Position numbers and translations under genes: made by a program | DNA from: Roseovarius sp. Pro17 | Lineage (GTDB): Bacteria > Pseudomonadota > Alphaproteobacteria > Rhodobacterales > Rhodobacteraceae | Length of the DNA: 64,000 nt | Reading direction: 5' to 3' | NCBI RefSeq assembly: GCF_035599575.1 | Contig: NZ_CP141179.1 | Span: 4,005,001-4,069,000 of the forward strand | Part shown: piece by piece, positions 1 to 64,000 of the stretch | How positions within the stretch are numbered: the first letter of the stretch is position 1 | How the letters are laid out: every line of letters begins with the position of its first letter | The notes under the pieces: generated by a model | Told to the model about the DNA's origin: nothing | Database searches by the model: none | The model's input: only the letters and a program-made list of their open reading frames with translations

Positions 1-1220
1 TCGACCTTTCGGCGTTGCATGAACGAGATCATGTAGGCATCGGTTTTGCGGATATCCCGGGCGACGTCTCTTGCGGCTTCATGCACAGACCTCAGCACTT
101 TTCTGGCCGGCTGGGTTGGGCAACACTGGGCCTTGAGCGCGCAGGCATCGCAATCGAGTTTGCGCGCCCGATACCGGATCAATCCGTCCTTGCTGACGTT
201 TGCTGATCGGGGCTTTGAGAACTTGCGGCGGGATTTCTCCAACGTATTTCCGGCGGGGCATGTGTAATTGTCGGCGGCGGCATCGTAGGCAAAATCAATC
301 CGTGAGAATGTACCGTCGGTGCGTCTGGATTTATCCCAGACGGGGATGTGCGGCGCGATCTTGCGATCCTCGACCAGCCAGCCCAGCATCTCGGCTGATC
401 CGTAGTCAGTGTCGCCGACCAGCTTGTCGGGTTTGATCCCGAAGCGATCTTGCACCCGATCGATCATATCCCTTGCGGCACGCGCCTCTGCTGGCCTGAT
501 TGGAGCTGTGGGTTCAACGTCAACTATCACCGCATTATCCAAATCCACCAGATAATTGTTGGAATAGGCAAAATAGGCGGCACCCCCGTCGGCCCCTGTC
601 CAGCGGGCGGCTGGATCAACCGGTGATATGTATTTGGGAATGGCTGTTGTCGATGCGCCAAAAGCCACGTCATCAAGTGTCACAAGATATTCACCGACGG
701 CGCGGGACGTCAGATCCGACGGCAAACCTTCCTTGCTATCGACACCACGCGTCTGATTGGCATTCGCAGGGATCAAGCTGGCATCAACACCAAAGCTGTG
801 ACCACCGACCAGCCCTTCATCCATACAGCGCTGCAAGACCGTCTCGAACAGATGCCGGAACAGGCCACTTTCGCGGAAGCGGCCATGGCGGTTCTTGGAA
901 AACGTTGAATGGTCCGGCACTGGATCAGCCAGATCGAGCTTGCAGAACCAACGATAGGCCAGATTGACATGCACCTCTTCGCACAGCCGCCGTTCAGAGC
1001 GTATGCCTTGGCAGTAGCCAAGCAAAAGCATCCGGATCATCGGTTCCGGGTCAATCGACGGGCGACCATGTGCGCTATAAAATGGTGCCAACAGAGGCCG
1101 CACATCCGTCAGGTCCAGAAAGCAATCAATGCCGCGCATTGGATGATCCTGCGGCACAAACCCTTCGATTGAGAACTCATAGAACAGCGCGCCTTGCGCC
1201 ACCTGCCTCGGTCCCATCAT
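1..1220 (-). CDS. IS1182-family-type transposase, 3' end outside window
   Basis: DDE transposase of the IS1182 type that runs off the left edge; 406 codons are present. The start is the ATG pair (MMGPRQVAQG) preceded by a GGAGTGGAGG ribosome site. Typical pieces in order are HPMRGID, GRPSIDPEPMIRMLLLGY, DHSTFSKNR, the acidic GVDASLIPAN and VGDTDYGSAEMLGW segments, and a Cys-rich stretch CDACALKAQCCP near the truncated end. No stop or frameshift is visible, so the copy may be intact beyond the window. It lies about 300 bp upstream of the molybdenum oxidoreductase operon and is transcribed away from it. The family call rests on motif recall, not on a search. Confidence 0.85.
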   Translation of the reverse strand, partial: MMGPRQVAQGALFYEFSIEGFVPQDHPMRGIDCFLDLTDVRPLLAPFYSAHGRPSIDPEPMIRMLLLGYCQGIRSERRLCEEVHVNLAYRWFCKLDLADPVPDHSTFSKNRHGRFRESGLFRHLFETVLQRCMDEGLVGGHSFGVDASLIPANANQTRGVDSKEGLPSDLTSRAVGEYLVTLDDVAFGASTTAIPKYISPVDPAARWTGADGGAAYFAYSNNYLVDLDNAVIVDVEPTAPIRPAEARAARDMIDRVQDRFGIKPDKLVGDTDYGSAEMLGWLVEDRKIAPHIPVWDKSRRTDGTFSRIDFAYDAAADNYTCPAGNTLEKSRRKFSKPRSANVSKDGLIRYRARKLDCDACALKAQCCPTQPARKVLRSVHEAARDVARDIRKTDAYMISFMQRRKV

Positions 1221-1276
1221 CGCCACGCCCTCCACTCCTAAAACGAGTGAATCAGCACATCGACAGCCAATCAACA

Positions 1277-1290
1277 GACTTTTTCAACAG
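1277..1290. repeat. probable outer end of the IS1182-type element
   Basis: Read leftwards the sequence is CTGTTGAAAAAGTC, a typical IS1182-like terminal sequence, about 57 bp upstream of the transposase start. The partner inverted repeat would lie left of the window, so it cannot be confirmed here. The remaining 1291-1520 holds no gene that I can support, only the leader of the next operon and a weak match (CTTCAAGGTCCGC) to the dispersed intergenic repeat family. Confidence 0.5.
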
Positions 1291-1520
1291 TATCGGCGGA
1301 TTGCGGACGGTCGCTGCAATTCACTTCAAGGTCCGCTTGGCGGAGCACGCAGGTATGGTGTCTGAGCGCTGACCACTTGTTGTTTGACATGACCACTCAG
1401 GCAAGAGGGTTCACCGCAAGCTTCAACGAAGACCCCTCGGTTACTGGTCCGAAAGTTCGGAACCAAGCGATAGCGCGCGGGTTAGTCCACCATCCTTGAA
1501 CCAATTCAGAGAAATTTCCC

Positions 1521-2027
1521 GTGCAAACAAACGTGATAATCAATGGCACGCAGCGGCGACTGGAGCTTGATCCAAGAACGACCCTGCTGGATGCCCTCCG
1601 CCATCACCTCGGACTGTCGGGTAGCAAGAAGGGCTGCGATCACGGACAATGCGGGGCCTGCACGGTTATGGTTAACGGTCGGCGGATCAATGCCTGCCTG
1701 ACGCTTGCGTGCATGCATGACGGCGATGAGGTGACTACGATCGAAGGGATCGGCCAGCCCGGCAACCTCAGCGCGCTTCAAGAAGCTTTCGTCAGCGAAG
1801 ACGGGTTCCAGTGCGGGTATTGCACGCCTGGGCAGATCTGCTCGGCGACGGCGATGCTGGAAGAGATAAGAAATGAATGGCCGAGCCATGTGACGGACGA
1901 TCTTCTGGGTGGGGCGGAGCTCACGAATGAGGAGATCTCGGAGCGCATGAGCGGAAATCTCTGCCGGTGTTCAGCCTATCCCAACATTGTCGAGGCGATC
2001 CGGAAAGCGGCAGGGAAAGGCGCATGA
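1521..2027 (+). CDS. aldehyde oxidoreductase, 2Fe-2S subunit (PaoA/YagT-like)
   Basis: Small electron-transfer subunit (168 aa) of a three-subunit molybdenum hydroxylase of the PaoABC type. An N-terminal plant-ferredoxin-like domain carries C39, C44, C47 and C59 ([12 protein letters not shown]...C). A C-terminal four-helix domain carries C98, C101, C148 and C150 (CGYC...CRC) for the second 2Fe-2S cluster. The start is GTG; no ATG lies nearby in frame. E. coli PaoA has a Tat signal peptide; none is visible here, so this enzyme is probably cytoplasmic. The stop overlaps the next start (ATGA), giving a translationally coupled operon. Confidence 0.9.
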
Positions 2028-3007
2028 GACCTTTCGATTATGTCCGTGCCGATAGCGCGGAGGGCGCGACACGCCAAGCGGCGGACGGCGGGATTTTTAT
2101 CGCGGGCGGCACCAATCTGCTCGACCTGATGAAGCTAGAGGTCATGGCACCGGAGGCCTTGATCGACATCAACCGGCTGGAGCTGAACCAGATCGAAGAA
2201 ACCGAAGACGGCGGGTTGCGGATTGGTGCCTTGGTGACAAACAGTGACCTTGCCAATGACACCCGCGTGCGCCGCGATTGGCCGGTGTTGAGCCGCGCCC
2301 TGCTTGCTGGTGCAAGCGCTCAGTTGCGCAACAAGGCGACCACCGGGGGCAATCTGCTCCAACGCACGCGGTGCTTGTATTTCTATGATCGCGCAATGGC
2401 TTGCAACAAGCGCGAGCCGGGCAGCGGCTGTGCGGCGCGCGAGGGATTTAACCGTATTCTCGCCGTGTTGGGGACGTCAGAGCATTGCATCGCCACGCAC
2501 CCCAGCGACATGGCCGTGGCGATGCGCGCGCTTGGGGTCAAGGTGGAGACACTGAAGGAAGACGGCGAGACCCGTCAAATGACGCTTGATGAATTTTACC
2601 TTCTCCCCGGCGATCGGCCGGACCGCGAAACGGTGCTGGAGGCCGGCGAACTGATCACAGGCGTCGTTCTGCCCGCGCGCGTTGATGGGCGTCAGACCTA
2701 TCGCAAGGTGCGCGACCGTGCGTCTTATGCATTTGCCTTGGTTTCCGTCGCCGGAATTGTAGCCATGGAGGATGGTCGCATCACCAAGGCGGACCTGGCC
2801 TTTGGTGGCTTGGCACCGAAACCCTGGCGCGACACTCAGGTCGAAGCTCTTCTGGTCGGCGAAACTCCGTCGGAGTCGCTTTTTAACAAAGCCGCCGATC
2901 AGTTGCTCGCGCAGGCGCAGGGCTTTGGCGATAATGATTTCAAGCTCCTTCTCGCCCGCCGCACGCTTGTGTCGGTGCTCACGGAATTGACGGAGGCACG
3001 GACATGA
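2024..3007 (+). CDS. aldehyde oxidoreductase, FAD subunit (PaoB/YagS-like)
   Basis: FAD-binding middle subunit (327 aa from the ATG that overlaps the previous stop). An FAD signature [15 protein letters not shown] lies near residue 25, followed by a Cys-rich insert ([20 protein letters not shown], then a Cys about 20 residues on). In PaoB the corresponding insert binds an extra 4Fe-4S cluster, which favours the PaoABC family over xanthine dehydrogenase or CO dehydrogenase medium subunits. The role is to pass electrons from the Mo site through Fe-S to FAD and oxygen or another acceptor. Its stop overlaps the next ATG. Confidence 0.9.
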
Positions 3008-5193
3008 CCGAGCAATTCAAGATGGACGACCCGGCGACGGAACGGCGGCTGGATGACATGGCGCAGGGCCTCGTCGGCGCACCGCTCGACCGGCCCGAGG
3101 GAGCATTGAAGGTCACGGGCACCGCGACCTATGCCAATGAGTGGCAGATCGAGGGTATGGTGCATGGCGTCATGGTCCGCGCGCCGGGCAACAGCGGCCG
3201 GGTCGTGCTGTCCAACAGGGATGCAGTGGCGAAGATGCCCGGCGTCCTGTCGGTGATCCAGGACGACCGTCTGCTGCGCAACCCCGCCCAGGGCACGGCC
3301 AACAAGGCGCCGGTGCAAGGAGCGCAGCACGCGACCTACCTTGGTCAATTGATCGCCGTTGTCGTTGCCGAAAGCTTCGAACAGGCCCGACACGCGGCGC
3401 AGGCCTTGAAAGTCACGCTTGAGAATGGGGAAATGGTGCCCGTCGATCCGGCAACCGCCGCAGTTGAGCCTCAGGAAGACCAAACGCTGGATCAAGGCAA
3501 CCTTGATGGTGCCATGAGCGACGCCAAGCACAGTGTTGATGTGGTCTATACCACCCCGTCGCATTCCAGCTCGCCGATGGAGCCGCATGCTTCCATCGCG
3601 TCATGGGAGGGCGAAGACCTGACCCTGCGCGCCAGCTATCAGATGCTGAAATACAACCGCAATGAATTGGCGGATTCGCTGCGCATCCACCCTGACAGGG
3701 TCCGCATAATCTCCCCTTACGTGGGCGGCGGCTTCGGCTCCAAGCTGGGGCTGGCGCCGGAAGCGGTGGCCGCCGCTATCGCGGCGAAAGAGCTGCGGCG
3801 TCCGGTTTCCGTCGCCCTGCACCGCCAGCAAGTCTATGAGGCCACGATGCGTCGTTCGGAAACCCGCCAGCGGCTGCGCCTTGCCGCCGATTCTGACGGG
3901 CGGTTGAGTGGTTTCGGCCATGATGCACGTGTGTCCAACCTGCCCGGAGAGACCTTTGCCGAGCCGGTGTTGCAAGCCTCGCACTTTCTCTATGCTGGGG
4001 CCAACCGCAAGATGTCGCTTGAATTGGCGCGTCTGCACCGGCTCTGCGCAGGCTCCGTCCGTGCGCCGGGAGAAGCCGTAGGCGTCACCGTGGTGGAAAA
4101 CGCGATGGACGAATTGGCGCATGAGGTAGGCATCGATCCCGTCGAGCTCCGCCTGCGTAACATCCCCGAGAAAGACCCCGAAAGCGGTAAAGACTATTCA
4201 TCCCGCAGGTTTCGCGAAGCATTGCAAAGCGGGGCCGAAATTTTTGGTTGGGCCAACCGCCCCGGAGTGAAGGAACGGCGCGAAGGTGAATGGCTGATTG
4301 GTTATGGTATGGCCTCGGCCGCGCGTATCAACGTCTTGCAGGAAAGCCAAGCCCGCGTGACGCTGCTGCCCGACGGCACGGCGCGGGTTGAGACCGATAT
4401 GACCGACATTGGCACCGGGACCTATGCGATCCTCGGCCAGATCGCTGGCGACATGCTCGGCTTGCCCCGCGACAAGGTCGATGTGATCCTCGGCGACACC
4501 AACTTGCCCCCGGCTGCCGGCTCGGGCGGGTCTTGGGGAGCGTCCTCCAGCGGGACATCGGTATATATCGCTTGCGAAGCGATCCGTCGCCAACTGGCCG
4601 ACCGGTTAGACGTGAATGAGCATGACCTGATGCTGAAAGACGCTCGCGCGATCTATGCCAATCAGACCAAGGCCCTTGCGGATGTTTTGCAAGGTGACGA
4701 GATTGCGAAGCTGGGCCATGTGCTACCCGGTGACACTTCGGACGCCGTGCGCCAGGCTACGTTTGGTGCCTACTTCGCCGAAGTTGCCGTCCATGCAGCC
4801 TCTGGCGAAACCCGCGTAAGGCGCATGCATGGTAGCTTCGCAGCCGGGCGGATTCTGAACGCCAAAACGGCGCGCTCGCAATGCCTTGGCGGAATGACCT
4901 TTGGCATCGGCATGGCGTTGACAGAAGAGTTGGCTTTTGATCCGCGCGATGGCCATGTGGCGAACCACAACCTTGCCGAATACCATATTCCTGTGAACGC
5001 CGACGTGCCGCAGCTAACGGTTGAACTTCTGGAAGAGCGCGATGATTGGGCGAGCCCCCTGCAGGCCAAAGGTATTGGCGAACTTGGCATCTGCGGCGCG
5101 GCCGCGGCAATTACCAATGCGATCTACAATGCCACCGGCGTGCGCGTGCGGAACTATCCGGCGACGTTGGATAAAGTCATTGTTGGGTTGTGA
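3004..5193 (+). CDS. aldehyde oxidoreductase, molybdopterin subunit (PaoC/YagR-like)
   Basis: Catalytic subunit (729 aa, usual length for PaoC). Visible signatures are the a/b-hammerhead start ([20 protein letters not shown]), the molybdopterin-binding [18 protein letters not shown] with the active-site-region arginine, [10 protein letters not shown], and the C-terminal GIGELGICG whose glutamate is the catalytic base of the family. It oxidises aldehydes to acids at a Mo cofactor; the substrate is not readable from sequence. No XdhC/PaoD-type maturation gene follows, so cofactor insertion must rely on a gene elsewhere. It is the last gene of the operon; 5194-5431 shows no further gene. Confidence 0.92.
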
Positions 5194-5431
5194 CGAAGGC
5201 GGCATTATCTTGTTCGTTGCCCGTCCGGTTCCGTGAGTGAGATAATAAGGGAGTATAAACAGACACTGATTCAGAGGGACCGGAATTTCCGCTCTGCGCC
5301 GCGAGTAACGAGGTTGCCGCACCAACGATGGAAGGGCGTGCCGCATCGCCGCATGTCGGCTTAGAGCCCAAAAACACCACTTTGGATTCATCGCGTATTT
5401 CGACTACTGTCTACGAAAGATGAGGTCAGCT

Positions 5432-5836
5432 ATGTCCGTGGAAAGCAGCGAAGAAGAACGCAAACTTAAGAGGCGTTTGAATTCTCGAACTGATGCTTGT
5501 GTGAAGCTGGCAGACCATGCTCAACGCGCTGCAATACATTATAGCGCGATTAGGCTAAGTTTTGTTGTCAGCAACATAACGGTTGCAACCCTCTTGGTAG
5601 GACTGTTTTTCCGCTTTTCCGAAACACTGAATCCATGGGTGGTTGCAGGCTCAATTCTTATTTTAGGTATTTCATTTGCCCTTATTAACCAAAAGGTTGG
5701 CACGGCCCATTTATATTACAATAATGCTGCCGGTTTCTTTTATCAACAGGCGGTAAAAGACGCTGGTTTTGAGGGTGAGTTCAAAAAAAACATTCAAAGT
5801 CTCTACAATAAGGGCCAGTCGCTTCGGGTTGGTTAA
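5432..5836 (+). CDS. small two-TM protein of unknown function (SLATT-like layout)
   Basis: I do not recognise this 134-residue protein. The start at 5432 is chosen because GAGG lies 7 bases upstream. It has a charged N-terminal helix, a first hydrophobic span around LSFVVSNITVATLLVGLFF, a short loop, a second span around WVVAGSILILGISFALI, and an amphipathic C-terminal helix. This N-helix/2-TM/C-helix layout resembles SLATT-type two-TM effectors of nucleotide-signalling conflict systems, but no partner synthase is adjacent and the resemblance is only of layout. The region is distinctly AT-richer than its neighbours, suggesting transfer. Confidence 0.55.
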   Translation: MSVESSEEERKLKRRLNSRTDACVKLADHAQRAAIHYSAIRLSFVVSNITVATLLVGLFFRFSETLNPWVVAGSILILGISFALINQKVGTAHLYYNNAAGFFYQQAVKDAGFEGEFKKNIQSLYNKGQSLRVG

Positions 5837-5930
5837 CAGAATCTCGTCAAAAATTGATTTCTTTTTTATCTGGCCAGTTTTGAACATGATAGTTGCGGCT
5901 GTTGCCGCAGTCCTTGTGCTCACGCTGTAA
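5829..5930 (+). other. out-of-frame hydrophobic extension after the 2-TM gene
   Basis: In the +1 frame, overlapping the end of the previous gene, translation gives a charged linker followed by IWPVLNMIVAAVAAVLVLTL and a stop. That is a convincing extra TM helix. Either a single-base change split a three-TM protein, a ribosomal frameshift joins the two parts, or this is a tiny separate membrane peptide starting at TTG or the internal ATG. There is no obvious slippery heptamer. Confidence 0.35.
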
Positions 5931-6082
5931 TAAGTAATTACGTGAACGGATGGTTCGCGTTCAAGGTCAAGAGAGTCCCGCATAGTGTGAGTTTGGCCAT
6001 CAACTGATTTTGCGATTGCAGCGAAAGTCCGGTTCGACGGGCCGCGCCGCAGAATCGCCGGGGGTGGTTGAAGGTCTGCAGT

Positions 6083-6104
6083 GGGCCGTCTGTGAAGACG
6101 GCCC
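6083..6104 (-). terminator. hairpin at the 3' end of the integrase gene
   Basis: A perfect 9-bp stem, GGGCCGTCT and AGACGGCCC, with a GTGA loop sits seven bases beyond the integrase stop codon. No T-tract follows on the minus strand, so this is a hairpin-type transcript end rather than a canonical intrinsic terminator. Confidence 0.6.
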
Positions 6105-6110
6105 GTGCTT

Positions 6111-6743
6111 TCAGATTTCTATGGCCTCAGCGATAGCAAGGGCGTCCTCAAGCTCGACGCCAAGGTATCTGACCATGCTGTCCATCTTCGTGTGTCCCAA
6201 AAGGAGCTGGACCGCACGCAGGTTGCCCGTCTTCTTGTAAATCTGCGTGACCTTGGTCCTCCGCATCGAATGTGTGCCGTAGGCGCTTCCTTCCAAGCCG
6301 ATCGAGGTAACCCATTCCCGGACAATTCGCGCATACTGGCGGCTCGAGATGTGGAGCCTTTTGTGAAACCGGCCAGGCCAAAGGTATTCAGATCCGACCA
6401 TCAGCGGGTCTTGCATCCATCGGTTAAGAGAGGCCCGAGTGCCTTCGGAGACTTCAAACTGGACAGGAGTCTGGGTCTTGCTTTGCAGAACCGACGCGCG
6501 TTCCTTGATCTGGCCGGACGCCATGACATCGACGACCTTCATCTTGACCAGATCGCAGCCACGCAGCTTGCTGTCGATGGCCAGATTGAAGAGGGCCAGC
6601 TCTCGATGGTTCTCGGCCAGCTCAAGCCAAACCCTGATCGCCCAGACATGTTTTGGCTTAAGCGGTCGCTTCTGTCCCACGATGCGGCCCTTGTTCCAAG
6701 CGGGGCGAAGCGCGCGAATGGCCGGTAAGTTTGGTATTTTCAT
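6111..6743 (-). CDS. compact tyrosine recombinase/integrase
   Basis: A 210-residue site-specific recombinase of a type widespread on proteobacterial accessory elements. The start is the ATG 7 bases after GGAGG; an upstream in-frame extension lacks a ribosome site. Visible catalytic elements are the first arginine region (AIDSKLRGCDLVKMKV), a HSMRR box (H-x-x-R), LLGHTKM and the nucleophile tyrosine in VRYLGVE. It lacks a long N-terminal arm-binding domain, so it is smaller than phage integrases. No attachment site was identified around it. It may mark an integration hotspot beside the AT-rich two-TM gene. Confidence 0.85.
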   Translation of the reverse strand: MKIPNLPAIRALRPAWNKGRIVGQKRPLKPKHVWAIRVWLELAENHRELALFNLAIDSKLRGCDLVKMKVVDVMASGQIKERASVLQSKTQTPVQFEVSEGTRASLNRWMQDPLMVGSEYLWPGRFHKRLHISSRQYARIVREWVTSIGLEGSAYGTHSMRRTKVTQIYKKTGNLRAVQLLLGHTKMDSMVRYLGVELEDALAIAEAIEI

Positions 6744-7087
6744 CACTGATCCTCCGGTCCGCCATACCCTCCCATAACGACAACCCGACGTTGACAATGC
6801 ACTATATCACGGGACTGATGCGCTGCCTCAGAGGTCAGCTTCGAGCCCAATTTGACCGATGCTGCACGATGGCTGAACGGCAACAAAGCGTTTAGAGCCG
6901 ACCTCCGGAGCCAATGCTTCCGTCCGTCTGAGGTGCAGCTAAACTCGGTTGGCAGCCCAAAGCGACAGTTGCCGCCGAGTATCGGCAGTGGCGCCGGAGT
7001 GCGAACCAACGTCATTGCGCACCGACGAAGTAACGACGCAACAGGCCTGTTTCCAAGCATTCAGGAAACAATGAGGGAGACTCGCGA
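6744..7087. other. intergenic stretch with a degenerate repeat copy
   Basis: No gene that I can support. Around 6858-6890 it contains GATGCTGCACGATGGCTGAA followed by CGGCAAC, matching copies near 9843 and 38396. The rest shows nothing recognisable. Confidence 0.4.
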
Positions 7088-8197
7088 TCAGCCGCTGAAA
7101 TCAGTGGTTCTGCTGCGCCATCCGGCAGGAGATACTCCGACAATTTTCTTGAACGCCCGGCTGAAAGCCGATTCTGATCGATAACCGATCTCCTGTCCTA
7201 CAGCCGCCACTTTCATTGTGCTGTCGGCAAGAAGGCGCGCGGCAATCTGCATGCGCCAGAGCGCCAGGTATTGCATGGGAGGGTAACCGATCAGGTGGGT
7301 AAACCGCGCCGTCATCGCCGCACGCGACATGCCGGCCTGTTCGGCCAGCAGGTTGAGAGTCCAGGGATGTGCGGGACTTTCATGGAGTATGGTCAGAACT
7401 CTGCCGATCGCCGGATCCCGCAGGCCTGACAGCCAGCCCATCTCATGCACGGGCAGGGATTCCAGGCACAGGCGGATCACCTCGACAAAGATCAACTCAC
7501 TCAGCCTCAGGCGGATGGATTCGTCACCCAGGCGCGGAAGGCGTGCGTCGGTGAGCGTCAGGTCGATCAGGCGGCCCAGCAGGTCTTGCTGATCGTTTCT
7601 GGACCACCCGACGCGCAACAGGCGCGGAAGCGCGGAGAGCACCGGATTGAAGGGGCGCATGTCGCAGCCAAGGAACCCACACATGTATTCAGCGCCACCG
7701 CCGCCGCCGCCACCTTCGCGGGTGACGAAGGGAAGCTTGCCCGCCATCCACTCGCGGAAGAAAGCGATGGTCGCCTTCCGGTCGTATTCGGGCGCCTGCC
7801 CCGGCGTGCTGAGCAGAGAATACTGGTCGCCATGCGCAAGAACCAGGATGTCGCCGGCCTCGAACCATGTCGATGCGACATCCGGGATTTCCACCCAACC
7901 CGAGCCCTTCAGGATGATATGGTAGGAGATCACATGCTGAGCACGCGGCAGGATGATAGAGGCATAGTCACGCGCCCGCGGGATATCCACGCCCCAGGGG
8001 AAGGAAGCGTCCACGAGGTGGAACACCGCGCCGGTAAGCTTGACCATCCGCAGGACGTCCGACAGGGGATCGGTTGCAGAGTCCTGGCAGAGCACCGGCT
8101 GCGCAGCCATACCTTGCCCAGCTACGGGGCGCGGCTGGAGCCGCATCATGGACGATCCGGCAAGCGACAGAGACTTCCGGTCATGGGTTTGTGCCAT
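7088..8197 (-). CDS. AraC-family transcriptional regulator with cupin sensor
   Basis: One-component regulator. Residues 1 to about 190 (numbered from MAQTHDRK) form a cupin-type ligand domain (AQHVISYHIILKGSGWVEIP, FEAGDILVLAHGDQYSL). The C-terminal 100 residues are a double helix-turn-helix AraC domain (WTLNLLAEQAGMSRAAMTARF and IGYRSESAFSRAFKKIVGVSPAGWR). A run of eight glycines (GGN codons) sits between the domains. The start is uncertain: ATG at 8197 is used here, but a GTG at 8224 and an internal MMRLQ start are possible. It is divergent from the methyltransferase gene with under 75 bp between starts, so it probably controls that gene. Confidence 0.85.
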   Translation of the reverse strand: MAQTHDRKSLSLAGSSMMRLQPRPVAGQGMAAQPVLCQDSATDPLSDVLRMVKLTGAVFHLVDASFPWGVDIPRARDYASIILPRAQHVISYHIILKGSGWVEIPDVASTWFEAGDILVLAHGDQYSLLSTPGQAPEYDRKATIAFFREWMAGKLPFVTREGGGGGGGAEYMCGFLGCDMRPFNPVLSALPRLLRVGWSRNDQQDLLGRLIDLTLTDARLPRLGDESIRLRLSELIFVEVIRLCLESLPVHEMGWLSGLRDPAIGRVLTILHESPAHPWTLNLLAEQAGMSRAAMTARFTHLIGYPPMQYLALWRMQIAARLLADSTMKVAAVGQEIGYRSESAFSRAFKKIVGVSPAGWRSRTTDFSG

Positions 8198-8270
8198 GGC
8201 GCAAGATAGCCTGAGTGGAGTCACAAAACCAGCCGTTGTGCCTCGGCGCTCCGGCGCAAGGAGGAAGACA

Positions 8271-9065
8271 ATGAATGTTCGAGAAGAAGCGCGCCAACCG
8301 GCGGAGGTCTATGATGCGCAGTTCGTGCCAGCCCTTTTTGCGCAATGGGGGCCGGTCGTTTGTGCGGAAGCCGGGGTGCAGAAGGGCGACCGTGTTCTTG
8401 ACGTGGCCTGCGGGACGGGGGCACTGACGCTCGCCGCCGCCGAGATCGCTGGTCCATCGGGGTCGGTGGTCGGGCTTGATATCAATCCGGAAATGCTGGC
8501 GGTCGCGCGCCGCAAGCCGGTGCAGATCGAGTGGCTGGAGGGAACGGCCGAGGCTCTGCCTTTTCCGGACAACAGTTTCGACGCCGTCGTCAGCCAGTTC
8601 GGATTCATGTTCTTCGAGGACAAACCGAAGGCACTATCCGAGATGATGCGGGTCCTGAAACCGAATGGCCGCCTGGCGGTTGCGGTATGCGATGCGGTCG
8701 AGAACTCGTCAGGCTACAGCGCCTTCGCGCTGTTGCTCGACCGGCTGTTCGGCAAGAAGGTGGGGGATGCTTTCCGCGCACCCTTCAGCCTCGGCGATGC
8801 CGGAAGGTTGCGCGAAATCTCCAGGGAAGCAGGTCTCGCGGATGCGGAGGTCGTCCGGCGCAACGGAAAGGTTCGCTTCAAATCGATCGATGCGCTGGTG
8901 TCAACGGAACGCGCCTGCGTTTGGACGCTCGGGGGCGTGCTGACCGACGAACAGTTCGAGCGGCTCCTCGACGAGGCGGAGACCGTGCTCAAGCCCTTCA
9001 CCGTCCGCGGAGGAACGATCGAATTCGACATGCCATCGCTCATTATTAAGGCACGGGAATCCTAG
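8271..9065 (+). CDS. class I SAM-dependent methyltransferase
   Basis: A 264-residue methyltransferase of the UbiE/Methyltransf_11 type. AAGGAGG lies just upstream of the chosen ATG; a longer open frame into the AraC gene has no support. Motif I is VLDVACGTG near residue 43, followed by VGLDINPEML (motif II acid) and ALPFPDNSFDAVVSQFGFMFF (motif for the post-II/III strand, split here only for reading). The C-terminal half is a small helical cap. The substrate is unknown; small-molecule or quinone methylation are options. It is divergent from an AraC regulator. Confidence 0.82.
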   Translation: MNVREEARQPAEVYDAQFVPALFAQWGPVVCAEAGVQKGDRVLDVACGTGALTLAAAEIAGPSGSVVGLDINPEMLAVARRKPVQIEWLEGTAEALPFPDNSFDAVVSQFGFMFFEDKPKALSEMMRVLKPNGRLAVAVCDAVENSSGYSAFALLLDRLFGKKVGDAFRAPFSLGDAGRLREISREAGLADAEVVRRNGKVRFKSIDALVSTERACVWTLGGVLTDEQFERLLDEAETVLKPFTVRGGTIEFDMPSLIIKARES

Positions 9066-9327
9066 TCGAGGTCCAGGATGGAATGGGACGGCATTCTTCA
9101 TGACAGGTTGGAGGTCGGGCCACTCCACATCTGTATGTCGCTTGTCGGGAAGGTCGGCAAAGAAACCAGGATTTGCCGTCGAGCCCTTTCAAGCGTAGGG
9201 CGATGAAGGGTCGGACGCGCCATACCGATCGCCCATCTGAACGGGCGCTTCTCCAATCGGGCGTTTGGATGGCCGGTTCAGAGATGAGTCCATGGCAGGG
9301 CTCAAGACGATCTGTCGGAGGTGGAAG

Positions 9328-9690
9328 ATGGACGATGAAGAGCAAGAAATCCGCGCAGTCGTGGAGATGTATGTGACCGGCTTCAACCGAGGAAGCAAAA
9401 AACTACTGCTGGATGCATTCCACCCGAGATTTGTCTCGTCAGGATTCGTTGATGGCAAACTTCAGTGGGATAGCGCCGAGGAGTTTGCTGATTTTTGCGA
9501 GAGAGTAGCGCCTGATCCGGACGGTCCAGTTCCGAATTGGGAGATCGAGACGCTAGTCGTCTCGGGAACGACGGCAGTTGCGGTTGTTAACGACAAATGG
9601 GGCAGCCGGAGATTCCGCGATAGCCTCACGATGCTCAAGGACAATGGACGCTGGCAGATTGTGTTCAAAGCATTTGACGGACTCGGATAA
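9328..9690 (+). CDS. NTF2-like fold protein (lumazine-binding-like family)
   Basis: A 120-residue protein of the NTF2/SnoaL-like superfamily. The start MDDEEQEIR has a strong GGAGGTGG site; upstream in-frame ATGs do not. It begins with a helix (EIRAVVEMYVTGFNRG), then LLLDAFHPRFVSSGFVDG, and ends in a beta sheet (TAVAVVNDKWGSRRFRDSLTMLKDNGRWQIVFKAF), typical of putative lumazine-binding domain proteins. The specific role is unknown. The 9066-9327 gap before it holds only a weak hairpin (CGCCC/GGGCG near 9230). Confidence 0.6.
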   Translation: MDDEEQEIRAVVEMYVTGFNRGSKKLLLDAFHPRFVSSGFVDGKLQWDSAEEFADFCERVAPDPDGPVPNWEIETLVVSGTTAVAVVNDKWGSRRFRDSLTMLKDNGRWQIVFKAFDGLG

Positions 9691-10050
9691 TGCAGAGACA
9701 GAGAGAGCCCGCTTTGGGCTCGAAGTGTTTTAGCCGCACGCGGCTGACCATTCCTCGCAGGAAGCATCACATAAGCTGCCGTTCGCTCGCGAAATGCCAA
9801 CGGCAGCAAAGTCCCGCTCTGCCGTCACTCGCCAACTCAAATGCTGCACGATGCATGAATGGCCGGTTTGGTGACGCTGCGCTGCAGCGGCGGCATTCCG
9901 GGTCAATGGCAGCTATGGCCGGTTCGTGACATCCTGCGTGCGGGCGATAATCTCCTTCTATGACGATCTTCAGTCGAACGCTACATTGGCACAGGATAGT
10001 GCCGTCGAAACCGAGCGTCCGCGCTCATTGAAGACCCCACCGGAGGAAAA
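9691..10050. repeat. intergenic region with dispersed repeat copy
   Basis: No gene supported. About 9839-9925 carries AATGCTGCACGATG, then GAATGGCCGGTTTGGTGACG and CTGCGCTGCAGCGG. This is close to the copy at 38394-38440 and weaker versions at 6858 and 13510. It looks like a degenerate palindromic intergenic element of the host lineage. The promoter of the LysR gene should lie in the last 100 bp. Confidence 0.5.
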
Positions 10051-10962
10051 ATGGACCGGCTTGAGTGTGATCGGATGTTCATTGCCGTCATCGAGACGAG
10101 CAGCTTTGTCGGGGCCGCCGATCAGTTGAAGACCAGTTCGGGCCAGGCTTCCAAGCTGGTATCGCGGCTGGAGAGCGATCTTGGCGTGCAGCTGTTGAAG
10201 CGCACGACGCGCTCGGTTTCGCCCACCGAGGCAGGGAGGGCCTATTACGAGCGGCTGCGGCCCTTGATTGATGAGCTTGAGGCGCTCGATCTCGACATTC
10301 GCAATATCGCGCAATCGCCGCGCGGACGACTGCGCATCACCGCGCCGCTTACCTTCGGGATCGTGGAACTTGCGCCGGCGCTGACCGAGTTTGCTGCCCT
10401 GTATCCCGATATCGAGCTTGATGTGAGCTTTTCCGATCGGGTCGCGCATGTGGTGGACGAGGGCTTTGACATGGCAGTTCGGGTCGGACGGCCAGGGGAT
10501 TCCAGCCTTGTCATGCGCAAACTCTGCGCCGTCCGCCTCGTGGTTGTCGCAGCGCCGGGGTATCTGGAGCGGCACGGCACACCGGAGGCCCCCGAAGACC
10601 TGGGGCACCACAGCTGCATCATCGACACCAACTTCGCCGAACTTGGCAAATGGCCCTTCCGGTCTGCAACCGGCCAGGCGGGGGGCGCGCGCGTTCAAGG
10701 CCGTTTCCGGTTTTCCAATGCCGAGGCCTGTCTTGTGGCCGCCGAGGCGGGGCTGGGCCTGGCCTGCGTCCCCGGCTTCGTGGCGGGCGAGGCGATCCGT
10801 GCTGGTCGGATCACGCCGGTTTTGCAGGCCTTCGAACCGGAGCCTTATGACGTTCATGTCCTCTATCCCCCTTCCCGACACCTCTCGACAAAGGTGCGGC
10901 TGCTCGTCGACATGCTGGCCGAGCGCTACCGGGGACGGCCCGGATGGGAAGCTGGCTGGTAA
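10051..10962 (+). CDS. LysR-family regulator of a quinone-stress operon
   Basis: A 303-residue LysR regulator. The N-terminal winged helix (MFIAVIETSSFVGAADQLKT, then SKLVSRLESDLGVQLLKRTT) and the effector domain from about residue 90 (GRLRITAPLTFG...LDVSFSDRVAHVVDEGFDMAVRVG) are complete. GGAGGAAAA precedes the ATG. It is followed in the same direction by DoxX, VOC and GST-Xi genes. In E. coli the LysR protein YhaJ controls yqjF (DoxX family), so an analogous role in sensing quinones or hydroxylated aromatics is inferred. The 116-bp gap downstream leaves room for a regulated promoter of the DoxX gene. Confidence 0.85.
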   Translation: MDRLECDRMFIAVIETSSFVGAADQLKTSSGQASKLVSRLESDLGVQLLKRTTRSVSPTEAGRAYYERLRPLIDELEALDLDIRNIAQSPRGRLRITAPLTFGIVELAPALTEFAALYPDIELDVSFSDRVAHVVDEGFDMAVRVGRPGDSSLVMRKLCAVRLVVVAAPGYLERHGTPEAPEDLGHHSCIIDTNFAELGKWPFRSATGQAGGARVQGRFRFSNAEACLVAAEAGLGLACVPGFVAGEAIRAGRITPVLQAFEPEPYDVHVLYPPSRHLSTKVRLLVDMLAERYRGRPGWEAGW

Positions 10963-11078
10963 GATTGCTTCCGTAATAGAAGTAATCATCTTCCCATTGG
11001 CTGGATTATCGCCAGTGCCGATTTGCGCCATGTTGTTCGCGAAGACGCAAGCCTGCGTCCCCCACAAGGAGAATGACC

Positions 11079-11522
11079 ATGACCGACGCAACCCTTCAGA
11101 CCACCAGCCGGACCGAACTTGATGTCCGTGTCACCAATGCCGATCTTGCGGCGACGCTGCTGCGCGTCGCGATGGGTGTGCTGTTTCTCGCGCATGCCGG
11201 ACTGAAGCTTTTTGTCTTCACCCCGGCCGGAACGGCAGGCTATTTTGCCAGCCTCGGCCTGCCCGGACCGCTGGCCTATCTCGTCATCGCGGCGGAACTG
11301 ATGGGCGGCATCGCCCTGATCCTCGGCGTCTACAGCCGCTGGGTGTCGCTGGCGCTGGTGCCGATCCTGCTGGGCTCGATCTATGTGCCCCACGGTGCTG
11401 CGGGCTTCTTCTTTTCGAACGAAGGCGGCGGCTGGGAATTCCCGGCATTCTGGGCGGTGGCCCTTGTCGTGCAGGCCCTTCTTGGTGACGGCGCCTATGC
11501 CCTGAAGCGCGCCGACACCTGA
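11079..11522 (+). CDS. DoxX-family membrane protein (YqjF-like)
   Basis: A 147-residue protein with four predicted TM helices: LLRVAMGVLFLAHAGLKLFV, LAYLVIAAELMGGIALILGV, WVSLALVPILLGSIYV and FWAVALVVQALLGDGAY. The start at 11079 is taken because AAGGAG lies 7 bases before it; ATG at 11073 is too close. E. coli YqjF, of this family, lies next to YqjG, a glutathionyl-hydroquinone reductase, and the same pairing occurs here with a VOC enzyme in between. Function within the quinone response is not known. Confidence 0.82.
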   Translation: MTDATLQTTSRTELDVRVTNADLAATLLRVAMGVLFLAHAGLKLFVFTPAGTAGYFASLGLPGPLAYLVIAAELMGGIALILGVYSRWVSLALVPILLGSIYVPHGAAGFFFSNEGGGWEFPAFWAVALVVQALLGDGAYALKRADT

Positions 11523-11583
11523 CCTGTCAGATCGCACCGCGGGGCCTCGTCCCGCGGTCGCGCCCATGCCAAGGAGTTTCGCC

Positions 11584-12447
11584 ATGACACCTGTAGCCGT
11601 GTATTTTGACATCAAGACTGCGCCGATGCGGATCGGCCAGGTGCGTCTGAAGGTGCGCGACCTCAACGCGGTCTCCGCCTTTTATCAGTCTGTTCTCGGC
11701 CTCAATGTGATCCAGTCCGACGACCGTCGGGTTACCCTTGGAACGCGTGCGACGGTGCTTCTTGAATTGCTGGGTGATCCTGCGCTTGCGCGCCATGACC
11801 CACGTCAGGCCGGTCTGTTTCACACCGCCTTCCTGATGCCCATGCGAGGCGATCTCGCCCGCTGGCTTGCCCATGCGATGGCGACCAACGTGCCGCTGCA
11901 AGGCGCGTCCGACCACATCGTCAGCGAGGCGATCTACCTCGCCGACCCCGAGGGCAACGGCATCGAGGTCTATGTCGACCACCCGGTTGCCGATTGGCGC
12001 GGCGCGGACGGCGAGATCCGGATGGCCACCGATCCGCTCGACTTGCAGGCCCTGCTGCGCGCGGCTGGCGACACGCAGTGGTCGGGTTTCCCGGAGGATG
12101 GCAGTATCGGTCATGTGCATTTGCAGGTGGGCGATACCAAGGCCGCGGACCGGTTCTATCGTGACGTTCTCGGCTTCGCCATCACCGCGACCTATCCCGG
12201 CGCCAGCTTCTATGGCAGCGGCGGCTATCACCACCAGCTTGCGGGCAACATCTGGAACAGCCGCCGCGCCGGACCGCGCCCCGACGGCATGGCAGGCCTT
12301 GAAGCGGTCGAGATCATCCTGGGCGCCTCCGAAAATCTGGCGCAGATCGCGAGGCGTGCTGAACGGGCTGGCGTTGCAATCACCAGAGACATCAACGGCA
12401 TCACCCTGCACGACCCCTGGGGCACTGCAATCACACTGAATGCTTGA
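11584..12447 (+). CDS. VOC-family ring-cleaving dioxygenase (CatE-like)
   Basis: A 287-residue protein with two tandem glyoxalase/VOC modules (about 15-130 and 165-285). Metal-ligand positions are visible as LFHTAFLMP, GIEVYVD and GHVHLQVGD. It resembles CatE/catechol-2,3-dioxygenase-like proteins that open catechol or hydroquinone rings with Fe(II) or Mn(II). The start at MTPVAVYF follows AAGGAG by about 10 bases. Its stop overlaps the next open frame, so it is coupled to the GST gene. Exact substrate cannot be read; a lactoylglutathione-lyase-type role is less likely at this length. Confidence 0.8.
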   Translation: MTPVAVYFDIKTAPMRIGQVRLKVRDLNAVSAFYQSVLGLNVIQSDDRRVTLGTRATVLLELLGDPALARHDPRQAGLFHTAFLMPMRGDLARWLAHAMATNVPLQGASDHIVSEAIYLADPEGNGIEVYVDHPVADWRGADGEIRMATDPLDLQALLRAAGDTQWSGFPEDGSIGHVHLQVGDTKAADRFYRDVLGFAITATYPGASFYGSGGYHHQLAGNIWNSRRAGPRPDGMAGLEAVEIILGASENLAQIARRAERAGVAITRDINGITLHDPWGTAITLNA

Positions 12448-13447
12448 GGAGACGACCGTGCTTGTAAATGGAAAATGGACGACCGACTGGCAGCCGGTTC
12501 AGGCCAAGGACGAAAAGGGCGGCTTTGTCCGCCAGACCTCGAGCTTCCGGAACTGGGTCACGCCAGATGGCAGCGCAGGTCCGACCGGTGAAGGCGGTTT
12601 CAAGGCTGAAGCCGGACGCTATCACCTCTACGTCGCGCTGACCTGCCCCTGGGCGTCGCGCACCCTGATCGGGCGCAAACTCAAGAAGCTCGAAGACGTG
12701 ATCTCGGTCTCGGTGGTCGAGCCCGCGCTCACCGAACAAGGCTGGCGCTTCGGCGACTATCCCGGCGCGGACCGGGATGAACTGAACGGTGCCACCTACA
12801 TGCACGAGATCTATCCACGCGCCGACCCCGTGTTCAGCGGCAGGGCAACCGTGCCGGTCTTGTGGGACAAGCAGCGGGGCACCATCGTCAACAACGAATC
12901 CGCCGACATCCTGCGCATGCTGAACTCGGGCCTCGGCGATCTGGCCGACCCATCGGTCGATTTCTATCCCGCTCACCTTGCCGTGGAAATCGACGCGCTG
13001 AATGCCCGCATCTATCCGGCGTTGAACAACGGCGTCTATCAGGCAGGCTTCGCGACCACGCAGATCGCCTATGAGGAGGCGTGCGCGGAGGTCTTCGACA
13101 TGCTGGAGGCGCTGGAATCGCAGCTTGGCGACGGGCGTGACTTTCTGCTGGGCGACCGTTTCACCGAGGCCGATATCCGGCTTTTCGTGACGCTGGTCCG
13201 CTTCGATGTGGCCTATCACGGCCTATTCAAGACCAACCGCAAACGCATCGCCGATTACCCCGGCCTCAGCGCCTATCAGGCCCGTATTCTGGCCATTCCC
13301 GGCGTCTCCGAGACGGTCAGTATCGACCATATCAAGCGCGGCTATTACTCGATCAAGGCTTTGAACCCGTCGGGCATCGTGCCGGTAGGCCCGGAACTGC
13401 CCCATCTGCACGCGGATCGAAATTTATCCGCTGAAGACCGTCGATAG
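12440..13447 (+). CDS. Xi-class glutathione transferase, glutathionyl-hydroquinone reductase (YqjG/ECM4-like)
   Basis: A 335-residue protein with the Xi-class signature: ALTCPWASR with catalytic Cys in CPWA, followed by a thioredoxin fold (ATVPVLWDKQRGTIVNNESADILR) and an all-helical C-terminal domain (LLGDRFTEADIRLFVTLVRFD). Such enzymes reduce glutathionyl-hydroquinones, recycling quinone adducts. An alternative GTG start at 12458 (MLVNGKW) has GAGGAG 6 bases upstream and is perhaps the better start. It is the last gene of the LysR-DoxX-VOC-GST unit. Confidence 0.9.
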   Translation: MLEETTVLVNGKWTTDWQPVQAKDEKGGFVRQTSSFRNWVTPDGSAGPTGEGGFKAEAGRYHLYVALTCPWASRTLIGRKLKKLEDVISVSVVEPALTEQGWRFGDYPGADRDELNGATYMHEIYPRADPVFSGRATVPVLWDKQRGTIVNNESADILRMLNSGLGDLADPSVDFYPAHLAVEIDALNARIYPALNNGVYQAGFATTQIAYEEACAEVFDMLEALESQLGDGRDFLLGDRFTEADIRLFVTLVRFDVAYHGLFKTNRKRIADYPGLSAYQARILAIPGVSETVSIDHIKRGYYSIKALNPSGIVPVGPELPHLHADRNLSAEDRR

Positions 13448-13742
13448 GAGACATCGGCAACGGAGGCTTCGTCGCGCAATACCAGAATTCGATTGCTGCC
13501 TGATTTCGCTGTCGCAGCGAAAGTCTGCAACGATGGGCCGCAGCGCGGCAGTGGTTTGCCACGGTCGATGACCGCAATGGGGCGTGTGCGCGGATCGCCT
13601 CGCACTGAATGGGTACGGCTGCGCCGTCGCAGCAATGGTGCAATCCGGAAGGCGTTGCGCCCCGTCGATGAGCGCGACGGCTAGATTGGCTTGCCGGAGG
13701 ATTGTTGCGGTGAGCTGTGAAACCCATCATGGCCTTCTTGCC
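13448..13742. repeat. intergenic region with dispersed repeat copy
   Basis: No gene supported. At about 13508-13555 it carries CGCAGCGAAAGTCTGCAACG and GATGGGCCGCAGCGCGGCAG, similar to 6014-6055 (GCAGCGAAAGTCCGGTTCGA, then CGGGCCGCGCCGCAG). The remainder shows nothing clear. Confidence 0.45.
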
Positions 13743-14183
13743 TCACGATGGAGGAAGAGTTATCCGCGGATCATCGGGCTCATCAGGCCAGAAGACATCC
13801 GGGTCGACGTCACCATCGGACGAGGTGTCGTCGGCGATGGTCTTGAGCAATGCTTCGAGATTTTTTTCCGGGCCATCGGCAGCGGGTCGGCGTGGGCCTT
13901 TCCGGCCGCTCGCTTTGATCGGCGCAAGCCCGAGTTCTTCTCGTGCATCCCGCCAGTATTTCTTGAATGTCGCTTCCGAAAGTCTTGCCTCGGGAGGCAG
14001 CTTGGCCTTCACTATCGCGTAGAGGTTCATCAGCTTGGCGCCCGCGAGCATCTGCTCATGGATGACCGGCGCAAGTTCCAATACGATCTCTTTAGAGGTA
14101 AATTCCCGATCTTCTGTTCCGGACCTTTTGAGTTCTTTCCGGATATCATCCAAGGTTTTCTTTGTAACGGTCATGTCGCGCAT
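13743..14183 (-). CDS. hypothetical protein of an accessory island
   Basis: I do not recognise this 146-residue protein. The N-terminal two thirds are helical and charged (LDDIRKELKRSGTEDREFTSKEIVLELAPVIHEQM is one continuous helical region by composition), followed by a helix-rich segment ending in SEATFKKYWRDAREEL. The C-terminal 40 residues are low-complexity and acidic (DDTSSDGDVDPDVFWPDEPD). The layout suits a small DNA- or protein-binding accessory factor of a plasmid or integrated element, but no function is claimed. An alternative start is MTVTKKT at 14174. Confidence 0.55.
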   Translation of the reverse strand: MRDMTVTKKTLDDIRKELKRSGTEDREFTSKEIVLELAPVIHEQMLAGAKLMNLYAIVKAKLPPEARLSEATFKKYWRDAREELGLAPIKASGRKGPRRPAADGPEKNLEALLKTIADDTSSDGDVDPDVFWPDEPDDPRITLPPS

Positions 14184-14516
14184 CTATCCTCACAGAGTAT
14201 CATACTGACTTTCATATGAGTCTCTGATTTATATTCGACAAGGCAATTTTGGCGACGGTCAAATTTCTCTAGCTAGCAGGGTATGGGGACGGCAGGCTGT
14301 CCCCCCGGGACGCGCAAGCACCCCTTCCTGCCCACACCTGCGGCGCCACCCCTGACGAGTGGCTTCTTGGCCCGGGATTGGAGACTTCTCGGCGCTGCTG
14401 AGGCAGCTTCTCGGCGTCACGAAGGGGCGGTAGGAGGGGAAAAGCAGAGCCGGCGTGATCAACAACAAGCCGTTTAGCCGGTATCCGCCAAGCTCCTTCA
14501 GGGAGCGCTTCGCGTG
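14184..14516. other. intergenic stretch
   Basis: No gene supported. A GGGGAC/GTCCCC hairpin occurs at 14285-14304. AT-rich sequence next to 14190-14250 may hold the leftward promoter of the preceding small gene. The rest is GC-rich without recognisable content. Confidence 0.4.
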
Positions 14517-16769
14517 TCAGGAGACCCCTTGGCCTTGAGCGATTGTCGCGTGCGTCGCGCCGGGGCTCCCGGCCTCATCCGGAGGGGCGAGCGCCCGGTT
14601 GTTATCCTGGCTCCCGATGTCATGCGCCGATGCACCAGATGCCTGCGCGAGCCATTCCTCCAGCCGCGCTCCTTCCAGGAGCCCGACCGCGACGAGGTCT
14701 GCTGCCATCTCGATCAGGAGCCCTCTGCGCGCTTCAAGGAGCCGCATCGCGCGGGTCTCGGCGGCCTCGAGCCGGGCGCTGATGCGGGCGGCGTTTTCGG
14801 GATCGCGCAGGTAGGCCGCAGAGGAGATATCGAGCCAGACCGGACCCTCGGCACCCAGCCCTATGCGCGTGTCGATACCGGTGGCGACCTGCGTCGCGTG
14901 CGCGAGATCCGACATCGCATTGCCGCCCGCGCCGGCGGCCGCCGCGCCGAGGACCAGGCACTCGGCGGCGCGGCCCGCGAGCGCGTAGGTGAGCTCGGCC
15001 TCGATATCGTCGAGCATCAGTTGGCCGGTGGCATAGGCCATCCAGGCCTGGCCACCCTGCTGCGTGATGACCACGCGCTTGATCTGGCCGAGACCGAGAC
15101 AGGTGCCGACGATGGCATGGCCGCATTCGTGCAGCGCGATGCGGCGCTCGCGGGCGGGATGATGCTCCTCGGCCTCCGGGCTGAGCGCGGTCAGCACGTC
15201 GCGCGCTGCGAGTGCGCGGCCGTCATGGCGCGCGGCACTGCGCGCCTGGCGCAGCGCACCGTCGACATCCGCCGCGCTCCGGCCGGTGGCGGCGCGGGTC
15301 AGGCGCGCCATCTCCTTGGTTGGAATATCCGGACCCAGCCCGTCCTTCAGCATTCGCGCCAGCGCGGGCGCGCCCGGCAGCGGCACCTGCACTTTGACAT
15401 CGATGCGGCCCGGCCTGAGTACCGCGGCGTCGATCTTATCGGGATAGTTACAGGTGCCGACCAACAGCACGCCTTCCAGATGTCGCAAGGCATCAAGCTC
15501 TTCCAGGAAGCCGTTGACGACCTGCTGCCGGTAGCCGGCGCCATGCGTGTCGTTGCTCGCCCGATCCCCGACGGCATCGATCTCGTCGATCACCAGAATC
15601 GCGGGGTGCGCGGCGGCCGCCTCGGCAAAGCTGGTGCGCATGGCGCGCAGCATATCCCCGAGATGGCCTTTGGATTGCCACGCCGCGAAGCTGCCACGTA
15701 CCAGAGCGACGCCTGCACTTCCGGCCATGGCGCGCGCCAGATGCGATCTTCCGGTGCCGGGCGGACCGTAGAGCAGCACCGAGCGCTGCACGTCGGCCCA
15801 GGCGATGCGCCCCGCCGCCCAGCCCTGCAGATCCGCCACCATATGGCGTGCCGCCGCCTCGGCGTCGCCATAGCCTTCGATATCGTCGAGGCTCAAACCG
15901 AGCTCCGCGCTCGGCCGGGTGATTTCCGAGAGCCGCGCGACGACGCCGCCCGGGGTCGTACCGCGAAGCGCCAGCGACACGGCGGCATCCGACAGGCGCG
16001 CCAGGGCGCGCTCCTCGGGAAGGGCGGCATGAAGTGCCGGATCGATCTTGCCGCTGACGCTGCGGATGGCGGCGATCATCACCATCAGGATATCGCGCGA
16101 CAGCGGCGCAAGGCGCAGCGGTTCGGGCAGCGCGCGCCGCAGATCCTGCGGCAATGGCGCCAGGGTCTCGGCGAGGATCAAGACCGGGTATGGCGCATCC
16201 AGCGCCCTCACCACGTCATGCAGCGCGGCGCCCTTGATGCGCAGCTTGTCGCGGTCCTCAACGGCGATCTCGACAACGCAGAGATCCGGGGTGCCATCGA
16301 CTGTCGGGTCCGCATCTTTCAGCAGAGTGGCGGGCCAGACCACCGCCTCGTCCGGCAGAATTGCCGACTCGAGCATCCTGCGCACATCGGCGGGCGACAT
16401 GCCGCCTTTGTCGGGTCCGATCTCAAGGACGGTCACCGCCCCGGGTTCCAGCATGGCCTTGATGCGTTTCTCACTGCCGATCGTCGCACAAAGCCGCAGC
16501 ATCAGCGACAGGTTACCGGTTGGCACATGGATCGCCGCGGGCCTGGCGTCCTGCTCCTCGGGCGGGATCTGCGGTGCCGCCGGTGCGGGGCGAGGCCAAC
16601 CGAGCGGCTCGGAGTTGCGGTCGGACATCTTGCGCTCGGGAAGTTCCTCGGGCTGCCACGGACGCCGTCCGTCGCCAGGCCGGTTTGCCGCGAGTTCGGC
16701 ATGGTCGGCACGCAAGCGGATAAGAGCGGTGGCGGCCAGAGGGGCCCAGGCGGGAGGTTTGTAGCTCAT
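14517..16769 (-). CDS. soluble FtsH-like AAA+ ATPase/zinc metalloprotease
   Basis: A 750-residue ATP-dependent protease of the FtsH/M41 type without membrane segments. Residues 1-300 are a non-FtsH N-terminal region of unknown role. The AAA module follows: Walker A GPPGTGRS at 335-342, Walker B ILVIDEID at 391-398, arginine-finger segment LRPGRID at 451-457. The zinc site is HECGH at 547-551, with a later SDLAHAT acid in the place of the third FtsH ligand. AAGGAG precedes the chosen ATG. It is the last gene of a four-gene leftward unit with a GIY-YIG protein. Substrate and trigger are unknown; ordinary FtsH quality control is unlikely without a membrane anchor. Confidence 0.85.
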   Translation of the reverse strand: MSYKPPAWAPLAATALIRLRADHAELAANRPGDGRRPWQPEELPERKMSDRNSEPLGWPRPAPAAPQIPPEEQDARPAAIHVPTGNLSLMLRLCATIGSEKRIKAMLEPGAVTVLEIGPDKGGMSPADVRRMLESAILPDEAVVWPATLLKDADPTVDGTPDLCVVEIAVEDRDKLRIKGAALHDVVRALDAPYPVLILAETLAPLPQDLRRALPEPLRLAPLSRDILMVMIAAIRSVSGKIDPALHAALPEERALARLSDAAVSLALRGTTPGGVVARLSEITRPSAELGLSLDDIEGYGDAEAAARHMVADLQGWAAGRIAWADVQRSVLLYGPPGTGRSHLARAMAGSAGVALVRGSFAAWQSKGHLGDMLRAMRTSFAEAAAAHPAILVIDEIDAVGDRASNDTHGAGYRQQVVNGFLEELDALRHLEGVLLVGTCNYPDKIDAAVLRPGRIDVKVQVPLPGAPALARMLKDGLGPDIPTKEMARLTRAATGRSAADVDGALRQARSAARHDGRALAARDVLTALSPEAEEHHPARERRIALHECGHAIVGTCLGLGQIKRVVITQQGGQAWMAYATGQLMLDDIEAELTYALAGRAAECLVLGAAAAGAGGNAMSDLAHATQVATGIDTRIGLGAEGPVWLDISSAAYLRDPENAARISARLEAAETRAMRLLEARRGLLIEMAADLVAVGLLEGARLEEWLAQASGASAHDIGSQDNNRALAPPDEAGSPGATHATIAQGQGVS

Positions 16770-16899
16770 GGCTGTCTCCTTTTGAGGTGTAGAGAGGCGA
16801 CCCGCGCCGGACACGGCGCGGGAGGAGTGGGATTTGCATGTGGTCAGAGTCGAGGAGTGATCCCGAACAGACGGGCGGTGTCAGTCGAGACAGCCGTGC

Positions 16900-17886
16900 T
16901 CACGGCTCGGCACGCCGCGGCCAGCGCGGGCGCTCGATCGCGTCAAGCATGCGCCGGATGACGGGTTCGGCCTCTGCCGCGTAGATCTCCGACGTCACGT
17001 TGATCCAGCCCGTCAGCTCGGCACGGGGGATCACCTTGTCCGCGTGGTCCGCCTTCAACTGGCGATGCAGGGCCTTCTCAAGCCGCAGCGCCACATGCCC
17101 GCTCGGCATCGGCACCTCGTCGATCAGCTCGGCCTCGACATCGCTGCGCAGCCTCAGCTGGTAGCGCAGGCGGCTCTGCGGATTGCGGCTGTAGCCGAGC
17201 TTGATGAACCCGCCCAGCCCCGGCACGCCGAAGCGCATCAGGTAGACCCAGCTCTCGGCTGTCATCCACGACTCACCGCAGCCGCCGCAGCCAAACCGCC
17301 CGGTTTCCAGATTGGCGATGGCGACCCGCTGGTCAAAACCGCAGGCCTCATGCGCGAGCTGCCGGTAATTGGCGCTACCGTCGAGATCCGGGCCGACCAC
17401 GCGCCAGCCCCATTTCGCGGCGGTCTGCTGCAGCCTTTCCTGATGGCACGTCTCGCAGTGAAACCCATCGTGATCCGGTGCAGGCCCCTCCGTCGCCAAC
17501 AACTGGAGCCGACCCAACTGCAACCGCGCCTCGTGACCGCAGGGCAGCCGGTAGGTGGCGTAGTGGCGATCCTCCTCGTCCCGCGCGACAAGGATAAACC
17601 CGGCCTTGGCGGCGTTGCCGCGCATCTGCGCCTCGCGGCATCCGCCGCAGGCCGGCCGGGCGCTGCGCAGCGTGAAGACCTTATGCGCGGTGTGCGCACC
17701 GCAGCTGTGGCACTCGAGCGCGACATGGTCCTTGTCGCGGACACGGCGGTCGATCCGGTATCCCTTGCGCTCAGCGATAGTGTGCCACGCTGCCGGGATG
17801 CGGCGCTTCTGTTCCGTCCATTCGCTCTCGTCGACGTCACGGGAGCGGCGGGGGAGGTGCAACGGCTTTGTGTTATTGTTGGTCAT
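16900..17886 (-). CDS. zinc-ribbon protein with C-terminal GIY-YIG (MUG113/T5orf172-like) nuclease domain
   Basis: A 328-residue protein. Residues 55-205 hold repeated zinc-ribbon-like pairs: C59/C62 with C80/C83, CGH at 116 with C144/C147, and C182 with C200/C203. The C-terminal domain starts with WVYLMRFG and continues FIKLGYSRNPQSRLRYQLR, with an ALRLEKALHR helix containing the likely metal-binding glutamate. This is the GIY-YIG layout of MUG113/T5orf172 domains, known from phage and mobile-element proteins. Zinc ribbons probably provide DNA binding. It sits between the FtsH-like gene and two small genes, apparently one transcription unit. Confidence 0.75.
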   Translation of the reverse strand: MTNNNTKPLHLPRRSRDVDESEWTEQKRRIPAAWHTIAERKGYRIDRRVRDKDHVALECHSCGAHTAHKVFTLRSARPACGGCREAQMRGNAAKAGFILVARDEEDRHYATYRLPCGHEARLQLGRLQLLATEGPAPDHDGFHCETCHQERLQQTAAKWGWRVVGPDLDGSANYRQLAHEACGFDQRVAIANLETGRFGCGGCGESWMTAESWVYLMRFGVPGLGGFIKLGYSRNPQSRLRYQLRLRSDVEAELIDEVPMPSGHVALRLEKALHRQLKADHADKVIPRAELTGWINVTSEIYAAEAEPVIRRMLDAIERPRWPRRAEP

Positions 17887-17998
17887 GAGAGGACATCCTT
17901 TGCAGACAGGTTGAGAGAGGCCGCGCCCGGGCGGGGCGGCAAAATGCTGGAGAGCACCGCGCAGACGCGCGGCGGTCAGGTTTACAGGTGATGGGGGG

Positions 17999-18442
17999 TC
18001 AGCAGGCCTCGGGCCAAGCCTCGCTCAGTTCGAAGGAAAGATCGTCAAGATCACAGACCGGCTGGTAGAGGTCCAGCTGGGCAACGGCCGAGAGATGCAC
18101 ATGGCACTGATCCAGCATCGCGCTGACATGGTTAGGCATCCGGCCTGGCGCCGCTGAACGCCGGAAAAACGCGACGAGGCGCAGACGATCATGAGCCACA
18201 AGGAAGTCATGCGTGGTGTCCGAGGTCATCAGCGCAACGGCCCTGTCCAACATTGCCAGAAGCGGCGCGTCCGACGCATGGAGAACCGGAGCGTCGCGCA
18301 AGGCCGTCTGGATATCAATCACGGTGCGCCAGGCCCGCTCTGCCTCGCGCAGCCATGCATTGATTGCCGGATCCCACACGTCGATATGGGTGATATCGCG
18401 CTCTGCCTTGATCGCCACGGCGAGTGCGCCGTTGAGCTTCAA
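17999..18442 (-). CDS. hypothetical helical protein
   Basis: A 147-residue protein that I cannot name. It is mostly alpha-helical by composition, with no TM span or signal peptide, and contains REAERAWRTVIDIQTALRD and MLDRAVALMTSDTTHDFLVA. Its start overlaps the stop of the upstream small gene (18439-18442), so the two are translationally coupled. The GIY-YIG gene begins 112 bp downstream. Its conserved-looking position suggests a role in the same island. Confidence 0.6.
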   Translation of the reverse strand: MKLNGALAVAIKAERDITHIDVWDPAINAWLREAERAWRTVIDIQTALRDAPVLHASDAPLLAMLDRAVALMTSDTTHDFLVAHDRLRLVAFFRRSAAPGRMPNHVSAMLDQCHVHLSAVAQLDLYQPVCDLDDLSFELSEAWPEAC

Positions 18443-18621
18443 AACAGGCGGGCGATGATGGAGGGAGTGAAGACGCGAAGGTCTTCAGTCGCCCGGATGG
18501 GCGTGGGCTTCAGCCCGTGGCCCATGATGGTCTTGAAGCCAGAGGGGGCGGCACGTGCCTGGCTGCCGCGGTTCCATGCGGCAGTCATGGTTGCGTTGCG
18601 GTCATCGATAGTTGTGGTCAT
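18439..18621 (-). CDS. small hypothetical protein, first gene of the FtsH-like/GIY-YIG unit
   Basis: A 60-residue protein (MTTTIDDRNATMTAAWNRGS...). The ATG at 18621 follows GGAGAG; an in-frame ATG 15 bases upstream lies before that site. No domain is recognised; it is basic and probably soluble. The product ends in FTPSIIARLF, and its stop overlaps the next gene. A promoter and an inverted repeat lie directly upstream. Confidence 0.5.
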   Translation of the reverse strand: MTTTIDDRNATMTAAWNRGSQARAAPSGFKTIMGHGLKPTPIRATEDLRVFTPSIIARLF

Positions 18622-18644
18622 GTCTGAACTCTCCATCTTGCGTT

Positions 18645-18706
18645 GTTGTTACCTTGTGATAAGTATTTAGCACGTGGTGCCGATATAATCAACGCCATGT
18701 AACAAC
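18645..18706. promoter_or_regulatory. divergent promoter with inverted-repeat operator candidate
   Basis: Perfect inverted repeat GTTGTTAC (18645-18652) and GTAACAAC (18699-18706), 46 bp apart. Between them, on the minus strand, is a good sigma-70-like promoter: TTGATT (18692-18687), 17 bp, TAAATA (18669-18664), reading into the small gene at 18621. On the plus strand TATAAT at 18684-18689 could serve the XRE gene at 18723. The arrangement suggests that the XRE protein represses both directions by binding the two half sites. Confidence 0.55.
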
Positions 18707-18722
18707 TTTTCAGCACAGGGGT

Positions 18723-18968
18723 ATGACTTTGACACCAGAGCAACTGAGGATGGCGAGGAACGCTGTTCGTTTAGGCGTCCGAGAATTGGCTGAATTGGCA
18801 GATGTAGCTCCCGCAACCATCAGCCGGTTTGAAAGTGGCAAAGGTGGTCTGCAGATGCGTTCTGCAGACGCTCTGCGCTCAGCGCTTGAAGGGCAGGGCA
18901 TTCAGTTTCTCTCAACAGGCGATATAGCGAAGGCCCCTGGCGTGGCACTGCAGGGCAAGCCTGCGTGA
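18723..18968 (+). CDS. XRE-family helix-turn-helix regulator
   Basis: An 81-residue single-domain regulator. The HTH is LGVRELAELADVAPATISRFESGKG (residues 17-41, continuous only as described), followed by a short C-terminal tail LRSALEGQGIQFLSTGD typical of small Cro/CI-like proteins that control neighbouring mobile or toxin-like genes. It is divergent from the four-gene unit 18621-14517 and is the likely regulator of that unit. Codons from about residue 17 to the stop, and 52 bp beyond, are duplicated at 56290-56540. Confidence 0.82.
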   Translation: MTLTPEQLRMARNAVRLGVRELAELADVAPATISRFESGKGGLQMRSADALRSALEGQGIQFLSTGDIAKAPGVALQGKPA

Positions 18969-19020
18969 GCTAGACGCTCTCTTGGTTTAGGCAGCCAATA
19001 GTTCCAAAAAGCCTGACGAC
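18771..19020 (+). repeat. 250-bp duplicated segment, copy 1
   Basis: This segment, from TTAGGCGTCC inside the XRE gene to CTGACGACG after its stop, recurs in the same orientation at 56290-56540 with only a handful of substitutions and one 1-base indel. It includes the 3' three quarters of the XRE gene and the CTAGACGCTCTCTTGGTTTA tail. Confidence 0.9.
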
Positions 19021-19024
19021 GTAC

Positions 19025-19462
19025 ATATTGCCACCCCTCACGCGTCCAGACATAGCTGATGTCGCCGGCCCATTTTTGATTGGATTGATCAGCTGCGAAG
19101 TTCCGATCCAGCAGGTTCGGTGCGATGTTAAACTTGTGGTCACTATCCGTCGTGACCTTGTGTTTGCGGGTCCGCACAACGGATATGCCGTTCTGGCGCA
19201 TCAAACGACCCACACGCCGATGCCCGACATTCAAGCCGATCTCTTTTAGCTCTTCGGTCATGCGCGGACGGCCATAACTTCCCAGGCTTAGACGCGACTG
19301 TTCTTTGATGTGCGCGAGCGTGACCAGATCGATGCGCTGCCTGCGACTGGCAGGACGGCTGCGGAAAGCCCGTAAGCCACGCGGGCTGACATCCATGATC
19401 CGACAAAGGAGTTCCGTTTGGAAAGAGTCACGGTGTTCTTCCCCTCTCGTGCATGTAAACAT
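19025..19462 (-). pseudogene. IS3-family transposase OrfB, C-terminally truncated
   Basis: It retains the N-terminal half of the integrase: CRIMDVSPRGLRAFRSRP, SYGRPRMTEELKEIGLNVG and the first catalytic acid region SNQKWAGDISYVW. The remaining DDE residues are lost at about 19030. The open frame continues into unrelated sequence (the antisense of the XRE 3' end) to 18902. It cannot be active. Confidence 0.8.
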
Positions 19463-19485
19463 GCACTGCCGGGCAGTGGATGAAC

Positions 19486-19767
19486 CTAAACCTCATAGCT
19501 TTTGGCCCGCGAAGAACTGCGTTGCTTTTTTAAGATCTCCCTCTCCTCCTTGAGAATGCGGTTCTCGCGTCGAAGCCGGTCATTCTCTTGGGCAAGGCTC
19601 AAATCTTCTTGCGACACTACATCCGTGTCCCGGTGTGCTGTGATCCACTTGTTCAGCGTTGACATTCCGACACCAAGATCATCAGCCACCTGCTTGCGCG
19701 TCAGCCCGATGGTCAGTGCAATACGCACTGCATCTTTGCGGAATTCGTCCGTCCGTTTCAGTCCCAT
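19486..19767 (-). CDS. IS3-family transposase OrfA
   Basis: A 93-residue DNA-binding OrfA: HTH (VRIALTIGLTRKQVADDLGV, then GMSTLNKWITAHR) and a C-terminal leucine zipper (LRRENRILKEEREILKKQ). AAAGGAGATGAACT precedes the ATG. Near its end lies the slippery heptamer A-AAA-AAG (minus strand, 19531-19525), the usual IS3 site for -1 frameshifting into OrfB. Confidence 0.85.
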   Translation of the reverse strand: MGLKRTDEFRKDAVRIALTIGLTRKQVADDLGVGMSTLNKWITAHRDTDVVSQEDLSLAQENDRLRRENRILKEEREILKKQRSSSRAKSYEV

Positions 19768-19830
19768 AGTTCATCTCCTTTGTTGCACTAAATGCTATCA
19801 AAGGAGCGGCATCAAACCGCGACAGGTCCA

Positions 19831-20016
19831 GATCTCGTCGACCTGATCGCTGAGGATGGCCTTCTGAATTTGCCCGACGATCCTCTTCCCATCCTCGAGG
19901 CGCAGCCCGAACCCCTCTGGGCAGGTGATCCGGTACGGTCGAGATATGTCATCAAGCTCGTGAGTGCGCGTCTCCCCATTGTCGAAGGTCGTTTCAACCG
20001 TAATTCGGACGTCCAT
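19831..20016 (-). pseudogene. N-terminal stump of an ISKra4-type transposase
   Basis: Sixty-two codons starting MDVRITVETTFDNGETRTHE and ending in LSDQVDEI, matching my recollection of the N-terminus of ISKra4-family transposases in Rhodobacteraceae. The frame is interrupted by the end of the IS3 element, which supports an insertion. The family call is from memory only. Confidence 0.5.
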
Positions 20017-20037
20017 GGCAGCCCCCTTCCAAAGAAC

Positions 20038-20154
20038 TCACCTTAGCATGGGCGACAGCATCGACGAGGACGCCCATGTTTTGTCCACTCCCGATCCATG
20101 CATCTGGAACAGATTCTTCGCCAGATCGAGCCCGACAGTGATAAGATCCGACAT
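20038..20154 (-). pseudogene. N-terminal stump of an IS110-type transposase
   Basis: Thirty-eight codons: MSDLITVGLDLAKNLFQMHG is the characteristic RuvC-like start of IS110/IS1111 transposases (first catalytic Asp in GLDLAK). The reading then diverges and stops at 20038. It lies 108 bp upstream of the branched-chain dehydrogenase operon. Confidence 0.7.
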
Positions 20155-20261
20155 GACCGCTCTCTTTTGTGGATCATTGCAGACCCACCTTGGCACATCA
20201 ATGCCGTCGGGGGAGGCGGCACCATCAATGCCCCGTAAACCCAGTCAACTCCGAGGATGCC

Positions 20262-21494
20262 ATGATTGAAATGCCACCGCTTTCGCTAAGGGTTCCACAG
20301 CCTGAATGCAGACCCGGCGACACCCCGGATTTTTCAGGAATCGACGTTCCGCCAGCTGGATCTGTTCAGCGGCCGAAGGTGGATGAGCATGCCGACAATA
20401 TAAGGGATCTGGCCTTTACCATTATTCGCGTGCTGAACGACGATGGAGATGCCGTGGGCGAGTGGGCCGGAAGCCTCACCGACGAAGAAATCGTCCGCGG
20501 GCTGCGGGACATGATGACACTTCGCACCTTCGACAGACGGATGATGACCGCGCAGCGACAGGGCAAGACTTCGTTCTACGTGCAGCATCTGGGTGAGGAG
20601 GCGGTGAGCTGCGCGTTTCAGCGCGCCTTGGTGAAAGGCGACATGAACTTTCCAACCTATCGTCAGGCCGGGCTGTTGATCGCGTCGGATTACCCGTTAG
20701 AGACCATGATGTGTCAGGTGTTCTCCAACGAGGCCGATCCGCTGCATGGGCGCCAATTACCGGTGATGTATTCGTCAAAGGACCACGGATTCTTCACGAT
20801 CTCAGGCAATCTTGCCACCCAATTCATTCAGGCTGTCGGCTGGGGCATGGCCTCGGCGATCAAGGGCGACACCAAGATCGCGGCTGGCTGGATCGGCGAC
20901 GGCTCGACCTCGGAAAGCGACTTTCACGCCGCAATGGTTTTTGCATCTGCCTATACGGCGCCGGTGGTACTGAATGTGGTCAACAACCAATGGGCCATCT
21001 CAACCTTTCAGGGTCTTGCCCGCGGTGGCTCGCATACCTTTGCGGCACGCGGTCACGGGTTCGGCATCCCGTCACTGCGGGTGGATGGCAATGACTATCT
21101 GGCGGTACACGCAGCCGCGAAATGGGCGACCGAACGCGCGCGGCGCAATCTGGGGCCGACCCTGATCGAATATGTCACCTACCGGGTTGGGGGGCACTCC
21201 ACATCGGATGACCCAAGCGCCTATCGCCCGGAATCCGAAAGCGAAGCCTGGCCGCTGGGTGACCCTATCCACCGGGTCAAGACATACCTGATCAACAGGG
21301 GCCTTTGGTCGGACGAGCGCCACAAACAGGCCGAAGCCGAGATTACCGATATGGTGATCGAGCACCAGAAGCGGGCCGAAGCAATCGGCACGTTGATTTC
21401 GGGCCACGCGCCGTCGCCGCGCGACATGTTCGAAGACGTCTATGCGGAAATGCCGCCGCATCTGGTGCGCCAACGTCACGAAGTGGGGTATTGA
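20262..21494 (+). CDS. bkdA1: branched-chain 2-oxo acid dehydrogenase E1 alpha
   Basis: A 410-residue ThDP-binding subunit that decarboxylates the 2-oxo acids of valine, leucine and isoleucine. Visible: the long Pseudomonas-type N-terminal extension, GKTSFYVQHLGEEAVSC, FPTYRQAGLLIASDYPL, the ThDP motif GDGSTSESDFHAAMVFAS...NNQWAIST, and YRVGGHSTSDDPSAYR with the phosphorylation-loop-like region. The start is the ATG at 20262; upstream sequence belongs to IS relics. First gene of an operon whose next gene is E1 beta. Confidence 0.93.
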   Translation: MIEMPPLSLRVPQPECRPGDTPDFSGIDVPPAGSVQRPKVDEHADNIRDLAFTIIRVLNDDGDAVGEWAGSLTDEEIVRGLRDMMTLRTFDRRMMTAQRQGKTSFYVQHLGEEAVSCAFQRALVKGDMNFPTYRQAGLLIASDYPLETMMCQVFSNEADPLHGRQLPVMYSSKDHGFFTISGNLATQFIQAVGWGMASAIKGDTKIAAGWIGDGSTSESDFHAAMVFASAYTAPVVLNVVNNQWAISTFQGLARGGSHTFAARGHGFGIPSLRVDGNDYLAVHAAAKWATERARRNLGPTLIEYVTYRVGGHSTSDDPSAYRPESESEAWPLGDPIHRVKTYLINRGLWSDERHKQAEAEITDMVIEHQKRAEAIGTLISGHAPSPRDMFEDVYAEMPPHLVRQRHEVGY

Positions 21495-21495
21495 A

Positions 21496-22509
21496 GTGGC
21501 AAAGATGACGATGGTCGCTGCGATTCAGAACGCCCACGATCTTGCCATGGGACGCGATGAGAATGTCGTCGTGTTTGGTGAGGATGTTGGCTATTTCGGC
21601 GGCGTGTTCCGCTGCACCGCTGGTCTTCAAGAGAAATACGGCCCCTCGCGCTGCTTTGATGCGCCGATAAGTGAGCTTGGGATCGTGGGAGCCGCGGTCG
21701 GCATGGCGGCCTACGGGCTGAAACCGGTGGTCGAGGTGCAATTCGCCGATTACATGTACCCGGCCTATGACCAGATCGTGTCCGAGGCGGCGCGCCTGCG
21801 CTATCGTTCGGGCGGCGAGTTCACCTGTCCTTTGGTGGTACGCATGCCCACCGGCGGCGGCATCTGGGGTGGGCAGACCCACAGCCAGAGCCCAGAGGCG
21901 CTGTTTACTCATGTTGCGGGCCTCAAGACCGTTATTCCGTCCAACCCGCAGGATGCCAAGGGGCTGCTTCTGGCGGCAATCGCCGACCCCGATCCCGTGA
22001 TTTTTCTTGAACCCAAGCGGCTCTATAGCGGTCCGTTCGAGGGGTATCACGACCGCCCCATACAACCCTGGAAAATGCACCCTTTGGGTGAGGTCGACCC
22101 CGAGTATTATGAAACTCCGCTGGGCAAGGCCGCAATTGCCCGCGAGGGTCAGAGCCTGACCGTCGTAACCTACGGCACTATGATGCACGTGGCGATCGCG
22201 GCGGCAGAGGCAATGGGCATCGATGCGGAGGTGATCGATTTGCGTACGCTGATCCCGCTTGACGTGGAAACGGTAATGGCCTCGGTCCAGAAGACCGGAC
22301 GCTGCATTGTGCTGCACGAAGCGACGCTGACATCCGGCTTTGGCGCAGAGCTTGCTGCGCAAATACAGGCGGAATGTTTCTACCACCTCGAAGCGCCCGT
22401 GCTGCGCATCGCGGGATGGGACACGCCCTATCCGCACGCACAGGAATGGGCATACTTTCCGGGGCCGGATCGGGTGGGTCGCAACATGAAAAAACTGATG
22501 GAGGCGTAA
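21496..22509 (+). CDS. bkdA2: branched-chain 2-oxo acid dehydrogenase E1 beta
   Basis: A 337-residue partner of E1 alpha (transketolase-like pyrimidine and C-terminal domains). Signatures: VVVFGEDVGYFGGVFRCTAG, FDAPISELGIVGAAVGMA with the catalytic Glu, PVVEVQFADYMYPAYDQIV, and the C-terminal DLRTLIPLDVETVMASVQKT. The GTG at 21496, right after the E1 alpha stop, is chosen; ATG at 21505 is an alternative. Ends directly at the GTG start of E2. Confidence 0.93.
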   Translation: MAKMTMVAAIQNAHDLAMGRDENVVVFGEDVGYFGGVFRCTAGLQEKYGPSRCFDAPISELGIVGAAVGMAAYGLKPVVEVQFADYMYPAYDQIVSEAARLRYRSGGEFTCPLVVRMPTGGGIWGGQTHSQSPEALFTHVAGLKTVIPSNPQDAKGLLLAAIADPDPVIFLEPKRLYSGPFEGYHDRPIQPWKMHPLGEVDPEYYETPLGKAAIAREGQSLTVVTYGTMMHVAIAAAEAMGIDAEVIDLRTLIPLDVETVMASVQKTGRCIVLHEATLTSGFGAELAAQIQAECFYHLEAPVLRIAGWDTPYPHAQEWAYFPGPDRVGRNMKKLMEA

Positions 22510-23796
22510 GTGGGACTATACACCATCAAGTTACCCGATGTCGGGGAAGGCATCGCAGAGGCAGAACTGGGCGTATGGAAGGTCGCGATAGGACAGATCG
22601 TCAGGGAAGACGATATTCTGACCGAAATATTGACTGACAAAGCTGCGGTCGAAATCCCGTCGTCGGTGTCGGGGAAGGTCGTCTGGCTGGGCGGCGAGGC
22701 GGGTGACACCGTGTCTATCGGTGCCGATCTGATCCGATTGGAAGTTGACGGCGCGGGCAACACGGCGGCCGAAGCCTCCGTCAAAAAGCTGGCCTCGTCC
22801 GCGCCTGCCGCTGCGGCGGCACCATCTGCGGCCCCTGTTGCCAAGGCAAGGCCCGCCGCACCGGCACCGAAAGCCAAGCCAGAGGTTTCCGGCGCTGCGC
22901 CCACGCAGCAGCGGGCCGAGGGCGAAAACCCCCTGACGACGCCGTCGGTGCGCAAACGCGCCCGCGATCTGGGCGTCGATCTGCGCCGGATCACGGGCAG
23001 CGGTCCTGCCGGGCGGATCACCCACGAAGACCTGACCCATTACCATCAGACCGGGGGGCGGGTTGCTGCTGGTGTTGCCAGACGCACACAACGGACCGGG
23101 GAGACCGAGGAGAGAGTAATCGGGCTGCGCCGCAAGATTGCCGAGCGCATGGCGTTGTCGAAATCGCGCATCCCGCACATCACCATCGTCGAGGAGGTCG
23201 ATGTCACCTACCTGGAGGACCTGCGCCGCCAAATCAACAAGGCCCGCGCCGAAACCCAGGGCAAGCTGACCGTGCTGCCTTTCGTCATCCGCGCCATTGT
23301 AGATGCTGTGGCCGATCAGCCCATCATGAACGCGCATTTCGAAGACGAGGACAACATCCTCCGCAAGTTCGAAGGCGTGCATGTCGGCATCGCAACCCAG
23401 ACGCCCCGTGGCCTGATCGTCCCCGTCATTCGCCATGCCGAGGCAATGAATCTGTGGGACAGCGCAACCGAACTGCGCCGTCTGGCGGGTGACGCCCGCG
23501 ACGCAAAGACCAACACGGACGCGTTGAGCGGATCGACCATCACCATCACCTCGCTCGGGCCGCTTGGTGCGTTGGCCACCACACCAATCATCAACTACCC
23601 GGAGGTGGCGATCATCGGCATCAACAAGATGGAAGTGCGCCCGCATTGGGACGGCGCGCATTTTGTGCCACGCAGGAAGATGAACATCTCATGCAGCTTT
23701 GACCACCGTGTCATCGACGGTTGGGATGCGGCGATCTTTGTCCAGAAACTCAAGTCACTGCTCGAAGCGCCCGCCCTACTGCTACTGGAGGATTGA
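22510..23796 (+). CDS. bkdB: branched-chain 2-oxo acid dehydrogenase E2, dihydrolipoyl acyltransferase
   Basis: A 428-residue E2 core: lipoyl domain with the modified lysine in LTDKAAVEI (K44), an Ala/Pro-rich linker (about 98-130), a peripheral-subunit-binding domain (TTPSVRKRARDLGVDLRRI), and the acyltransferase domain ending with the catalytic SFDHRVIDGWDAA. It starts at GTG immediately after the E1 beta stop. It forms acyl-CoA from the acyl group carried on lipoate. Confidence 0.95.
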   Translation: MGLYTIKLPDVGEGIAEAELGVWKVAIGQIVREDDILTEILTDKAAVEIPSSVSGKVVWLGGEAGDTVSIGADLIRLEVDGAGNTAAEASVKKLASSAPAAAAAPSAAPVAKARPAAPAPKAKPEVSGAAPTQQRAEGENPLTTPSVRKRARDLGVDLRRITGSGPAGRITHEDLTHYHQTGGRVAAGVARRTQRTGETEERVIGLRRKIAERMALSKSRIPHITIVEEVDVTYLEDLRRQINKARAETQGKLTVLPFVIRAIVDAVADQPIMNAHFEDEDNILRKFEGVHVGIATQTPRGLIVPVIRHAEAMNLWDSATELRRLAGDARDAKTNTDALSGSTITITSLGPLGALATTPIINYPEVAIIGINKMEVRPHWDGAHFVPRRKMNISCSFDHRVIDGWDAAIFVQKLKSLLEAPALLLLED

Positions 23797-23798
23797 TC

Positions 23799-25244
23799 AT
23801 GAAAGAAATGAACTGCAAACTGCTGGTGATCGGCTCGGGTCCGGGCGGCTATGCCTGCGCCATCCGGGCGGGCCAACTGGGCGTCGATACGATCATCGTC
23901 GAAGACAAGGCGCATGGCGGCACCTGCCTGAACGTCGGCTGTATCCCGTCCAAGGCGCTGATCCACGCGGCCGAGGAATTCTCGCATGCAACGCGTTTCA
24001 CCGGCGACAACGTGCTCGGGATTTCGGTGCAGAAGCCGACAATCGACCTGTCAAAGACCGTCGCGTGGAAGGACGGCATCGTCGCGCGGCTGAATGGCGG
24101 CATCGGCGCTTTGCTGAAACACGCCGGGGCGCGGGCAATCATCGGGCACGCGCGGTTCCGCGACGGCAAGTCGGTGATCGTCAAGACCGATCTGGGCGAA
24201 CAGCTGATCCATGCAGACAAGATCGTCATCGCAACTGGATCGGTGCCGCTTGAAATTCCCTCGCTGCCCTTTAGTGGCGACGTGATATCGTCCACCGAAG
24301 TCCTGGCGCTGACAAGGGTGCCCAAACGGCTGATCGTGGTCGGCGGCGGATATATCGGGCTGGAGATAGGTACTGCAATGGCGAAGCTTGGCGCCGAGGT
24401 GACGGTTGTGGAATGCGCCTCACGCATCTTGCCGCAATATGACAACGAGCTGACCAAACCCGTGGCCGATCGACTGATCGCACTTGGCATCACAGTGCTG
24501 CTGAACGCCAAGGCAGAAGGGCTGTCTGACGGCAAAGATAAGCTGCGGATCACACTGGAAAATGGTGAAATCACGGAGCTGCCGTTCGACAAGGTGCTGG
24601 TCGCCGTCGGGCGTAAGGCGCGGACAGGGGATTGCGGACTGGAGGAGTTGGCACTGAAGATGAATGGCCAATTCATCCAGATCGACGACCGCTGCCAGAC
24701 ATCGATGCACGGCGTCTATGCCGTCGGTGATGTGACCGGAGAACCGATGCTGGCGCACCGCGCGATTGCGCAGGGCGAAATGACCGCCGAGATCGTCGCC
24801 GGTGAGCCGCGCGCTTGGGACAAACAATGCATCCCGGCGGTCTGCTTTACCGATCCCGAGATCGTCACCGTAGGTCTTTCGCCCGAAGGGGCGCGCGCCC
24901 TTGGGGATGACATCGTGACACAGGGCTTCACACCGGCGGAAGGCATGGCGCAGAGCGGCGGGGTTACCATCGGGAAGTTCCCCTTTGCCGCCAATGGCCG
25001 CGCCATGACGACGCAGAACGACAGTGGCTTCGTGCGCATCGTCGCCCGCGCGAAGGATCATGTGGTCTTGGGTATCCAGGCCACGGGCGGCGGCATTTCC
25101 GAACTGGCGGCGGTGTTTGCGCTGACCTTGGAAATGGGGGGGCGCCTCGAAGACATTGCAGGCACGATCCTTGCACATCCAACCCAAGGCGAAGCCTTTC
25201 AGCAGGCTGCACAGAAGGCGTTGCGTCATGCCACCCACATCTGA
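23799..25244 (+). CDS. lpd: dihydrolipoyl dehydrogenase E3
   Basis: A 481-residue flavoenzyme reoxidising the lipoyl group of E2 with NAD. FAD motif GSGPGGYACAIRAGQLG, redox-active GGTCLNVGCIPSK, NAD motif VVGGGYIGLEIG, and a C-terminal dimerisation domain with LAHPTQGEAFQQA containing the His-Glu of the active site (HPT...E). The start MKEMNCKLLVIG is 3 bp after the E2 stop. Dedicated E3 of this complex (lpdV-type position). Confidence 0.94.
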   Translation: MKEMNCKLLVIGSGPGGYACAIRAGQLGVDTIIVEDKAHGGTCLNVGCIPSKALIHAAEEFSHATRFTGDNVLGISVQKPTIDLSKTVAWKDGIVARLNGGIGALLKHAGARAIIGHARFRDGKSVIVKTDLGEQLIHADKIVIATGSVPLEIPSLPFSGDVISSTEVLALTRVPKRLIVVGGGYIGLEIGTAMAKLGAEVTVVECASRILPQYDNELTKPVADRLIALGITVLLNAKAEGLSDGKDKLRITLENGEITELPFDKVLVAVGRKARTGDCGLEELALKMNGQFIQIDDRCQTSMHGVYAVGDVTGEPMLAHRAIAQGEMTAEIVAGEPRAWDKQCIPAVCFTDPEIVTVGLSPEGARALGDDIVTQGFTPAEGMAQSGGVTIGKFPFAANGRAMTTQNDSGFVRIVARAKDHVVLGIQATGGGISELAAVFALTLEMGGRLEDIAGTILAHPTQGEAFQQAAQKALRHATHI

Positions 25245-25359
25245 AACCGGAGAGAAGAAATCAATGTTCTGGCCAAACTCACCAACATTGCAGGTCGCGG
25301 AGCCGGGTCTTTTACCGAATGTCTCACCGCAAACCTGAACCAACCGAAAGGCTGAAATC

Positions 25360-25494
25360 ATGGATATTACACAAACAGACGAACAGAGCACCATTTACGA
25401 AGTTTCAAGATTGCGCTGTGATGGTGAAACAGCCTCGCTTTGTGGGCTTCCACGCGGCCGTGTTGAAATAGCCGATCTGCGGGAGGTGGGCTGA
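25360..25494 (+). CDS. possible 44-aa small protein upstream of thiolase
   Basis: Open frame MDITQTDEQSTIYEVSRLRC... ending REVG, with AAAGG 8 bases upstream and a stop that overlaps the thiolase start (ATG inside TGATG). Translational coupling is plausible. It could also be the remnant of a longer gene, since the 115 bp before it holds short gene-like pieces. No homologue comes to mind. Confidence 0.3.
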   Translation: MDITQTDEQSTIYEVSRLRCDGETASLCGLPRGRVEIADLREVG

Positions 25495-26669
25495 TGTCGG
25501 TGGTGATAATCAGTGCAGCCCGCACGCCAATCGGCGGGTTTCAAGGAGCCTTGTCGAACGTCGCGGCGACCGATCTTGGGGCAGCGGCCATTCGCGGCGC
25601 GCTGGAGAACGGCGCCGTGTCGCCGGATGCCGTGGACGAGGTTCTGATGGGCTGTGTCTTGCCTGCCGGATTGGGCCAGGCGCCCGCACGTCAGGCTGCA
25701 TTGGGCGCAGGGATGCCGCAATCGGTTCCCTGCACAACAGTGAACAAGGTCTGCGGATCGGGCATGAAAACGGTCATGGCTGCGCATGATCAGATCATTG
25801 CGGGCAGCCAGACCCTGATGGTCGCGGGTGGCATGGAAAGCATGTCGGGCGCACCGTATCTGTCGATGAAAACGCGCGGTGGTGCGCGATTAGGTCATGC
25901 GGAATTGAAAGACCACATGTTCCTCGACGGCTTGGAGGACGCATACGCGCGCGGCACGTTGATGGGCACCTTCGCCGAGCTGTGCGCAGGGCAATACCAG
26001 TTTAGTCGTGAAGCGCAGGACGACTATGCATTGGGGTCCTTGTCCAACGCGCTCGCGGCACAGAAATCCGGCGCGTTCGAGGGCGAGATCACGGGCTTAA
26101 CCGTAACGTCACGCAAGGGCGACGTGACCGTGTCCGAAGATGAACAACCGGGCAAAGCGCAACCCGATAAAATCCCCACCTTGCGTCCGGCGTTCAAGAA
26201 AGACGGCACGGTGACGCCCGCAAATGCGTCCTCGATCTCGGACGGAGCGGCGGCGATCGTGCTGTGCAGCGGTGCTGAGGCGCAGGCGCGTCGGTTGACG
26301 GTAAGGGCCCGAATCGTGGGCCACGCCAGCCATGCACAGGATCCCGCATGGTTTACAACCGCGCCCGTTCCGGCGACGCAAAAGCTGCTGAAACGGATCG
26401 GCTGGACGGTCGATGATGTCGACCTGTGGGAGGTCAACGAAGCCTTTGCGATCGTGCCAATGGCCTTCATGCAAGACCTCGGGATACCTCGCAACAGGAT
26501 CAACGTGAATGGCGGCGCTTGCGCATTGGGCCACCCGATCGGGGCCTCTGGCACGCGGATCATCGTGACCTTGCTGAATGCGCTGGAAAAGCGTGACCTG
26601 AAACGCGGGATTGCTGCGATTTGTATTGGTGGCGGTGAGGGGACTGCGATTGCGGTCGAGCGCCCATAA
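25494..26669 (+). CDS. acetyl-CoA C-acyltransferase (thiolase)
   Basis: A 391-residue thiolase of the biosynthetic/degradative AtoB type. Nucleophile Cys in NKVCGSGMKTVM, VNEAFAIVPMAF, NVNGGACALGHPIGASG (catalytic His), and the second Cys in AICIGGGEG. In this operon it probably cleaves acetoacetyl-CoA, completing leucine breakdown, or 2-methylacetoacetyl-CoA from isoleucine. It is followed 11 bp later by an acyl-CoA dehydrogenase. Confidence 0.92.
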   Translation: MSVVIISAARTPIGGFQGALSNVAATDLGAAAIRGALENGAVSPDAVDEVLMGCVLPAGLGQAPARQAALGAGMPQSVPCTTVNKVCGSGMKTVMAAHDQIIAGSQTLMVAGGMESMSGAPYLSMKTRGGARLGHAELKDHMFLDGLEDAYARGTLMGTFAELCAGQYQFSREAQDDYALGSLSNALAAQKSGAFEGEITGLTVTSRKGDVTVSEDEQPGKAQPDKIPTLRPAFKKDGTVTPANASSISDGAAAIVLCSGAEAQARRLTVRARIVGHASHAQDPAWFTTAPVPATQKLLKRIGWTVDDVDLWEVNEAFAIVPMAFMQDLGIPRNRINVNGGACALGHPIGASGTRIIVTLLNALEKRDLKRGIAAICIGGGEGTAIAVERP

Positions 26670-26680
26670 TGAGGTAAAAT

Positions 26681-27820
26681 ATGGATTTTGCGCTGAGCGA
26701 AGAACAGACTTTGATTTTTGATACGGCCAAGGCGTTTGGCGACGAACACATCGCCCCCAACGCGTTGGCGTGGGAAAAGGCTGGGGACATCCCCAAAGAC
26801 CTGTGGCCCAAGCTGGCTGAATTGGGGTTCGGTGGTTTGTATGTGCGCGAAGAAAGCGGCGGATCGGGGCTGTCCCGGCTGGATGCGACGCTGGTGTTCG
26901 AAGCACTGAGCATGGCGTGCCCTTCCGTTGCGGCTTTCTTGTCTATCCATAACATGTGTGCTGCGATGATCGATAAATTTGGGTCCAGCCAGTTGCGGGA
27001 GCGGTTTCTGCCGCGCGCCCTGACCATGGATATGATCCTGTCATATTGCCTGACAGAGCCGGGCTGCGGGTCTGACGCTGCTGCCCTCAAGACCCGTGCA
27101 GAGCGCTCGGACGTGGGGTATTCCCTGACAGGCACCAAGGCGTTCATTTCGGGTGGTGGGTATTCTGATGCATATATCGTCATGTGCCGTACCGGTGATG
27201 CGGGACCCAAAGGCATTTCAACGGTGATTGTCGAGGACAAGACTGGCGGGCTGTCGTTTGGTAGGCTTGAGGATAAGATGGGCTGGCGTGCGCAGCCGAC
27301 GCGACAAGTGCATTTAGACAATTGCAATATCCCCGCCGCTAATTTGGTGGGGCAGGAGGGCAAAGGTTTCCTTTATGCGATGGCAGGATTAGACGGCGGC
27401 CGTTTGAACATCTCTGCCTGCTCGCTGGGCGCTGCACAAGCGGCCTTGACCCAAACCGTCACTTACATGGCCGGGCGCAAGGCATTCGGCAAATCCATAG
27501 ATCAGTTTCAGGCGTTGCAGTTCCGGCTGGCCGATATGGAAACTGAACTACAAGCCGCGCGTGTGTTTCTGCGCCAAGCGGCCTGGAAGCTCGATACAGG
27601 GGCGCCGGATGCCGTGGCGCATTGTGCAATGGCAAAAAAGTTCGTGACCGAGGCAGGCAGCCGCGTGGCCAACGATTGCCTGCAACTGCATGGTGGCTAC
27701 GGCTATCTGGCTGACTACGGCATCGAAAAACTGGTGCGCGACTTGCGTGTGCATGAAATCCTAGAAGGCACAAACGAGATTATGCGCCTGATCGTCAGTC
27801 GCGGGATGATTTCAAAATGA
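26681..27820 (+). CDS. isobutyryl-CoA dehydrogenase-like acyl-CoA dehydrogenase
   Basis: A 379-residue FAD acyl-CoA dehydrogenase. YCLTEPGCGSDAA (FAD/substrate signature), GTKAFISGGG, and the C-terminal RDLRVHEILEGTNEIMR, where the catalytic Glu of the ACAD8 (isobutyryl-CoA dehydrogenase) and short-chain groups sits. The adjacent 3-hydroxyisobutyryl-CoA hydrolase supports a role in valine catabolism: isobutyryl-CoA to methacrylyl-CoA. The last 4 bases overlap the next gene. Confidence 0.88.
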   Translation: MDFALSEEQTLIFDTAKAFGDEHIAPNALAWEKAGDIPKDLWPKLAELGFGGLYVREESGGSGLSRLDATLVFEALSMACPSVAAFLSIHNMCAAMIDKFGSSQLRERFLPRALTMDMILSYCLTEPGCGSDAAALKTRAERSDVGYSLTGTKAFISGGGYSDAYIVMCRTGDAGPKGISTVIVEDKTGGLSFGRLEDKMGWRAQPTRQVHLDNCNIPAANLVGQEGKGFLYAMAGLDGGRLNISACSLGAAQAALTQTVTYMAGRKAFGKSIDQFQALQFRLADMETELQAARVFLRQAAWKLDTGAPDAVAHCAMAKKFVTEAGSRVANDCLQLHGGYGYLADYGIEKLVRDLRVHEILEGTNEIMRLIVSRGMISK

Positions 27821-28848
27821 GTGACATCGACATACGTATCGAAGGGCACGCGGGACGCATTACACTGAACCGACCCGCTGCGTTGAATGCGCTGACATAT
27901 GACATGGTACTTGGGATTGAATCCGTCATCGATGAATGGCGCGAGGCGGACATTGGCCTGGTGATGATCGATGCGGTCGGCACGCGTGCATTCTGCGCGG
28001 GCGGGGATATCGCTGATATGTATCGCAGCGGCCAAGCCAATGATCTGACCTACGGGCGTCAGTTCTGGCGCGACGAATATCGACTGAATGCAAAGCTGTT
28101 TGAATTTCCCAAACCGGTCGTCAGCTTTATGCAGGGCTTTACGATGGGCGGCGGTGTTGGGATCGGGTGTCACGGCAGCCACCGGATCGTCGGTGAAAGC
28201 AGCCGTATTGCGATGCCTGAATGTGGCATCGGATTGGTTCCTGATGTCGGCGGATCGTTGATTTTGGCGTCGTGTCCCGGCCATTTGGGCGAGTATTTGG
28301 GTCTGACGGGCACACGTATGGGCGCAGGAGATGCGATCTACGCGGGTTTTGCGGATGGGTTCATCCGCGAGGCTGAATGGGAAACTGTCAAGGCCCGGTT
28401 GGTTGAAGGTGACATTGACGCAATAGAATACCAGACACCGCCCAACGGACGATTGCTGGCGATGCAGGCCGATATTGACCGACATTTTGCAGGAAAGACG
28501 CTCGGCGAAATTGAACGCGGGCTTCTTGCTGATACATCCGATTTTGCGGCGCAGACGCTCAAGACCCTTCGTCGTCATGCGCCATTGGCGATGGGATGTT
28601 GCCTGCAAATTGTTCGCCGCCTGCGCGGGGAGGTCAACATTCGGCCTGCGTTAGATCTGGAATACCGCTTTGCTTACCGCGCTGTCGCGCAGGGCGATTT
28701 CATCGAGGGGATTCGCGCTGCCATAATCGATAAGGATCGCAGCCCCAACTGGGCACATGCGACCATTTCGGATCTATCGATTGATGATGTGGACAAGATG
28801 CTGATGCCTTTGGGCGTTGATGCTCTGGCTTGGGAGGAAACGACATGA
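27817..28848 (+). CDS. 3-hydroxyisobutyryl-CoA hydrolase
   Basis: A 343-residue crotonase-fold hydrolase, longer than plain enoyl-CoA hydratases, as usual for HIBCH. Oxyanion-hole and active-site elements: RAFCAGGDIADMY, GFTMGGGVGIGCHG, AMPECGIGLVPDVGGS with the catalytic Glu and Asp. It hydrolyses 3-hydroxyisobutyryl-CoA in valine breakdown. The next gene in the pathway, mmsB, follows immediately but is broken. Confidence 0.9.
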   Translation: MSDIDIRIEGHAGRITLNRPAALNALTYDMVLGIESVIDEWREADIGLVMIDAVGTRAFCAGGDIADMYRSGQANDLTYGRQFWRDEYRLNAKLFEFPKPVVSFMQGFTMGGGVGIGCHGSHRIVGESSRIAMPECGIGLVPDVGGSLILASCPGHLGEYLGLTGTRMGAGDAIYAGFADGFIREAEWETVKARLVEGDIDAIEYQTPPNGRLLAMQADIDRHFAGKTLGEIERGLLADTSDFAAQTLKTLRRHAPLAMGCCLQIVRRLRGEVNIRPALDLEYRFAYRAVAQGDFIEGIRAAIIDKDRSPNWAHATISDLSIDDVDKMLMPLGVDALAWEETT

Positions 28849-29207
28849 AGGTCGGATCATAGGTTTGGGCAAAATGGTCGCGCCGATGGTGGCCAAGATT
28901 TGCAACAACGTGATCCTTGGTATTACGATGATCAGAAACTGCGACGCCTTTGCATCGGCTTACAAGCTTGGGCCAGATCGGCAAGCGATGTATGCCGTGG
29001 CCAGCACATCAAATGGCCAAAGCTGGAGCATGACAACCTATTGTCCGGCCAGTGGTGTCGGGCCGAATTCACCCTCGGACAAAGATTGCAAGCGGGGGGT
29101 TGCTGCCAAATTAATGCTGAAGGCATCCAGATATTAGGCGGCGGCAGAATGGAAGCGATTTTTCGGCGATGTTGCCATATTTGGCCAAGCTCGGCGCACA
29201 CACATAG
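28845..29207 (+). pseudogene. mmsB: mmsB remnant (3-hydroxyisobutyrate dehydrogenase)
   Basis: The start overlaps the hydrolase stop (ATGA). MKVG is followed by a one-base loss; in the shifted frame IIGLGKM-APM continues the dinucleotide-binding start. The sequence then jumps to the C-terminal part: NNVILGITMIRNCDAFASA, VASTSNGQSWSMTTYCPASG, VAAKLMLK, and, after another frameshift, SDFSAMLPYLAKLGAHT and stop. About 150-170 residues of the middle, including the catalytic lysine region, are missing. Clearly non-functional. Confidence 0.88.
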
Positions 29208-29219
29208 GGATCGTTAGCA

Positions 29220-30383
29220 ATGTTTACCGCAAGCATGAATTTCACCTTGGGCGACGAGATCGAAGCCCTGCGTGATATGGTCCACCGCTGGGCGCAGGAT
29301 CGCGTCAAACCAATGGCGGCTGACGTTGACGCCAAGAACATCTTTCCGTCCGAGCTTTGGAAAGAAATGGGTGAACTTGGGCTGCTAGGTATCACCGTGC
29401 CCGAGGCTTATGGTGGCGTCGAAATGGGTTACTTGGCGCACACGATTGCGGTTGAGGAAATCGCCCGCGCCAGTGCTTCTGTTGCGCTGTCTTACGGCGC
29501 GCATTCAAACCTTTGCGTCAATCAGATTGCACTGAACGGAACGCCCGAACAAAGGGCGAAATATCTGCCTAAACTGTGTTCAGGGGATCACGTCGGCGCG
29601 CTGGCCATGTCCGAAGCGGGGGCTGGGTCTGACGTAGTTGGAATGAAGTTGCGGGCCGAGAGGCGTAATGATCTCTATGTGTTGAACGGCACGAAGTACT
29701 GGATCACCAATGGCCCGGAGGCAGACGTTTTGGTGGTATACGCCAAGACAGATCCCGGCGCAGGGTCCGGGGGGATCACCGCGTTCCTGATCGAAAAATC
29801 CATGGCTGGCTTCAGCACGAGCGCGCATTTTGACAAGCTTGGAATGCGCGGATCCAACACTGCCGAGCTGGTGTTCAAGAACGTCGAAGTTCCATTTGAA
29901 AACGTGATTGGCGAAGAGGGCAAAGGCGTGCGTATCTTGATGTCCGGCCTTGATTACGAACGCGTGGTCTTGTCTGGCATCGGGACTGGCATAATGGCCG
30001 CCTGCCTTGACGAGGTGATGCCCTATATCAGCCAACGCAAGCAGTTCGGCCAGCCGGTTGGTAACTTCCAATTGATGCAGGGAAAGATTGCCGACATGTA
30101 CACAAAGATGAACAGCTGTCGCGCCTACGTCTATGCCGTCGCCCGCGCCTGCGATCTTGGACAGGTGATCCGACAAGACGCTGCGGCCTGCGTGCTGCTC
30201 GCTTCGGAAGAGGCGATGGTGGTTGCTCATCAGGCGGTGCAGGCGATGGGCGGGGCGGGGTTCATGAACGACACGGCGGTGTCGCGTATTTTCCGCGATG
30301 CCAAGTTGATGGAAATTGGCGCAGGCACTTCTGAAATCCGTCGTATGCTGATCGGGCGCGAAATGATGGGGTCCATGTCGTGA
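29220..30383 (+). CDS. ivd: isovaleryl-CoA dehydrogenase
   Basis: A 387-residue acyl-CoA dehydrogenase. [14 protein letters not shown] and [20 protein letters not shown] are typical; [18 protein letters not shown] carries the Glu in the position used as catalytic base by isovaleryl-CoA dehydrogenases, and [18 protein letters not shown] is the C-terminal signature. First leucine-specific gene of the operon, directly followed (4-base overlap) by methylcrotonyl-CoA carboxylase. Confidence 0.93.
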
Positions 30384-31978
30384 GGCTGACGTCGCAGATA
30401 TCGCCGCAATCTGCGGAGTTCAAAGCGAATGTTGCCGCCCATCGGGCGGCGATGGATGCCATTCGTGCGGCGCAGGAAAGTGCGGCATTGGGTGGCGGGG
30501 ATCGCGCACGCGAACGGCACCTCTCACGCGGAAAACTGCTCCCCCGTGACCGGGTTGCGCGCCTGCTTGACCCGGGCTCGCCATTTCTTGAGGTTGGCGC
30601 TTTGGCCGCGCACGGGCTTTACGATGGGGCCTGTCCTGCTGCGGGTCTGATTGCTGGAATTGGCCGCATCGCAGGGCGCGAAGTGATGGTCCTGTGCAAT
30701 GACGCCACCGTCAAGGGCGGCACGTATTTCCCCATGTCGGTCAAGAAACATTTGCGCGCGCAAGAGATCGCAGAGGCAAACCATTTACCTTGCGTCTACC
30801 TTGTCGACAGTGGCGGCGCGAACCTGCCCAATCAGGACGAGGTGTTCCCCGACCGCGATCACTTTGGCCGGATATTTTACAATCAGGCCCAGATGAGCGC
30901 CAAGGGGATCGCGCAGATTGCCGTTGTGATGGGGTCCTGTACGGCTGGTGGCGCCTACGTTCCTGCAATGTCGGACGTGACCATCATCGTCAAAGATCAA
31001 GGTACGATTTTTCTGGCGGGACCACCGCTGGTCAAGGCCGCCACGGGCGAGGTTGTGAGTGCAGAGGATTTGGGCGGCGGCGACGTGCATACACGATTGT
31101 CCGGTGTGGCTGATTATCTGGCCGATGACGACGCGCACGCGCTGGCACTGGCGCGCCGGGCGGTTGGGTCGATCGGTGGCGCCGCGCCGAAGGCCGCGTT
31201 GACGGGGGCAAAGCCGCTCTATGATCCCGATGAAATTCTGGGCGTTGTGCCGACTGATCTGCGCACACCCTATGACGTACGCGAAGTGATCGCCCGCGTT
31301 GTGGATGGCAGCGAATTTGATGAATTCAAGGCCCGCTATGGCGCTACGCTGGTCTGTGGTTTTGCCCGCATCTGGGGCATGGATGTCGGCATCATCGGCA
31401 ACAACGGCGTGCTGTTTTCCGAAAGCGCCACGAAGGGCGCGCATTTTGTGCAGTTGTGTTCGCTACGCAAGATCCCGTTGGTGTTCTTGCAGAACATCAC
31501 TGGCTTTATGGTCGGCCAAAAGTACGAAAGCGGCGGCATTGCCAAAGACGGGGCCAAGCTGGTCACGGCGGTCGCAACCTCGTCGGTGCCCAAGATTACG
31601 ATGCTCATCGGTGGGTCTTTTGGTGCGGGCAATTACGGCATGTGTGGGCGCGCATATTTCCCTCGGTTCTTGTGGACGTGGCCTAACAGTCGCATTTCGG
31701 TCATGGGCGGAGAACAGGCTGCGAGCGTTTTGGCCACCGTGCGTCGCGACGCGTTGGAGCGGAAGGGCGAAAGCTGGTCCGCCGAGGACGAAGCCGCATT
31801 CAAACAGCCGACGATTGATATGTTCGAAGAACAATCACACCCGCTTTATGCCACCGCGCGGCTCTGGGACGACGGAATCGTGGACCCGCGCAAGACCCGT
31901 GATGTGTTGGGATTATCATTGGCCGTCAGCCTGAACGCCCCGATAGAGGACACGCAGTTCGGCGTGTTTCGGATGTGA
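30380..31978 (+). CDS. mccB: methylcrotonyl-CoA carboxylase, carboxyltransferase (beta) subunit
   Basis: A 532-residue carboxyltransferase starting at a GTG that overlaps the ivd stop. Acyl-CoA and biotin-binding elements: [52 protein letters not shown] and [15 protein letters not shown], all typical of the 3-methylcrotonyl-CoA-specific family. Pairs with mccA, 28 bp downstream. Confidence 0.94.
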
Positions 31979-32006
31979 TGGCGATGCATCAAATGCGTTG
32001 GGGGCT

Positions 32007-33995
32007 ATGATGTTCAGCAAGATACTCATCGCCAATCGGGGCGAAATTGCATGCCGTGTGATCGCAACAGCGCGCCGGATGGGTGTGCGCACGGTCGCGG
32101 TGTATTCTGATGCGGATGTCGGCGCAAAACACGTTGCAATGGCTGATGAGGCGGTTCGCATCGGCCCGCCACCCGTTGCCGAAAGCTATCTGTTGAGCGA
32201 GCGGATTATTGAGGCGGCGCTGGCAACAGGTGCGCAGGCCATTCATCCGGGCTACGGGTTTTTGTCCGAGAATCCCGATTTTGTAGATGCGGTTGCGGCC
32301 GCTGGGCTGGTCTTTATCGGCCCGACCGCCAGTGCGATCCGCGCAATGGGGCTCAAGGATGCCGCCAAAGATCTGATGGCAAAGGCAAATGTTCCTGTCG
32401 TGCCCGGCTACACCGGGGCCGATCAAGACCCTGTAGTCATGGCGCAGGAGGCCGCGCGCATCGGCTATCCGGTGATGATCAAGGCGCGGGCAGGTGGCGG
32501 CGGCAAGGGGATGCGTCTTGTCCAGCAAGCGCAGGACTTCGCGGTTGCACTGGAAGGCGCGCGGCGTGAAGGGCAGGCAAACTTTGGCGATCCGGTCTGC
32601 CTGATCGAGAAATACATCCAAAGCCCGCGTCACATTGAAATGCAAGTTTTTGGCGACAGCCATGGCAACGTTGTGCATCTGTTCGAACGAGATTGTTCGC
32701 TGCAGCGCCGCCACCAAAAGGTGATCGAGGAGGCCCCGGCGCCCGGTATGACCGACGCCGTGCGCGGCGCGATGGGGGCTGCCGCAGTGGAGGCTGCCCG
32801 TGCCATTGGATATCAAGGCGCAGGTACGGTTGAATTCATCGTGGATGGGTCCGGCGGCCTGCGCACGGATGGGTTCTGGTTCATGGAAATGAACACGCGC
32901 CTGCAAGTCGAACACCCCGTCTCCGAGGCAATTACCGGCCTCGATTTTGTAGAGCTGCAACTGCGCGTCGCCGCGGGAGAGCCGTTGCCCGTCACGCAGG
33001 ACGATCTGACCATGACGGGCCACGCCTTTGAAGCACGTATCTATGCAGAAGACGTCGCTCGGGGCTTCAGGCCCGCCACGGGCGTGCTGCAACATCTCGA
33101 TTTCCCTGCGGGTCTGACATTTGCGCGAAGCAGTGTGCGCGTCGACAGCGGCGTGCGCCGGGGCGACGAGATCGGCCCTTGGTATGATCCGATGATTGCA
33201 AAACTGATCGTGCATGGCCCGACCCGCGACGCTGCCTTGAGGCAACTTCGGAACGCTTTGGCGGATTGCCATGTGGCGGGGTCCGTGACCAATCTGGAAT
33301 TCCTGCATGCCTTGGCAGATGAGCCTAGCTTTGTGGCTGGGCAGATGGATACCACGTTGATCGAACGCCAGCTTGAGACACTGATAGCGCAGGCAGAGGT
33401 GTCGCCTTGCGTGACGGGTTTGGCCGCGGTTGTCGCGGCCGGTCTGCTGGACAAACACGGGGCTGGACCGTGGTCCAATTTATCGGGCTGGCGTCATTGG
33501 GGCTCTGCACAGGAGTATGTTCAACTGATGCTGGACGATGAAGTTCTGGACCTGTCAATTACTCACTGCGGTGACGGTGTATTCGCAATCGGCGACGCGG
33601 AATTGTCCATCAAACGATGCGGCGACACCGCCTACGGCGTGACACAAAACGGGTTGCAGCGACAAATGCACGCCGTTGTCACAGGGTCTGATATTACCGT
33701 TTTCGAGGGCGGCCGAACGCACCGGTATTCGCGGATTGATCCGTTGCTGGCGGCACAACACACAGGTGCTGACAGCGACAGCATCGTGGCCCCGATGCCG
33801 GGTAGTGTAACGCAAGTATCCGCCGTGGCGGGGACGTCGGTGGTAAAAGACACGCCGCTCATTGTGCTGGAAGCCATGAAGATGGAACACACCCTACGCG
33901 CGCCCCGTGATGGCGTCATTGCCGAAGTGTTGGTCGCGCGAGGTGATCAGGTCATTGACGGGCAAGTTTTGCTCGCGCTCGTGTCTGAGGAATAG
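32007..33995 (+). CDS. mccA: methylcrotonyl-CoA carboxylase, biotin carboxylase/BCCP (alpha) subunit
   Basis: A 662-residue protein: biotin carboxylase N domain (KILIANRGEIACRVI), ATP-grasp (IKARAGGGGKGMRLV, EMNTRLQVEHPVSE), and a C-terminal biotinyl domain with the biotinylated lysine in VLEAMKMEHT. The start is one of two adjacent ATGs at 32007/32010. Together with mccB it carboxylates 3-methylcrotonyl-CoA. Confidence 0.94.
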   Translation: MMFSKILIANRGEIACRVIATARRMGVRTVAVYSDADVGAKHVAMADEAVRIGPPPVAESYLLSERIIEAALATGAQAIHPGYGFLSENPDFVDAVAAAGLVFIGPTASAIRAMGLKDAAKDLMAKANVPVVPGYTGADQDPVVMAQEAARIGYPVMIKARAGGGGKGMRLVQQAQDFAVALEGARREGQANFGDPVCLIEKYIQSPRHIEMQVFGDSHGNVVHLFERDCSLQRRHQKVIEEAPAPGMTDAVRGAMGAAAVEAARAIGYQGAGTVEFIVDGSGGLRTDGFWFMEMNTRLQVEHPVSEAITGLDFVELQLRVAAGEPLPVTQDDLTMTGHAFEARIYAEDVARGFRPATGVLQHLDFPAGLTFARSSVRVDSGVRRGDEIGPWYDPMIAKLIVHGPTRDAALRQLRNALADCHVAGSVTNLEFLHALADEPSFVAGQMDTTLIERQLETLIAQAEVSPCVTGLAAVVAAGLLDKHGAGPWSNLSGWRHWGSAQEYVQLMLDDEVLDLSITHCGDGVFAIGDAELSIKRCGDTAYGVTQNGLQRQMHAVVTGSDITVFEGGRTHRYSRIDPLLAAQHTGADSDSIVAPMPGSVTQVSAVAGTSVVKDTPLIVLEAMKMEHTLRAPRDGVIAEVLVARGDQVIDGQVLLALVSEE

Positions 33996-34018
33996 GGCAT
34001 GGGAAATGAGGATACGCC

Positions 34019-34879
34019 ATGACGGACAAAGTCACCATATTTGAAATGGGCCCGCGTGATGGTCTGCAAAACGAGCCTGAGTTTGTCGCGACTGCCGACA
34101 AGATAAGGCTGGTGGACATGTTGTCAGCGACTGGGTTGCGCAAGATCGAAGTGACCAGTTTCGTGAGCCCGAAGCGGGTGCCGCAAATGGCTGATGCCGC
34201 TGAGGTATTAGCGGGAATTACACGAAAGGCCGACGTCGTCTATTCTGCGCTGACACCTAATATGCGTGGATTTAAAGGTGCTATTGCGGCGGGTGTCGAT
34301 GAAATAGCGGTGTTTGCCAGCGCGTCCGAAGGTTTCAGTCAGGCCAACATAAATTGCAGCATTGACGAAAGCTTCGCGCGGTTTGCTCCCGTGATCGCCG
34401 CAGCGCAAGCGGCCAAAATCCCGGTACGTGGCTATGTGTCTTGCGTCACGGATTGCCCCTACGACGGTGCCGTTTTGCCCGAAAGCGTGGCGCGCGTTGT
34501 GGCGGCTCTGAGGGAAATGGGATGCTATGAAGTTTCGCTTGGCGACACGATCGGGCAGGCTACACCGGACCGTATAAGGTTGATGCTGGACGCGGTCGTG
34601 CCACTCAGCGGGCGGCTCGCAGGACATTTTCATGACACGAACGGGCGCGCCCTTGAAAATATCGCAGTCGCATTGGGCCACGGACTGCGGGTTTTCGATG
34701 CAGCTGTTGGCGGACTTGGCGGCTGCCCATATGCGCCCGGGGCCAAGGGGAACGTGGCAACAGAGGCCGTCGTTCAAATGCTGACGGCACAAGGGTTTGA
34801 CACGGGCATCGACGCCGCCAAATTAGCGCAGGCCGCAGTGTTCGCCCGCAATCTCAGGGCAGGACAAGATGATGTATGA
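34019..34879 (+). CDS. mvaB: hydroxymethylglutaryl-CoA lyase
   Basis: A 286-residue TIM-barrel lyase (HMGL-like). EMGPRDGLQNE near the start contains the metal/catalytic Arg-Asp, FHDTNGRALENI the metal-binding His region, and GGLGGCPYAPGAKGNVATE the flexible loop with the catalytic Cys. It splits HMG-CoA to acetyl-CoA and acetoacetate, the last step of leucine degradation. Confidence 0.95.
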   Translation: MTDKVTIFEMGPRDGLQNEPEFVATADKIRLVDMLSATGLRKIEVTSFVSPKRVPQMADAAEVLAGITRKADVVYSALTPNMRGFKGAIAAGVDEIAVFASASEGFSQANINCSIDESFARFAPVIAAAQAAKIPVRGYVSCVTDCPYDGAVLPESVARVVAALREMGCYEVSLGDTIGQATPDRIRLMLDAVVPLSGRLAGHFHDTNGRALENIAVALGHGLRVFDAAVGGLGGCPYAPGAKGNVATEAVVQMLTAQGFDTGIDAAKLAQAAVFARNLRAGQDDV

Positions 34880-35645
34880 GACTTTGACAATTCACCGCGA
34901 CGACCGCGATGTTCAGTATGTTGCGATGAATCGCCCCGCAAAACGCAACGCTCTGTCAGCGCAGATGATTGCCGACCTGACTGATATGGCAAAATCCGTT
35001 CCAACCGGCACCCGCGCAGTGGTGTTGTCTGGTGAGGGATCGGTGTTTTGTGCCGGCGGTGATTTGGACTGGATGCAGGATCAGATAAATGCGGATCGGG
35101 CGACACGCATGGCCGAAGCCCGCAAGCTGGCGATGATGCTGGACGCTCTCAACACGTTGCCCGCCCCGTTGATCGGGCGCATTCACGGTGGTGCCTTTGG
35201 CGGCGGAGTGGGGATGGCTTGCGTGTGCGATGTGGCTGTGGCGGCCACCGATTGCAAATTCGGGCTGACTGAAACGCGGCTTGGCCTAATTCCCGCAACC
35301 ATAGGGCCATATGTGCTGGCGCGTTTGGGCGAGGGGAATGCCCGTCGGGTGTTTATGTCAGCGCGGGTGTTTGGCGCAACGGAGGCAGCAACACTGGGTA
35401 TTTGCACGCGGCCAGTCGATGCCGATGCCTTGGACGCAGCGGTAGAGTGCGAAGTAGCGCCCTATCTCAAGACCTACCCGCAGGCCGTCGCGCGCGCCAA
35501 AACGCTCGCGCGCTCGATCGGGCCGAGGATCGACAGCGCAGTGATTGATGCCTGCATCGAAGCATTGGCAGATACGTGGGAAACCGAAGCTGCCGCTGAA
35601 GGAATCGCTGAGTTTCTAAGCAACTCCGAGGGGCGAGCACGCTGA
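34869..35645 (+). CDS. methylglutaconyl-CoA hydratase-like enoyl-CoA hydratase
   Basis: A 258-residue crotonase-family enzyme, overlapping mvaB by 11 bp. SGEGSVFCAGGDLDWMQ (oxyanion hole), GGAFGGGVGMACVCD and ETRLGLIPATIGPYV are visible. Position in a liu-type operon points to 3-methylglutaconyl-CoA hydratase (LiuC). Last gene of the operon, followed by the left end of an IS481-type element. Confidence 0.87.
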   Translation: MMYETLTIHRDDRDVQYVAMNRPAKRNALSAQMIADLTDMAKSVPTGTRAVVLSGEGSVFCAGGDLDWMQDQINADRATRMAEARKLAMMLDALNTLPAPLIGRIHGGAFGGGVGMACVCDVAVAATDCKFGLTETRLGLIPATIGPYVLARLGEGNARRVFMSARVFGATEAATLGICTRPVDADALDAAVECEVAPYLKTYPQAVARAKTLARSIGPRIDSAVIDACIEALADTWETEAAAEGIAEFLSNSEGRAR

Positions 35646-35733
35646 TGTCTTGTCGCTTCGCGAGAATTCCATACGGCTTTGTCAGCTTGTTCTATAGCGA
35701 CGTGAGCAAGACCGGCGTCACCATCATGCGGTC

Positions 35734-36720
35734 TGTAGATATGCCGTTACTCGCGAGACATTTCCTTTAGCCTCCCGGACCTGGGAAGAAGGAGATGTTT
35801 ATGTCGAAGGATCAACGCGAGATTAGGCGTAAGTTGCGGATACTGCGATACGCTGAAGAGACCGGCCATGTCGCCAAGACCTGTCGTTACTTTGGGATCG
35901 GCCGCGCCAGTTTCTACCGCTGGCGCAAGGCCTATGCCGAACGCGGAGAGGCTGGCCTGATCAATGCACCTCCCATCCCCAAGTGGCACGCCAACAGGAC
36001 ACCGCCTGAGCGCGAGGAAAAGGTGCTGCATCTTCGTCGCAAATACCACCTCGGGCCGATGCGGATCGTTTGGTATCTCGAGCGCTATCACGGCATTCGG
36101 ATGTCTGATGCCACGGTTTCACGCATCTTGCGTCGGCATGGCCTGAACCGGCTTCCTCGCGGAACCCGCATGCGTAAGGTCCATACCAAGCGTTATCAGA
36201 AACAAGTTCCGGGCCACCATATCCAGATGGACGTCAAGTTCCTGACTTTCATTGGGCAAAAGGGCGAAAAGATCCGCCGGTTCCAATACACAGCGATCGA
36301 TGACGCAACGCGGGTTCGAGCCCTGAAGGTCTATGAGAGACACACACAGGCCAATGCGATAGACTTCGTTGACCATGTCATCGACAAGTTCCCATTTCGC
36401 ATCCGGGAAATCAGGACCGACAACGGCCATGAGTTCCAGGCGAAGTTCCATTGGCACGTCGAGGATCTGGGAATCCGTCACGCTTACATCAAACGCGGCA
36501 CGCCCCAGCTCAATGGCAAAGTAGAGCGATCTCACCGCTCTGACGGGCAGGAGTTCTACCAGTTGCTTAGTTACAAAGGCGACGTGGATCTCGAAACCAA
36601 GCTGGGTGAATGGGAGCGCTTCTACAACTTCCACAGGCCGCATGGCGCGCACAATGGAAAGACACCTTACGAAGCTCTCAGAGAAAAGCTATAATCAACA
36701 GATTTCATGTCTCACGAGCA
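35734..36720 (+). mobile_element. IS481-type element, right end truncated
   Basis: The left terminal sequence TGTAGATATGCCGTTACTCG continues CGAGACAT (to 35761). Its inverse ATGTCTCACGAG is found at 36708-36719, but the outermost ~18 bp are missing there and IS3-like sequence begins. So the element is complete at the left and clipped at the right. Confidence 0.65.
35801..36694 (+). CDS. IS481-family transposase
   Basis: A 297-residue transposase: N-terminal HTH (GHVAKTCRYFGIGRASFYRW), second HTH-like part (MSDATVSRILRRHGLNRLP), and an rve-type DDE core with QMDVKFLTF (D), RTDNGHEFQ (D) and GKVERSHRSDGQEFY (E), ending in HRPHGAHNGKTPYEALREKL. AAGGAG lies 7 bases before the ATG at 35801. The gene is intact, although the element has probably lost its right end. 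Confidence 0.9.
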   Translation: MSKDQREIRRKLRILRYAEETGHVAKTCRYFGIGRASFYRWRKAYAERGEAGLINAPPIPKWHANRTPPEREEKVLHLRRKYHLGPMRIVWYLERYHGIRMSDATVSRILRRHGLNRLPRGTRMRKVHTKRYQKQVPGHHIQMDVKFLTFIGQKGEKIRRFQYTAIDDATRVRALKVYERHTQANAIDFVDHVIDKFPFRIREIRTDNGHEFQAKFHWHVEDLGIRHAYIKRGTPQLNGKVERSHRSDGQEFYQLLSYKGDVDLETKLGEWERFYNFHRPHGAHNGKTPYEALREKL

Positions 36721-37325
36721 GCCGCACCTTACACCCTCGACATGCTGGGCATCCCGCGCACGACCTTCTACCGCCCCCTCTCGGTGAATGCCAGCATTCA
36801 CCTGCCGGTCAACGGGATATGATCGTTATGTCGACGGCGGCCTTGATGCCCTGGCGGACCGCGCACCCCGTCCAGGGTCTGTCTGGAACCGTATTCCACA
36901 GGATCGGCGCGATGATCTAATCGAGTTCGCGCTGGAACACGAAGTCCTGAAGACACGGGAACTGGCGGTAAAATACACCGACGAGAAGCGGTATTTTATA
37001 TCTGAATCATCAGCATATCCGCTGCCCGGCCGGGTATTGCGCAGCAATATCCCGAGAGGGGCATTCTGAAGGAAGCTGATCTGATCACGGCGCCCGCGCA
37101 TGTGGTGATCAAAGCCGCCGAGGAGTTCACCGACAAAACCACGGCAGTCAACCAGATGTGGCAGACTGACTTCACCTACTTCAAGATCATCGGCTGGAGG
37201 TGGTATTATCTCAGCACGATCCTGGATGATTACAGCCGTTATATCATCGCTTGGAAGCTCTGTACGAACATGCGGGCTGATGACGTCACAGACACGATAA
37301 AACTGGCTCTGGCAAGCAAACAAGA
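36700..37325 (+). pseudogene. IS3-type transposase remnant
   Basis: Pieces in shifted frames: YTLDMLGIPRTTFYRP, YVDGGLDALADRAPRPGSVW and RIPQDRRDDLIEFALEHEVL, ELAVKYTDEKRYFISESSAY, then EADLITAPAHVVIKAAEEFT and NQMWQTDFTYFKIIGWRWYY, ILDDYSRYIIAWKLCTNMRA. These correspond to the fused HTH and first half of the rve domain of an IS3-type transposase, with two or more frameshifts and loss of the final catalytic Glu. It abuts the permease gene. Confidence 0.8.
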
Positions 37326-37333
37326 AAACTATC

Positions 37334-38308
37334 GTGTGGGGCCTATGCCTTTTCCTGTTGGTAGGCATTGTTCTGGCTTGGCCAGTACACGCTGCAAATG
37401 CCGCCATGTTCGTCGTGTGGGGCCTGGTTGCCGTCGCCCCTATCGTTATTCCGGGCATTCTTCTTGCGGCATGGATCATCGCCAGTGGAGCGGATACGCA
37501 CATTGCTGCCGCGTTCGAGGGTAGGACGCTGCGAACGGTATTGGTTGCATCGCTAATTGGGGCCATTACACCGGTCTGCGGCGTCACCGTGTTGCCATTG
37601 ATGGCTGGGCTGTTGGCTGCGGGCTTGCCGCTGGCTCCGATCATGGCTTTCTGGTTGTCATCTCCGATCACAGATCCAGCGATGCTCGCGACAACAGCCG
37701 CGACTCTTGGTCTGAGCTTTGCGATTGGCAAAACGCTCGCGGCGTTCGGATTGGGCCTGTTCGGTGGTGCGGTCACCGGACTGTTCGCCAAGACGCCGTG
37801 GGCGCTGAACGCGCTGCGCGACAACGGTTTGGTACGCCAACTGAGCGCCGCGCGTTGTGGAGCGGCCCTGACCTTCGACCCATGGGTCTGGAGGACCAAG
37901 TCTCGTCGGCGGTCATTTGGCACCCAATTTTGGGCAACGGCGCGGCTCATCCTGATTTGCTTGATTCCCGCATTCGCTGCCGAATATGCTTTGAACGCTG
38001 CTCTGACCCCTGGGGCGCTTGCAGCATATGTTGGCGAAGATCAATGGTGGGCCATACCCGCCGCCGTCTTTGTCGGCGCACCGGCTTATATCGACGGTTA
38101 TGCCGCGCTCCCACTTACGCGCGGGCTGATTGACAACGGCATGTCCGAGGGCGCTGCCATGGCCTTTCTGGTCTCGGGTGGTGTGGTCAGCATTTGGGGA
38201 GCGATGGCCATTGCGCCGATTCTTAAATTGAAGCCCTTTTTGCTGTATCTCGCCCTAGCGGTTCTGGGCTCGTTGGCAGCGGGGTATATATTTGAGTGGG
38301 TAGTTTAG
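37334..38308 (+). CDS. permease (ArsP_1/DUF318-like), 5' end rebuilt by IS junction
   Basis: A 324-residue inner-membrane permease with about eight TM helices (for example WGLCLFLLVGIVLAWPV, APIVIPGILLAAWIIAS, and the C-terminal LLYLALAVLGSLAAGYIFEW). The PVCGVTVLPLMAGLLAAGLP and WLSSPITDPAML segments resemble the duplicated signature of ArsP_1-type permeases, some of which export organoarsenicals. The open frame extends upstream only to the IS3 remnant (37301), and KKTIVWG just before the GTG looks like native coding sequence, so the original start has probably been lost. Substrate unknown. Confidence 0.7.
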   Translation: MWGLCLFLLVGIVLAWPVHAANAAMFVVWGLVAVAPIVIPGILLAAWIIASGADTHIAAAFEGRTLRTVLVASLIGAITPVCGVTVLPLMAGLLAAGLPLAPIMAFWLSSPITDPAMLATTAATLGLSFAIGKTLAAFGLGLFGGAVTGLFAKTPWALNALRDNGLVRQLSAARCGAALTFDPWVWRTKSRRRSFGTQFWATARLILICLIPAFAAEYALNAALTPGALAAYVGEDQWWAIPAAVFVGAPAYIDGYAALPLTRGLIDNGMSEGAAMAFLVSGGVVSIWGAMAIAPILKLKPFLLYLALAVLGSLAAGYIFEWVV

Positions 38309-38598
38309 AGGGCTGAGGCAATCAAGAACGGCCACTATCGCACCCGCAGCGAATGATAAAAGAGTCCGGCACTGCCGTCATCCGGCCAATGGAAATGCTG
38401 CACGATGGACGAATGGCCGGTCTCGTGAAGCTACGCCGCAGCGCTTGACGGTGTGGCGAAGGTCTGGGATGGGTCGATCCCAGCCGGGCCCGCGCTTGTG
38501 CTATGACGAAATTGAACGTTGTTTTGCCATGGACAAACCGAAATCAAACAAAGAGGCGCAGCTTTACACCGGGAAGGTGACCATTTTGTTCCGGTCGC
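38309..38598. repeat. intergenic region with dispersed repeat copy
   Basis: No gene supported. At 38394-38440 it carries AATGCTGCACGATG, then GACGAATGGCCGGTC and CTACGCCGCAGCGC, matching 9839-9900. A GGGATGGGTCGATCCCAG hairpin-like stretch follows at about 38467. Confidence 0.5.
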
Positions 38599-38817
38599 TG
38601 GCTAAACAATCGAGCGGAGATTGACCACCTGCCATTCCGACGACGAGAGCGAGCCATGCTGCGCTTCAAAGGGATGCGAAGTTTGCAGAAATTTGCCTCT
38701 GTTCATTCTTCCGTTCACAACTATTTCAATCAGGAACGCCACCTCTATTCACGCGACAACTAGAAGCTCAACCGCGTCGCCGCTCTGGCCGAGTGGCGCG
38801 ATCTTGGTGCGGCATAA
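38599..38817 (+). pseudogene. C-terminal fragment of an IS6-family transposase
   Basis: Frame WLNNRAEIDHLPFRRRERAM, LRFKGMRSLQKFASVHSSVH, NYFNQERHLYSRDN, stop, KLNRVAALAEWRDLGAA, stop. This is the typical C-terminus of IS6-type transposases. The internal TAG at 38761 and the missing DDE core make it a dead fragment. Confidence 0.75.
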
Positions 38818-38941
38818 GCGACAGCTATACTGCCCTTGCAGAGACGTGTTCGCATTGGTCTGACAGCACCCAGCCAAGAGCTTGCACAAAGCTTGATTAA
38901 ATCTTCGTCATATCCCTCGCGCGGCCATTCCGCCTGCCGCG

Positions 38942-40324
38942 TCACTGGCTCTTTGTCTGAATATGCCACACCGCATCGTGCGACGCCTGTCTGCGCGTCA
39001 TTCCATTCTGAAAGAATCGCTCGTAATACGCGTTGTCGATATGATGGGCCTGCAGCCAGATGCCTGGCGCCTGGATGGCTTCGCAGTGGGCGGGGAAGCG
39101 GCCGTGCGTGTCATGAATATACGTGCAGATCGCCCGTGCGCATTCGATGACTTCGCTGTCGTATTCAGCAGCCTCCGCCAAATAGCGATCGGCGAAATCT
39201 GCCTTGTAGATGCGCTTGAAAACCTCGCTGTCCTTGTAAACCCCGCCAGCGCCGAACTTACCGGCGATAACGGCATCAACTGCATCGGACATCGTGGGAT
39301 AGTTGGGCGGACACTTCGCCTTGATCAGATATTCGCCGTGATGGCGCAATCCGATAGCATGAGAACGGACATGTTTCATCGCCGTAATCGGCAGCGTGTG
39401 CCAACGCAAAAGGTCCATGAACTTCCACTTCGGCGACACATAATCGAAGCCCAGCATATTGCCATAGGCGTCCCGGAATTTCGGATCGCCCATAAGGACC
39501 GGTGGCGAAATAGAACCGTGAATCCAAGCGCCAAGCCCCATGGCCTCTGTCACTAGAAACAAATTCTGAACCAGCAGGTCAGCCTCTATCTGCGTTCGCA
39601 TCTGCTGAATGACGCCAAGCGGGACCTTGATGTCTTTATTCAAGAAGCCGCTCTTGATCCACTTCTTCACTCCCGCGGGTTGATAGAAATTGCGGTCATC
39701 GACGAAGACGGGCCGGGCGTTGCGGGGCTGCGTCAGAAGATACATTAACCCGTTGATATATTGATGCGACAGGTCGACCACCGGAAAGAAGATCGTGGTG
39801 CCGGGAAGGTTTGACAGGAACCTGTTGGAATCGAGGTATGCGGGAAAGTCGCGCATTTCCCCCGGCACGTCGATGCGTCGGTCGAGCACCCGCACCTTGG
39901 CTTCCTTGGCCCGTGCGATCAGTACATCGGGCGTCCAGCCGTCGATCCCGCCTTCAAGCGGTTTCAGGCGGCGCAGGAAATACGTGCCCTCGTCATTGAT
40001 CATGAAAAAATGCGTGCCCTGCGCGTTGTCGGGACTGCCGGCGGTACGTCCCTCCATCAGCAGATTGGGCTTTGCCATGATCTTCTCGCCGCTGTCGGGG
40101 TCGTTGAAAGGACGATCGGGCATGGTCAATCCCGTTGCGCCCGTCGCCGCGATCAGGATTGCCTCTTCGAGCGGTCCAAGCGGCTCGCGTTCTGCGTCCG
40201 ATGTATAGCTCATCGAACCCGCAGAAACCGAGCTTCCCCGGCTCACCCGCCGCGTGCGCCGGGTCCAGAGCGTTTCGGCCAGAGGCTCCTTCAGAAATGC
40301 GCTTAGTCCATCGTGATCTGCCAT
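38942..40324 (-). CDS. unknown protein, distantly nitroreductase-like
   Basis: A 460-residue protein with no signal peptide or TM span. The N-terminal part (WTRRTRRVSRG..., then PLGPLEEAILIAATGATGLT) and the helix LLVQNLFLVTEAMGLGAWIHG resemble FMN-dependent nitroreductase-fold proteins, but the similarity is weak and residues for FMN are not secure. The C-terminal 130 residues are rich in aromatic and His residues (IHDTHGRFPAHCEAIQAPGI, LQAHHIDNAYYERFF). GAGGAG precedes the start, 10 bp after the peroxidase stop, so it is the last gene of a three-gene unit with a fatty-acid-oxygenase-like protein. Confidence 0.6.
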   Translation of the reverse strand: MADHDGLSAFLKEPLAETLWTRRTRRVSRGSSVSAGSMSYTSDAEREPLGPLEEAILIAATGATGLTMPDRPFNDPDSGEKIMAKPNLLMEGRTAGSPDNAQGTHFFMINDEGTYFLRRLKPLEGGIDGWTPDVLIARAKEAKVRVLDRRIDVPGEMRDFPAYLDSNRFLSNLPGTTIFFPVVDLSHQYINGLMYLLTQPRNARPVFVDDRNFYQPAGVKKWIKSGFLNKDIKVPLGVIQQMRTQIEADLLVQNLFLVTEAMGLGAWIHGSISPPVLMGDPKFRDAYGNMLGFDYVSPKWKFMDLLRWHTLPITAMKHVRSHAIGLRHHGEYLIKAKCPPNYPTMSDAVDAVIAGKFGAGGVYKDSEVFKRIYKADFADRYLAEAAEYDSEVIECARAICTYIHDTHGRFPAHCEAIQAPGIWLQAHHIDNAYYERFFQNGMTRRQASHDAVWHIQTKSQ

Positions 40325-40334
40325 GGGGTTCTCC

Positions 40335-43151
40335 TCAATTCACTGGCCGCCACGGCGCGAAGGTAGACGCTGACGTCGGCAGGACCGCGCCCAGCTCGGG
40401 ACAATGGCGCAGCAGCACGGTCGTCATGGTGTTGTTCTCGACCCAGTCCATGCCCAGCGGTGAATAGATTTCAGGGCGGAAATCGGCGTTGAGGAACCGA
40501 TCGCTTTGCAGCCGCCGTGATGCCATCAGGATAAAGATGCGGAACGCTGTGTCGCTAAAGCCGAACCCGTCCGGGGGCGTCTCGCCCAGCAGACCGATCA
40601 CGGTGTCGACCTTGTCGACATGGCCATAGACATCCTTGAGGATGCGGTTGGTTTCCGGGCTCGCGGTCATGTCTTCAAACCGTGTGATCGGCGGCATGTG
40701 CAGACCCTTGCGAAACCCGTTGTAGCGGGGCACGTGGCGGGCGCGGGTGCGCACGATATCGACAACCGAAAGGTCGATCAGTTCGCCCGAGCGCTCCATG
40801 TTCTGCAACGCCTTCGGGAAATTGTGCAGCGTGATTGCGCCGGGATACGCGATACCAAGCGAATAAAGCGTGTTGCGCAGACCAAGCGCGCGCATTTTCT
40901 CGTCCGTTCTAGCACCCTGGATGCTGAGAAAATCGGTCCGTTCCGTTTCCGCCCCCGTCTCGTAGTTGTAAAAGACGTAGTCATCTGGGATCAGTGGGTG
41001 CATCCGGTAAACGGTCGCGAATTCCTCGGTCAGCGAATAGGGGGCAGAGTGGTGTATCGGGTAGGTCTTCGGGATCCCTTTCAGCGCATGCGTGTCCGTC
41101 AGCCACAGACCAAGGCGCGTGAACCAGGCATTGGACGGCGGGCCGTACCAATTGGTACTCATGCCGATCTCGAGCGCCTTGGTGCCGAGGATCGCGGGAG
41201 TCCATTCGATTGTGTGGATCTTGGCAATCAGCGCCGAAACGATCAGCCGCGCGGTCTGGTAGACCCGTTCCGGTGACCAAAGCGGGTAGGCGCGCTCCAG
41301 CTCTGCGCAAATGACGTTGTGTTCGCGTGCGAACAATGTGTGCATGGCCGACAGACCCAGCCACCAGCTTTCGTTGAATCCGGTCGCCTCGAAGCCATGC
41401 ACGTTCGTCGGCAAGTATCCCTCGCCGTCCAGCCGCAGGCGACTGCCCATCTCTCCCTTGCCGTTACTCTCGCGCAGCTTGTTGGCATTGGCCCGGTTCG
41501 TGCCGTAGACCTCCGAGCCATCCCACCAGTGTGACGTGTCGTTTGCCGCCAACCACACGTCCGACAATGACGGGTGGGGGATGTTTCCGGCAATCCGCAT
41601 GTCCCGTCCGGCGGTTGCGCCGGGTTCGTTCTTCCAATCCGGGTATCTGTCGGGGATCGTGACGCGCGTGTCGTTCTCGCCCAGCTTCTTGCGTGCGTGA
41701 CTGACCCAGTCATGGACCTGAAACTGTATCCATGCTGCCGCCAGAACATTGAGGCTTCGGGCAGGGATAAAGCTTTTTCGGTCCATCAGCTCGCGGGCAA
41801 CCAACACCGGGTTCGGATCGTCCTCGGGTTGGGGCTCGGGCGGCATGTTGCGGCCAAAGGTCGAACCGCGCGCGCCCATGGCCGTATCGGACATGTCGTT
41901 GAAATCTCCGGAATAACTTCGGAAACATAGGTTTTCGGCCGAGACGTTGCCCGGCACCGCGCGCGCTGCGGGTGGTGCCTCGCGGGGCTGCGTATCGATC
42001 AGGTTATGCTTGCGCAGATCGTGGCGCAGCGCATCGAGGTTCAGCAGGCTGATCAGATAGGGCAGCCGATGCCAGGGAACGCGCCGGTTTGCGCGCCTCA
42101 GAACGGCGCGGACCGAGCCGCCGATCAGCCGGTTGTGGACAGGAGCGGGCGGCTGTTTCCACCGCCTGCGCTGCCGATGCGCAAGTGATGCGTCATATGC
42201 CGCCTTGCGCGCCCGGTTCAGATTGCCAAGCGGTCGGAATTTCTCGGTCGTGTTCCAGGGATTGAACCCGGTATCCTCGATCCTGCGCCGCTCAGCGATT
42301 GCCTCGGCGTCGCTCAGATCGCGCTGTGGCAGGGTCAGGACCGCGACGCGAACCGGCGGGCTGTCGACATCGCGCCACTCGGTCGCCGCATCCTCGATTG
42401 GCGTCTTGGTTTCATCGACGAAACGCTGCACGCAAAGCTCGAACTGAACATCGTCCATTGCCAGTCGTGCGGCGAACTCCGCTTCCAACCTGCCCGGACC
42501 AGTGAATTCGCCCAATACTGAATTCGGGTTGATCGGTCGCAGAAAATACCGGACTGCTTCGTCGCCCCATCGTATTGCGCCACGGCTCCAATACGTCTCG
42601 AGCGCGAGGCTCTCGCAGATCCGCAATGCCGCGCGCAGATTGCGGATGATCCTAAGGGTTTCGGAGGGGCCGAAGACAAAGAACAGCCGCGCGATGCCAA
42701 GCCCGCGCGATAGCGTGCCGCCTGCAACCGCGTGGGCGAACGTCACGAACTGATAGGCATCGCGGGCGTGTGGAACGGCAAAATTCGTGGCCAGAAGATC
42801 GTGATGTTCGTCCTTCGACACGGCAACCCGCAGAGCGAGACCCCGCAGGTCCTTTTCGTCGTCGGATTTCAACGTGGATGCCGCGTTGGAAAAGCGGACC
42901 TCGACCGGATACTCGGCCCCCGGCCGGGCAAATCCCACCTGCAGATCCGGCGGCAGATCATCCACGATTCGAAGAGTTGCCCCACCAAAAGCAGCAATGG
43001 ACTTGGCGTGAAAGGCGCGATCGACCGCTTTCGCCCCAGCAGCTTTCTTGGATTTAAGCTGTGCCTCCAGCATCAATTCGGCAAGTTCACCAAAACTGAC
43101 GCGCTCGGCCTCGGGCGAGCCGCCCGCATATATTTCTTTCCACTTGGCCAC
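40335..43151 (-). CDS. fusion of a catalase-like domain and an alpha-dioxygenase-like haem peroxidase
   Basis: A 938-residue protein starting at GTG (MAKWKEI) after GAGGTGGAGAG. Residues about 15-330 are a catalase-family (Y4iL-like) domain: FHAKSIAAFGG with H48 in the catalase distal-His position, VRFSNAAS, DLRGLALRV and a PLGNLNRARKAAY end. Residues about 400-930 are an animal-peroxidase/PIOX-type domain: QFQVHDWVSH (distal H480), LFAREHNVICAELERAYP, and EEFATVYRMHPLIPDDY with Y715 and proximal H718, matching plant alpha-dioxygenases. The inferred chemistry is fatty-acid 2-hydroperoxidation by the C-terminal half and processing of the hydroperoxide by the catalase-like half, as in allene-oxide-synthase fusions. 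Confidence 0.82.
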   Translation of the reverse strand: MAKWKEIYAGGSPEAERVSFGELAELMLEAQLKSKKAAGAKAVDRAFHAKSIAAFGGATLRIVDDLPPDLQVGFARPGAEYPVEVRFSNAASTLKSDDEKDLRGLALRVAVSKDEHHDLLATNFAVPHARDAYQFVTFAHAVAGGTLSRGLGIARLFFVFGPSETLRIIRNLRAALRICESLALETYWSRGAIRWGDEAVRYFLRPINPNSVLGEFTGPGRLEAEFAARLAMDDVQFELCVQRFVDETKTPIEDAATEWRDVDSPPVRVAVLTLPQRDLSDAEAIAERRRIEDTGFNPWNTTEKFRPLGNLNRARKAAYDASLAHRQRRRWKQPPAPVHNRLIGGSVRAVLRRANRRVPWHRLPYLISLLNLDALRHDLRKHNLIDTQPREAPPAARAVPGNVSAENLCFRSYSGDFNDMSDTAMGARGSTFGRNMPPEPQPEDDPNPVLVARELMDRKSFIPARSLNVLAAAWIQFQVHDWVSHARKKLGENDTRVTIPDRYPDWKNEPGATAGRDMRIAGNIPHPSLSDVWLAANDTSHWWDGSEVYGTNRANANKLRESNGKGEMGSRLRLDGEGYLPTNVHGFEATGFNESWWLGLSAMHTLFAREHNVICAELERAYPLWSPERVYQTARLIVSALIAKIHTIEWTPAILGTKALEIGMSTNWYGPPSNAWFTRLGLWLTDTHALKGIPKTYPIHHSAPYSLTEEFATVYRMHPLIPDDYVFYNYETGAETERTDFLSIQGARTDEKMRALGLRNTLYSLGIAYPGAITLHNFPKALQNMERSGELIDLSVVDIVRTRARHVPRYNGFRKGLHMPPITRFEDMTASPETNRILKDVYGHVDKVDTVIGLLGETPPDGFGFSDTAFRIFILMASRRLQSDRFLNADFRPEIYSPLGMDWVENNTMTTVLLRHCPELGAVLPTSASTFAPWRPVN

Positions 43152-43191
43152 GAACTCTCCACCTCGCTCGTTACAATGCTATGACAAGTGA

Positions 43192-44922
43192 TCAGACTCC
43201 GACGCGTTTGCGTATTCCTTCCCAAATTGCCGACAAAACGCCCTCGGGATCGGGGCTGTAATGAGGCAGGGCGAGCCGGGTAATCCGCGCGTCGATGAGT
43301 GTTGGGCGACCTGATACCAACGCCGCTTTGAATGCTGGTTCAAATTCATCCAACCGGTCGACGGTAAATCCGCCAGCCCCGCATGCGCGCGCGTATGCGG
43401 CATAGTCCGGGTTGTCGAATTCGACCAATCCCGTCTTCAGGAATGCCGACAGTTGATAAAGCTTTATCAGTTTGAATTCCGCGTCGTTGAAAATGACCCA
43501 AATGACCGGGATGTCGTACTGAACCGCCGTCATCAATTCAAAACCGGTCATCAGGTAGGAGCCGTCGCCTACGGCTGCGACCACCGGGCGATCCATCTCG
43601 CCGAACTTGACGCCCATCGCACCGCACACCCCTATCCCCATCGGGCCGTAAGTGCCGGGCTTGCGGAAATTTTGGCCGTCTTTGAGTTCAATATAATAAC
43701 CTGTCCAGGCCGCATGCGCGCCAGCGTCGGTCAGCACGACACCGCGTTCGGGCAGGTTGCGCGAAATCGCCTGCACCATCTCGCCCGGATGCAGCTTCTT
43801 CTGCGGCGCGATGATAAACCGTTCGTCGTAATCCTTGGGCCGATAGTCCTTTGCGGGAATAGGCCCGATTTTCGCATCCATACTTTCGTGCAGGGCCGTG
43901 AATGATAATCTTGCATCGCCGATAATCGCGTGATCGACGCGGTAAACCTTGTCGATTTCGCCGGGGTCGATGTTGATGTGCACAAGTTTCTTGTCCACGA
44001 AAAGCTCGTCATCGAAATCGAATGTGGCATGCTGGGCAAAGGAATTGCCCACCGCGATGACGATGTCGGCCTTGTTGAACAGATCCCACGCTGCCTTGTG
44101 CCCGGAATCGCAGAACAGGCCGATGGCCAGCGGGTGTTCCTCGGCCACGATGCCTTTGCCATCCATCGTCGTCAGAAGCGGGATTTGAAATCGTTCGATG
44201 AAAGCGCGGGTTTCAACATAAGCCTGACTACGGATTGCCCCGAAACCCGACAGAACAACCACGCGCTTACCCGCGTTGATCGCATTGGCCAAGTCCACCG
44301 CCGCAGCCTCGATGCGGGCGGGATCGGGCGCCGACGGGTCCGAATGGACCGTGATCGGGCGATAATTGGTGATCTCGATCTTTGGGTCGGTGATGTCTTC
44401 GGCAATTGCGATGTGTACCGGACCGGGCCGCCCTTCGAACGCCACGCGCAGCGCCTTTTCCAGCGTCCCGATGACATCGTCCGGATCGGTCACAAGATAG
44501 TTTGCGGGCCTGCCCGTCGCCGAATCTTTCTTGCAGACCGCGTCAAAGATCATCGACGAATCCGGTGTCCGCGCCAGCCCCGAGGTTTCATTCAACCCGC
44601 CGCGCCCCGTCCACGCCACCGTCGAATAGCCGCTGATTGCCAAGAGCGGATAGGAGTCCGTCAACGCGACCGACATCCCGGAAATCAGGTTGAACGCGCC
44701 CGGTCCCGCAGTTGCGAAACACACACCCAGCTTGTCCGTGAACATTGCATAGCCGCAGGCCATGAACGACGCGCCTTGTTCGTTCTTGGCAATCACCGGC
44801 CGGATCTTGTCCGAGGCGTCAAGCGCCAGCATCAGACCTGCCGCGTTTTCCCCCGCACCTCCGAAGGCGGCATCCACGCCGAGCGACTCGAGGGCGGCAA
44901 CAATTGCTTCATATGTTCGCAT
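43192..44922 (-). CDS. ThDP-dependent enzyme (acetolactate synthase/2-hydroxyacyl-CoA lyase-like)
   Basis: A 576-residue three-domain ThDP enzyme: pyrimidine domain with catalytic Glu in KNEQGASFMACGYAM (E48), central Rossmann-like domain (KRVVVLSGFGAIRSQA, IVIAVGNSFAQH), and the PP domain with GDGSYLMTGFELMTAVQ and NDAEFKLIKLYQ. Residues do not distinguish acetolactate synthase, oxalyl-CoA or 2-hydroxyacyl-CoA lyase. Being first gene of a unit with an alpha-dioxygenase-like protein, a lyase acting on 2-hydroxy acids (alpha-oxidation) is an attractive inference. A CGGCGC/GCGCCG hairpin lies at 44954-44969 in its 5' region. Confidence 0.8.
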   Translation of the reverse strand: MRTYEAIVAALESLGVDAAFGGAGENAAGLMLALDASDKIRPVIAKNEQGASFMACGYAMFTDKLGVCFATAGPGAFNLISGMSVALTDSYPLLAISGYSTVAWTGRGGLNETSGLARTPDSSMIFDAVCKKDSATGRPANYLVTDPDDVIGTLEKALRVAFEGRPGPVHIAIAEDITDPKIEITNYRPITVHSDPSAPDPARIEAAAVDLANAINAGKRVVVLSGFGAIRSQAYVETRAFIERFQIPLLTTMDGKGIVAEEHPLAIGLFCDSGHKAAWDLFNKADIVIAVGNSFAQHATFDFDDELFVDKKLVHINIDPGEIDKVYRVDHAIIGDARLSFTALHESMDAKIGPIPAKDYRPKDYDERFIIAPQKKLHPGEMVQAISRNLPERGVVLTDAGAHAAWTGYYIELKDGQNFRKPGTYGPMGIGVCGAMGVKFGEMDRPVVAAVGDGSYLMTGFELMTAVQYDIPVIWVIFNDAEFKLIKLYQLSAFLKTGLVEFDNPDYAAYARACGAGGFTVDRLDEFEPAFKAALVSGRPTLIDARITRLALPHYSPDPEGVLSAIWEGIRKRVGV

Positions 44923-45161
44923 CGGGTTCTCAACAAATTGAGACTACAGAAGGCGGCGCCAAAGCGCCGAGAAATACTTCCCCAATAATATCTCTTGATA
45001 CCACGAAACGCCTGTTATGAGAATGAAAAATGCTCGGAAAAGTAGAACGGCACTTATCCGGCCCGTCGCCGGGCGGGATCGATTGCAAAGGGAACGTGGG
45101 TTGGGGCACGGTTTCCTAAGACAGTTCATAGCGCTATTTTTCCATCGAACGAGAATAGGAC

Positions 45162-45415
45162 ATGGACGACCAGAACAGCTCGACATCTGGCGATAGTACG
45201 AAGCGCTTTTCTGCGAAGCGAAAGCTTGCGGCGGTTCAGCGGCTGGTGCGCGGGCAGAGCCTGGAAGCGGTGTCGCGGAACCTGAACGTCCCGTTTCATC
45301 AGGTGTCGGAGTGGCGTGACAAGGTCTTGCTGGGGGCGGAGAGCGCGCTGAGGGAGCGCGGGCGTGACGCGCGTGATGACGAGATCGCGCGGCTGCAGGC
45401 CAAGGTGGCCGAGTA
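45162..45415 (+). pseudogene. IS3-type OrfA fragment
   Basis: The HTH part of a transposase accessory protein: KRKLAAVQRLVRGQSLEAVS, NLNVPFHQVSEWRDKVLLGA and RDDEIARLQAKVAE. After about 45415 the frame runs into sequence antisense to the next gene's end and stops at 45509. The leucine-zipper end and OrfB are missing. Confidence 0.7.
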
Positions 45416-45458
45416 TTGTTCCGCCGTTCACACCCCCTTGAGGCGCAGCTTTACCTTG

Positions 45459-48400
45459 TCAGATTATGATATCAGCGATGAGCGCACGTCTTGTGTCCGC
45501 AAGCCTTGATTTCACTAGTTCGCGGACATCGTTGTAGATCGCGGGGCTTAGCGTCATTTGCTGGGCTGACAGCCAGTAATCGAGCTCGTTCTTGCCCCAC
45601 GATACGAAGAGGATATTCTGCTTTTTGTCCGAATGGTTAAAGTTGAAAGCGCCGATGGCCATGCTAATCACATCGCCGGTTGCTTCGGCACTACCGATCT
45701 GAAAATTGCCGCCTGTGGTGCTGGATGTCTCGAGGTCGAACAATCGAATCTTGCCGTCATCCGCAGTCAACCCGCGCAGAGCTTTGATCGCGCTTTCTAT
45801 GATCTTGAATTGATTGCCCGTTGCGACCTGAGCCAGGGTGGTCAGGATAACTTTGTCAAAGCTGCCCTTGGCCTGCATCTTCTGGGACGCCTCAAAAGGC
45901 GTGTTTTCACGAATCCAGCCAAGGGACGACAGCACGTTCGAGTAGATATCAAACCAGTTCGCCCGCTCGCCAATCGGGTCCGCCTTGGCGTCTGCCGCTC
46001 GTTGGGCGAACAAGGTGGACAGCAGCACGTCTTCCTTTTGGCCCGGTGTCAGGTTTTCCACGAAGGAAATGACGCTGGAGGCGCTGACTGCGGCCTTCAA
46101 GCTTTGTTGATGGGCCGCGACCTGGGATGTGGGGTCGAACGGGTCGCCAGCGCGTGTCGATGCTGTCGCAAAGGACGAGGACACAGTCGCGCTGCGTGGA
46201 AGGCCACCCCGCGGCGCGGCGAGTTCTGTTGAGTTGATGATCGCCAGACGCTCTGTCAGATCACGTGGGGCGCGGTCCAGAAGTGGTGAGTTGGACGGGC
46301 CGCCTGAATTTGCAAAGGCCTTGGGCCAGGTCGTGCTGTGTCCGCGTGTGTCGACATGGGTAAAGCCGTTGTAGCGCCCGACACCACCCTGAAAGAAGCC
46401 TTCTTTATCGCGCAACCAACGCAACGCCTGCGCCACGTCAGGGGCCGCCATGCCGCACACTTGGAAATCCAACGCGTTGAAATTCAGGTGCTGGCTGCCG
46501 GTCGCACCGCCAATACACGCATTGTAAGCTGGCGCGCGATAGGAGTTGGTAATGGCAATCGGCTTGCTCAAGCGGTCCCTGAGGTGGTCGAGCACCTGAG
46601 CGGTCTTGGCGATATTCGTCCAAAGCCCGCGCGGGGGGTAAGTGTTCTTGCCTGCACAGGCGCTACCCGGGCTACTGTGGCCACCGCCGAGGACCAGGAA
46701 TTCGTCGGTGGCGAAGTTTTTTAAGCCGAGGGATTTGATGAACGCGTCGAAATCTGCGTAGTCAGACCAATGCGCCGCTGCGGATGATCGCATGCCCGCA
46801 CCGCGCGATTTAGCTTCGAAAATCCGCGAGACCTCTGCGTCAGGCAGTGGGTCGTCTTCATCCCCTTCGCCTTCATCAATCTGAGGAGAACTGGACGGTC
46901 TGACGGGCGGCGCGGCTGTGCCGACGCTTGCAACGTTGTGCAGATAAGGTTGCAGGGTGAAGGGCCGCTCCTTTACGAATTCCGGCTCCCGCACCAGTAC
47001 TTCAAAGAGCTGCGGGGTTTGCGACGGGCTGTCGATCCGCGCCTCGATGGCGGCGCGAAAAGCCCGATAGCCGCCGTTGAATCGCCCGTTGTCCCACACA
47101 TCCAGAAGTGCGCCGGTGAACGCACCGTTTTGCGCCCCGTCCATAGCGAATTGATCGTCCTTACAGGCCCCGAGGTTGAGAACTGACGCCTGGATGGGCG
47201 ATGACAATGGCGCAGTCATCACGCTTTCCTTGAGGGCGCTGTATGACTTGGAGGCCGTGCGATAGGCGGCCTCGTTGGCGCGCCAGACGCGGTCTTCCAC
47301 ATAGTGCGGCATGGCGCGGGTGGCCGGGCCCGTTTGAATCTCGCGGCCCCATAATTGGATCGGCATCGGGGCGCTGCCCATCCGCGCCATAGACCCCGAG
47401 TGGCAGGTGTCGGGTACGATCAGGACGCGCACGCCCGCCCGGAACTCGGTCCAGAGCATGTAAAGTTCGTCATCGGCAATCTGGAAGTCATAAAGACACA
47501 GAGTCTCGTCCATCTTGATGTCGCCGTCATGGTCCTCGTCCTGATTGAAGTCCGGCAGGCGACCGCCGTGGGCGGAGACACTGAACAGGAACATATCGCC
47601 AGCGTTTAGATCGCGCGCCGCCTTTTGAATGTGCTCCACGACGTTTTGTCGCGTGGCGTCCTGCGTCAGCAGCAGGTCTGGCGCAAGCCCTTCGCCACTG
47701 GCAAGTGCCAGCATGGAATGGGCGTCCGCCTCGCAGGCGGTCAGCTTGCCGTCCCAGCCATCATAATGCCCGGGGTCGACCGCGTTCAGACCCACGTGTA
47801 GCGACATGCCTTTGGGCATGCCGCCGGCAATGACGGCGGGCGATTGCATGGCGCGCGAAAGCTCGGACGCGGAACCGAACGGGCCGCTGATGATCGGCCG
47901 CGGACCGCTGCGCGCATTGGCGATCCTGGCAATTTCACGAGCAAATTTGCGCGCGACATCCGCGTAACCCGCGTTGTTGGGGTGCAGGCCATCGTGCCAG
48001 CGATCATCACCAACCACCGTGCGGCAATCGATATAGGTCACGTTCGGCATGGCCTTGGCCGCACGCCGCAGCCTGCGATTGAACTGGTCCATCATGCAGC
48101 GCGCAATAGCCTTTTGCAGCGACTTGTCGCGGATCCCGCGAGATTCCATCGGTTTGCCCAGCCAGCGGTCCTTGTTGGGAACCGGATAGTCATAGCCGTG
48201 ACACAAAATGTTGACGTGCGGAAAATGTTGATGCACCTGGCGAAACATCCGGCTGTAATGCGTAAGCGCATCATCCAGCAACGCCTGAAACGACGGCAGA
48301 AGATAGTCCTCGGGCGCAAAATCGGGGTCGAACTCTTCAAGGTGGGGCGCCAGTGCGCCGCCTGCGACCAGATCATTGCCGCCACCCGACAACAGCAAAA

Positions 48401-48845
48401 TCTCGGCGCCGGTGTCACGCAGGGCACGAAGGTACTCCTTCTTGTCTGCCATATTCTTCAGCAAATCGCCCGCTGCCCCAAGCGAGTAGATCGCGTAGGG
48501 GTTCATCAGATAGTCGATCGTATCTATCAAAAGGATCGGATACTGGAACCAGCTATCGCCTTCCGAGACAATGAGCGGGCCGTCATAACCAGCTGCGATT
48601 TTCCGTTGGTAAAGAGCCTTGCGGTTCCAGCGCGCCATCCAGTTGGCGGAATTCATCGCCATCGCAGAGCGTTCGGCGGCACCTGCACCGCGCGGAATCT
48701 GCACAGTTGCCGGATTGAACTTGAGGCGCGGGGAGAAGGGCCCGGAATTTTCGACGTCGACGATGAAGTACTTGGCCAATGCGTCGTCTTCGGCACCAAG
48801 GTTGGACATCTTCGACATCAGCTGTTCAACAGTAATTTTCGACAT
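45459..48845 (-). CDS. three-hydrolase protein: SGNH hydrolase, caspase-like protease, M15 peptidase
   Basis: A 1,128-residue protein with no visible signal peptide or TM span. ATG at 48845 follows AAGGAG. Residues about 90-310 form an SGNH/GDSL hydrolase: SEGDSW (Ser98), the Gly of SLGAAGD, GGGND (Asn157) and HDGLHPN (Asp285, His288). Residues about 345-620 form a caspase/metacaspase fold: SLHVGLNAVDP, SVSAHGG (His426) and VPDTCHSGS (Cys481). Residues about 710-845 form a peptidase M15A-type domain: GSQHLNFNALDF (His786, Asp793) and GFTHVDTRG (His830). Residues about 925-1128 are a further domain of unknown function (GNFQIGSAEATGDVISMAIG, FVSWGKNELDYWLSAQQ). All three catalytic sets look complete. 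It lies 25 bp after a papain-like gene, evidently the same operon. Confidence 0.85.
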   Translation of the reverse strand: MSKITVEQLMSKMSNLGAEDDALAKYFIVDVENSGPFSPRLKFNPATVQIPRGAGAAERSAMAMNSANWMARWNRKALYQRKIAAGYDGPLIVSEGDSWFQYPILLIDTIDYLMNPYAIYSLGAAGDLLKNMADKKEYLRALRDTGAEILLLSGGGNDLVAGGALAPHLEEFDPDFAPEDYLLPSFQALLDDALTHYSRMFRQVHQHFPHVNILCHGYDYPVPNKDRWLGKPMESRGIRDKSLQKAIARCMMDQFNRRLRRAAKAMPNVTYIDCRTVVGDDRWHDGLHPNNAGYADVARKFAREIARIANARSGPRPIISGPFGSASELSRAMQSPAVIAGGMPKGMSLHVGLNAVDPGHYDGWDGKLTACEADAHSMLALASGEGLAPDLLLTQDATRQNVVEHIQKAARDLNAGDMFLFSVSAHGGRLPDFNQDEDHDGDIKMDETLCLYDFQIADDELYMLWTEFRAGVRVLIVPDTCHSGSMARMGSAPMPIQLWGREIQTGPATRAMPHYVEDRVWRANEAAYRTASKSYSALKESVMTAPLSSPIQASVLNLGACKDDQFAMDGAQNGAFTGALLDVWDNGRFNGGYRAFRAAIEARIDSPSQTPQLFEVLVREPEFVKERPFTLQPYLHNVASVGTAAPPVRPSSSPQIDEGEGDEDDPLPDAEVSRIFEAKSRGAGMRSSAAAHWSDYADFDAFIKSLGLKNFATDEFLVLGGGHSSPGSACAGKNTYPPRGLWTNIAKTAQVLDHLRDRLSKPIAITNSYRAPAYNACIGGATGSQHLNFNALDFQVCGMAAPDVAQALRWLRDKEGFFQGGVGRYNGFTHVDTRGHSTTWPKAFANSGGPSNSPLLDRAPRDLTERLAIINSTELAAPRGGLPRSATVSSSFATASTRAGDPFDPTSQVAAHQQSLKAAVSASSVISFVENLTPGQKEDVLLSTLFAQRAADAKADPIGERANWFDIYSNVLSSLGWIRENTPFEASQKMQAKGSFDKVILTTLAQVATGNQFKIIESAIKALRGLTADDGKIRLFDLETSSTTGGNFQIGSAEATGDVISMAIGAFNFNHSDKKQNILFVSWGKNELDYWLSAQQMTLSPAIYNDVRELVKSRLADTRRALIADIII

Positions 48846-48870
48846 GATCAACTCCTTGATGATTATTCAC

Positions 48871-51087
48871 TTACTGGTTTTCTCGATGGCGTCTGATCGT
48901 CTCGAAGATATCAGAGGTGATGGTTTGGTCGTCGGCTAATTCCACCTGTGAAACGCGGTCGTTCTCGCGCCGGGGCATTGAAATTTCGTTCAGCTGAAAC
49001 AAGGCGCCGCGCGCGCTGAATTTTGGGTCATCGGCAATTTTCGCCATCCCCAGAAACGGCCGGGCCGCGCTGAATATCGGCACATCGTTGTCTTTGGAAC
49101 TGGACGATGCGAGGTAGCGATCTTCAAAGGCGCGCGACACAAGATGGATTATGGATTTCCCGTAAATTCCGAAATGCACCCTGCCTTCCAGACCGTGATC
49201 CGGGATATAGATGCGGGCGCGTGGATCGGCGTTGCTATCTATGACCGGGCTTACTTTCGGCTTCCTTGAAGTGCTTTTGCGGCGTGTCCTGCCCTCAATG
49301 GGCCCGTTCATTTTTTCGATGAACGGAATCAGTAATTTTTCGGCGCGCGGCATTCCGATGGCGGGGTGGATCAGGTGAACCGTGTCGAACAAATCCTTCG
49401 AGCGCCAGTTTCCAACTGCGCTATGGGCGCGATCCCGGGCCTTGGAATCCTCGTCCAGCGCGGCAAGAATCTCATGGACCATCAGGACCCCGGCGCCTTC
49501 GGCAACAATGTGAATCTCGCAACCCGTGTCTTGTCTGAGCTTGATCAGATCAACAAGGCAAAGCTTGGCAAAGCCCTGTTTGATGCGCTGCAGCTTGTCG
49601 AGTTCGGCAGGCTCGAACGGCAATTCCCCACTGCCACGTATCGCCCGCCGCGCGCCCATTTCGATGTCCCGCCAGAAGGCGCGCCCGACCCCGCGCACGC
49701 GGTTTTCGATCAGGTCGTCAAGGTGGGTTGCATGCTCGCCCGCCTGCGCCTGGCAACTGTCGAAAAGCCCCTGAAGAACCTCCATGGATTTCTCGACGAA
49801 GTTGTTGCACCAGAAAATCGAATAGGGATACAGATCCAGACCCTTGATGAGGGCCTTGCGCTGGACGGCGGCCTCGAAGGCCTTCTTCGTCCCTTCCAGG
49901 CTGCCCGGAATCCAGACCAGAACGCCCTTGTAGGATCCGGCTTTTTCCTCTGGGCTTGCCTTGGGGTCAAATTGCTTTTCCAGATATTGGCGGGTCCGGG
50001 TCCAGCCGTCCGAAAACGACGGATAGGACCCGGTCGAGACCTGAAACCCGTCATCGAGATGCATGTAATGGCCGACGAGTTCCGAGCATGGCGTCGAGCC
50101 TGTCTGGATCTTGCCATGTATGCCCTTGATCCCCTTCTCGCCAACAGATGCACCGAAAGCAGTCGGCGCATAGACAGCCAGCCGCAGTATCCAGCTGTCG
50201 ACCACATTCTGCGCCCAATCGGCATAAGACCACAGGGCGATGCCTGCCAGTCCATTGTAGCCGCCCCATTTCGGACCCCATGAGTTCAGGACATGAAAAC
50301 CCTTTTCGTCATACCCGGTCAACACGAACGCATGCGTCCCGGTGACGCCTTGTTTGGGTGGCCATGTGATCTCACCGCCCTGCTCTGGGTTGGGATCGGC
50401 CCAGCCATCATGAATGTTGGCGGTCGTCAGGATCGCTTCGGCATCGTTCAGGGCCGCATGAAAATGGTTGAGAACCGAAGCCAACCGAAAATAGGCGCCC
50501 AAGCCCACATTGCGGGCTGCTTTGGCCTGATCAACGGTCGGAAACAGCCGTGAGCCGTCTTTGCTGGTCTGGTTGTAAGAGCTGCTTTGCCAACGATCTG
50601 GTTCAATCGCGTCCTCGCACAGTGGCCAGTCCATGCAAACGCCGTGGTGATAAAACCCTTTGATTGCCGAGCGCAGCGTACGCACGCCCTCGATAGACTG
50701 GGTTTCCTGGTCTTCCAGATCAGGGTAACGGTCGTGAAAAAATGCCATCCGGTACAGCATATCTGCGCTAACGATATCCGGCAGGAATGGTTTGGTCCCG
50801 TCAAACGTGGCGGCAGAGGTTTTTCCGGCGCGCCGTAACCACTGTAAATTGCGCTGGATGTCGATCAAATTTGCAAGGGCAAAGCCAACGCAACGTCCGC
50901 TCTGACCTTGGTTTCGGACACCAAATATAGGCATGTGCAGATTGGTTTCGGGATCAAGCGAAACCAGTTTCGGATCGATCGTTACGACATCCCGCAGCAC
51001 TGACAGATTCGGAATATAGTTTTGATCGCGCAAATCGATCCAATCTGCACGAACAGAGCCTTTTTTTATGAATTTTTCAAAGTCCAT
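48871..51087 (-). CDS. papain-like (C1) cysteine protease with C-terminal alpha/beta-hydrolase-like region
   Basis: A 738-residue protein from the ATG at 51087 (MDFEKFIKK); a GTG 12 bases upstream is possible, and neither has a clear ribosome site. The C1 protease spans about 30-300: GVRNQGQSGRCVGFALANL (Cys66), GVTGTHAFVLTGY (His252) and HVLNSWGPKWGG (Asn268). There is no propeptide of usual length or signal peptide. From about 390 the order VLVWIPGS, CEIHIVAEGAGVLMVHEIL, LFDTVHLIHPAIG suggests an alpha/beta-hydrolase fold in which the nucleophile Ser of G-x-S-x-G is replaced (AEGAG), so it may bind rather than cleave. First gene of a two-gene unit with the SGNH-caspase-M15 protein. Confidence 0.83.
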   Translation of the reverse strand: MDFEKFIKKGSVRADWIDLRDQNYIPNLSVLRDVVTIDPKLVSLDPETNLHMPIFGVRNQGQSGRCVGFALANLIDIQRNLQWLRRAGKTSAATFDGTKPFLPDIVSADMLYRMAFFHDRYPDLEDQETQSIEGVRTLRSAIKGFYHHGVCMDWPLCEDAIEPDRWQSSSYNQTSKDGSRLFPTVDQAKAARNVGLGAYFRLASVLNHFHAALNDAEAILTTANIHDGWADPNPEQGGEITWPPKQGVTGTHAFVLTGYDEKGFHVLNSWGPKWGGYNGLAGIALWSYADWAQNVVDSWILRLAVYAPTAFGASVGEKGIKGIHGKIQTGSTPCSELVGHYMHLDDGFQVSTGSYPSFSDGWTRTRQYLEKQFDPKASPEEKAGSYKGVLVWIPGSLEGTKKAFEAAVQRKALIKGLDLYPYSIFWCNNFVEKSMEVLQGLFDSCQAQAGEHATHLDDLIENRVRGVGRAFWRDIEMGARRAIRGSGELPFEPAELDKLQRIKQGFAKLCLVDLIKLRQDTGCEIHIVAEGAGVLMVHEILAALDEDSKARDRAHSAVGNWRSKDLFDTVHLIHPAIGMPRAEKLLIPFIEKMNGPIEGRTRRKSTSRKPKVSPVIDSNADPRARIYIPDHGLEGRVHFGIYGKSIIHLVSRAFEDRYLASSSSKDNDVPIFSAARPFLGMAKIADDPKFSARGALFQLNEISMPRRENDRVSQVELADDQTITSDIFETIRRHRENQ

Positions 51088-51099
51088 AGTTGCGATCAC

Positions 51100-51592
51100 T
51101 AAACTTGAAATTGATCATAAAAATGAATTTTTTTTGTAGCAGCGTAGCATGGATCGCAATGTGAGTGGAGAGAAAGCTGAGTGAACCATGGGGAAAGGTC
51201 GTAGCCAGGGCAGCATTTCTGGCGGTGTTGACGCGTGACGTGTAGAAGTTTCCTTTCTGGTCCGACCCAGAGATTGGTCATGAAATGACTGGGCAAAAGA
51301 GCGTCACCGAATCTGAATACATTGCCTGATTACGATCAGGCTATGAAGGCGCGACCATAAGGTTCAGCGTGTGCGGTCGACGTTTGCGTCGCGATTCCCG
51401 TTGGTGTTCAGGGTCGGGAGTCGTCCCGTCTCCTGCACCATAATTTTGCGAAACACATGGGCAAGGTTGCCAGCCGGGACGCTTGGAGATGTTATTTTCA
51501 AGCGGCCTTGCTCAGGCTCGTCAGTGGCCTTGAAACAGGGCTTTTGCATACCTCGAGAGGCCTATGCCCAGAATCTGCACTTCGCTTCAACG
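51100..51592. other. divergent intergenic region of the protease unit
   Basis: About 490 bp without a gene that I can support; short open frames here lack ribosome sites. AT-rich sequence next to the protease start (a T8 run at 51127-51135 read on plus) probably holds the leftward promoter. GAATCTGAATACATTGCCTG and GATTACGATCAGGCTATGAA form an imperfect CAGGC/GCCTG dyad around 51323-51343. Confidence 0.4.
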
Positions 51593-51621
51593 TTGAATTT
51601 TGTGTTCGTTTATGCTAGATT
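51593..51621 (+). promoter_or_regulatory. sigma-70-like promoter of the secreted peptide/membrane unit
   Basis: TTGAAT (51593-51598), a 17-bp spacer, and TAGATT (51616-51621), with the start codon of the peptide gene 30 bp further on. It is in a locally AT-rich stretch, as expected for a promoter. Confidence 0.5.
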
Positions 51622-51650
51622 AGCGGCGTCTTCATATTTGGAGAATCGTC

Positions 51651-51755
51651 ATGAAATTTTTTGTTATTATTTTTACTGCTGCTATTTCTCTTTCGACCAC
51701 CAACGTTGCGCTAGCTCAGGCGACCTGTAATCCTGAAGTCCAGGTCTGTCGCTGA
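51651..51755 (+). CDS. 34-aa secreted peptide precursor with two cysteines
   Basis: MKFFVIIFTAAISLSTTNVA, then LAQATCNPEVQVCR and stop. GGAG lies 9 bases before the ATG and a good promoter precedes it. Lys2 with a hydrophobic core and an ALA-Q cleavage site form a textbook signal peptide, leaving a mature peptide of about 12 residues with Cys-x5-Cys that could form a disulfide or carry a modification. The stop overlaps another ATG (TGATGG). It lies 31 bp upstream of the membrane protein gene. No family is recognised. Confidence 0.6.
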   Translation: MKFFVIIFTAAISLSTTNVALAQATCNPEVQVCR

Positions 51756-51786
51756 TGGATCGTGACAAGAGCCAAAAGCCGATGAC

Positions 51787-53766
51787 ATGCCCGATGGTCT
51801 AGCCCTCTTTATAGGGGCTGCCATTATAGCGTTTTTCTCTTACGACCGCTTTGATAGAGTGACCCATCAAGGCGGTCGACAGCTTGAGCGCGTGGTAAGC
51901 CTGTTGTCGCCCAATAAGATGCGCGCGCGGCGTGTTGTATTGCGCGCGTATGTCTTTTATGCACTCGCGCTTCTTATAATCTACCTGTTTATGTGTGCCT
52001 ATGCCGAGCTTTTGCCGCTTGTCGGCGGGCCTGCCCTGAATGGCGAGGCTATGGGAGCAAGCGGAATTCCCGTTGCGGGCGTCGACGTGACGTCTCAGCT
52101 GACAACCGGGTTCAATCCGTCGGACACGCCGGGGGATCAACAAATCTCGGACGTGGCTATTCCCGAGGCGCAAGGCAAGCGCCTGGGCATCGATCCGGCT
52201 GTTTCCTTGACCGTGGCCCTGATCATCGTCGGGCTTGCCCCCAGTTTTCCGGCCCTGCAAAGGGTCGAGAACTGGATCCGTCTGACCGCGCATAGGTTGG
52301 CCGGCATTCCCACCTGGGTCATAGGTGCCAGCGAGGATCTCAGCCGCAATGCCTTGGGCATACTGCCTTTGGACGAAAACAAGATGCCCACCGATCTGCT
52401 ACTGATCCCTCAGGGGTCCTGGGAGAGGATGATGCAGTATCAGATCGGCGCCAAGGGCAAGCTGACCGCGCCGGATGAGTTTCACCACGATCTTGAGATC
52501 ATCTTCGCCAGCGCGTCCTGGATTCTGGACCGCAAGCTCAAGCTTGCCAATTCCAGTGGGCGCCGGGATTTCGATGCGCTGGAAAACAACCTGCGACAGC
52601 GCATCGCGTCATTGATTCAAGATCTAGATGAAAAGACGGGCTACCGCCCGGGCCACATCACGCCGTTTGCAGTAGCGAAAGACTCGGAGGGCGCAGAAGG
52701 CCTCGGCGGCGTGCGAAAAGACGATGACGGTCCCATCGAATTGCTGCGTGAAAGCTGGGACCGGCTAGCTGGCGAAACCGCCGATCTTGCCAACGACCTC
52801 CACATCCTTCTGGCGCTTTATGTAGAGCACGAGATCATCACGACCCAAGAGATGACTCCAGCCGCCAAAGCCGGGCAGAAAGACATCGCACGCCAGCGCG
52901 TCCTCGCCCGTAAGAAGCTTCAGGATTTTCTGGGATCGATGCTTGCTGATCGGACCGCGTCCGGTCGGCTTCCGCTCTCGACCATGACCGTCTGGTTCTG
53001 GACTATGGCGGTTGTGCTCGTCGTCGCGCTGCTCTGGAGCATGTTGCCCGGCAGACTTGAAACCGCGCTGCAGTTCGGAAATCCGGGCAGCGGCTATTCC
53101 CGCGCGACAACCTATATTCTGGGCGCTTTCAATCAGTATTGCATCCCGATGCTTGTGGCGCTGATGATCCGTGACGGCGCCCTGCAATCTGAGCGATGGA
53201 ACAATATCTGGGCGTCACACTGGACGACGGGTTTGCCCCAGGCCGCAGTCGTCATATCCGTCTCTTGGGCCGTGGCCGCATTGATCATCATAGGCCTGGG
53301 TCTTTGGCAGTCCGCGCTCGATCAAAGCTGGGAAGCCAATTCCGAGCGCGTGTGGAAAACTCTGCGGGCCACCTTCGAGTACAATGCGCCGTCCGCCTTC
53401 CGAGGCGCTATTCTGGCCTGGATCGCGCTGTGTCTTCTTGATTGGCCTGCATCGAATGACGACGATCGGATGGCGTCGAGCTTTCGTTGGGCCACATGGT
53501 CAGCGGCAATCATGGCAGTTTGCGGTATGATTACCCGCTATGCAATGTCGCTGGCCGCTCTGGCCCGCAGCTCGCGACCCAAGCTGGACGAGATTGATTA
53601 TGGACTCATCTCATACGCAGCTATTCTCGCGGCTATCATCGGCTTTGTCGTGATCTTCTGCCTCGCTGAGGCGATCAGAAGCGCACGCGTCGGTTCTGAC
53701 TTGCGTAACCCGACACGCTTGCGATCCAAAGCGAGTGCCGACACTGCACCTACGGCGGGGGAATGA
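51787..53766 (+). CDS. multi-TM membrane protein of unknown function
   Basis: A 659-residue protein with about nine TM segments: 4-18, 52-74, 137-157, then a soluble part of some 240 residues (about 160-398), and 400-420, 441-461, 484-507, 537-553, 567-588 and 606-629. The soluble part contains no motif that I recognise; LLRESWDRLAGETADLANDL suggests a helical bundle. It is followed 4 bp later by a periplasmic binding-protein-like gene, so it may be the membrane partner of that protein. No ABC or kinase motifs are seen. Confidence 0.7.
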   Translation: MPDGLALFIGAAIIAFFSYDRFDRVTHQGGRQLERVVSLLSPNKMRARRVVLRAYVFYALALLIIYLFMCAYAELLPLVGGPALNGEAMGASGIPVAGVDVTSQLTTGFNPSDTPGDQQISDVAIPEAQGKRLGIDPAVSLTVALIIVGLAPSFPALQRVENWIRLTAHRLAGIPTWVIGASEDLSRNALGILPLDENKMPTDLLLIPQGSWERMMQYQIGAKGKLTAPDEFHHDLEIIFASASWILDRKLKLANSSGRRDFDALENNLRQRIASLIQDLDEKTGYRPGHITPFAVAKDSEGAEGLGGVRKDDDGPIELLRESWDRLAGETADLANDLHILLALYVEHEIITTQEMTPAAKAGQKDIARQRVLARKKLQDFLGSMLADRTASGRLPLSTMTVWFWTMAVVLVVALLWSMLPGRLETALQFGNPGSGYSRATTYILGAFNQYCIPMLVALMIRDGALQSERWNNIWASHWTTGLPQAAVVISVSWAVAALIIIGLGLWQSALDQSWEANSERVWKTLRATFEYNAPSAFRGAILAWIALCLLDWPASNDDDRMASSFRWATWSAAIMAVCGMITRYAMSLAALARSSRPKLDEIDYGLISYAAILAAIIGFVVIFCLAEAIRSARVGSDLRNPTRLRSKASADTAPTAGE

Positions 53767-53769
53767 AAT

Positions 53770-54831
53770 ATGAGGATGATGTTTCTCATCTGGTCGATCA
53801 TTCTGGTGCTGCCGACCGGACTGTCCGCGCAGACAGCCCAAGTCGGGGAAAGGTCGACGGTCATGATCGGCGCACGCATCGATGGTCGCCCCTTTATCTG
53901 GCAAGACGCGGTGACAAAAGAATATCTGGGTTTCTTCTGGGACATCTGCACCGATGCTGTCACCCGCGCGGGCTACAAGTTCGAAGCGCAGCAGATCGAC
54001 GCCGCCACGCGCAAGCAGTTCCTGGAGACCGGGGAAGGGATTTTCGACCTGCTTTGCGATCCCACGACCATCACGCTGAGCCGGATAAAGGAGTTCATCG
54101 ATCTGAATAATGGAAAACGCCTGCGGTTTTCACCCATCGTTTTTGTGGCAAACGGGTCCTACGTCTTGTCGGCCCAGCACCCGTCAACGGCGGGTGGCTT
54201 TGGCCAATTCGATGAGCGGATCGTCGGCTGCGCCGAGGCGATCGCGGGAGAGAAAAAGTCGACCGCACCCGAGCCCCCGGAAGAGTCCGGCTTTCTTCAG
54301 AGGCTGGCCAGCAGGATTCCCATCCAGATGTTGCCGCCGGACAACGCTCCGGCCTCCGTGGAAAACAAATACGAAATATGGGGATATGTCGACGGTACGA
54401 CCAGCAAGGGCATCGTTGACAGGGCGATCAAACGGTCTGCCGACCAAGTCACGATCTGTCCCAGGCCCTTAGCTACGCACGCGGAGGCGGCAAGGGAGTT
54501 CTGCGCCGGGCGGCTTGCCCGTTATTACGGTGACGTCGAGATCGTCCGGGCCGCCATCGAAGAGGTCCCTGCAACTGGCGGCACCAAATGCGAGGCCGAT
54601 TTCAAGCCAACGGCAGGGGGCAGTTATGAGCCTTATGCCTTCGTAGTGTCGGGCAGCAGATTCCGGACGTTGCCCGAAGAGTTTGACCACGCGCTTTACG
54701 GGATGTTCAGTGATGGCTCGATCGACCGGCTCTTCGACGGGCACTTCCCGGATAAAAGAAAATCGCAATTCCTGAACACCCTGTTCCGCATCAACAGTCT
54801 GCCCCCCGGAACGCCGCAGGAGCAACCTTAA
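53770..54831 (+). CDS. periplasmic solute-binding-like protein (family 3 type)
   Basis: A 353-residue protein with an N-terminal signal peptide (MRMMFLIWSIILVLPTGLSA, cleavage near residue 20). The mature part has the pattern of amino-acid-type binding proteins: RPFIWQDAVTKEYLGFFWDI (ligand-entry region), FDLLCDPTTITLSRIKEF (hinge strand) and, after about 110, SPIVFVANGSYVL. The C-terminal lobe ends with a FDHALYGMFSDGSIDRLFDG helix as in SBP_bac_3 domains. No ABC permease or ATPase is nearby, so it may act as a sensor for the preceding membrane protein rather than in uptake. Confidence 0.7.
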   Translation: MRMMFLIWSIILVLPTGLSAQTAQVGERSTVMIGARIDGRPFIWQDAVTKEYLGFFWDICTDAVTRAGYKFEAQQIDAATRKQFLETGEGIFDLLCDPTTITLSRIKEFIDLNNGKRLRFSPIVFVANGSYVLSAQHPSTAGGFGQFDERIVGCAEAIAGEKKSTAPEPPEESGFLQRLASRIPIQMLPPDNAPASVENKYEIWGYVDGTTSKGIVDRAIKRSADQVTICPRPLATHAEAAREFCAGRLARYYGDVEIVRAAIEEVPATGGTKCEADFKPTAGGSYEPYAFVVSGSRFRTLPEEFDHALYGMFSDGSIDRLFDGHFPDKRKSQFLNTLFRINSLPPGTPQEQP

Positions 54832-55089
54832 AGAGACTCACTGACCTAATTCAAAGATCGCTGTTGCCGACCCTATTAGTACTACAGTTGCGTATTGAGT
54901 GCGTATTGGGGCGAAATTTCCGATGTGCGACAGCGGCGACAGTTTGGTGTTTCCGTCGCTATCGCGACCAGTCCCAGATGAAGGCGGCGGTCAGCATCGG
55001 TCGGGGCATGGGGCGTGTGGTCAGGTGGCGAATTTCCGATGTGGTCAGCGTGTTTCGGAGCTGGGCGATCATGCTACTTCCGGTTAGTT
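54832..55089. other. intergenic stretch, nothing recognised
   Basis: No gene supported. GAAATTTCCGATGTG occurs at about 54913 and, slightly altered (CGAATTTCCGATGTGG), at about 55027, a short direct repeat 114 bp apart. Confidence 0.35.
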
Positions 55090-55272
55090 CTACGGACTCG
55101 TTTTGTTCGGTTTGCTGAAAGCCGTTTGGCGCTGATTTGCGCTGAGCCTCACAAGCAACGCGCTTGCAGCCATCACCAGGCTCATGTGGCGATGCCATCC
55201 GTGCCATGAGCGCGCCTCGCAATGATCGAGGCCCAGATCATCCTTGGCGCGCAGGAAGCATTCCTCGATCGT
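55090..55272 (-). pseudogene. C-terminal fragment of an IS701-type transposase
   Basis: Minus-strand frame TIEECFLRAKDDLGLDHCEA, RSWHGWHRHMSLVMAASALL, VRLSANQ, then stop. This is the characteristic end of IS701-type transposases (catalytic Glu in IEECF). Everything upstream is missing. Confidence 0.75.
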
Positions 55273-55338
55273 CCGCGGTCGGTTTCAGCGTAATTCAAAC
55301 GATCGCGGCAGCAAATTCAGTGAACTTCTCTGTCGGCG

Positions 55339-55572
55339 TCAGTCCAGCACCTTGATTGCCGTCGCCAATACTCTTGCGCCAAACGCTTGAAGCGACTTGT
55401 GGGAACAGATATTACAGTGTTTTACCAGTATCTTATGATTGGCAATTGACGGCTGTTGCATGCTCCCGCAACCAACACACTTTACGGAAATACTCCACGG
55501 GATGCCTTCGAGTGCCAAGTTGGGCGATGTTAGCTCGAAGTCTTGCATGACAATTTGCATGACATTTCGCAT
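55339..55572 (-). CDS. possible small zinc-ribbon protein
   Basis: A 77-codon frame with Cys pairs spaced like a zinc ribbon: SVKCVGCGSMQQPSIANHKI, then HCNICSHKSLQAFG. Its first codons lie on the 12-bp direct repeats (giving MRNVMQIVMQDF), which may mean that the start is further in. AT-richer than the surroundings. No family assigned; it could be a relic of the integrated element. Confidence 0.3.
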   Translation of the reverse strand: MRNVMQIVMQDFELTSPNLALEGIPWSISVKCVGCGSMQQPSIANHKILVKHCNICSHKSLQAFGARVLATAIKVLD

Positions 55573-55753
55573 GACTTTTATTTATAATATTACTTATTAT
55601 CAATACGTTACGTAAAATTCTTGATGATTGAGAATCCTCCTCGGTCCGCCAAGACGACCCCCTTAAAATCCATTTAAATCTTTAAATTCAAAGAAAAATT
55701 TCGAGATTGCCGTGTTTTGGCTTTAACCAATTGCATGACATTTTGTGTGACAT
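55543..55753 (+). repeat. 12-bp-periodic direct repeats TTGCATGACAT upstream of an integrase stump
   Basis: TTGCATGACAA at 55543, TTGCATGACAT at 55555, TCGCATGACTT at 55567 (exact 12-bp steps), then TTGCATGACAT at 55731 and TTGTGTGACAT at 55743 (again 12 bp). The two clusters are 164 bp apart and lie 40-250 bp upstream of the truncated integrase, where arm-type recombinase or excisionase sites would be expected. Confidence 0.75.
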
Positions 55754-55792
55754 CAGTCCATAAATGTGGAGTCCATGTGATCGGGTTTCGCG

Positions 55793-56203
55793 ATGCAAAA
55801 AGACTTGGACCTGACGAACCGGCGCGGTGTCTGGGACCTTGTGAGGCGCATCCCGAAGCGGTTTGAAGTGGTTGAGACCCGTAAGCGTATTGTGTCAATC
55901 TCACTTGAAACAGATTCTCATCGGTTGGCACGGGATAAGGCGGCTGGCGTCTGGCAGGCGCAGCTTGACCATTGGCAGGCCAAGGTTGATGGGAGGTCCG
56001 CCGATGCCCGTGTTGCATATGAGGCAGTCCGTAAGGTGGCACAGGGACGGGGTTTTAACTATCTTTCGGTGGCACAGGTTGCGACCCTTCCAGACGACGC
56101 GCTGTTGAATCGGATATCTGCGCGATTCCGAAGCGCACTGCTGAACGCCATCGCGCCCAAATCTGGTGCAATTATTGATAAAGAATTGCACAAACGGCGC
56201 TGA
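55793..56203 (+). pseudogene. tyrosine integrase, N-terminal part only (DUF6538-type start)
   Basis: A 136-codon frame: MQKDLDLTNRRGVWDLVRRI, PKRFEVVETRKRIVSISLET, DSHRLARDKAAGVWQAQLD. This is the usual N-terminal arm domain of alphaproteobacterial integrases (YLTRRGxxWxxRRRVP-like). The core-binding and catalytic domains are absent; the frame stops at 56203 and duplicated XRE sequence begins 87 bp further on. Confidence 0.7.
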
Positions 56204-56256
56204 CAGGCGCTCCGGTTCAAGGGTTTCCTTCATATAGTATTGCACATACTGCGCGA

Positions 56257-56487
56257 GTGACGAGCCCCAACTCACGGGTTCCGGTGCCGTTAGGCGTCCG
56301 CGAATTGGCTGAATTGGCAGATGTAGCCCCCGCAACCATCAGCCGGTTTGAAAGCGGCAAAGGTGGTCTGCAGATGCGTTCTTCAGACGCTCTGCGCTCA
56401 GCGCTTGAAGGGCAGGGCATTCAGTTTCTCGCAACAGGCGATATAGCGAAAGTCCCCGGCGTGGCACTGCGGCGCAAGCCTGCGTGA
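56257..56487 (+). pseudogene. second, 5'-replaced copy of the XRE regulator
   Basis: From codon 12 this frame reads LGVRELAELADVAPATISRF and onwards as the XRE protein at 18723, with a few substitutions (ADA to SDA, STG to ATG, KAPG to KVPG). The first 16 residues of that protein are replaced by MTSPNSRVPVP and no ribosome site precedes it. Probably a relic of a duplicated or recombined element, although the HTH itself is intact. Confidence 0.7.
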
Positions 56488-56540
56488 GCTAGACGCTCTC
56501 TTGGTTTAGGCAGCCATTGGTTCCAAAAGTCTGACGACGG
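56290..56540 (+). repeat. 250-bp duplicated segment, copy 2
   Basis: Near-identical to 18771-19020 in the same orientation (37.5 kb apart). It covers the XRE 3' part and the CTAGACGCTCTCTTGGTTTA tail up to CTGACGACG. Sequence on both sides differs, so the duplicated unit is defined to within a few bases. 56541-56664 beyond it shows nothing recognisable. Confidence 0.9.
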
Positions 56541-56664
56541 ACACAACGAGCTCGATCCTGCCGTTCGCTGCGCCGACCATGAAGGTCTGCACAGCGGGAC
56601 CAAGAGGACCTTCGAATTTTTGAAACCAAGGTCCGGCCTTGGCATTGTGTAAACGCTGCTTGGG

Positions 56665-57075
56665 CTAGTCTCGTAGGTGGTAGGTCAATGCCGCCGCGAT
56701 ACATGTTTTAAGGGCGCAACTGAGCGGACCCAGTTCACCGTCAAGAATAACCGCTCGGTTCTTTGAGAATGTCAGAGACCCACCGAATTGTTGACGAAAC
56801 TCCTCAACCAAAGTGGTGTTGCAGTTGAAGAACAGCGCAGGCATGCTAGAGATCTTTTCGATACCAAGTCGGATCGTACTTCCAGTCTTGTTCTTGGTCG
56901 TGACGTAGGCCGGTTCGCCCCAACGTAGGGTCTCTTCAATCGGTCCGATGCGCGGGTCATTGCCGGCAACGTCAAATATCAACTGGCGGACGTCAAGCAG
57001 GGCTTTGCGGTGTGGTGGTGAGACCTCTTGGAACGCCTGTAGGACGTTGGGCGGAATGGTTTTCATATAGCTCAT
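56665..57075 (-). CDS. DUF1801/YdhG-like protein
   Basis: A 136-residue protein with the DUF1801 pattern: HRKALLDVRQLIFDVAGNDP, IGPIEETLRWGEPAYVT, IRLGIEKISSMPALFFNCNT and a C-terminal helix. Domain function is unknown (iron-chaperone-like fold). Its start overlaps the stop of the GyrI-like gene by 4 bases, so the two are co-translated. Confidence 0.75.
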   Translation of the reverse strand: MSYMKTIPPNVLQAFQEVSPPHRKALLDVRQLIFDVAGNDPRIGPIEETLRWGEPAYVTTKNKTGSTIRLGIEKISSMPALFFNCNTTLVEEFRQQFGGSLTFSKNRAVILDGELGPLSCALKTCIAAALTYHLRD

Positions 57076-57473
57076 GACTGGCTCTCCACTGGCAGGAACA
57101 TGTCGCTGCGTAGATCTTCCGGCTTGGTATCGACCGGCGAGTTGAGGTAGGCTTCAGAGGCGGGGCGTTCGGAAATTTCAAAGCCGGATTTTGGCAACCA
57201 GACGCCGTAGAGCCAACGGTATGTATCTTTCATATCTGCGTAGGGGCCTTTGTATTCCAGCTTTGCATAGATACCTGCGGGACGCCGAAGTTCTTCAGTT
57301 CCTTCAGGCAACTCAAGCTTATCAGAGCACGGTGAGCATGCAGCAGACCGCAGATCGTCCTGAGCGACAAGATTACTGCCAGTATCGGTCACGTCTGTCG
57401 GAAGCCTATTAATGGCGACGACGTTGCGGCCTAACTTCTTCCCTGACGAAAGCTGATTATGATCGACATCCAT
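57072..57473 (-). CDS. GyrI-like/AraC effector-binding domain protein, N-terminally shortened
   Basis: A 133-residue protein. The C-terminal module is clear: LPEGTEELRRPAGIYAKLEY, KGPYADMKDTYRWLYGVWLP, SGFEISERPASEAYLNSPVD and PEDLRSDMFLPVE. Intact GyrI-like proteins carry a similar first module of about 75 residues; here only a short unlike stretch precedes, so the 5' end may have been lost. It may bind small cationic ligands. Coupled to the DUF1801 gene. Confidence 0.65.
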   Translation of the reverse strand: MDVDHNQLSSGKKLGRNVVAINRLPTDVTDTGSNLVAQDDLRSAACSPCSDKLELPEGTEELRRPAGIYAKLEYKGPYADMKDTYRWLYGVWLPKSGFEISERPASEAYLNSPVDTKPEDLRSDMFLPVESQS

Positions 57474-57489
57474 GTAGCCCTATGCGGGC

Positions 57490-59112
57490 TCAGCCATCGG
57501 CGATAATTTCGTCAAACCGCGTAAGCACATCCAGATAGTCCGGGTCGTGGTTCCAAGAAGGAATACCATCAAGCAGAACCTGTTTCGACAGTCCTGGATG
57601 GGCGGCGAGCCACCTTTTTCCGGCTGTGATGGCTCCCTTCTTGTCGCCCTTCAGCCACAACGTTCCGAACAGCATCCGGTATGCCCATTGCGCACGCGGC
57701 GCGGCACGCAGGCCCTTCTCAATCCGGGCTATTGAGCCATCGTAGTCCTTCAACGCCCTGAGGCAGGCGGAGCGGCCGAACTCAATGTTGAATAGAAACG
57801 GATCGAGTGGACTCAGGGCCTCGGCGCGGTCGAAATGCTCGAGTGCCGCGTGGGGCCGACCAAGGTAGCAAGTAACCCATCCCAGCCTCAACCAGCCCCA
57901 GGCATTATTTGGATCGATGTCGAGGGCACGCAGCGCAAGCTCCTCGGACAACCTGAAATCCTTCAGCGCAAGAGCGGCCGTTGCACTGAGCGCCGTCAAT
58001 GCCGGCGCGTGATCGTCGACCAACTGCAGCGCCGAGTCAAAATCCGCGCGCGCCAATTGCCGCGCCGCCTCGGGCTGCAAGGTCCAGAGATAGCAGCATC
58101 GGTGAGAGTGGCACCATGCCCGTTGCGCAAGCGCGGGGCCAAAATCCGGGGCCTTTTCTACCGCTGCGTCGAGCAAGGTGACCGCGCGCTCGTTCTCAAG
58201 GCTGTCGTGAACCCAAAAATGTGGAAAAGCGGTCAGCATAAGCTCGTATGCGGACCGCGCCTCAGGCAGATGCCTGCGAGCACGTGCTATTTCTGCGGAA
58301 CGTAGATTTGGCAGAATTTGGCCGGCCACCTGTGCGGCTATCCGGTCCTGAAGATCGAACAGATCATCGATGCGGTCGTCGAATCGCCCTGACCAGAGCG
58401 CATGACCGCTTTTCCCATCTACGAGTTGTATCGAGATACGCACCCTGTCTCGGGTCCGCCTCACACTTCCTTCCAGCAAATAGTCGACACCCAGCGCCAA
58501 GGCCGCGTCCGGAGCCGAAATCGTAAATTTCGGCAGCGCGAACACCGATTGACGCGCGATTACATGAAACGCTTGGATTCGACTCAACGCGCCCGTGATC
58601 TCTTCAACCACGCCCTCCGCGAACATGTCTCCCTGTTTCACGCCCAGTTCGTCGAAGGGCATAACTGCAAGCGCGGGCTGTTCGGTTCGATCATGTGCGG
58701 CTGAAGTTGGATCCGACTTGGAGGGCACGTCCGTGCGCGCTCGTTCGGTGCGTAGCCAGTCCTCGAATCCTTCAGAGGGAAGATCGAAGCCCTGAAGAAA
58801 GTCCCCGTCACCGCGCTCACAGGCCAATAGATCGGAACCGAGCCAGACTGCCTGACGGTCCGCGGACAAAAGGCCCTCTGGCAAAAGCCGCCGTAACGTC
58901 GATAATTCCTGCCGCAGCGACGCGCGCGCCTGTTTCTCGCTGCGGTCTGACCAGAGCAGATCAGCCAACAGGGCGCGTTCGGCACGAAAGCCGGGCTGAC
59001 AGGCCAGATAGGCGAGCATACCCTGCGCCCTGCGGCTAAGCCCGACATGCGCCCGCCCGTCCGAGTCCGTTGTCCGAAAGGAGCCATTGAGATGCACTAT
59101 GAGCTTCGGCAT
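57490..59112 (-). CDS. SARP/BTAD-type transcriptional regulator with TPR C-terminus
   Basis: A 540-residue regulator. Residues 1-95 are a winged helix (GLSRRAQGMLAYLACQPGFR, SLRQELSTLRRLLPEGLL). Residues about 145-260 correspond to a FlgO-like/adenylate-cyclase-associated domain (LAVMPFDELGVKQGDMFAEG, GVDYLLEGSVRRTRDRVRIS, QLVDGKSGHALWSGRFD). Residues 290-540 are TPR repeats (ELALRALDIDPNNAWGWLRL, ALEHFDRAEALSPLDPFLFN). Similar proteins control stress or virulence genes. It is divergent from the DUF1127 gene across 154 bp and ends 16 bp upstream of the GyrI-like gene. Confidence 0.82.
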   Translation of the reverse strand: MPKLIVHLNGSFRTTDSDGRAHVGLSRRAQGMLAYLACQPGFRAERALLADLLWSDRSEKQARASLRQELSTLRRLLPEGLLSADRQAVWLGSDLLACERGDGDFLQGFDLPSEGFEDWLRTERARTDVPSKSDPTSAAHDRTEQPALAVMPFDELGVKQGDMFAEGVVEEITGALSRIQAFHVIARQSVFALPKFTISAPDAALALGVDYLLEGSVRRTRDRVRISIQLVDGKSGHALWSGRFDDRIDDLFDLQDRIAAQVAGQILPNLRSAEIARARRHLPEARSAYELMLTAFPHFWVHDSLENERAVTLLDAAVEKAPDFGPALAQRAWCHSHRCCYLWTLQPEAARQLARADFDSALQLVDDHAPALTALSATAALALKDFRLSEELALRALDIDPNNAWGWLRLGWVTCYLGRPHAALEHFDRAEALSPLDPFLFNIEFGRSACLRALKDYDGSIARIEKGLRAAPRAQWAYRMLFGTLWLKGDKKGAITAGKRWLAAHPGLSKQVLLDGIPSWNHDPDYLDVLTRFDEIIADG

Positions 59113-59266
59113 GTGTTCAATCTAAGGGATAATTTACGGTGCGTCAGTTGGTTTTGACGAAATTATTGCATTAAAGGCGGTCTGGGCACCGAGCCAATTT
59201 ACGATGATCTTATGAGCATCGGTCAGACTTGGGACTGTTCACATCCACAACCGGAGGACTTTCACC

Positions 59267-59497
59267 ATGACCAAAATCATCCCAAACCGCACCGTTACTC
59301 ACACAACCGCATGGGACAATTTCCTTGTCCGTTGGCTTGCCGCCGGCCGCGAAAACCAGCTTTCTCGCCGCGATCACGAGACTCTCTCGCGATTGCCTGT
59401 CGAGCGCCTCGCCGACATGGGCATTCCCGCGACAACCGACGCTAACCGGCGCACAAGCGGAGAAGCTGGGCTCTTACCACCTGCTGACCTATGGTAA
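59267..59497 (+). CDS. small DUF1127-like protein
   Basis: A 76-residue protein. The core LSRRDHETLSRLPVERLADMGI fits the DUF1127 motif (short alphaproteobacterial proteins, some linked to RNA or phosphate metabolism). GGAGGA lies 9 bases before the ATG. The tail after MGI reads unlike the family, and a neighbouring frame (ending in KLGSYHLLTYG) looks more natural, so a late frameshift is possible. 59498-59752 holds nothing recognisable. Confidence 0.55.
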   Translation: MTKIIPNRTVTHTTAWDNFLVRWLAAGRENQLSRRDHETLSRLPVERLADMGIPATTDANRRTSGEAGLLPPADLW

Positions 59498-59752
59498 CAT
59501 CGTCGCTGAGTGCTCGTATATGGTCTAGTTCGGTTTTGTTACCGCGGTCATTGCCTTTGAACATACTGCTACGCCGCAAGGCCAATTTCCGCCCGCAATG
59601 TCGAGGGCAGATCCCACAATTCCGGCCCAAAGGAGACGCTGACGGTCCCGGCAATCGCTGCGACGCAGTTTTCGCGTTGCTGCCATTCTCCGATCCCGCA
59701 GTATTTCATTTGGGTTTCAGTCAGCTAATTTTTGAATTTTTGGGACAGGAGG

Positions 59753-60082
59753 TCAACTAGATAGCAGAGCTTTTTGAACTGCTTCATCCCATCCTATGTA
59801 AAACATAGTCTTGTCATGTATTATCGGACGCGCCATCACCTTGGGTTGAGCTGATATCTGCGCTTCTGCCTCTGAATTTTTCAGCCAATCACTGAGCCCT
59901 CGGTAGTCGTTCGTTTTTCGATCCACCAGCCGATCCCCAAACTCTGCAATCAGCTCAGCCAATTCAACCTCGCTCAAAGGCTCGGCCCGAACATCGCGGA
60001 AACTGACATCCCTGCCCTCAGCCTCCAACGCCTTGCGGGCCTTTTGACAAATTGCGCAGGTGTTCAATCCGTAGATCTTCAT
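59753..60082 (-). CDS. ArsC/Spx-family thioredoxin-fold protein
   Basis: A 109-residue ArsC-like protein. MKIYGLNTCAICQKARKALE has the CxxC of the Spx/YffB group rather than the single Cys of plasmid ArsC; RPIIHDKTMFYIGWDE is the C-terminal signature. AGAGGAAA lies 9 bases before the ATG. Role as reductase or regulator unknown. Confidence 0.82.
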   Translation of the reverse strand: MKIYGLNTCAICQKARKALEAEGRDVSFRDVRAEPLSEVELAELIAEFGDRLVDRKTNDYRGLSDWLKNSEAEAQISAQPKVMARPIIHDKTMFYIGWDEAVQKALLSS

Positions 60083-60258
60083 GTCGCAATTTCCTCTGGT
60101 GATAATCATGCAGCTTCATGCATCCAAGCCTACGGCGCAACCAATTCGGTGCGTGCCCGAGGCAGGATTCGACTGGTTCTGCCGAAAGATGTGCAGCTGA
60201 TCAATGTACTTCCAGATGGTGCGAGACACCAATGCGCCCGATCTGGTATGTTGCGGCC

Positions 60259-60435
60259 ATGAAAAAGATTCCCAAGGAAACCGCACATGATGCACTTGTT
60301 CAGGAGTTCCTGAACAATGGGGGCAAGGTCAGCATCGGGAAGACCAAACCCCTTCCTAGTGAGCTGGGTTTGAGTAACAATGCATGGAACAACAAGCTGA
60401 CCAGAAAACAAAAGGCCGCGCGCGATAAGAAGTGA
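60259..60435 (+). CDS. small basic protein, conserved-looking
   Basis: A 58-residue protein MKKIPKETAHDALVQEFLNN...GGKVSIGKTKPLPSELGLSN, ending in a lysine-rich tail (KLTRKQKAARDKK). Lys-rich, helical, no TM span. A longer in-frame upstream extension has no ribosome site. Function unknown; it may bind RNA or DNA. Confidence 0.5.
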   Translation: MKKIPKETAHDALVQEFLNNGGKVSIGKTKPLPSELGLSNNAWNNKLTRKQKAARDKK

Positions 60436-60623
60436 TGGTTCAAGGTGGATCGTGATCGTTCCGTGAAGACCCCTGCCGTTTCCGGCCCACACCCGACCTC
60501 GGAAAGGGAGTTAAACAGTGCAGTGCAACTTACAGGTCGTCCAGCCACCTGGAGAATACCGGTTCAGTTAAACAGCCCGAGCGACCAGGGTCAGTCAACG
60601 CGAGTTTTCCGGAGATCACACTG

Positions 60624-61451
60624 ATGCCGACTCTTTCCGAAAAGACAGTTTTCATCACCGGCGCAAGCCGCGGCATTGGGCGGGCGATCGCTCTGCGCTG
60701 TGCGCGTGACGGGGCCAATGTTGTAATTGCCGCAAAATCCGATCAACCGCATCCCAAGCTTCCCGGCACGATCCACACGGTCGCGGATGAGGTCGAAGCC
60801 GCAGGCGGCAAGGCCTTCCCGATAAAACTCGACGTACGCGACGATGAAAACGTGCAGGCAGCGATGGCACATGCGGCGGATGCCTGCGGTGGCATCGACA
60901 TTCTGGTTAACAATGCCAGCGCGATCTTTCTGGGCCCGGTGCAGCAGACGGACATGAAACGCTTTGATCTCATTCATTCGATCAATACCCGCGGCACACT
61001 TCTATGTTCAAAAACCGCAGCCCCCTATCTGAAAGAGGGTGAAAACCCACATATCCTGACCCTGGCTCCCCCGATCAATTTGGGTCAGAACTGGCTTGGC
61101 GGTTATATTCCCTACACTGTCACGAAGTATGGGATGACGCTGTTGGCGCTGGGCTTGGCCGAAGAATTGCGCGGCGACGGTATTGCGTCCAACACGCTAT
61201 GGCCAAAAACGACGATTGCCACGGCTGCGATCGAGTTTGCCCTCGACAAATCACTGTTGGCCCGCTCCCGAACACCGGCCATCATGGCCGATGCGGCACA
61301 TGCCATTTTGACGACTAACAGTCGGGAGCTGAGCGGTGAATGCCTCGTTGATGAGCCGTTCCTCAGAGATCACGGAATGACAGAATTCGATCATTACAAG
61401 AATGACCCGGCCTGTAAGGATCTCATGATTGACCTTTACATTGATACCTAA
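60624..61451 (+). CDS. short-chain dehydrogenase (HSDL2/citronellol-dehydrogenase-like)
   Basis: A 275-residue SDR: NAD(P) motif ITGASRGIGRAIA, NNASAIF, and the catalytic YTVTKYG (Y-x3-K), with LAPPINL in place of the usual Ser-containing strand, as in HSDL2/AtuG-like members. It probably oxidises a hydroxyacyl or terpenoid alcohol; substrate not predictable. A 42-bp inverted repeat follows its stop directly. Confidence 0.82.
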   Translation: MPTLSEKTVFITGASRGIGRAIALRCARDGANVVIAAKSDQPHPKLPGTIHTVADEVEAAGGKAFPIKLDVRDDENVQAAMAHAADACGGIDILVNNASAIFLGPVQQTDMKRFDLIHSINTRGTLLCSKTAAPYLKEGENPHILTLAPPINLGQNWLGGYIPYTVTKYGMTLLALGLAEELRGDGIASNTLWPKTTIATAAIEFALDKSLLARSRTPAIMADAAHAILTTNSRELSGECLVDEPFLRDHGMTEFDHYKNDPACKDLMIDLYIDT

Positions 61452-61452
61452 A

Positions 61453-61494
61453 GCGTTTCGCGAAAAACCCGTATCACAGCTTTTCGCGAAACGC
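61453..61494. terminator. perfect 14-bp inverted repeat after the SDR gene
   Basis: GCGTTTCGCGAAAA and TTTTCGCGAAACGC, separated by 14 bases, start one base after the stop codon. Each arm is itself nearly palindromic (TTTCGCGAAA). It could be a bidirectional terminator, a dispersed palindromic element or a paired binding site. There is no T-tract. 61495-61753 holds no supported gene. Confidence 0.5.
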
Positions 61495-61753
61495 AGCGCG
61501 CGACAAGAGTGTTGCGTGCGTTTGGAAAGCAAGGACGAGTTGTTAATACTCGAATCTTTTGAATGTTCATTCCAAAGCCACTGGATAGAAATCTCATCTC
61601 TGCTGCGAATGGCGGCATCCCGCCCTAACTGCTCAAGCTGAACCCTGACTGCGGGGCTAGTCGCGCCCGTACGATCAATCGAGGTATCGTCCCAGCAGCA
61701 CAGCTACGAGATAACGTGTTCAGCCCTTCAAGTGCCCAGGCCAGACCCAAAGC

Positions 61754-62062
61754 TCACCCAGCAAAAGCTTCAGCCACCGCGATATCCGCCATTTTCAGTA
61801 CAGCCTCCCGGCTGCTGGCTACCGCGATGAACCGCCCGTTGTGGCAAAGCTTCGTCCCCGAGACACCGCTGACAGCTCCAAGTTGGTCGTCGGTCAATCC
61901 CGCCCACGTGGCAGGTAGATCAGCGCGGTTGTCGAACGTGTCGTCGTCCAGGCGGATCGTGGTCAGCGCCCAATCGGTGCCACGCGGGTGGATCACGAAC
62001 AGCAGGTGGTCAGCGCCAGCCTTTTCCACATCGTACCGATGGACCAAAGGCCGATCATGCAC
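61754..62062 (-). pseudogene. C-terminal fragment of a MYG1/UPF0160-family gene
   Basis: 102 codons: GADHLLFVIHPRGTDWALTT, IRLDDDTFDNRADLPATWAG, SGTKLCHNGRFIAVASSREA and AVLKMADIAVAEA. This matches the end of MYG1-type DHH-like exonucleases (about 300 residues); the catalytic N-terminal part is missing. The ATG at 62062 is probably fortuitous. Confidence 0.6.
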
Positions 62063-62099
62063 TAACTTTCAATCTGGACCACCCGATGGGGGCACTCCA

Positions 62100-62251
62100 T
62101 TATTGTCATCGCCACCGATGACCCCGAAGCAATGTTGATGTCATTCCTTCAATCTACCTATGCGGCTGCGGCCAAGATCGGGAATTGGGACCGCGCCGCA
62201 CTGGAGTGTGAGCTTGGCAAACCGGGCGCGCCCCCCGCGCTATACGCAGGA
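62100..62251 (+). pseudogene. C-terminal fragment resembling DUF5996 proteins
   Basis: Frame ATDDPEAMLMSFLQSTYAAA, AKIGNWDRAALECELGKPG resembles the end of DUF5996 proteins (FLQSTYxAxAxxxxWDRAALE). The bulk of the gene is missing and a MYG1 stump abuts it, so this is a deletion junction between two truncated genes. Confidence 0.4.
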
Positions 62252-62277
62252 GTAGGAAGGAATGCTTTCAGTTGTAC

Positions 62278-63177
62278 TCAAAGCGCGCATGTTTCTTTGA
62301 CATGGGTCTCGAAGAACTCAGAGAATGTTGCCACCCGCAGTGGAAGTTGATTGTAGGGCGGGTAGTATAGCGTCAGCCAGACTTCGGATATCGCCCAGTC
62401 AGGCAGAATTTCGATCAACCGCCCCGCGTCCAGATCGCCCGCCACGATAAAGCGCGGCAAAAGCGCGATGCCTTCACCGTTCAGCACCAGTTGCGCCAAA
62501 AAATCACCGTTGTTGGCGCTGATGATGCCTTTGGCCTTATGGCTAAGGTGATTTGCCCCTTTGGAAAGCTCCCAAACCTCTTCCTGAGCGTCTGACTGGT
62601 AACTGAGGCAGGCAAAGCCCGCGAGGTCTTCAGGTGTCTGCGGGCGGCCCTTGGCGGCGATGTAATCGGGGGGCGCCACCAGAACCCGCGGCACTTTGCA
62701 GATTTTGCGCCAGATCGTGGACTTGTCGGTTGGCGGCCCCGAAACCCGGATGGCGAGGTCGTAATCCTCCTCGACGATATCGACGAAGCTGTCCGAGAGG
62801 TTGACGGCGACATGCGTCTGCGGATGCAGCGTTGCGAACTGCGACAGGACGGTAGGCAGCACCTTCAACCCCAGCGACATGGGCGCGCTGATGCGGATGC
62901 GACCCGCGGTCATGCCCTGTGCTTCGCGCGTTTCCTCCACTGCTTCTGCCAGTCCCTGCGCCAACGGCGTCACCCTTGCGGCATAAAGCGCACCGGCAGA
63001 TGTCAGCGACACCCGCCGCGTCGTGCGCACCAGAAGCTGCAAGCCCAGATTGTCCTCAAGGGCCGCAATGGTCCGCGTGACCGAGGCAGGCGTCATGCCA
63101 AGCTGACGGGCCGCCCCGGCGAAACTTTCCAGTTCGGTCACGGCAAGAAAGACGCGAATAGATTCCAGTTCACCCAT
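62278..63177 (-). CDS. LysR-family regulator, divergent from a ring-cleaving dioxygenase
   Basis: A 299-residue LysR protein: HTH ESFAGAARQLGMTPASVTRT, LEDNLGLQLLVRTTRRVSLT, and an effector domain (GRIRISAPMSLGLKVLPTVL, VAVNLSDSFVDIVEEDYDLA). It is similar in style to the LysR at 10051 but clearly a separate gene. Starts are 113 bp apart from the VOC gene, whose transcription it probably controls in response to quinones or aromatic compounds. Confidence 0.87.
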   Translation of the reverse strand: MGELESIRVFLAVTELESFAGAARQLGMTPASVTRTIAALEDNLGLQLLVRTTRRVSLTSAGALYAARVTPLAQGLAEAVEETREAQGMTAGRIRISAPMSLGLKVLPTVLSQFATLHPQTHVAVNLSDSFVDIVEEDYDLAIRVSGPPTDKSTIWRKICKVPRVLVAPPDYIAAKGRPQTPEDLAGFACLSYQSDAQEEVWELSKGANHLSHKAKGIISANNGDFLAQLVLNGEGIALLPRFIVAGDLDAGRLIEILPDWAISEVWLTLYYPPYNQLPLRVATFSEFFETHVKETCAL

Positions 63178-63290
63178 GCCGCTATTATTACGTCAAGCGC
63201 AATGGTGAATGCAAGATTATACCTGTTCTAGTGAATGACCGCGTGCCTTATGTTCGGGATCAAGCAAGATCAGCCACGAAGGAGCCCGTC

Positions 63291-64000
63291 ATGCTCACCC
63301 AGATCAAAGGCCTGCACCATGTCACGTCGATGGCGGCGGATGCGCAGAAAAACAACGATTTCTTCACCAAACTCCTCGGCATGCGCCGGGTAAAGAAGAC
63401 CGTCAACTTCGATGCACCCGATGTCTATCATCTCTATTACGGTGACGAGACCGGCACGCCGGGCTCAGTGATGACCTACTTTCCCTTCCCACATATCGTG
63501 AAGGGTCGACGTGGCACGGGCGAGGTGTCTGAGACTGCGTTTGCCGTTCCAGAAGGCTCGCTCAATTACTGGCGCGACCGCCTTGCTCTTGCGGGGGTCC
63601 GTATCATCGAAGAACTGGTTCAGTTCGACGAAAAGCGCCTGCGCTTTGCCGGGCCTGACGGCGATGGCTTTGCATTGGTCGAGGTTCCGGGGGATCCACG
63701 TGCTCCTTACAACGGCAGTCCGGTCCCAGCGAGCAAGGGCATCCACGGCTTTCGTGGCGTGACCATGCGCCTGCGCGACGGGGCCGCCACGGCCAAGCTT
63801 CTGACGTTTATGGGATACCATGAGGTAGACCGAGAGGGCCCGCTGATCCGTATGGCGATCGAGGGCGGCAATGGTGCCGACGTGATCGACCTTGAGGTCC
63901 GCCCCGATGAAACACAGGCGCGCGAGGGCGCAGGGTCGGTCCATCACGTCGCCTTCGCGGTCGAGAATCGCGCAATGCAGGCTGAGGTCCGCAAGGCACT
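63291..64000 (+). CDS. ring-cleaving VOC dioxygenase (MhqO/MhqA-like), 3' end outside window
   Basis: The N-terminal 236 residues are present, with AAGGAG 6 bases before the ATG. Tandem VOC modules: IKGLHHVTSMAADAQKNNDF (first metal His), VYHLYYGDETGTPGSVMTYF, DGFALVEVPG, then GFRGVTMRLRD and GSVHHVAFAVEN (next metal His). This is the pattern of MhqA/MhqO-type dioxygenases induced by methylhydroquinone. With the divergent LysR it forms a second quinone-response locus in this window. Confidence 0.88.
   Translation, partial: MLTQIKGLHHVTSMAADAQKNNDFFTKLLGMRRVKKTVNFDAPDVYHLYYGDETGTPGSVMTYFPFPHIVKGRRGTGEVSETAFAVPEGSLNYWRDRLALAGVRIIEELVQFDEKRLRFAGPDGDGFALVEVPGDPRAPYNGSPVPASKGIHGFRGVTMRLRDGAATAKLLTFMGYHEVDREGPLIRMAIEGGNGADVIDLEVRPDETQAREGAGSVHHVAFAVENRAMQAEVRKA

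Follow-up and report, generated by a model that had tools for sequence, protein, structure and literature searches.

A Roseovarius gene pair encoding an SGNH-metacaspase-M15 peptidase protein with a predicted Cyt-like domain, a candidate for proteolysis-armed lysis

Introduction

In Chitinophaga pinensis, a GDSL lipase, an Amidase_2 domain and a metacaspase are joined in one protein, which is called 'a highly destructive weapon' in the section devoted to it (Asplund-Samuelsson 2012, PMC3501461). Bacterial gasdermins are cleaved by neighbouring caspase-like proteases and the cell is killed, as described in the relevant parts of PMC9079055, and pro-nucleases activated by trypsin or caspase function in defence, according to parts of PMC12799240. 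The Cyt toxins of Bt become active after proteolytic maturation; a lipid-binding cavity is part of the Cyt/Evf fold, and relatives of Cyt and Evf are toxins or virulence factors (all from sections of PMC5390079).

The gene pair described here lies in the window, the whole 64,000-nucleotide stretch of Roseovarius sp. Pro17 DNA that was analysed. Like the C. pinensis protein, its main product unites lipase, wall hydrolase and metacaspase in one polypeptide; the wall hydrolase is Amidase_2 there and M15 here, and the section of PMC3501461 concerned mentions no papain partner, Cyt-like domain or domain order. The first-pass annotation had stated that no protein with this order was known. As regards the precise order, this is borne out by the literature searched (titles and abstracts, apart from bioRxiv preprints), in which the architecture was not found described, but a polypeptide of GDSL lipase, amidase and metacaspase was already reported in 2012 in that same section. 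The pair resembles the bacterial gasdermins and their caspase- or trypsin-like proteases in that a pore former is encoded with a protease that would arm it (parts of PMC9079055), whereas the predicted pore domain here has a Cyt fold and lies in cis with the caspase, accompanied by wall and lipid hydrolases.

As in Canu and the trypsin-nuclease pairs, a caspase or trypsin is coupled to a latent effector (parts of PMC12799240), and fusions of the SGNH-trypsin-EEP and trypsin-Endonuclease_NS-SGNH types are parallels within the present family; unlike in Canu, the effectors are a peptidase and a cytolysin, and those parts of PMC12799240 mention neither an SGNH module nor a papain partner. A constant protease with swappable effectors and proposed auto-proteolysis likewise characterises the EACC1-caspase System 4 and the trypsin/NucA System 3 (Kaur 2020, portions of PMC7159879), and trypsin, NucA, S8, papain and lysozyme are parts in common; however, the constant part here is SGNH, and a search of that paper's text for SGNH, GDSL and lipase gave no hit. 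The caspase_w_EACC1 model gave 20.1 bits against a cut-off of 140 and the position 5' of the main gene is taken by the papain partner, which places the pair outside the EACC1 systems. The element not found described in the literature searched is a Cyt-type domain on the same chain as a caspase.

Results

The main gene is a single frame of 1128 codons with an ATG start at 48845 (Table 1), and every residue named in the first-pass annotation, which had placed three hydrolase sites in one frame of about 1,130 residues, was present. The HMM check proposed there bore out the three segments, each exceeding the curated Pfam-A cut-off (SGNH, 83-295; caspase C14, 359-604; M15_3, 745-832). The SGNH domain has the Ser, Gly/Asn and Asp-x-x-His blocks together with the fold. 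The C14 domain scored 51.4 bits against a cut-off of 21.4, contains the His/Cys dyad of a metacaspase and adopts a caspase fold in the structure prediction. The M15 domain carries His/Asp/His zinc ligands and scored 68.8 bits with M15_3 against a cut-off of 23.2; its phage matches include annotated endolysins, and the MepK L,D-endopeptidase model (NF053624) gave 21.7 bits against a curated cut-off of 185, outside that family.

Table 1. Features of the gene pair, in positions of the window
Feature	Position	Strand	Remark
Main gene, 1128 aa: N-module, SGNH hydrolase, metacaspase, M15 peptidase, Cyt-like domain	45459..48845	-	
N-terminal module ahead of SGNH, conserved, residues 1-82	48600..48845	-	no Pfam match
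SGNH (GDSL-2) hydrolase, residues 83-310, Ser98/Asn157/Asp285/His288	47916..48599	-	
Metacaspase-like C14 domain, residues 341-636, His426/Cys481, DTCHSGS	46938..47825	-	
M15_3 peptidase, residues 739-840, His786/Asp793/His830	46326..46631	-	
Variable linker, residues 843-904, R866 and R898 conserved, candidate region for processing	46134..46319	-	conservation; processing presumed
Predicted Cyt/volvatoxin/Evf-type cytolysin fold, residues 895-1128	45462..46163	-	
Partner gene, 738 aa, papain-type (C1) protease and alpha/beta-hydrolase-like domain, 25 bases upstream	48871..51087	-	
Papain-type domain, partner residues 54-310, Gln60/Cys66/His252/Asn268	50158..50928	-	
Alpha/beta-hydrolase-like domain, partner residues 388-660	49108..49926	-	

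Homologues of the main protein numbered 154 at E<=1e-3. In the homologue searches, length was restricted to 0.55-1.75 times that of the query and some 8000 candidates were scored per search, and therefore the architecture counts hold for those lists only. PF00656 and PF08291 occurred together in 92 of the 120 homologues listed (hand count), and M15 was missing from 28. The residues S98, N157, D285, H288, H426, D479 and C481 were identical in 121/121 sequences (the query and the 120 listed homologues), and H786, D793 and H830 were invariant in the 93 sequences having M15. The main protein is conserved and does not represent a chance frame.

Seven N-terminal segments gave no Pfam match over the cut-off, and an effector-associated domain at the N-terminus, a type of which Pfam includes at least one (TCAD7), was rejected as a candidate. 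No signal peptide or transmembrane helix was recognisable in the main protein or its partner; the maximum mean hydrophobicity in 19-residue windows was 1.14 and 1.51 in the two proteins, with none above 1.6.

For the C-terminal domain of about 200 residues, which the first-pass annotation had called unassigned, the predicted structure of residues 895-1128 shows the cytolysin fold of the Cyt delta-endotoxins, volvatoxin A2 and Evf. No sequence match to known Cyt, volvatoxin or Evf members was obtained, either with a profile against PDB sequences or in a Pfam scan of 18 members, and no gasdermin was among the fold matches listed. Six single-member Pfam matches of the domain (0.03-0.25) were set aside, as were armadillo-repeat PDB chains (down to 2.7e-6), whose matches fell on a single helix (profile 85-129), consisted of many weak repeats and were taken as compositional. 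A predicted fold shared with Cyt-type cytolysins does not by itself show pore formation. The Cyt domain was absent from 47 of the 121 sequences and M15 from the 28 mentioned above, so neither domain is needed for the core.

Matches to the Cyt profile were found in 3/149, 7/398 and 1/385 genomes, counting the own genome and scoring the best seven candidates per genome in the sets of 398 and 385. Stand-alone Cyt-like relatives occurred in 2/148 family genomes (own genome excluded) and in five genomes of one other genus among the 398. At one locus (L079), four genes follow each other on one strand, encoding a CHAT-nSTAND1 protein, a CHAT protein (TCAD7 below the cut-off), a Lipase_3-S8 protein and, last, the Cyt-like protein. 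CHAT proteases are caspase-like, and because CHAT proteases, an NTPase and a lipase precede the Cyt-like gene, this row is the gene context that most strongly favours an executioner function of the domain. No protease was seen beside the stand-alone Cyt-like genes of the other genus (L088-L090), which weakens the link between protease and Cyt-like domain.

Low-confidence stretches of the structure prediction were located at 483-505, after the catalytic cysteine, at 633-661, between caspase and M15, and near 883-886, and residues 895-903 were of low confidence in the domain model too. The mean top-residue frequency was 0.55 for 483-512 and 0.47 for 846-908 (40 rows). Basic residues are nevertheless kept in these variable stretches: position 488 is Arg or Lys and position 510 is Arg in 121/121, position 866 is Arg in 68 of the 74 sequences having a letter there, and position 898 in 62 of 65. 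The arginines are not alone in this, as Glu663, Asp665, Trp693, Leu875 and Ser890 are likewise kept in at least 90% of 40 rows, and R866 sits within a short predicted helix; both points weigh against arming by proteolysis. Metacaspases, which are activated by calcium, cut after Arg or Lys, and this preference makes self-processing that releases the Cyt-like domain plausible.

The upstream partner was adjacent, with the order preserved, in 21/21 loci (20 genome loci and the window), and natural fusions of the main protein and partner made up 10 of the 120 listed homologues. Litoreibacter arenae is among the carriers of the pair. A 24-member partner profile matched PDB 3ois, whose deposition names a cysteine protease, with an E-value of 2.7e-26 and gave weaker matches to papains and cathepsins; the papain assignment is this sequence-level match, and Gln60, Cys66, His252 and Asn268 were invariant across the 24 aligned rows. 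The hydrolase assignment comes from a motif, together with a Pfam match that stayed below the cut-off in a single relative. Its elbow reads HSAG in most distant partner members and EGAG in the window's gene, so the presumed nucleophile is lost in the latter. The first-pass idea of a self-contained effector acting on the envelope agrees with the anatomy (three intact hydrolases, an endolysin-matching M15 domain and a predicted cytolysin fold), but the papain-type partner makes the protein half of a pair.

In answer to the domain-architecture search that the first-pass annotation had also proposed, the homologues place the trio within a family of swappable modules. The own genome contains a paralogous operon (L025, C1:853500-873000) that includes a papain partner and an SGNH-caspase lacking M15; its other genes encode a regulator-like protein (Pfam below the cut-off), a PAP2-type enzyme, a subtilase, a 257-aa protein and an animal-type haem peroxidase. 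In other genomes, SGNH was joined with trypsin in L040 (SGNH part by blastp only), with trypsin and an EEP nuclease in L044, with trypsin and Endonuclease_NS, SGNH last, in P0318, with subtilase in P0258 and with M10 in P0335, and stood alone beside the papain partner in L038 and L039. The SGNH part had 908 homologues, and the 120 listed came from sources including Roseovarius, Sulfitobacter, Rhodohalobacter, Rhodopirellula, Arenicella and a myxococcal bin. More remote forms of the partner were present in 14/398 phylum genomes. Partner relatives carried an N-terminal GH19 in L066 and L065 (below the cut-off in L065) and an N-acetylmuramidase in L069, while Amidase_2, the hydrolase-like part and caspase were joined in L072 and L074, where papain was absent.

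Matches were also found in 91 plasmid records, mostly of Sinorhizobium and Rhizobium, none reaching 80% query coverage, and the rhizobial plasmids carry a shorter SGNH-caspase form. Three of these records were compared. In one, a C1 peptidase gene lies directly upstream, preceded by a gene of the TIGR02594 family, which we take to be wall-active. The second has trypsin-like and YEATS-associated genes upstream and the C1 peptidase three genes off on the other strand. In the third, chitosanase and murein L,D-transpeptidase genes lie downstream and SIR2 and AAA genes upstream, and no C1 peptidase is present in the stretch. With C1 adjacent, distant and absent, respectively, the pair is loose in rhizobia. 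The module swaps across loci and plasmids thus show that wall hydrolases, proteases and nucleases interchange around a recurrent core, the pairing being looser beyond the Rhodobacterales form.

Discussion

The reading that we tentatively prefer, at somewhat less than an even chance, is that both genes form one lysis device armed by proteolysis. The product would be kept inactive in the cytoplasm until some trigger activates the metacaspase, perhaps together with the papain partner, and cuts would then be made behind arginines of the poorly conserved stretches. Once released, the Cyt-like domain would open the inner membrane in the manner of a holin, this breach would give the M15 peptidase access to the wall, and the SGNH domain would deacylate envelope lipids, with cell lysis as the outcome. 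Holin-endolysin logic is the counterpart of this proposed single-chain order. The most likely use of such a device is self-killing under attack or stress, either as abortive infection or as developmental lysis. In favour of this device, domains that hydrolyse the wall turn up with these components at other loci too (GH19, muramidase and Amidase_2; TIGR02594, chitosanase and murein L,D-transpeptidase in rhizobia). The invariant catalytic residues, the predicted Cyt fold, the basic residues kept in the variable stretches, the adjacent and sometimes fused partner, the L079 gene row, the lack of hydrophobic segments, the absence of the T6SS sheath gene from most carriers searched and the gasdermin precedent point the same way. 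Against it, no sensor gene was recognised in the Rhodobacterales operons, the neighbour families shown (25 of 97) belong mostly to transport and metabolism and include scattered defence hits, the Cyt and M15 domains are each missing from part of the homologues, and the pairing is loose on the rhizobial plasmids.

Alternatively, the pair could be an exported or lysis-released weapon, its lipase, protease, wall peptidase and cytolysin hitting competitors, predators or hosts after a leaderless exit through vesicles, a contractile device or explosive lysis. The likely targets are all envelope components, relatives of Cyt and Evf act as toxins or virulence factors in the sections of PMC5390079 cited above, and the paralogous operon encodes both a subtilase and a haem peroxidase. 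In L001, the pair is preceded on its own strand by a gene for a Tle1-like phospholipase, and a multi-pass membrane protein encoded directly downstream in 12/21 loci could serve immunity or export; together with the peroxidase, these two leave room for export or release. A weapon is nonetheless rather unlikely, given the lack of a recognisable signal peptide or transmembrane segment and of a third gene family common to all 21 loci. The T6SS sheath gene PF05591 was missing from 15 of the 17 carriers searched, namely the own 99.9%-complete genome and 14 others (L005, L010, L015, L017 and L019 lay outside this search, and completeness is given for two of the 17), and was present in 34/149 family genomes. 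Therefore, T6SS is not the general route, and T6SS dependence and membership among its effectors were rejected. An_peroxidase occurred anywhere in the genome in 4/16 carriers, so the haem peroxidase is an accessory and was discarded as a fixed part.

Anti-phage abortive infection of the gasdermin or Canu type, with a phage product as trigger, is unlikely, even though a caspase or trypsin stands in cis with effectors in a swappable series, protease-activated pro-nucleases act in defence (the parts of PMC12799240 cited above), and the rhizobial plasmid SGNH-caspase forms include one near SIR2 and AAA and one beside a YEATS-associated gene. PADLOC was run on 93 neighbours, comprising 85 (from 13 loci) of the 150 listed and eight window genes, with the shared downstream membrane protein represented by one copy; L008, L010-L014, L016 and L070, whose contexts resemble those kept, and a few short ORFs lay outside this set. 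The few good matches (mad3, 2e-29; PycC, 2e-29; mad8, 9e-11) were scattered single families and formed no recurrent defence island, so a defence island was dropped as a candidate; the neighbours give a weak and dispersed defence signal. For the main gene, the one model reached was that of a generic caspase, and no sensor domain was recognised. A degradative or remodelling complex that turns over the cell wall or biopolymers, with caspase and papain as its processing proteases and a Cyt-like fold that binds lipid without forming pores, is very unlikely. It would suit the neighbour families, which are mostly of transport and metabolism (the 25 commonest of 97 shown), and the lipid-binding cavity of Cyt/Evf (same sections of PMC5390079). 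However, caspase, cytolysin fold and wall peptidase are an unusual set for housekeeping, and the distribution is sparse: the SGNH module of P0118 was found in 6/385 class genomes at 1e-40 and the full-length form in 2/60 relatives, own genome included. With room left for export or release and the defence context thin, self-lysis is ranked first, at less than even confidence, and no anti-phage activity is claimed.

A bolder form of the lysis reading, possible although the balance is against it, is a second bacterial 'pyroptosis' independent of gasdermins. Here the metacaspase would cut loose a pore former of Cyt fold from the chain to which both belong and be coupled to a peptidase of endolysin type, a single polypeptide thereby combining the tasks of initiator protease, holin and endolysin. 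Such a protein would represent one branch of a large family, so far without a name, whose SGNH module and papain/hydrolase partner bring into play proteases, nucleases and wall hydrolases that can replace each other. If true, caspase-driven lytic death of bacteria would not depend on gasdermins, and the fold of insecticidal and mushroom cytolysins would act as a pore in the same chain as a protease and a wall peptidase. The widespread 'caspase family', 'C1 family peptidase' and 'trypsin-like' proteins, now annotated singly, would be accounted for, and the gene pair would allow proteolysis, pore formation and wall cutting to be disabled one at a time.

The same gene pair is carried by another genome of the genus (G411), and Roseovarius sp. 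MMSF_3359 is the source of locus L003. The 257-aa protein of the paralogous operon appeared membrane-bound by eye.

Genes surrounding the caspase loci

The search of the Roseovarius sp. Pro17 genome for An_peroxidase revealed two matches, each lying near one of the two caspase loci. A multi-pass membrane protein of approximately 350-366 aa was encoded directly downstream in 12 of the 21 loci (20 genome loci and the window). On the (+) strand, the PF01527 HTH ORF overlaps the caspase gene at its 3' end; the C-terminus of the caspase-gene product could nevertheless be aligned with its relatives right to the end.

Features of the window and of the compared loci
Feature	Location	Strand
IS-type transposase, integrase core	window 35795-36694	+
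Three closely packed genes	window 38942-44922	-
460-aa protein, unassigned	window 38942-40324	-
Animal haem peroxidase, 938 aa, including a catalase-like stretch	window 40335-43151	-
TPP-dependent enzyme	window 43192-44922	-
Transposase-type HTH ORF (PF01527)	window 45162-45509	+
Divergent pair: 659-aa protein and solute-binding-protein-like gene	window 51787-54831	+
PAP2-type enzyme and subtilase, preceding the peroxidase-papain-caspase genes	L025 (paralogous operon) 2783-5921	
SGNH-trypsin-EEP gene, then DUF6603 protein and 929-aa protein	L045 537-9848	single strand for all
Multi-pass membrane protein, unassigned	L002 13393-14493, and 11 other loci	
Side-by-side ORFs of 223, 268, and 231 aa	L089 (other-genus locus) 7572-9979	

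The family search returned no match either for the 929-aa protein of the L045 row or for the 659-aa protein of the divergent pair; the latter protein contains several hydrophobic stretches. The ends of the genes as called at the tabulated L025 position overlap.

The Cyt-like profile was matched by two of the three adjacent L089 ORFs, and the remaining ORF, as judged by eye, resembles these two.
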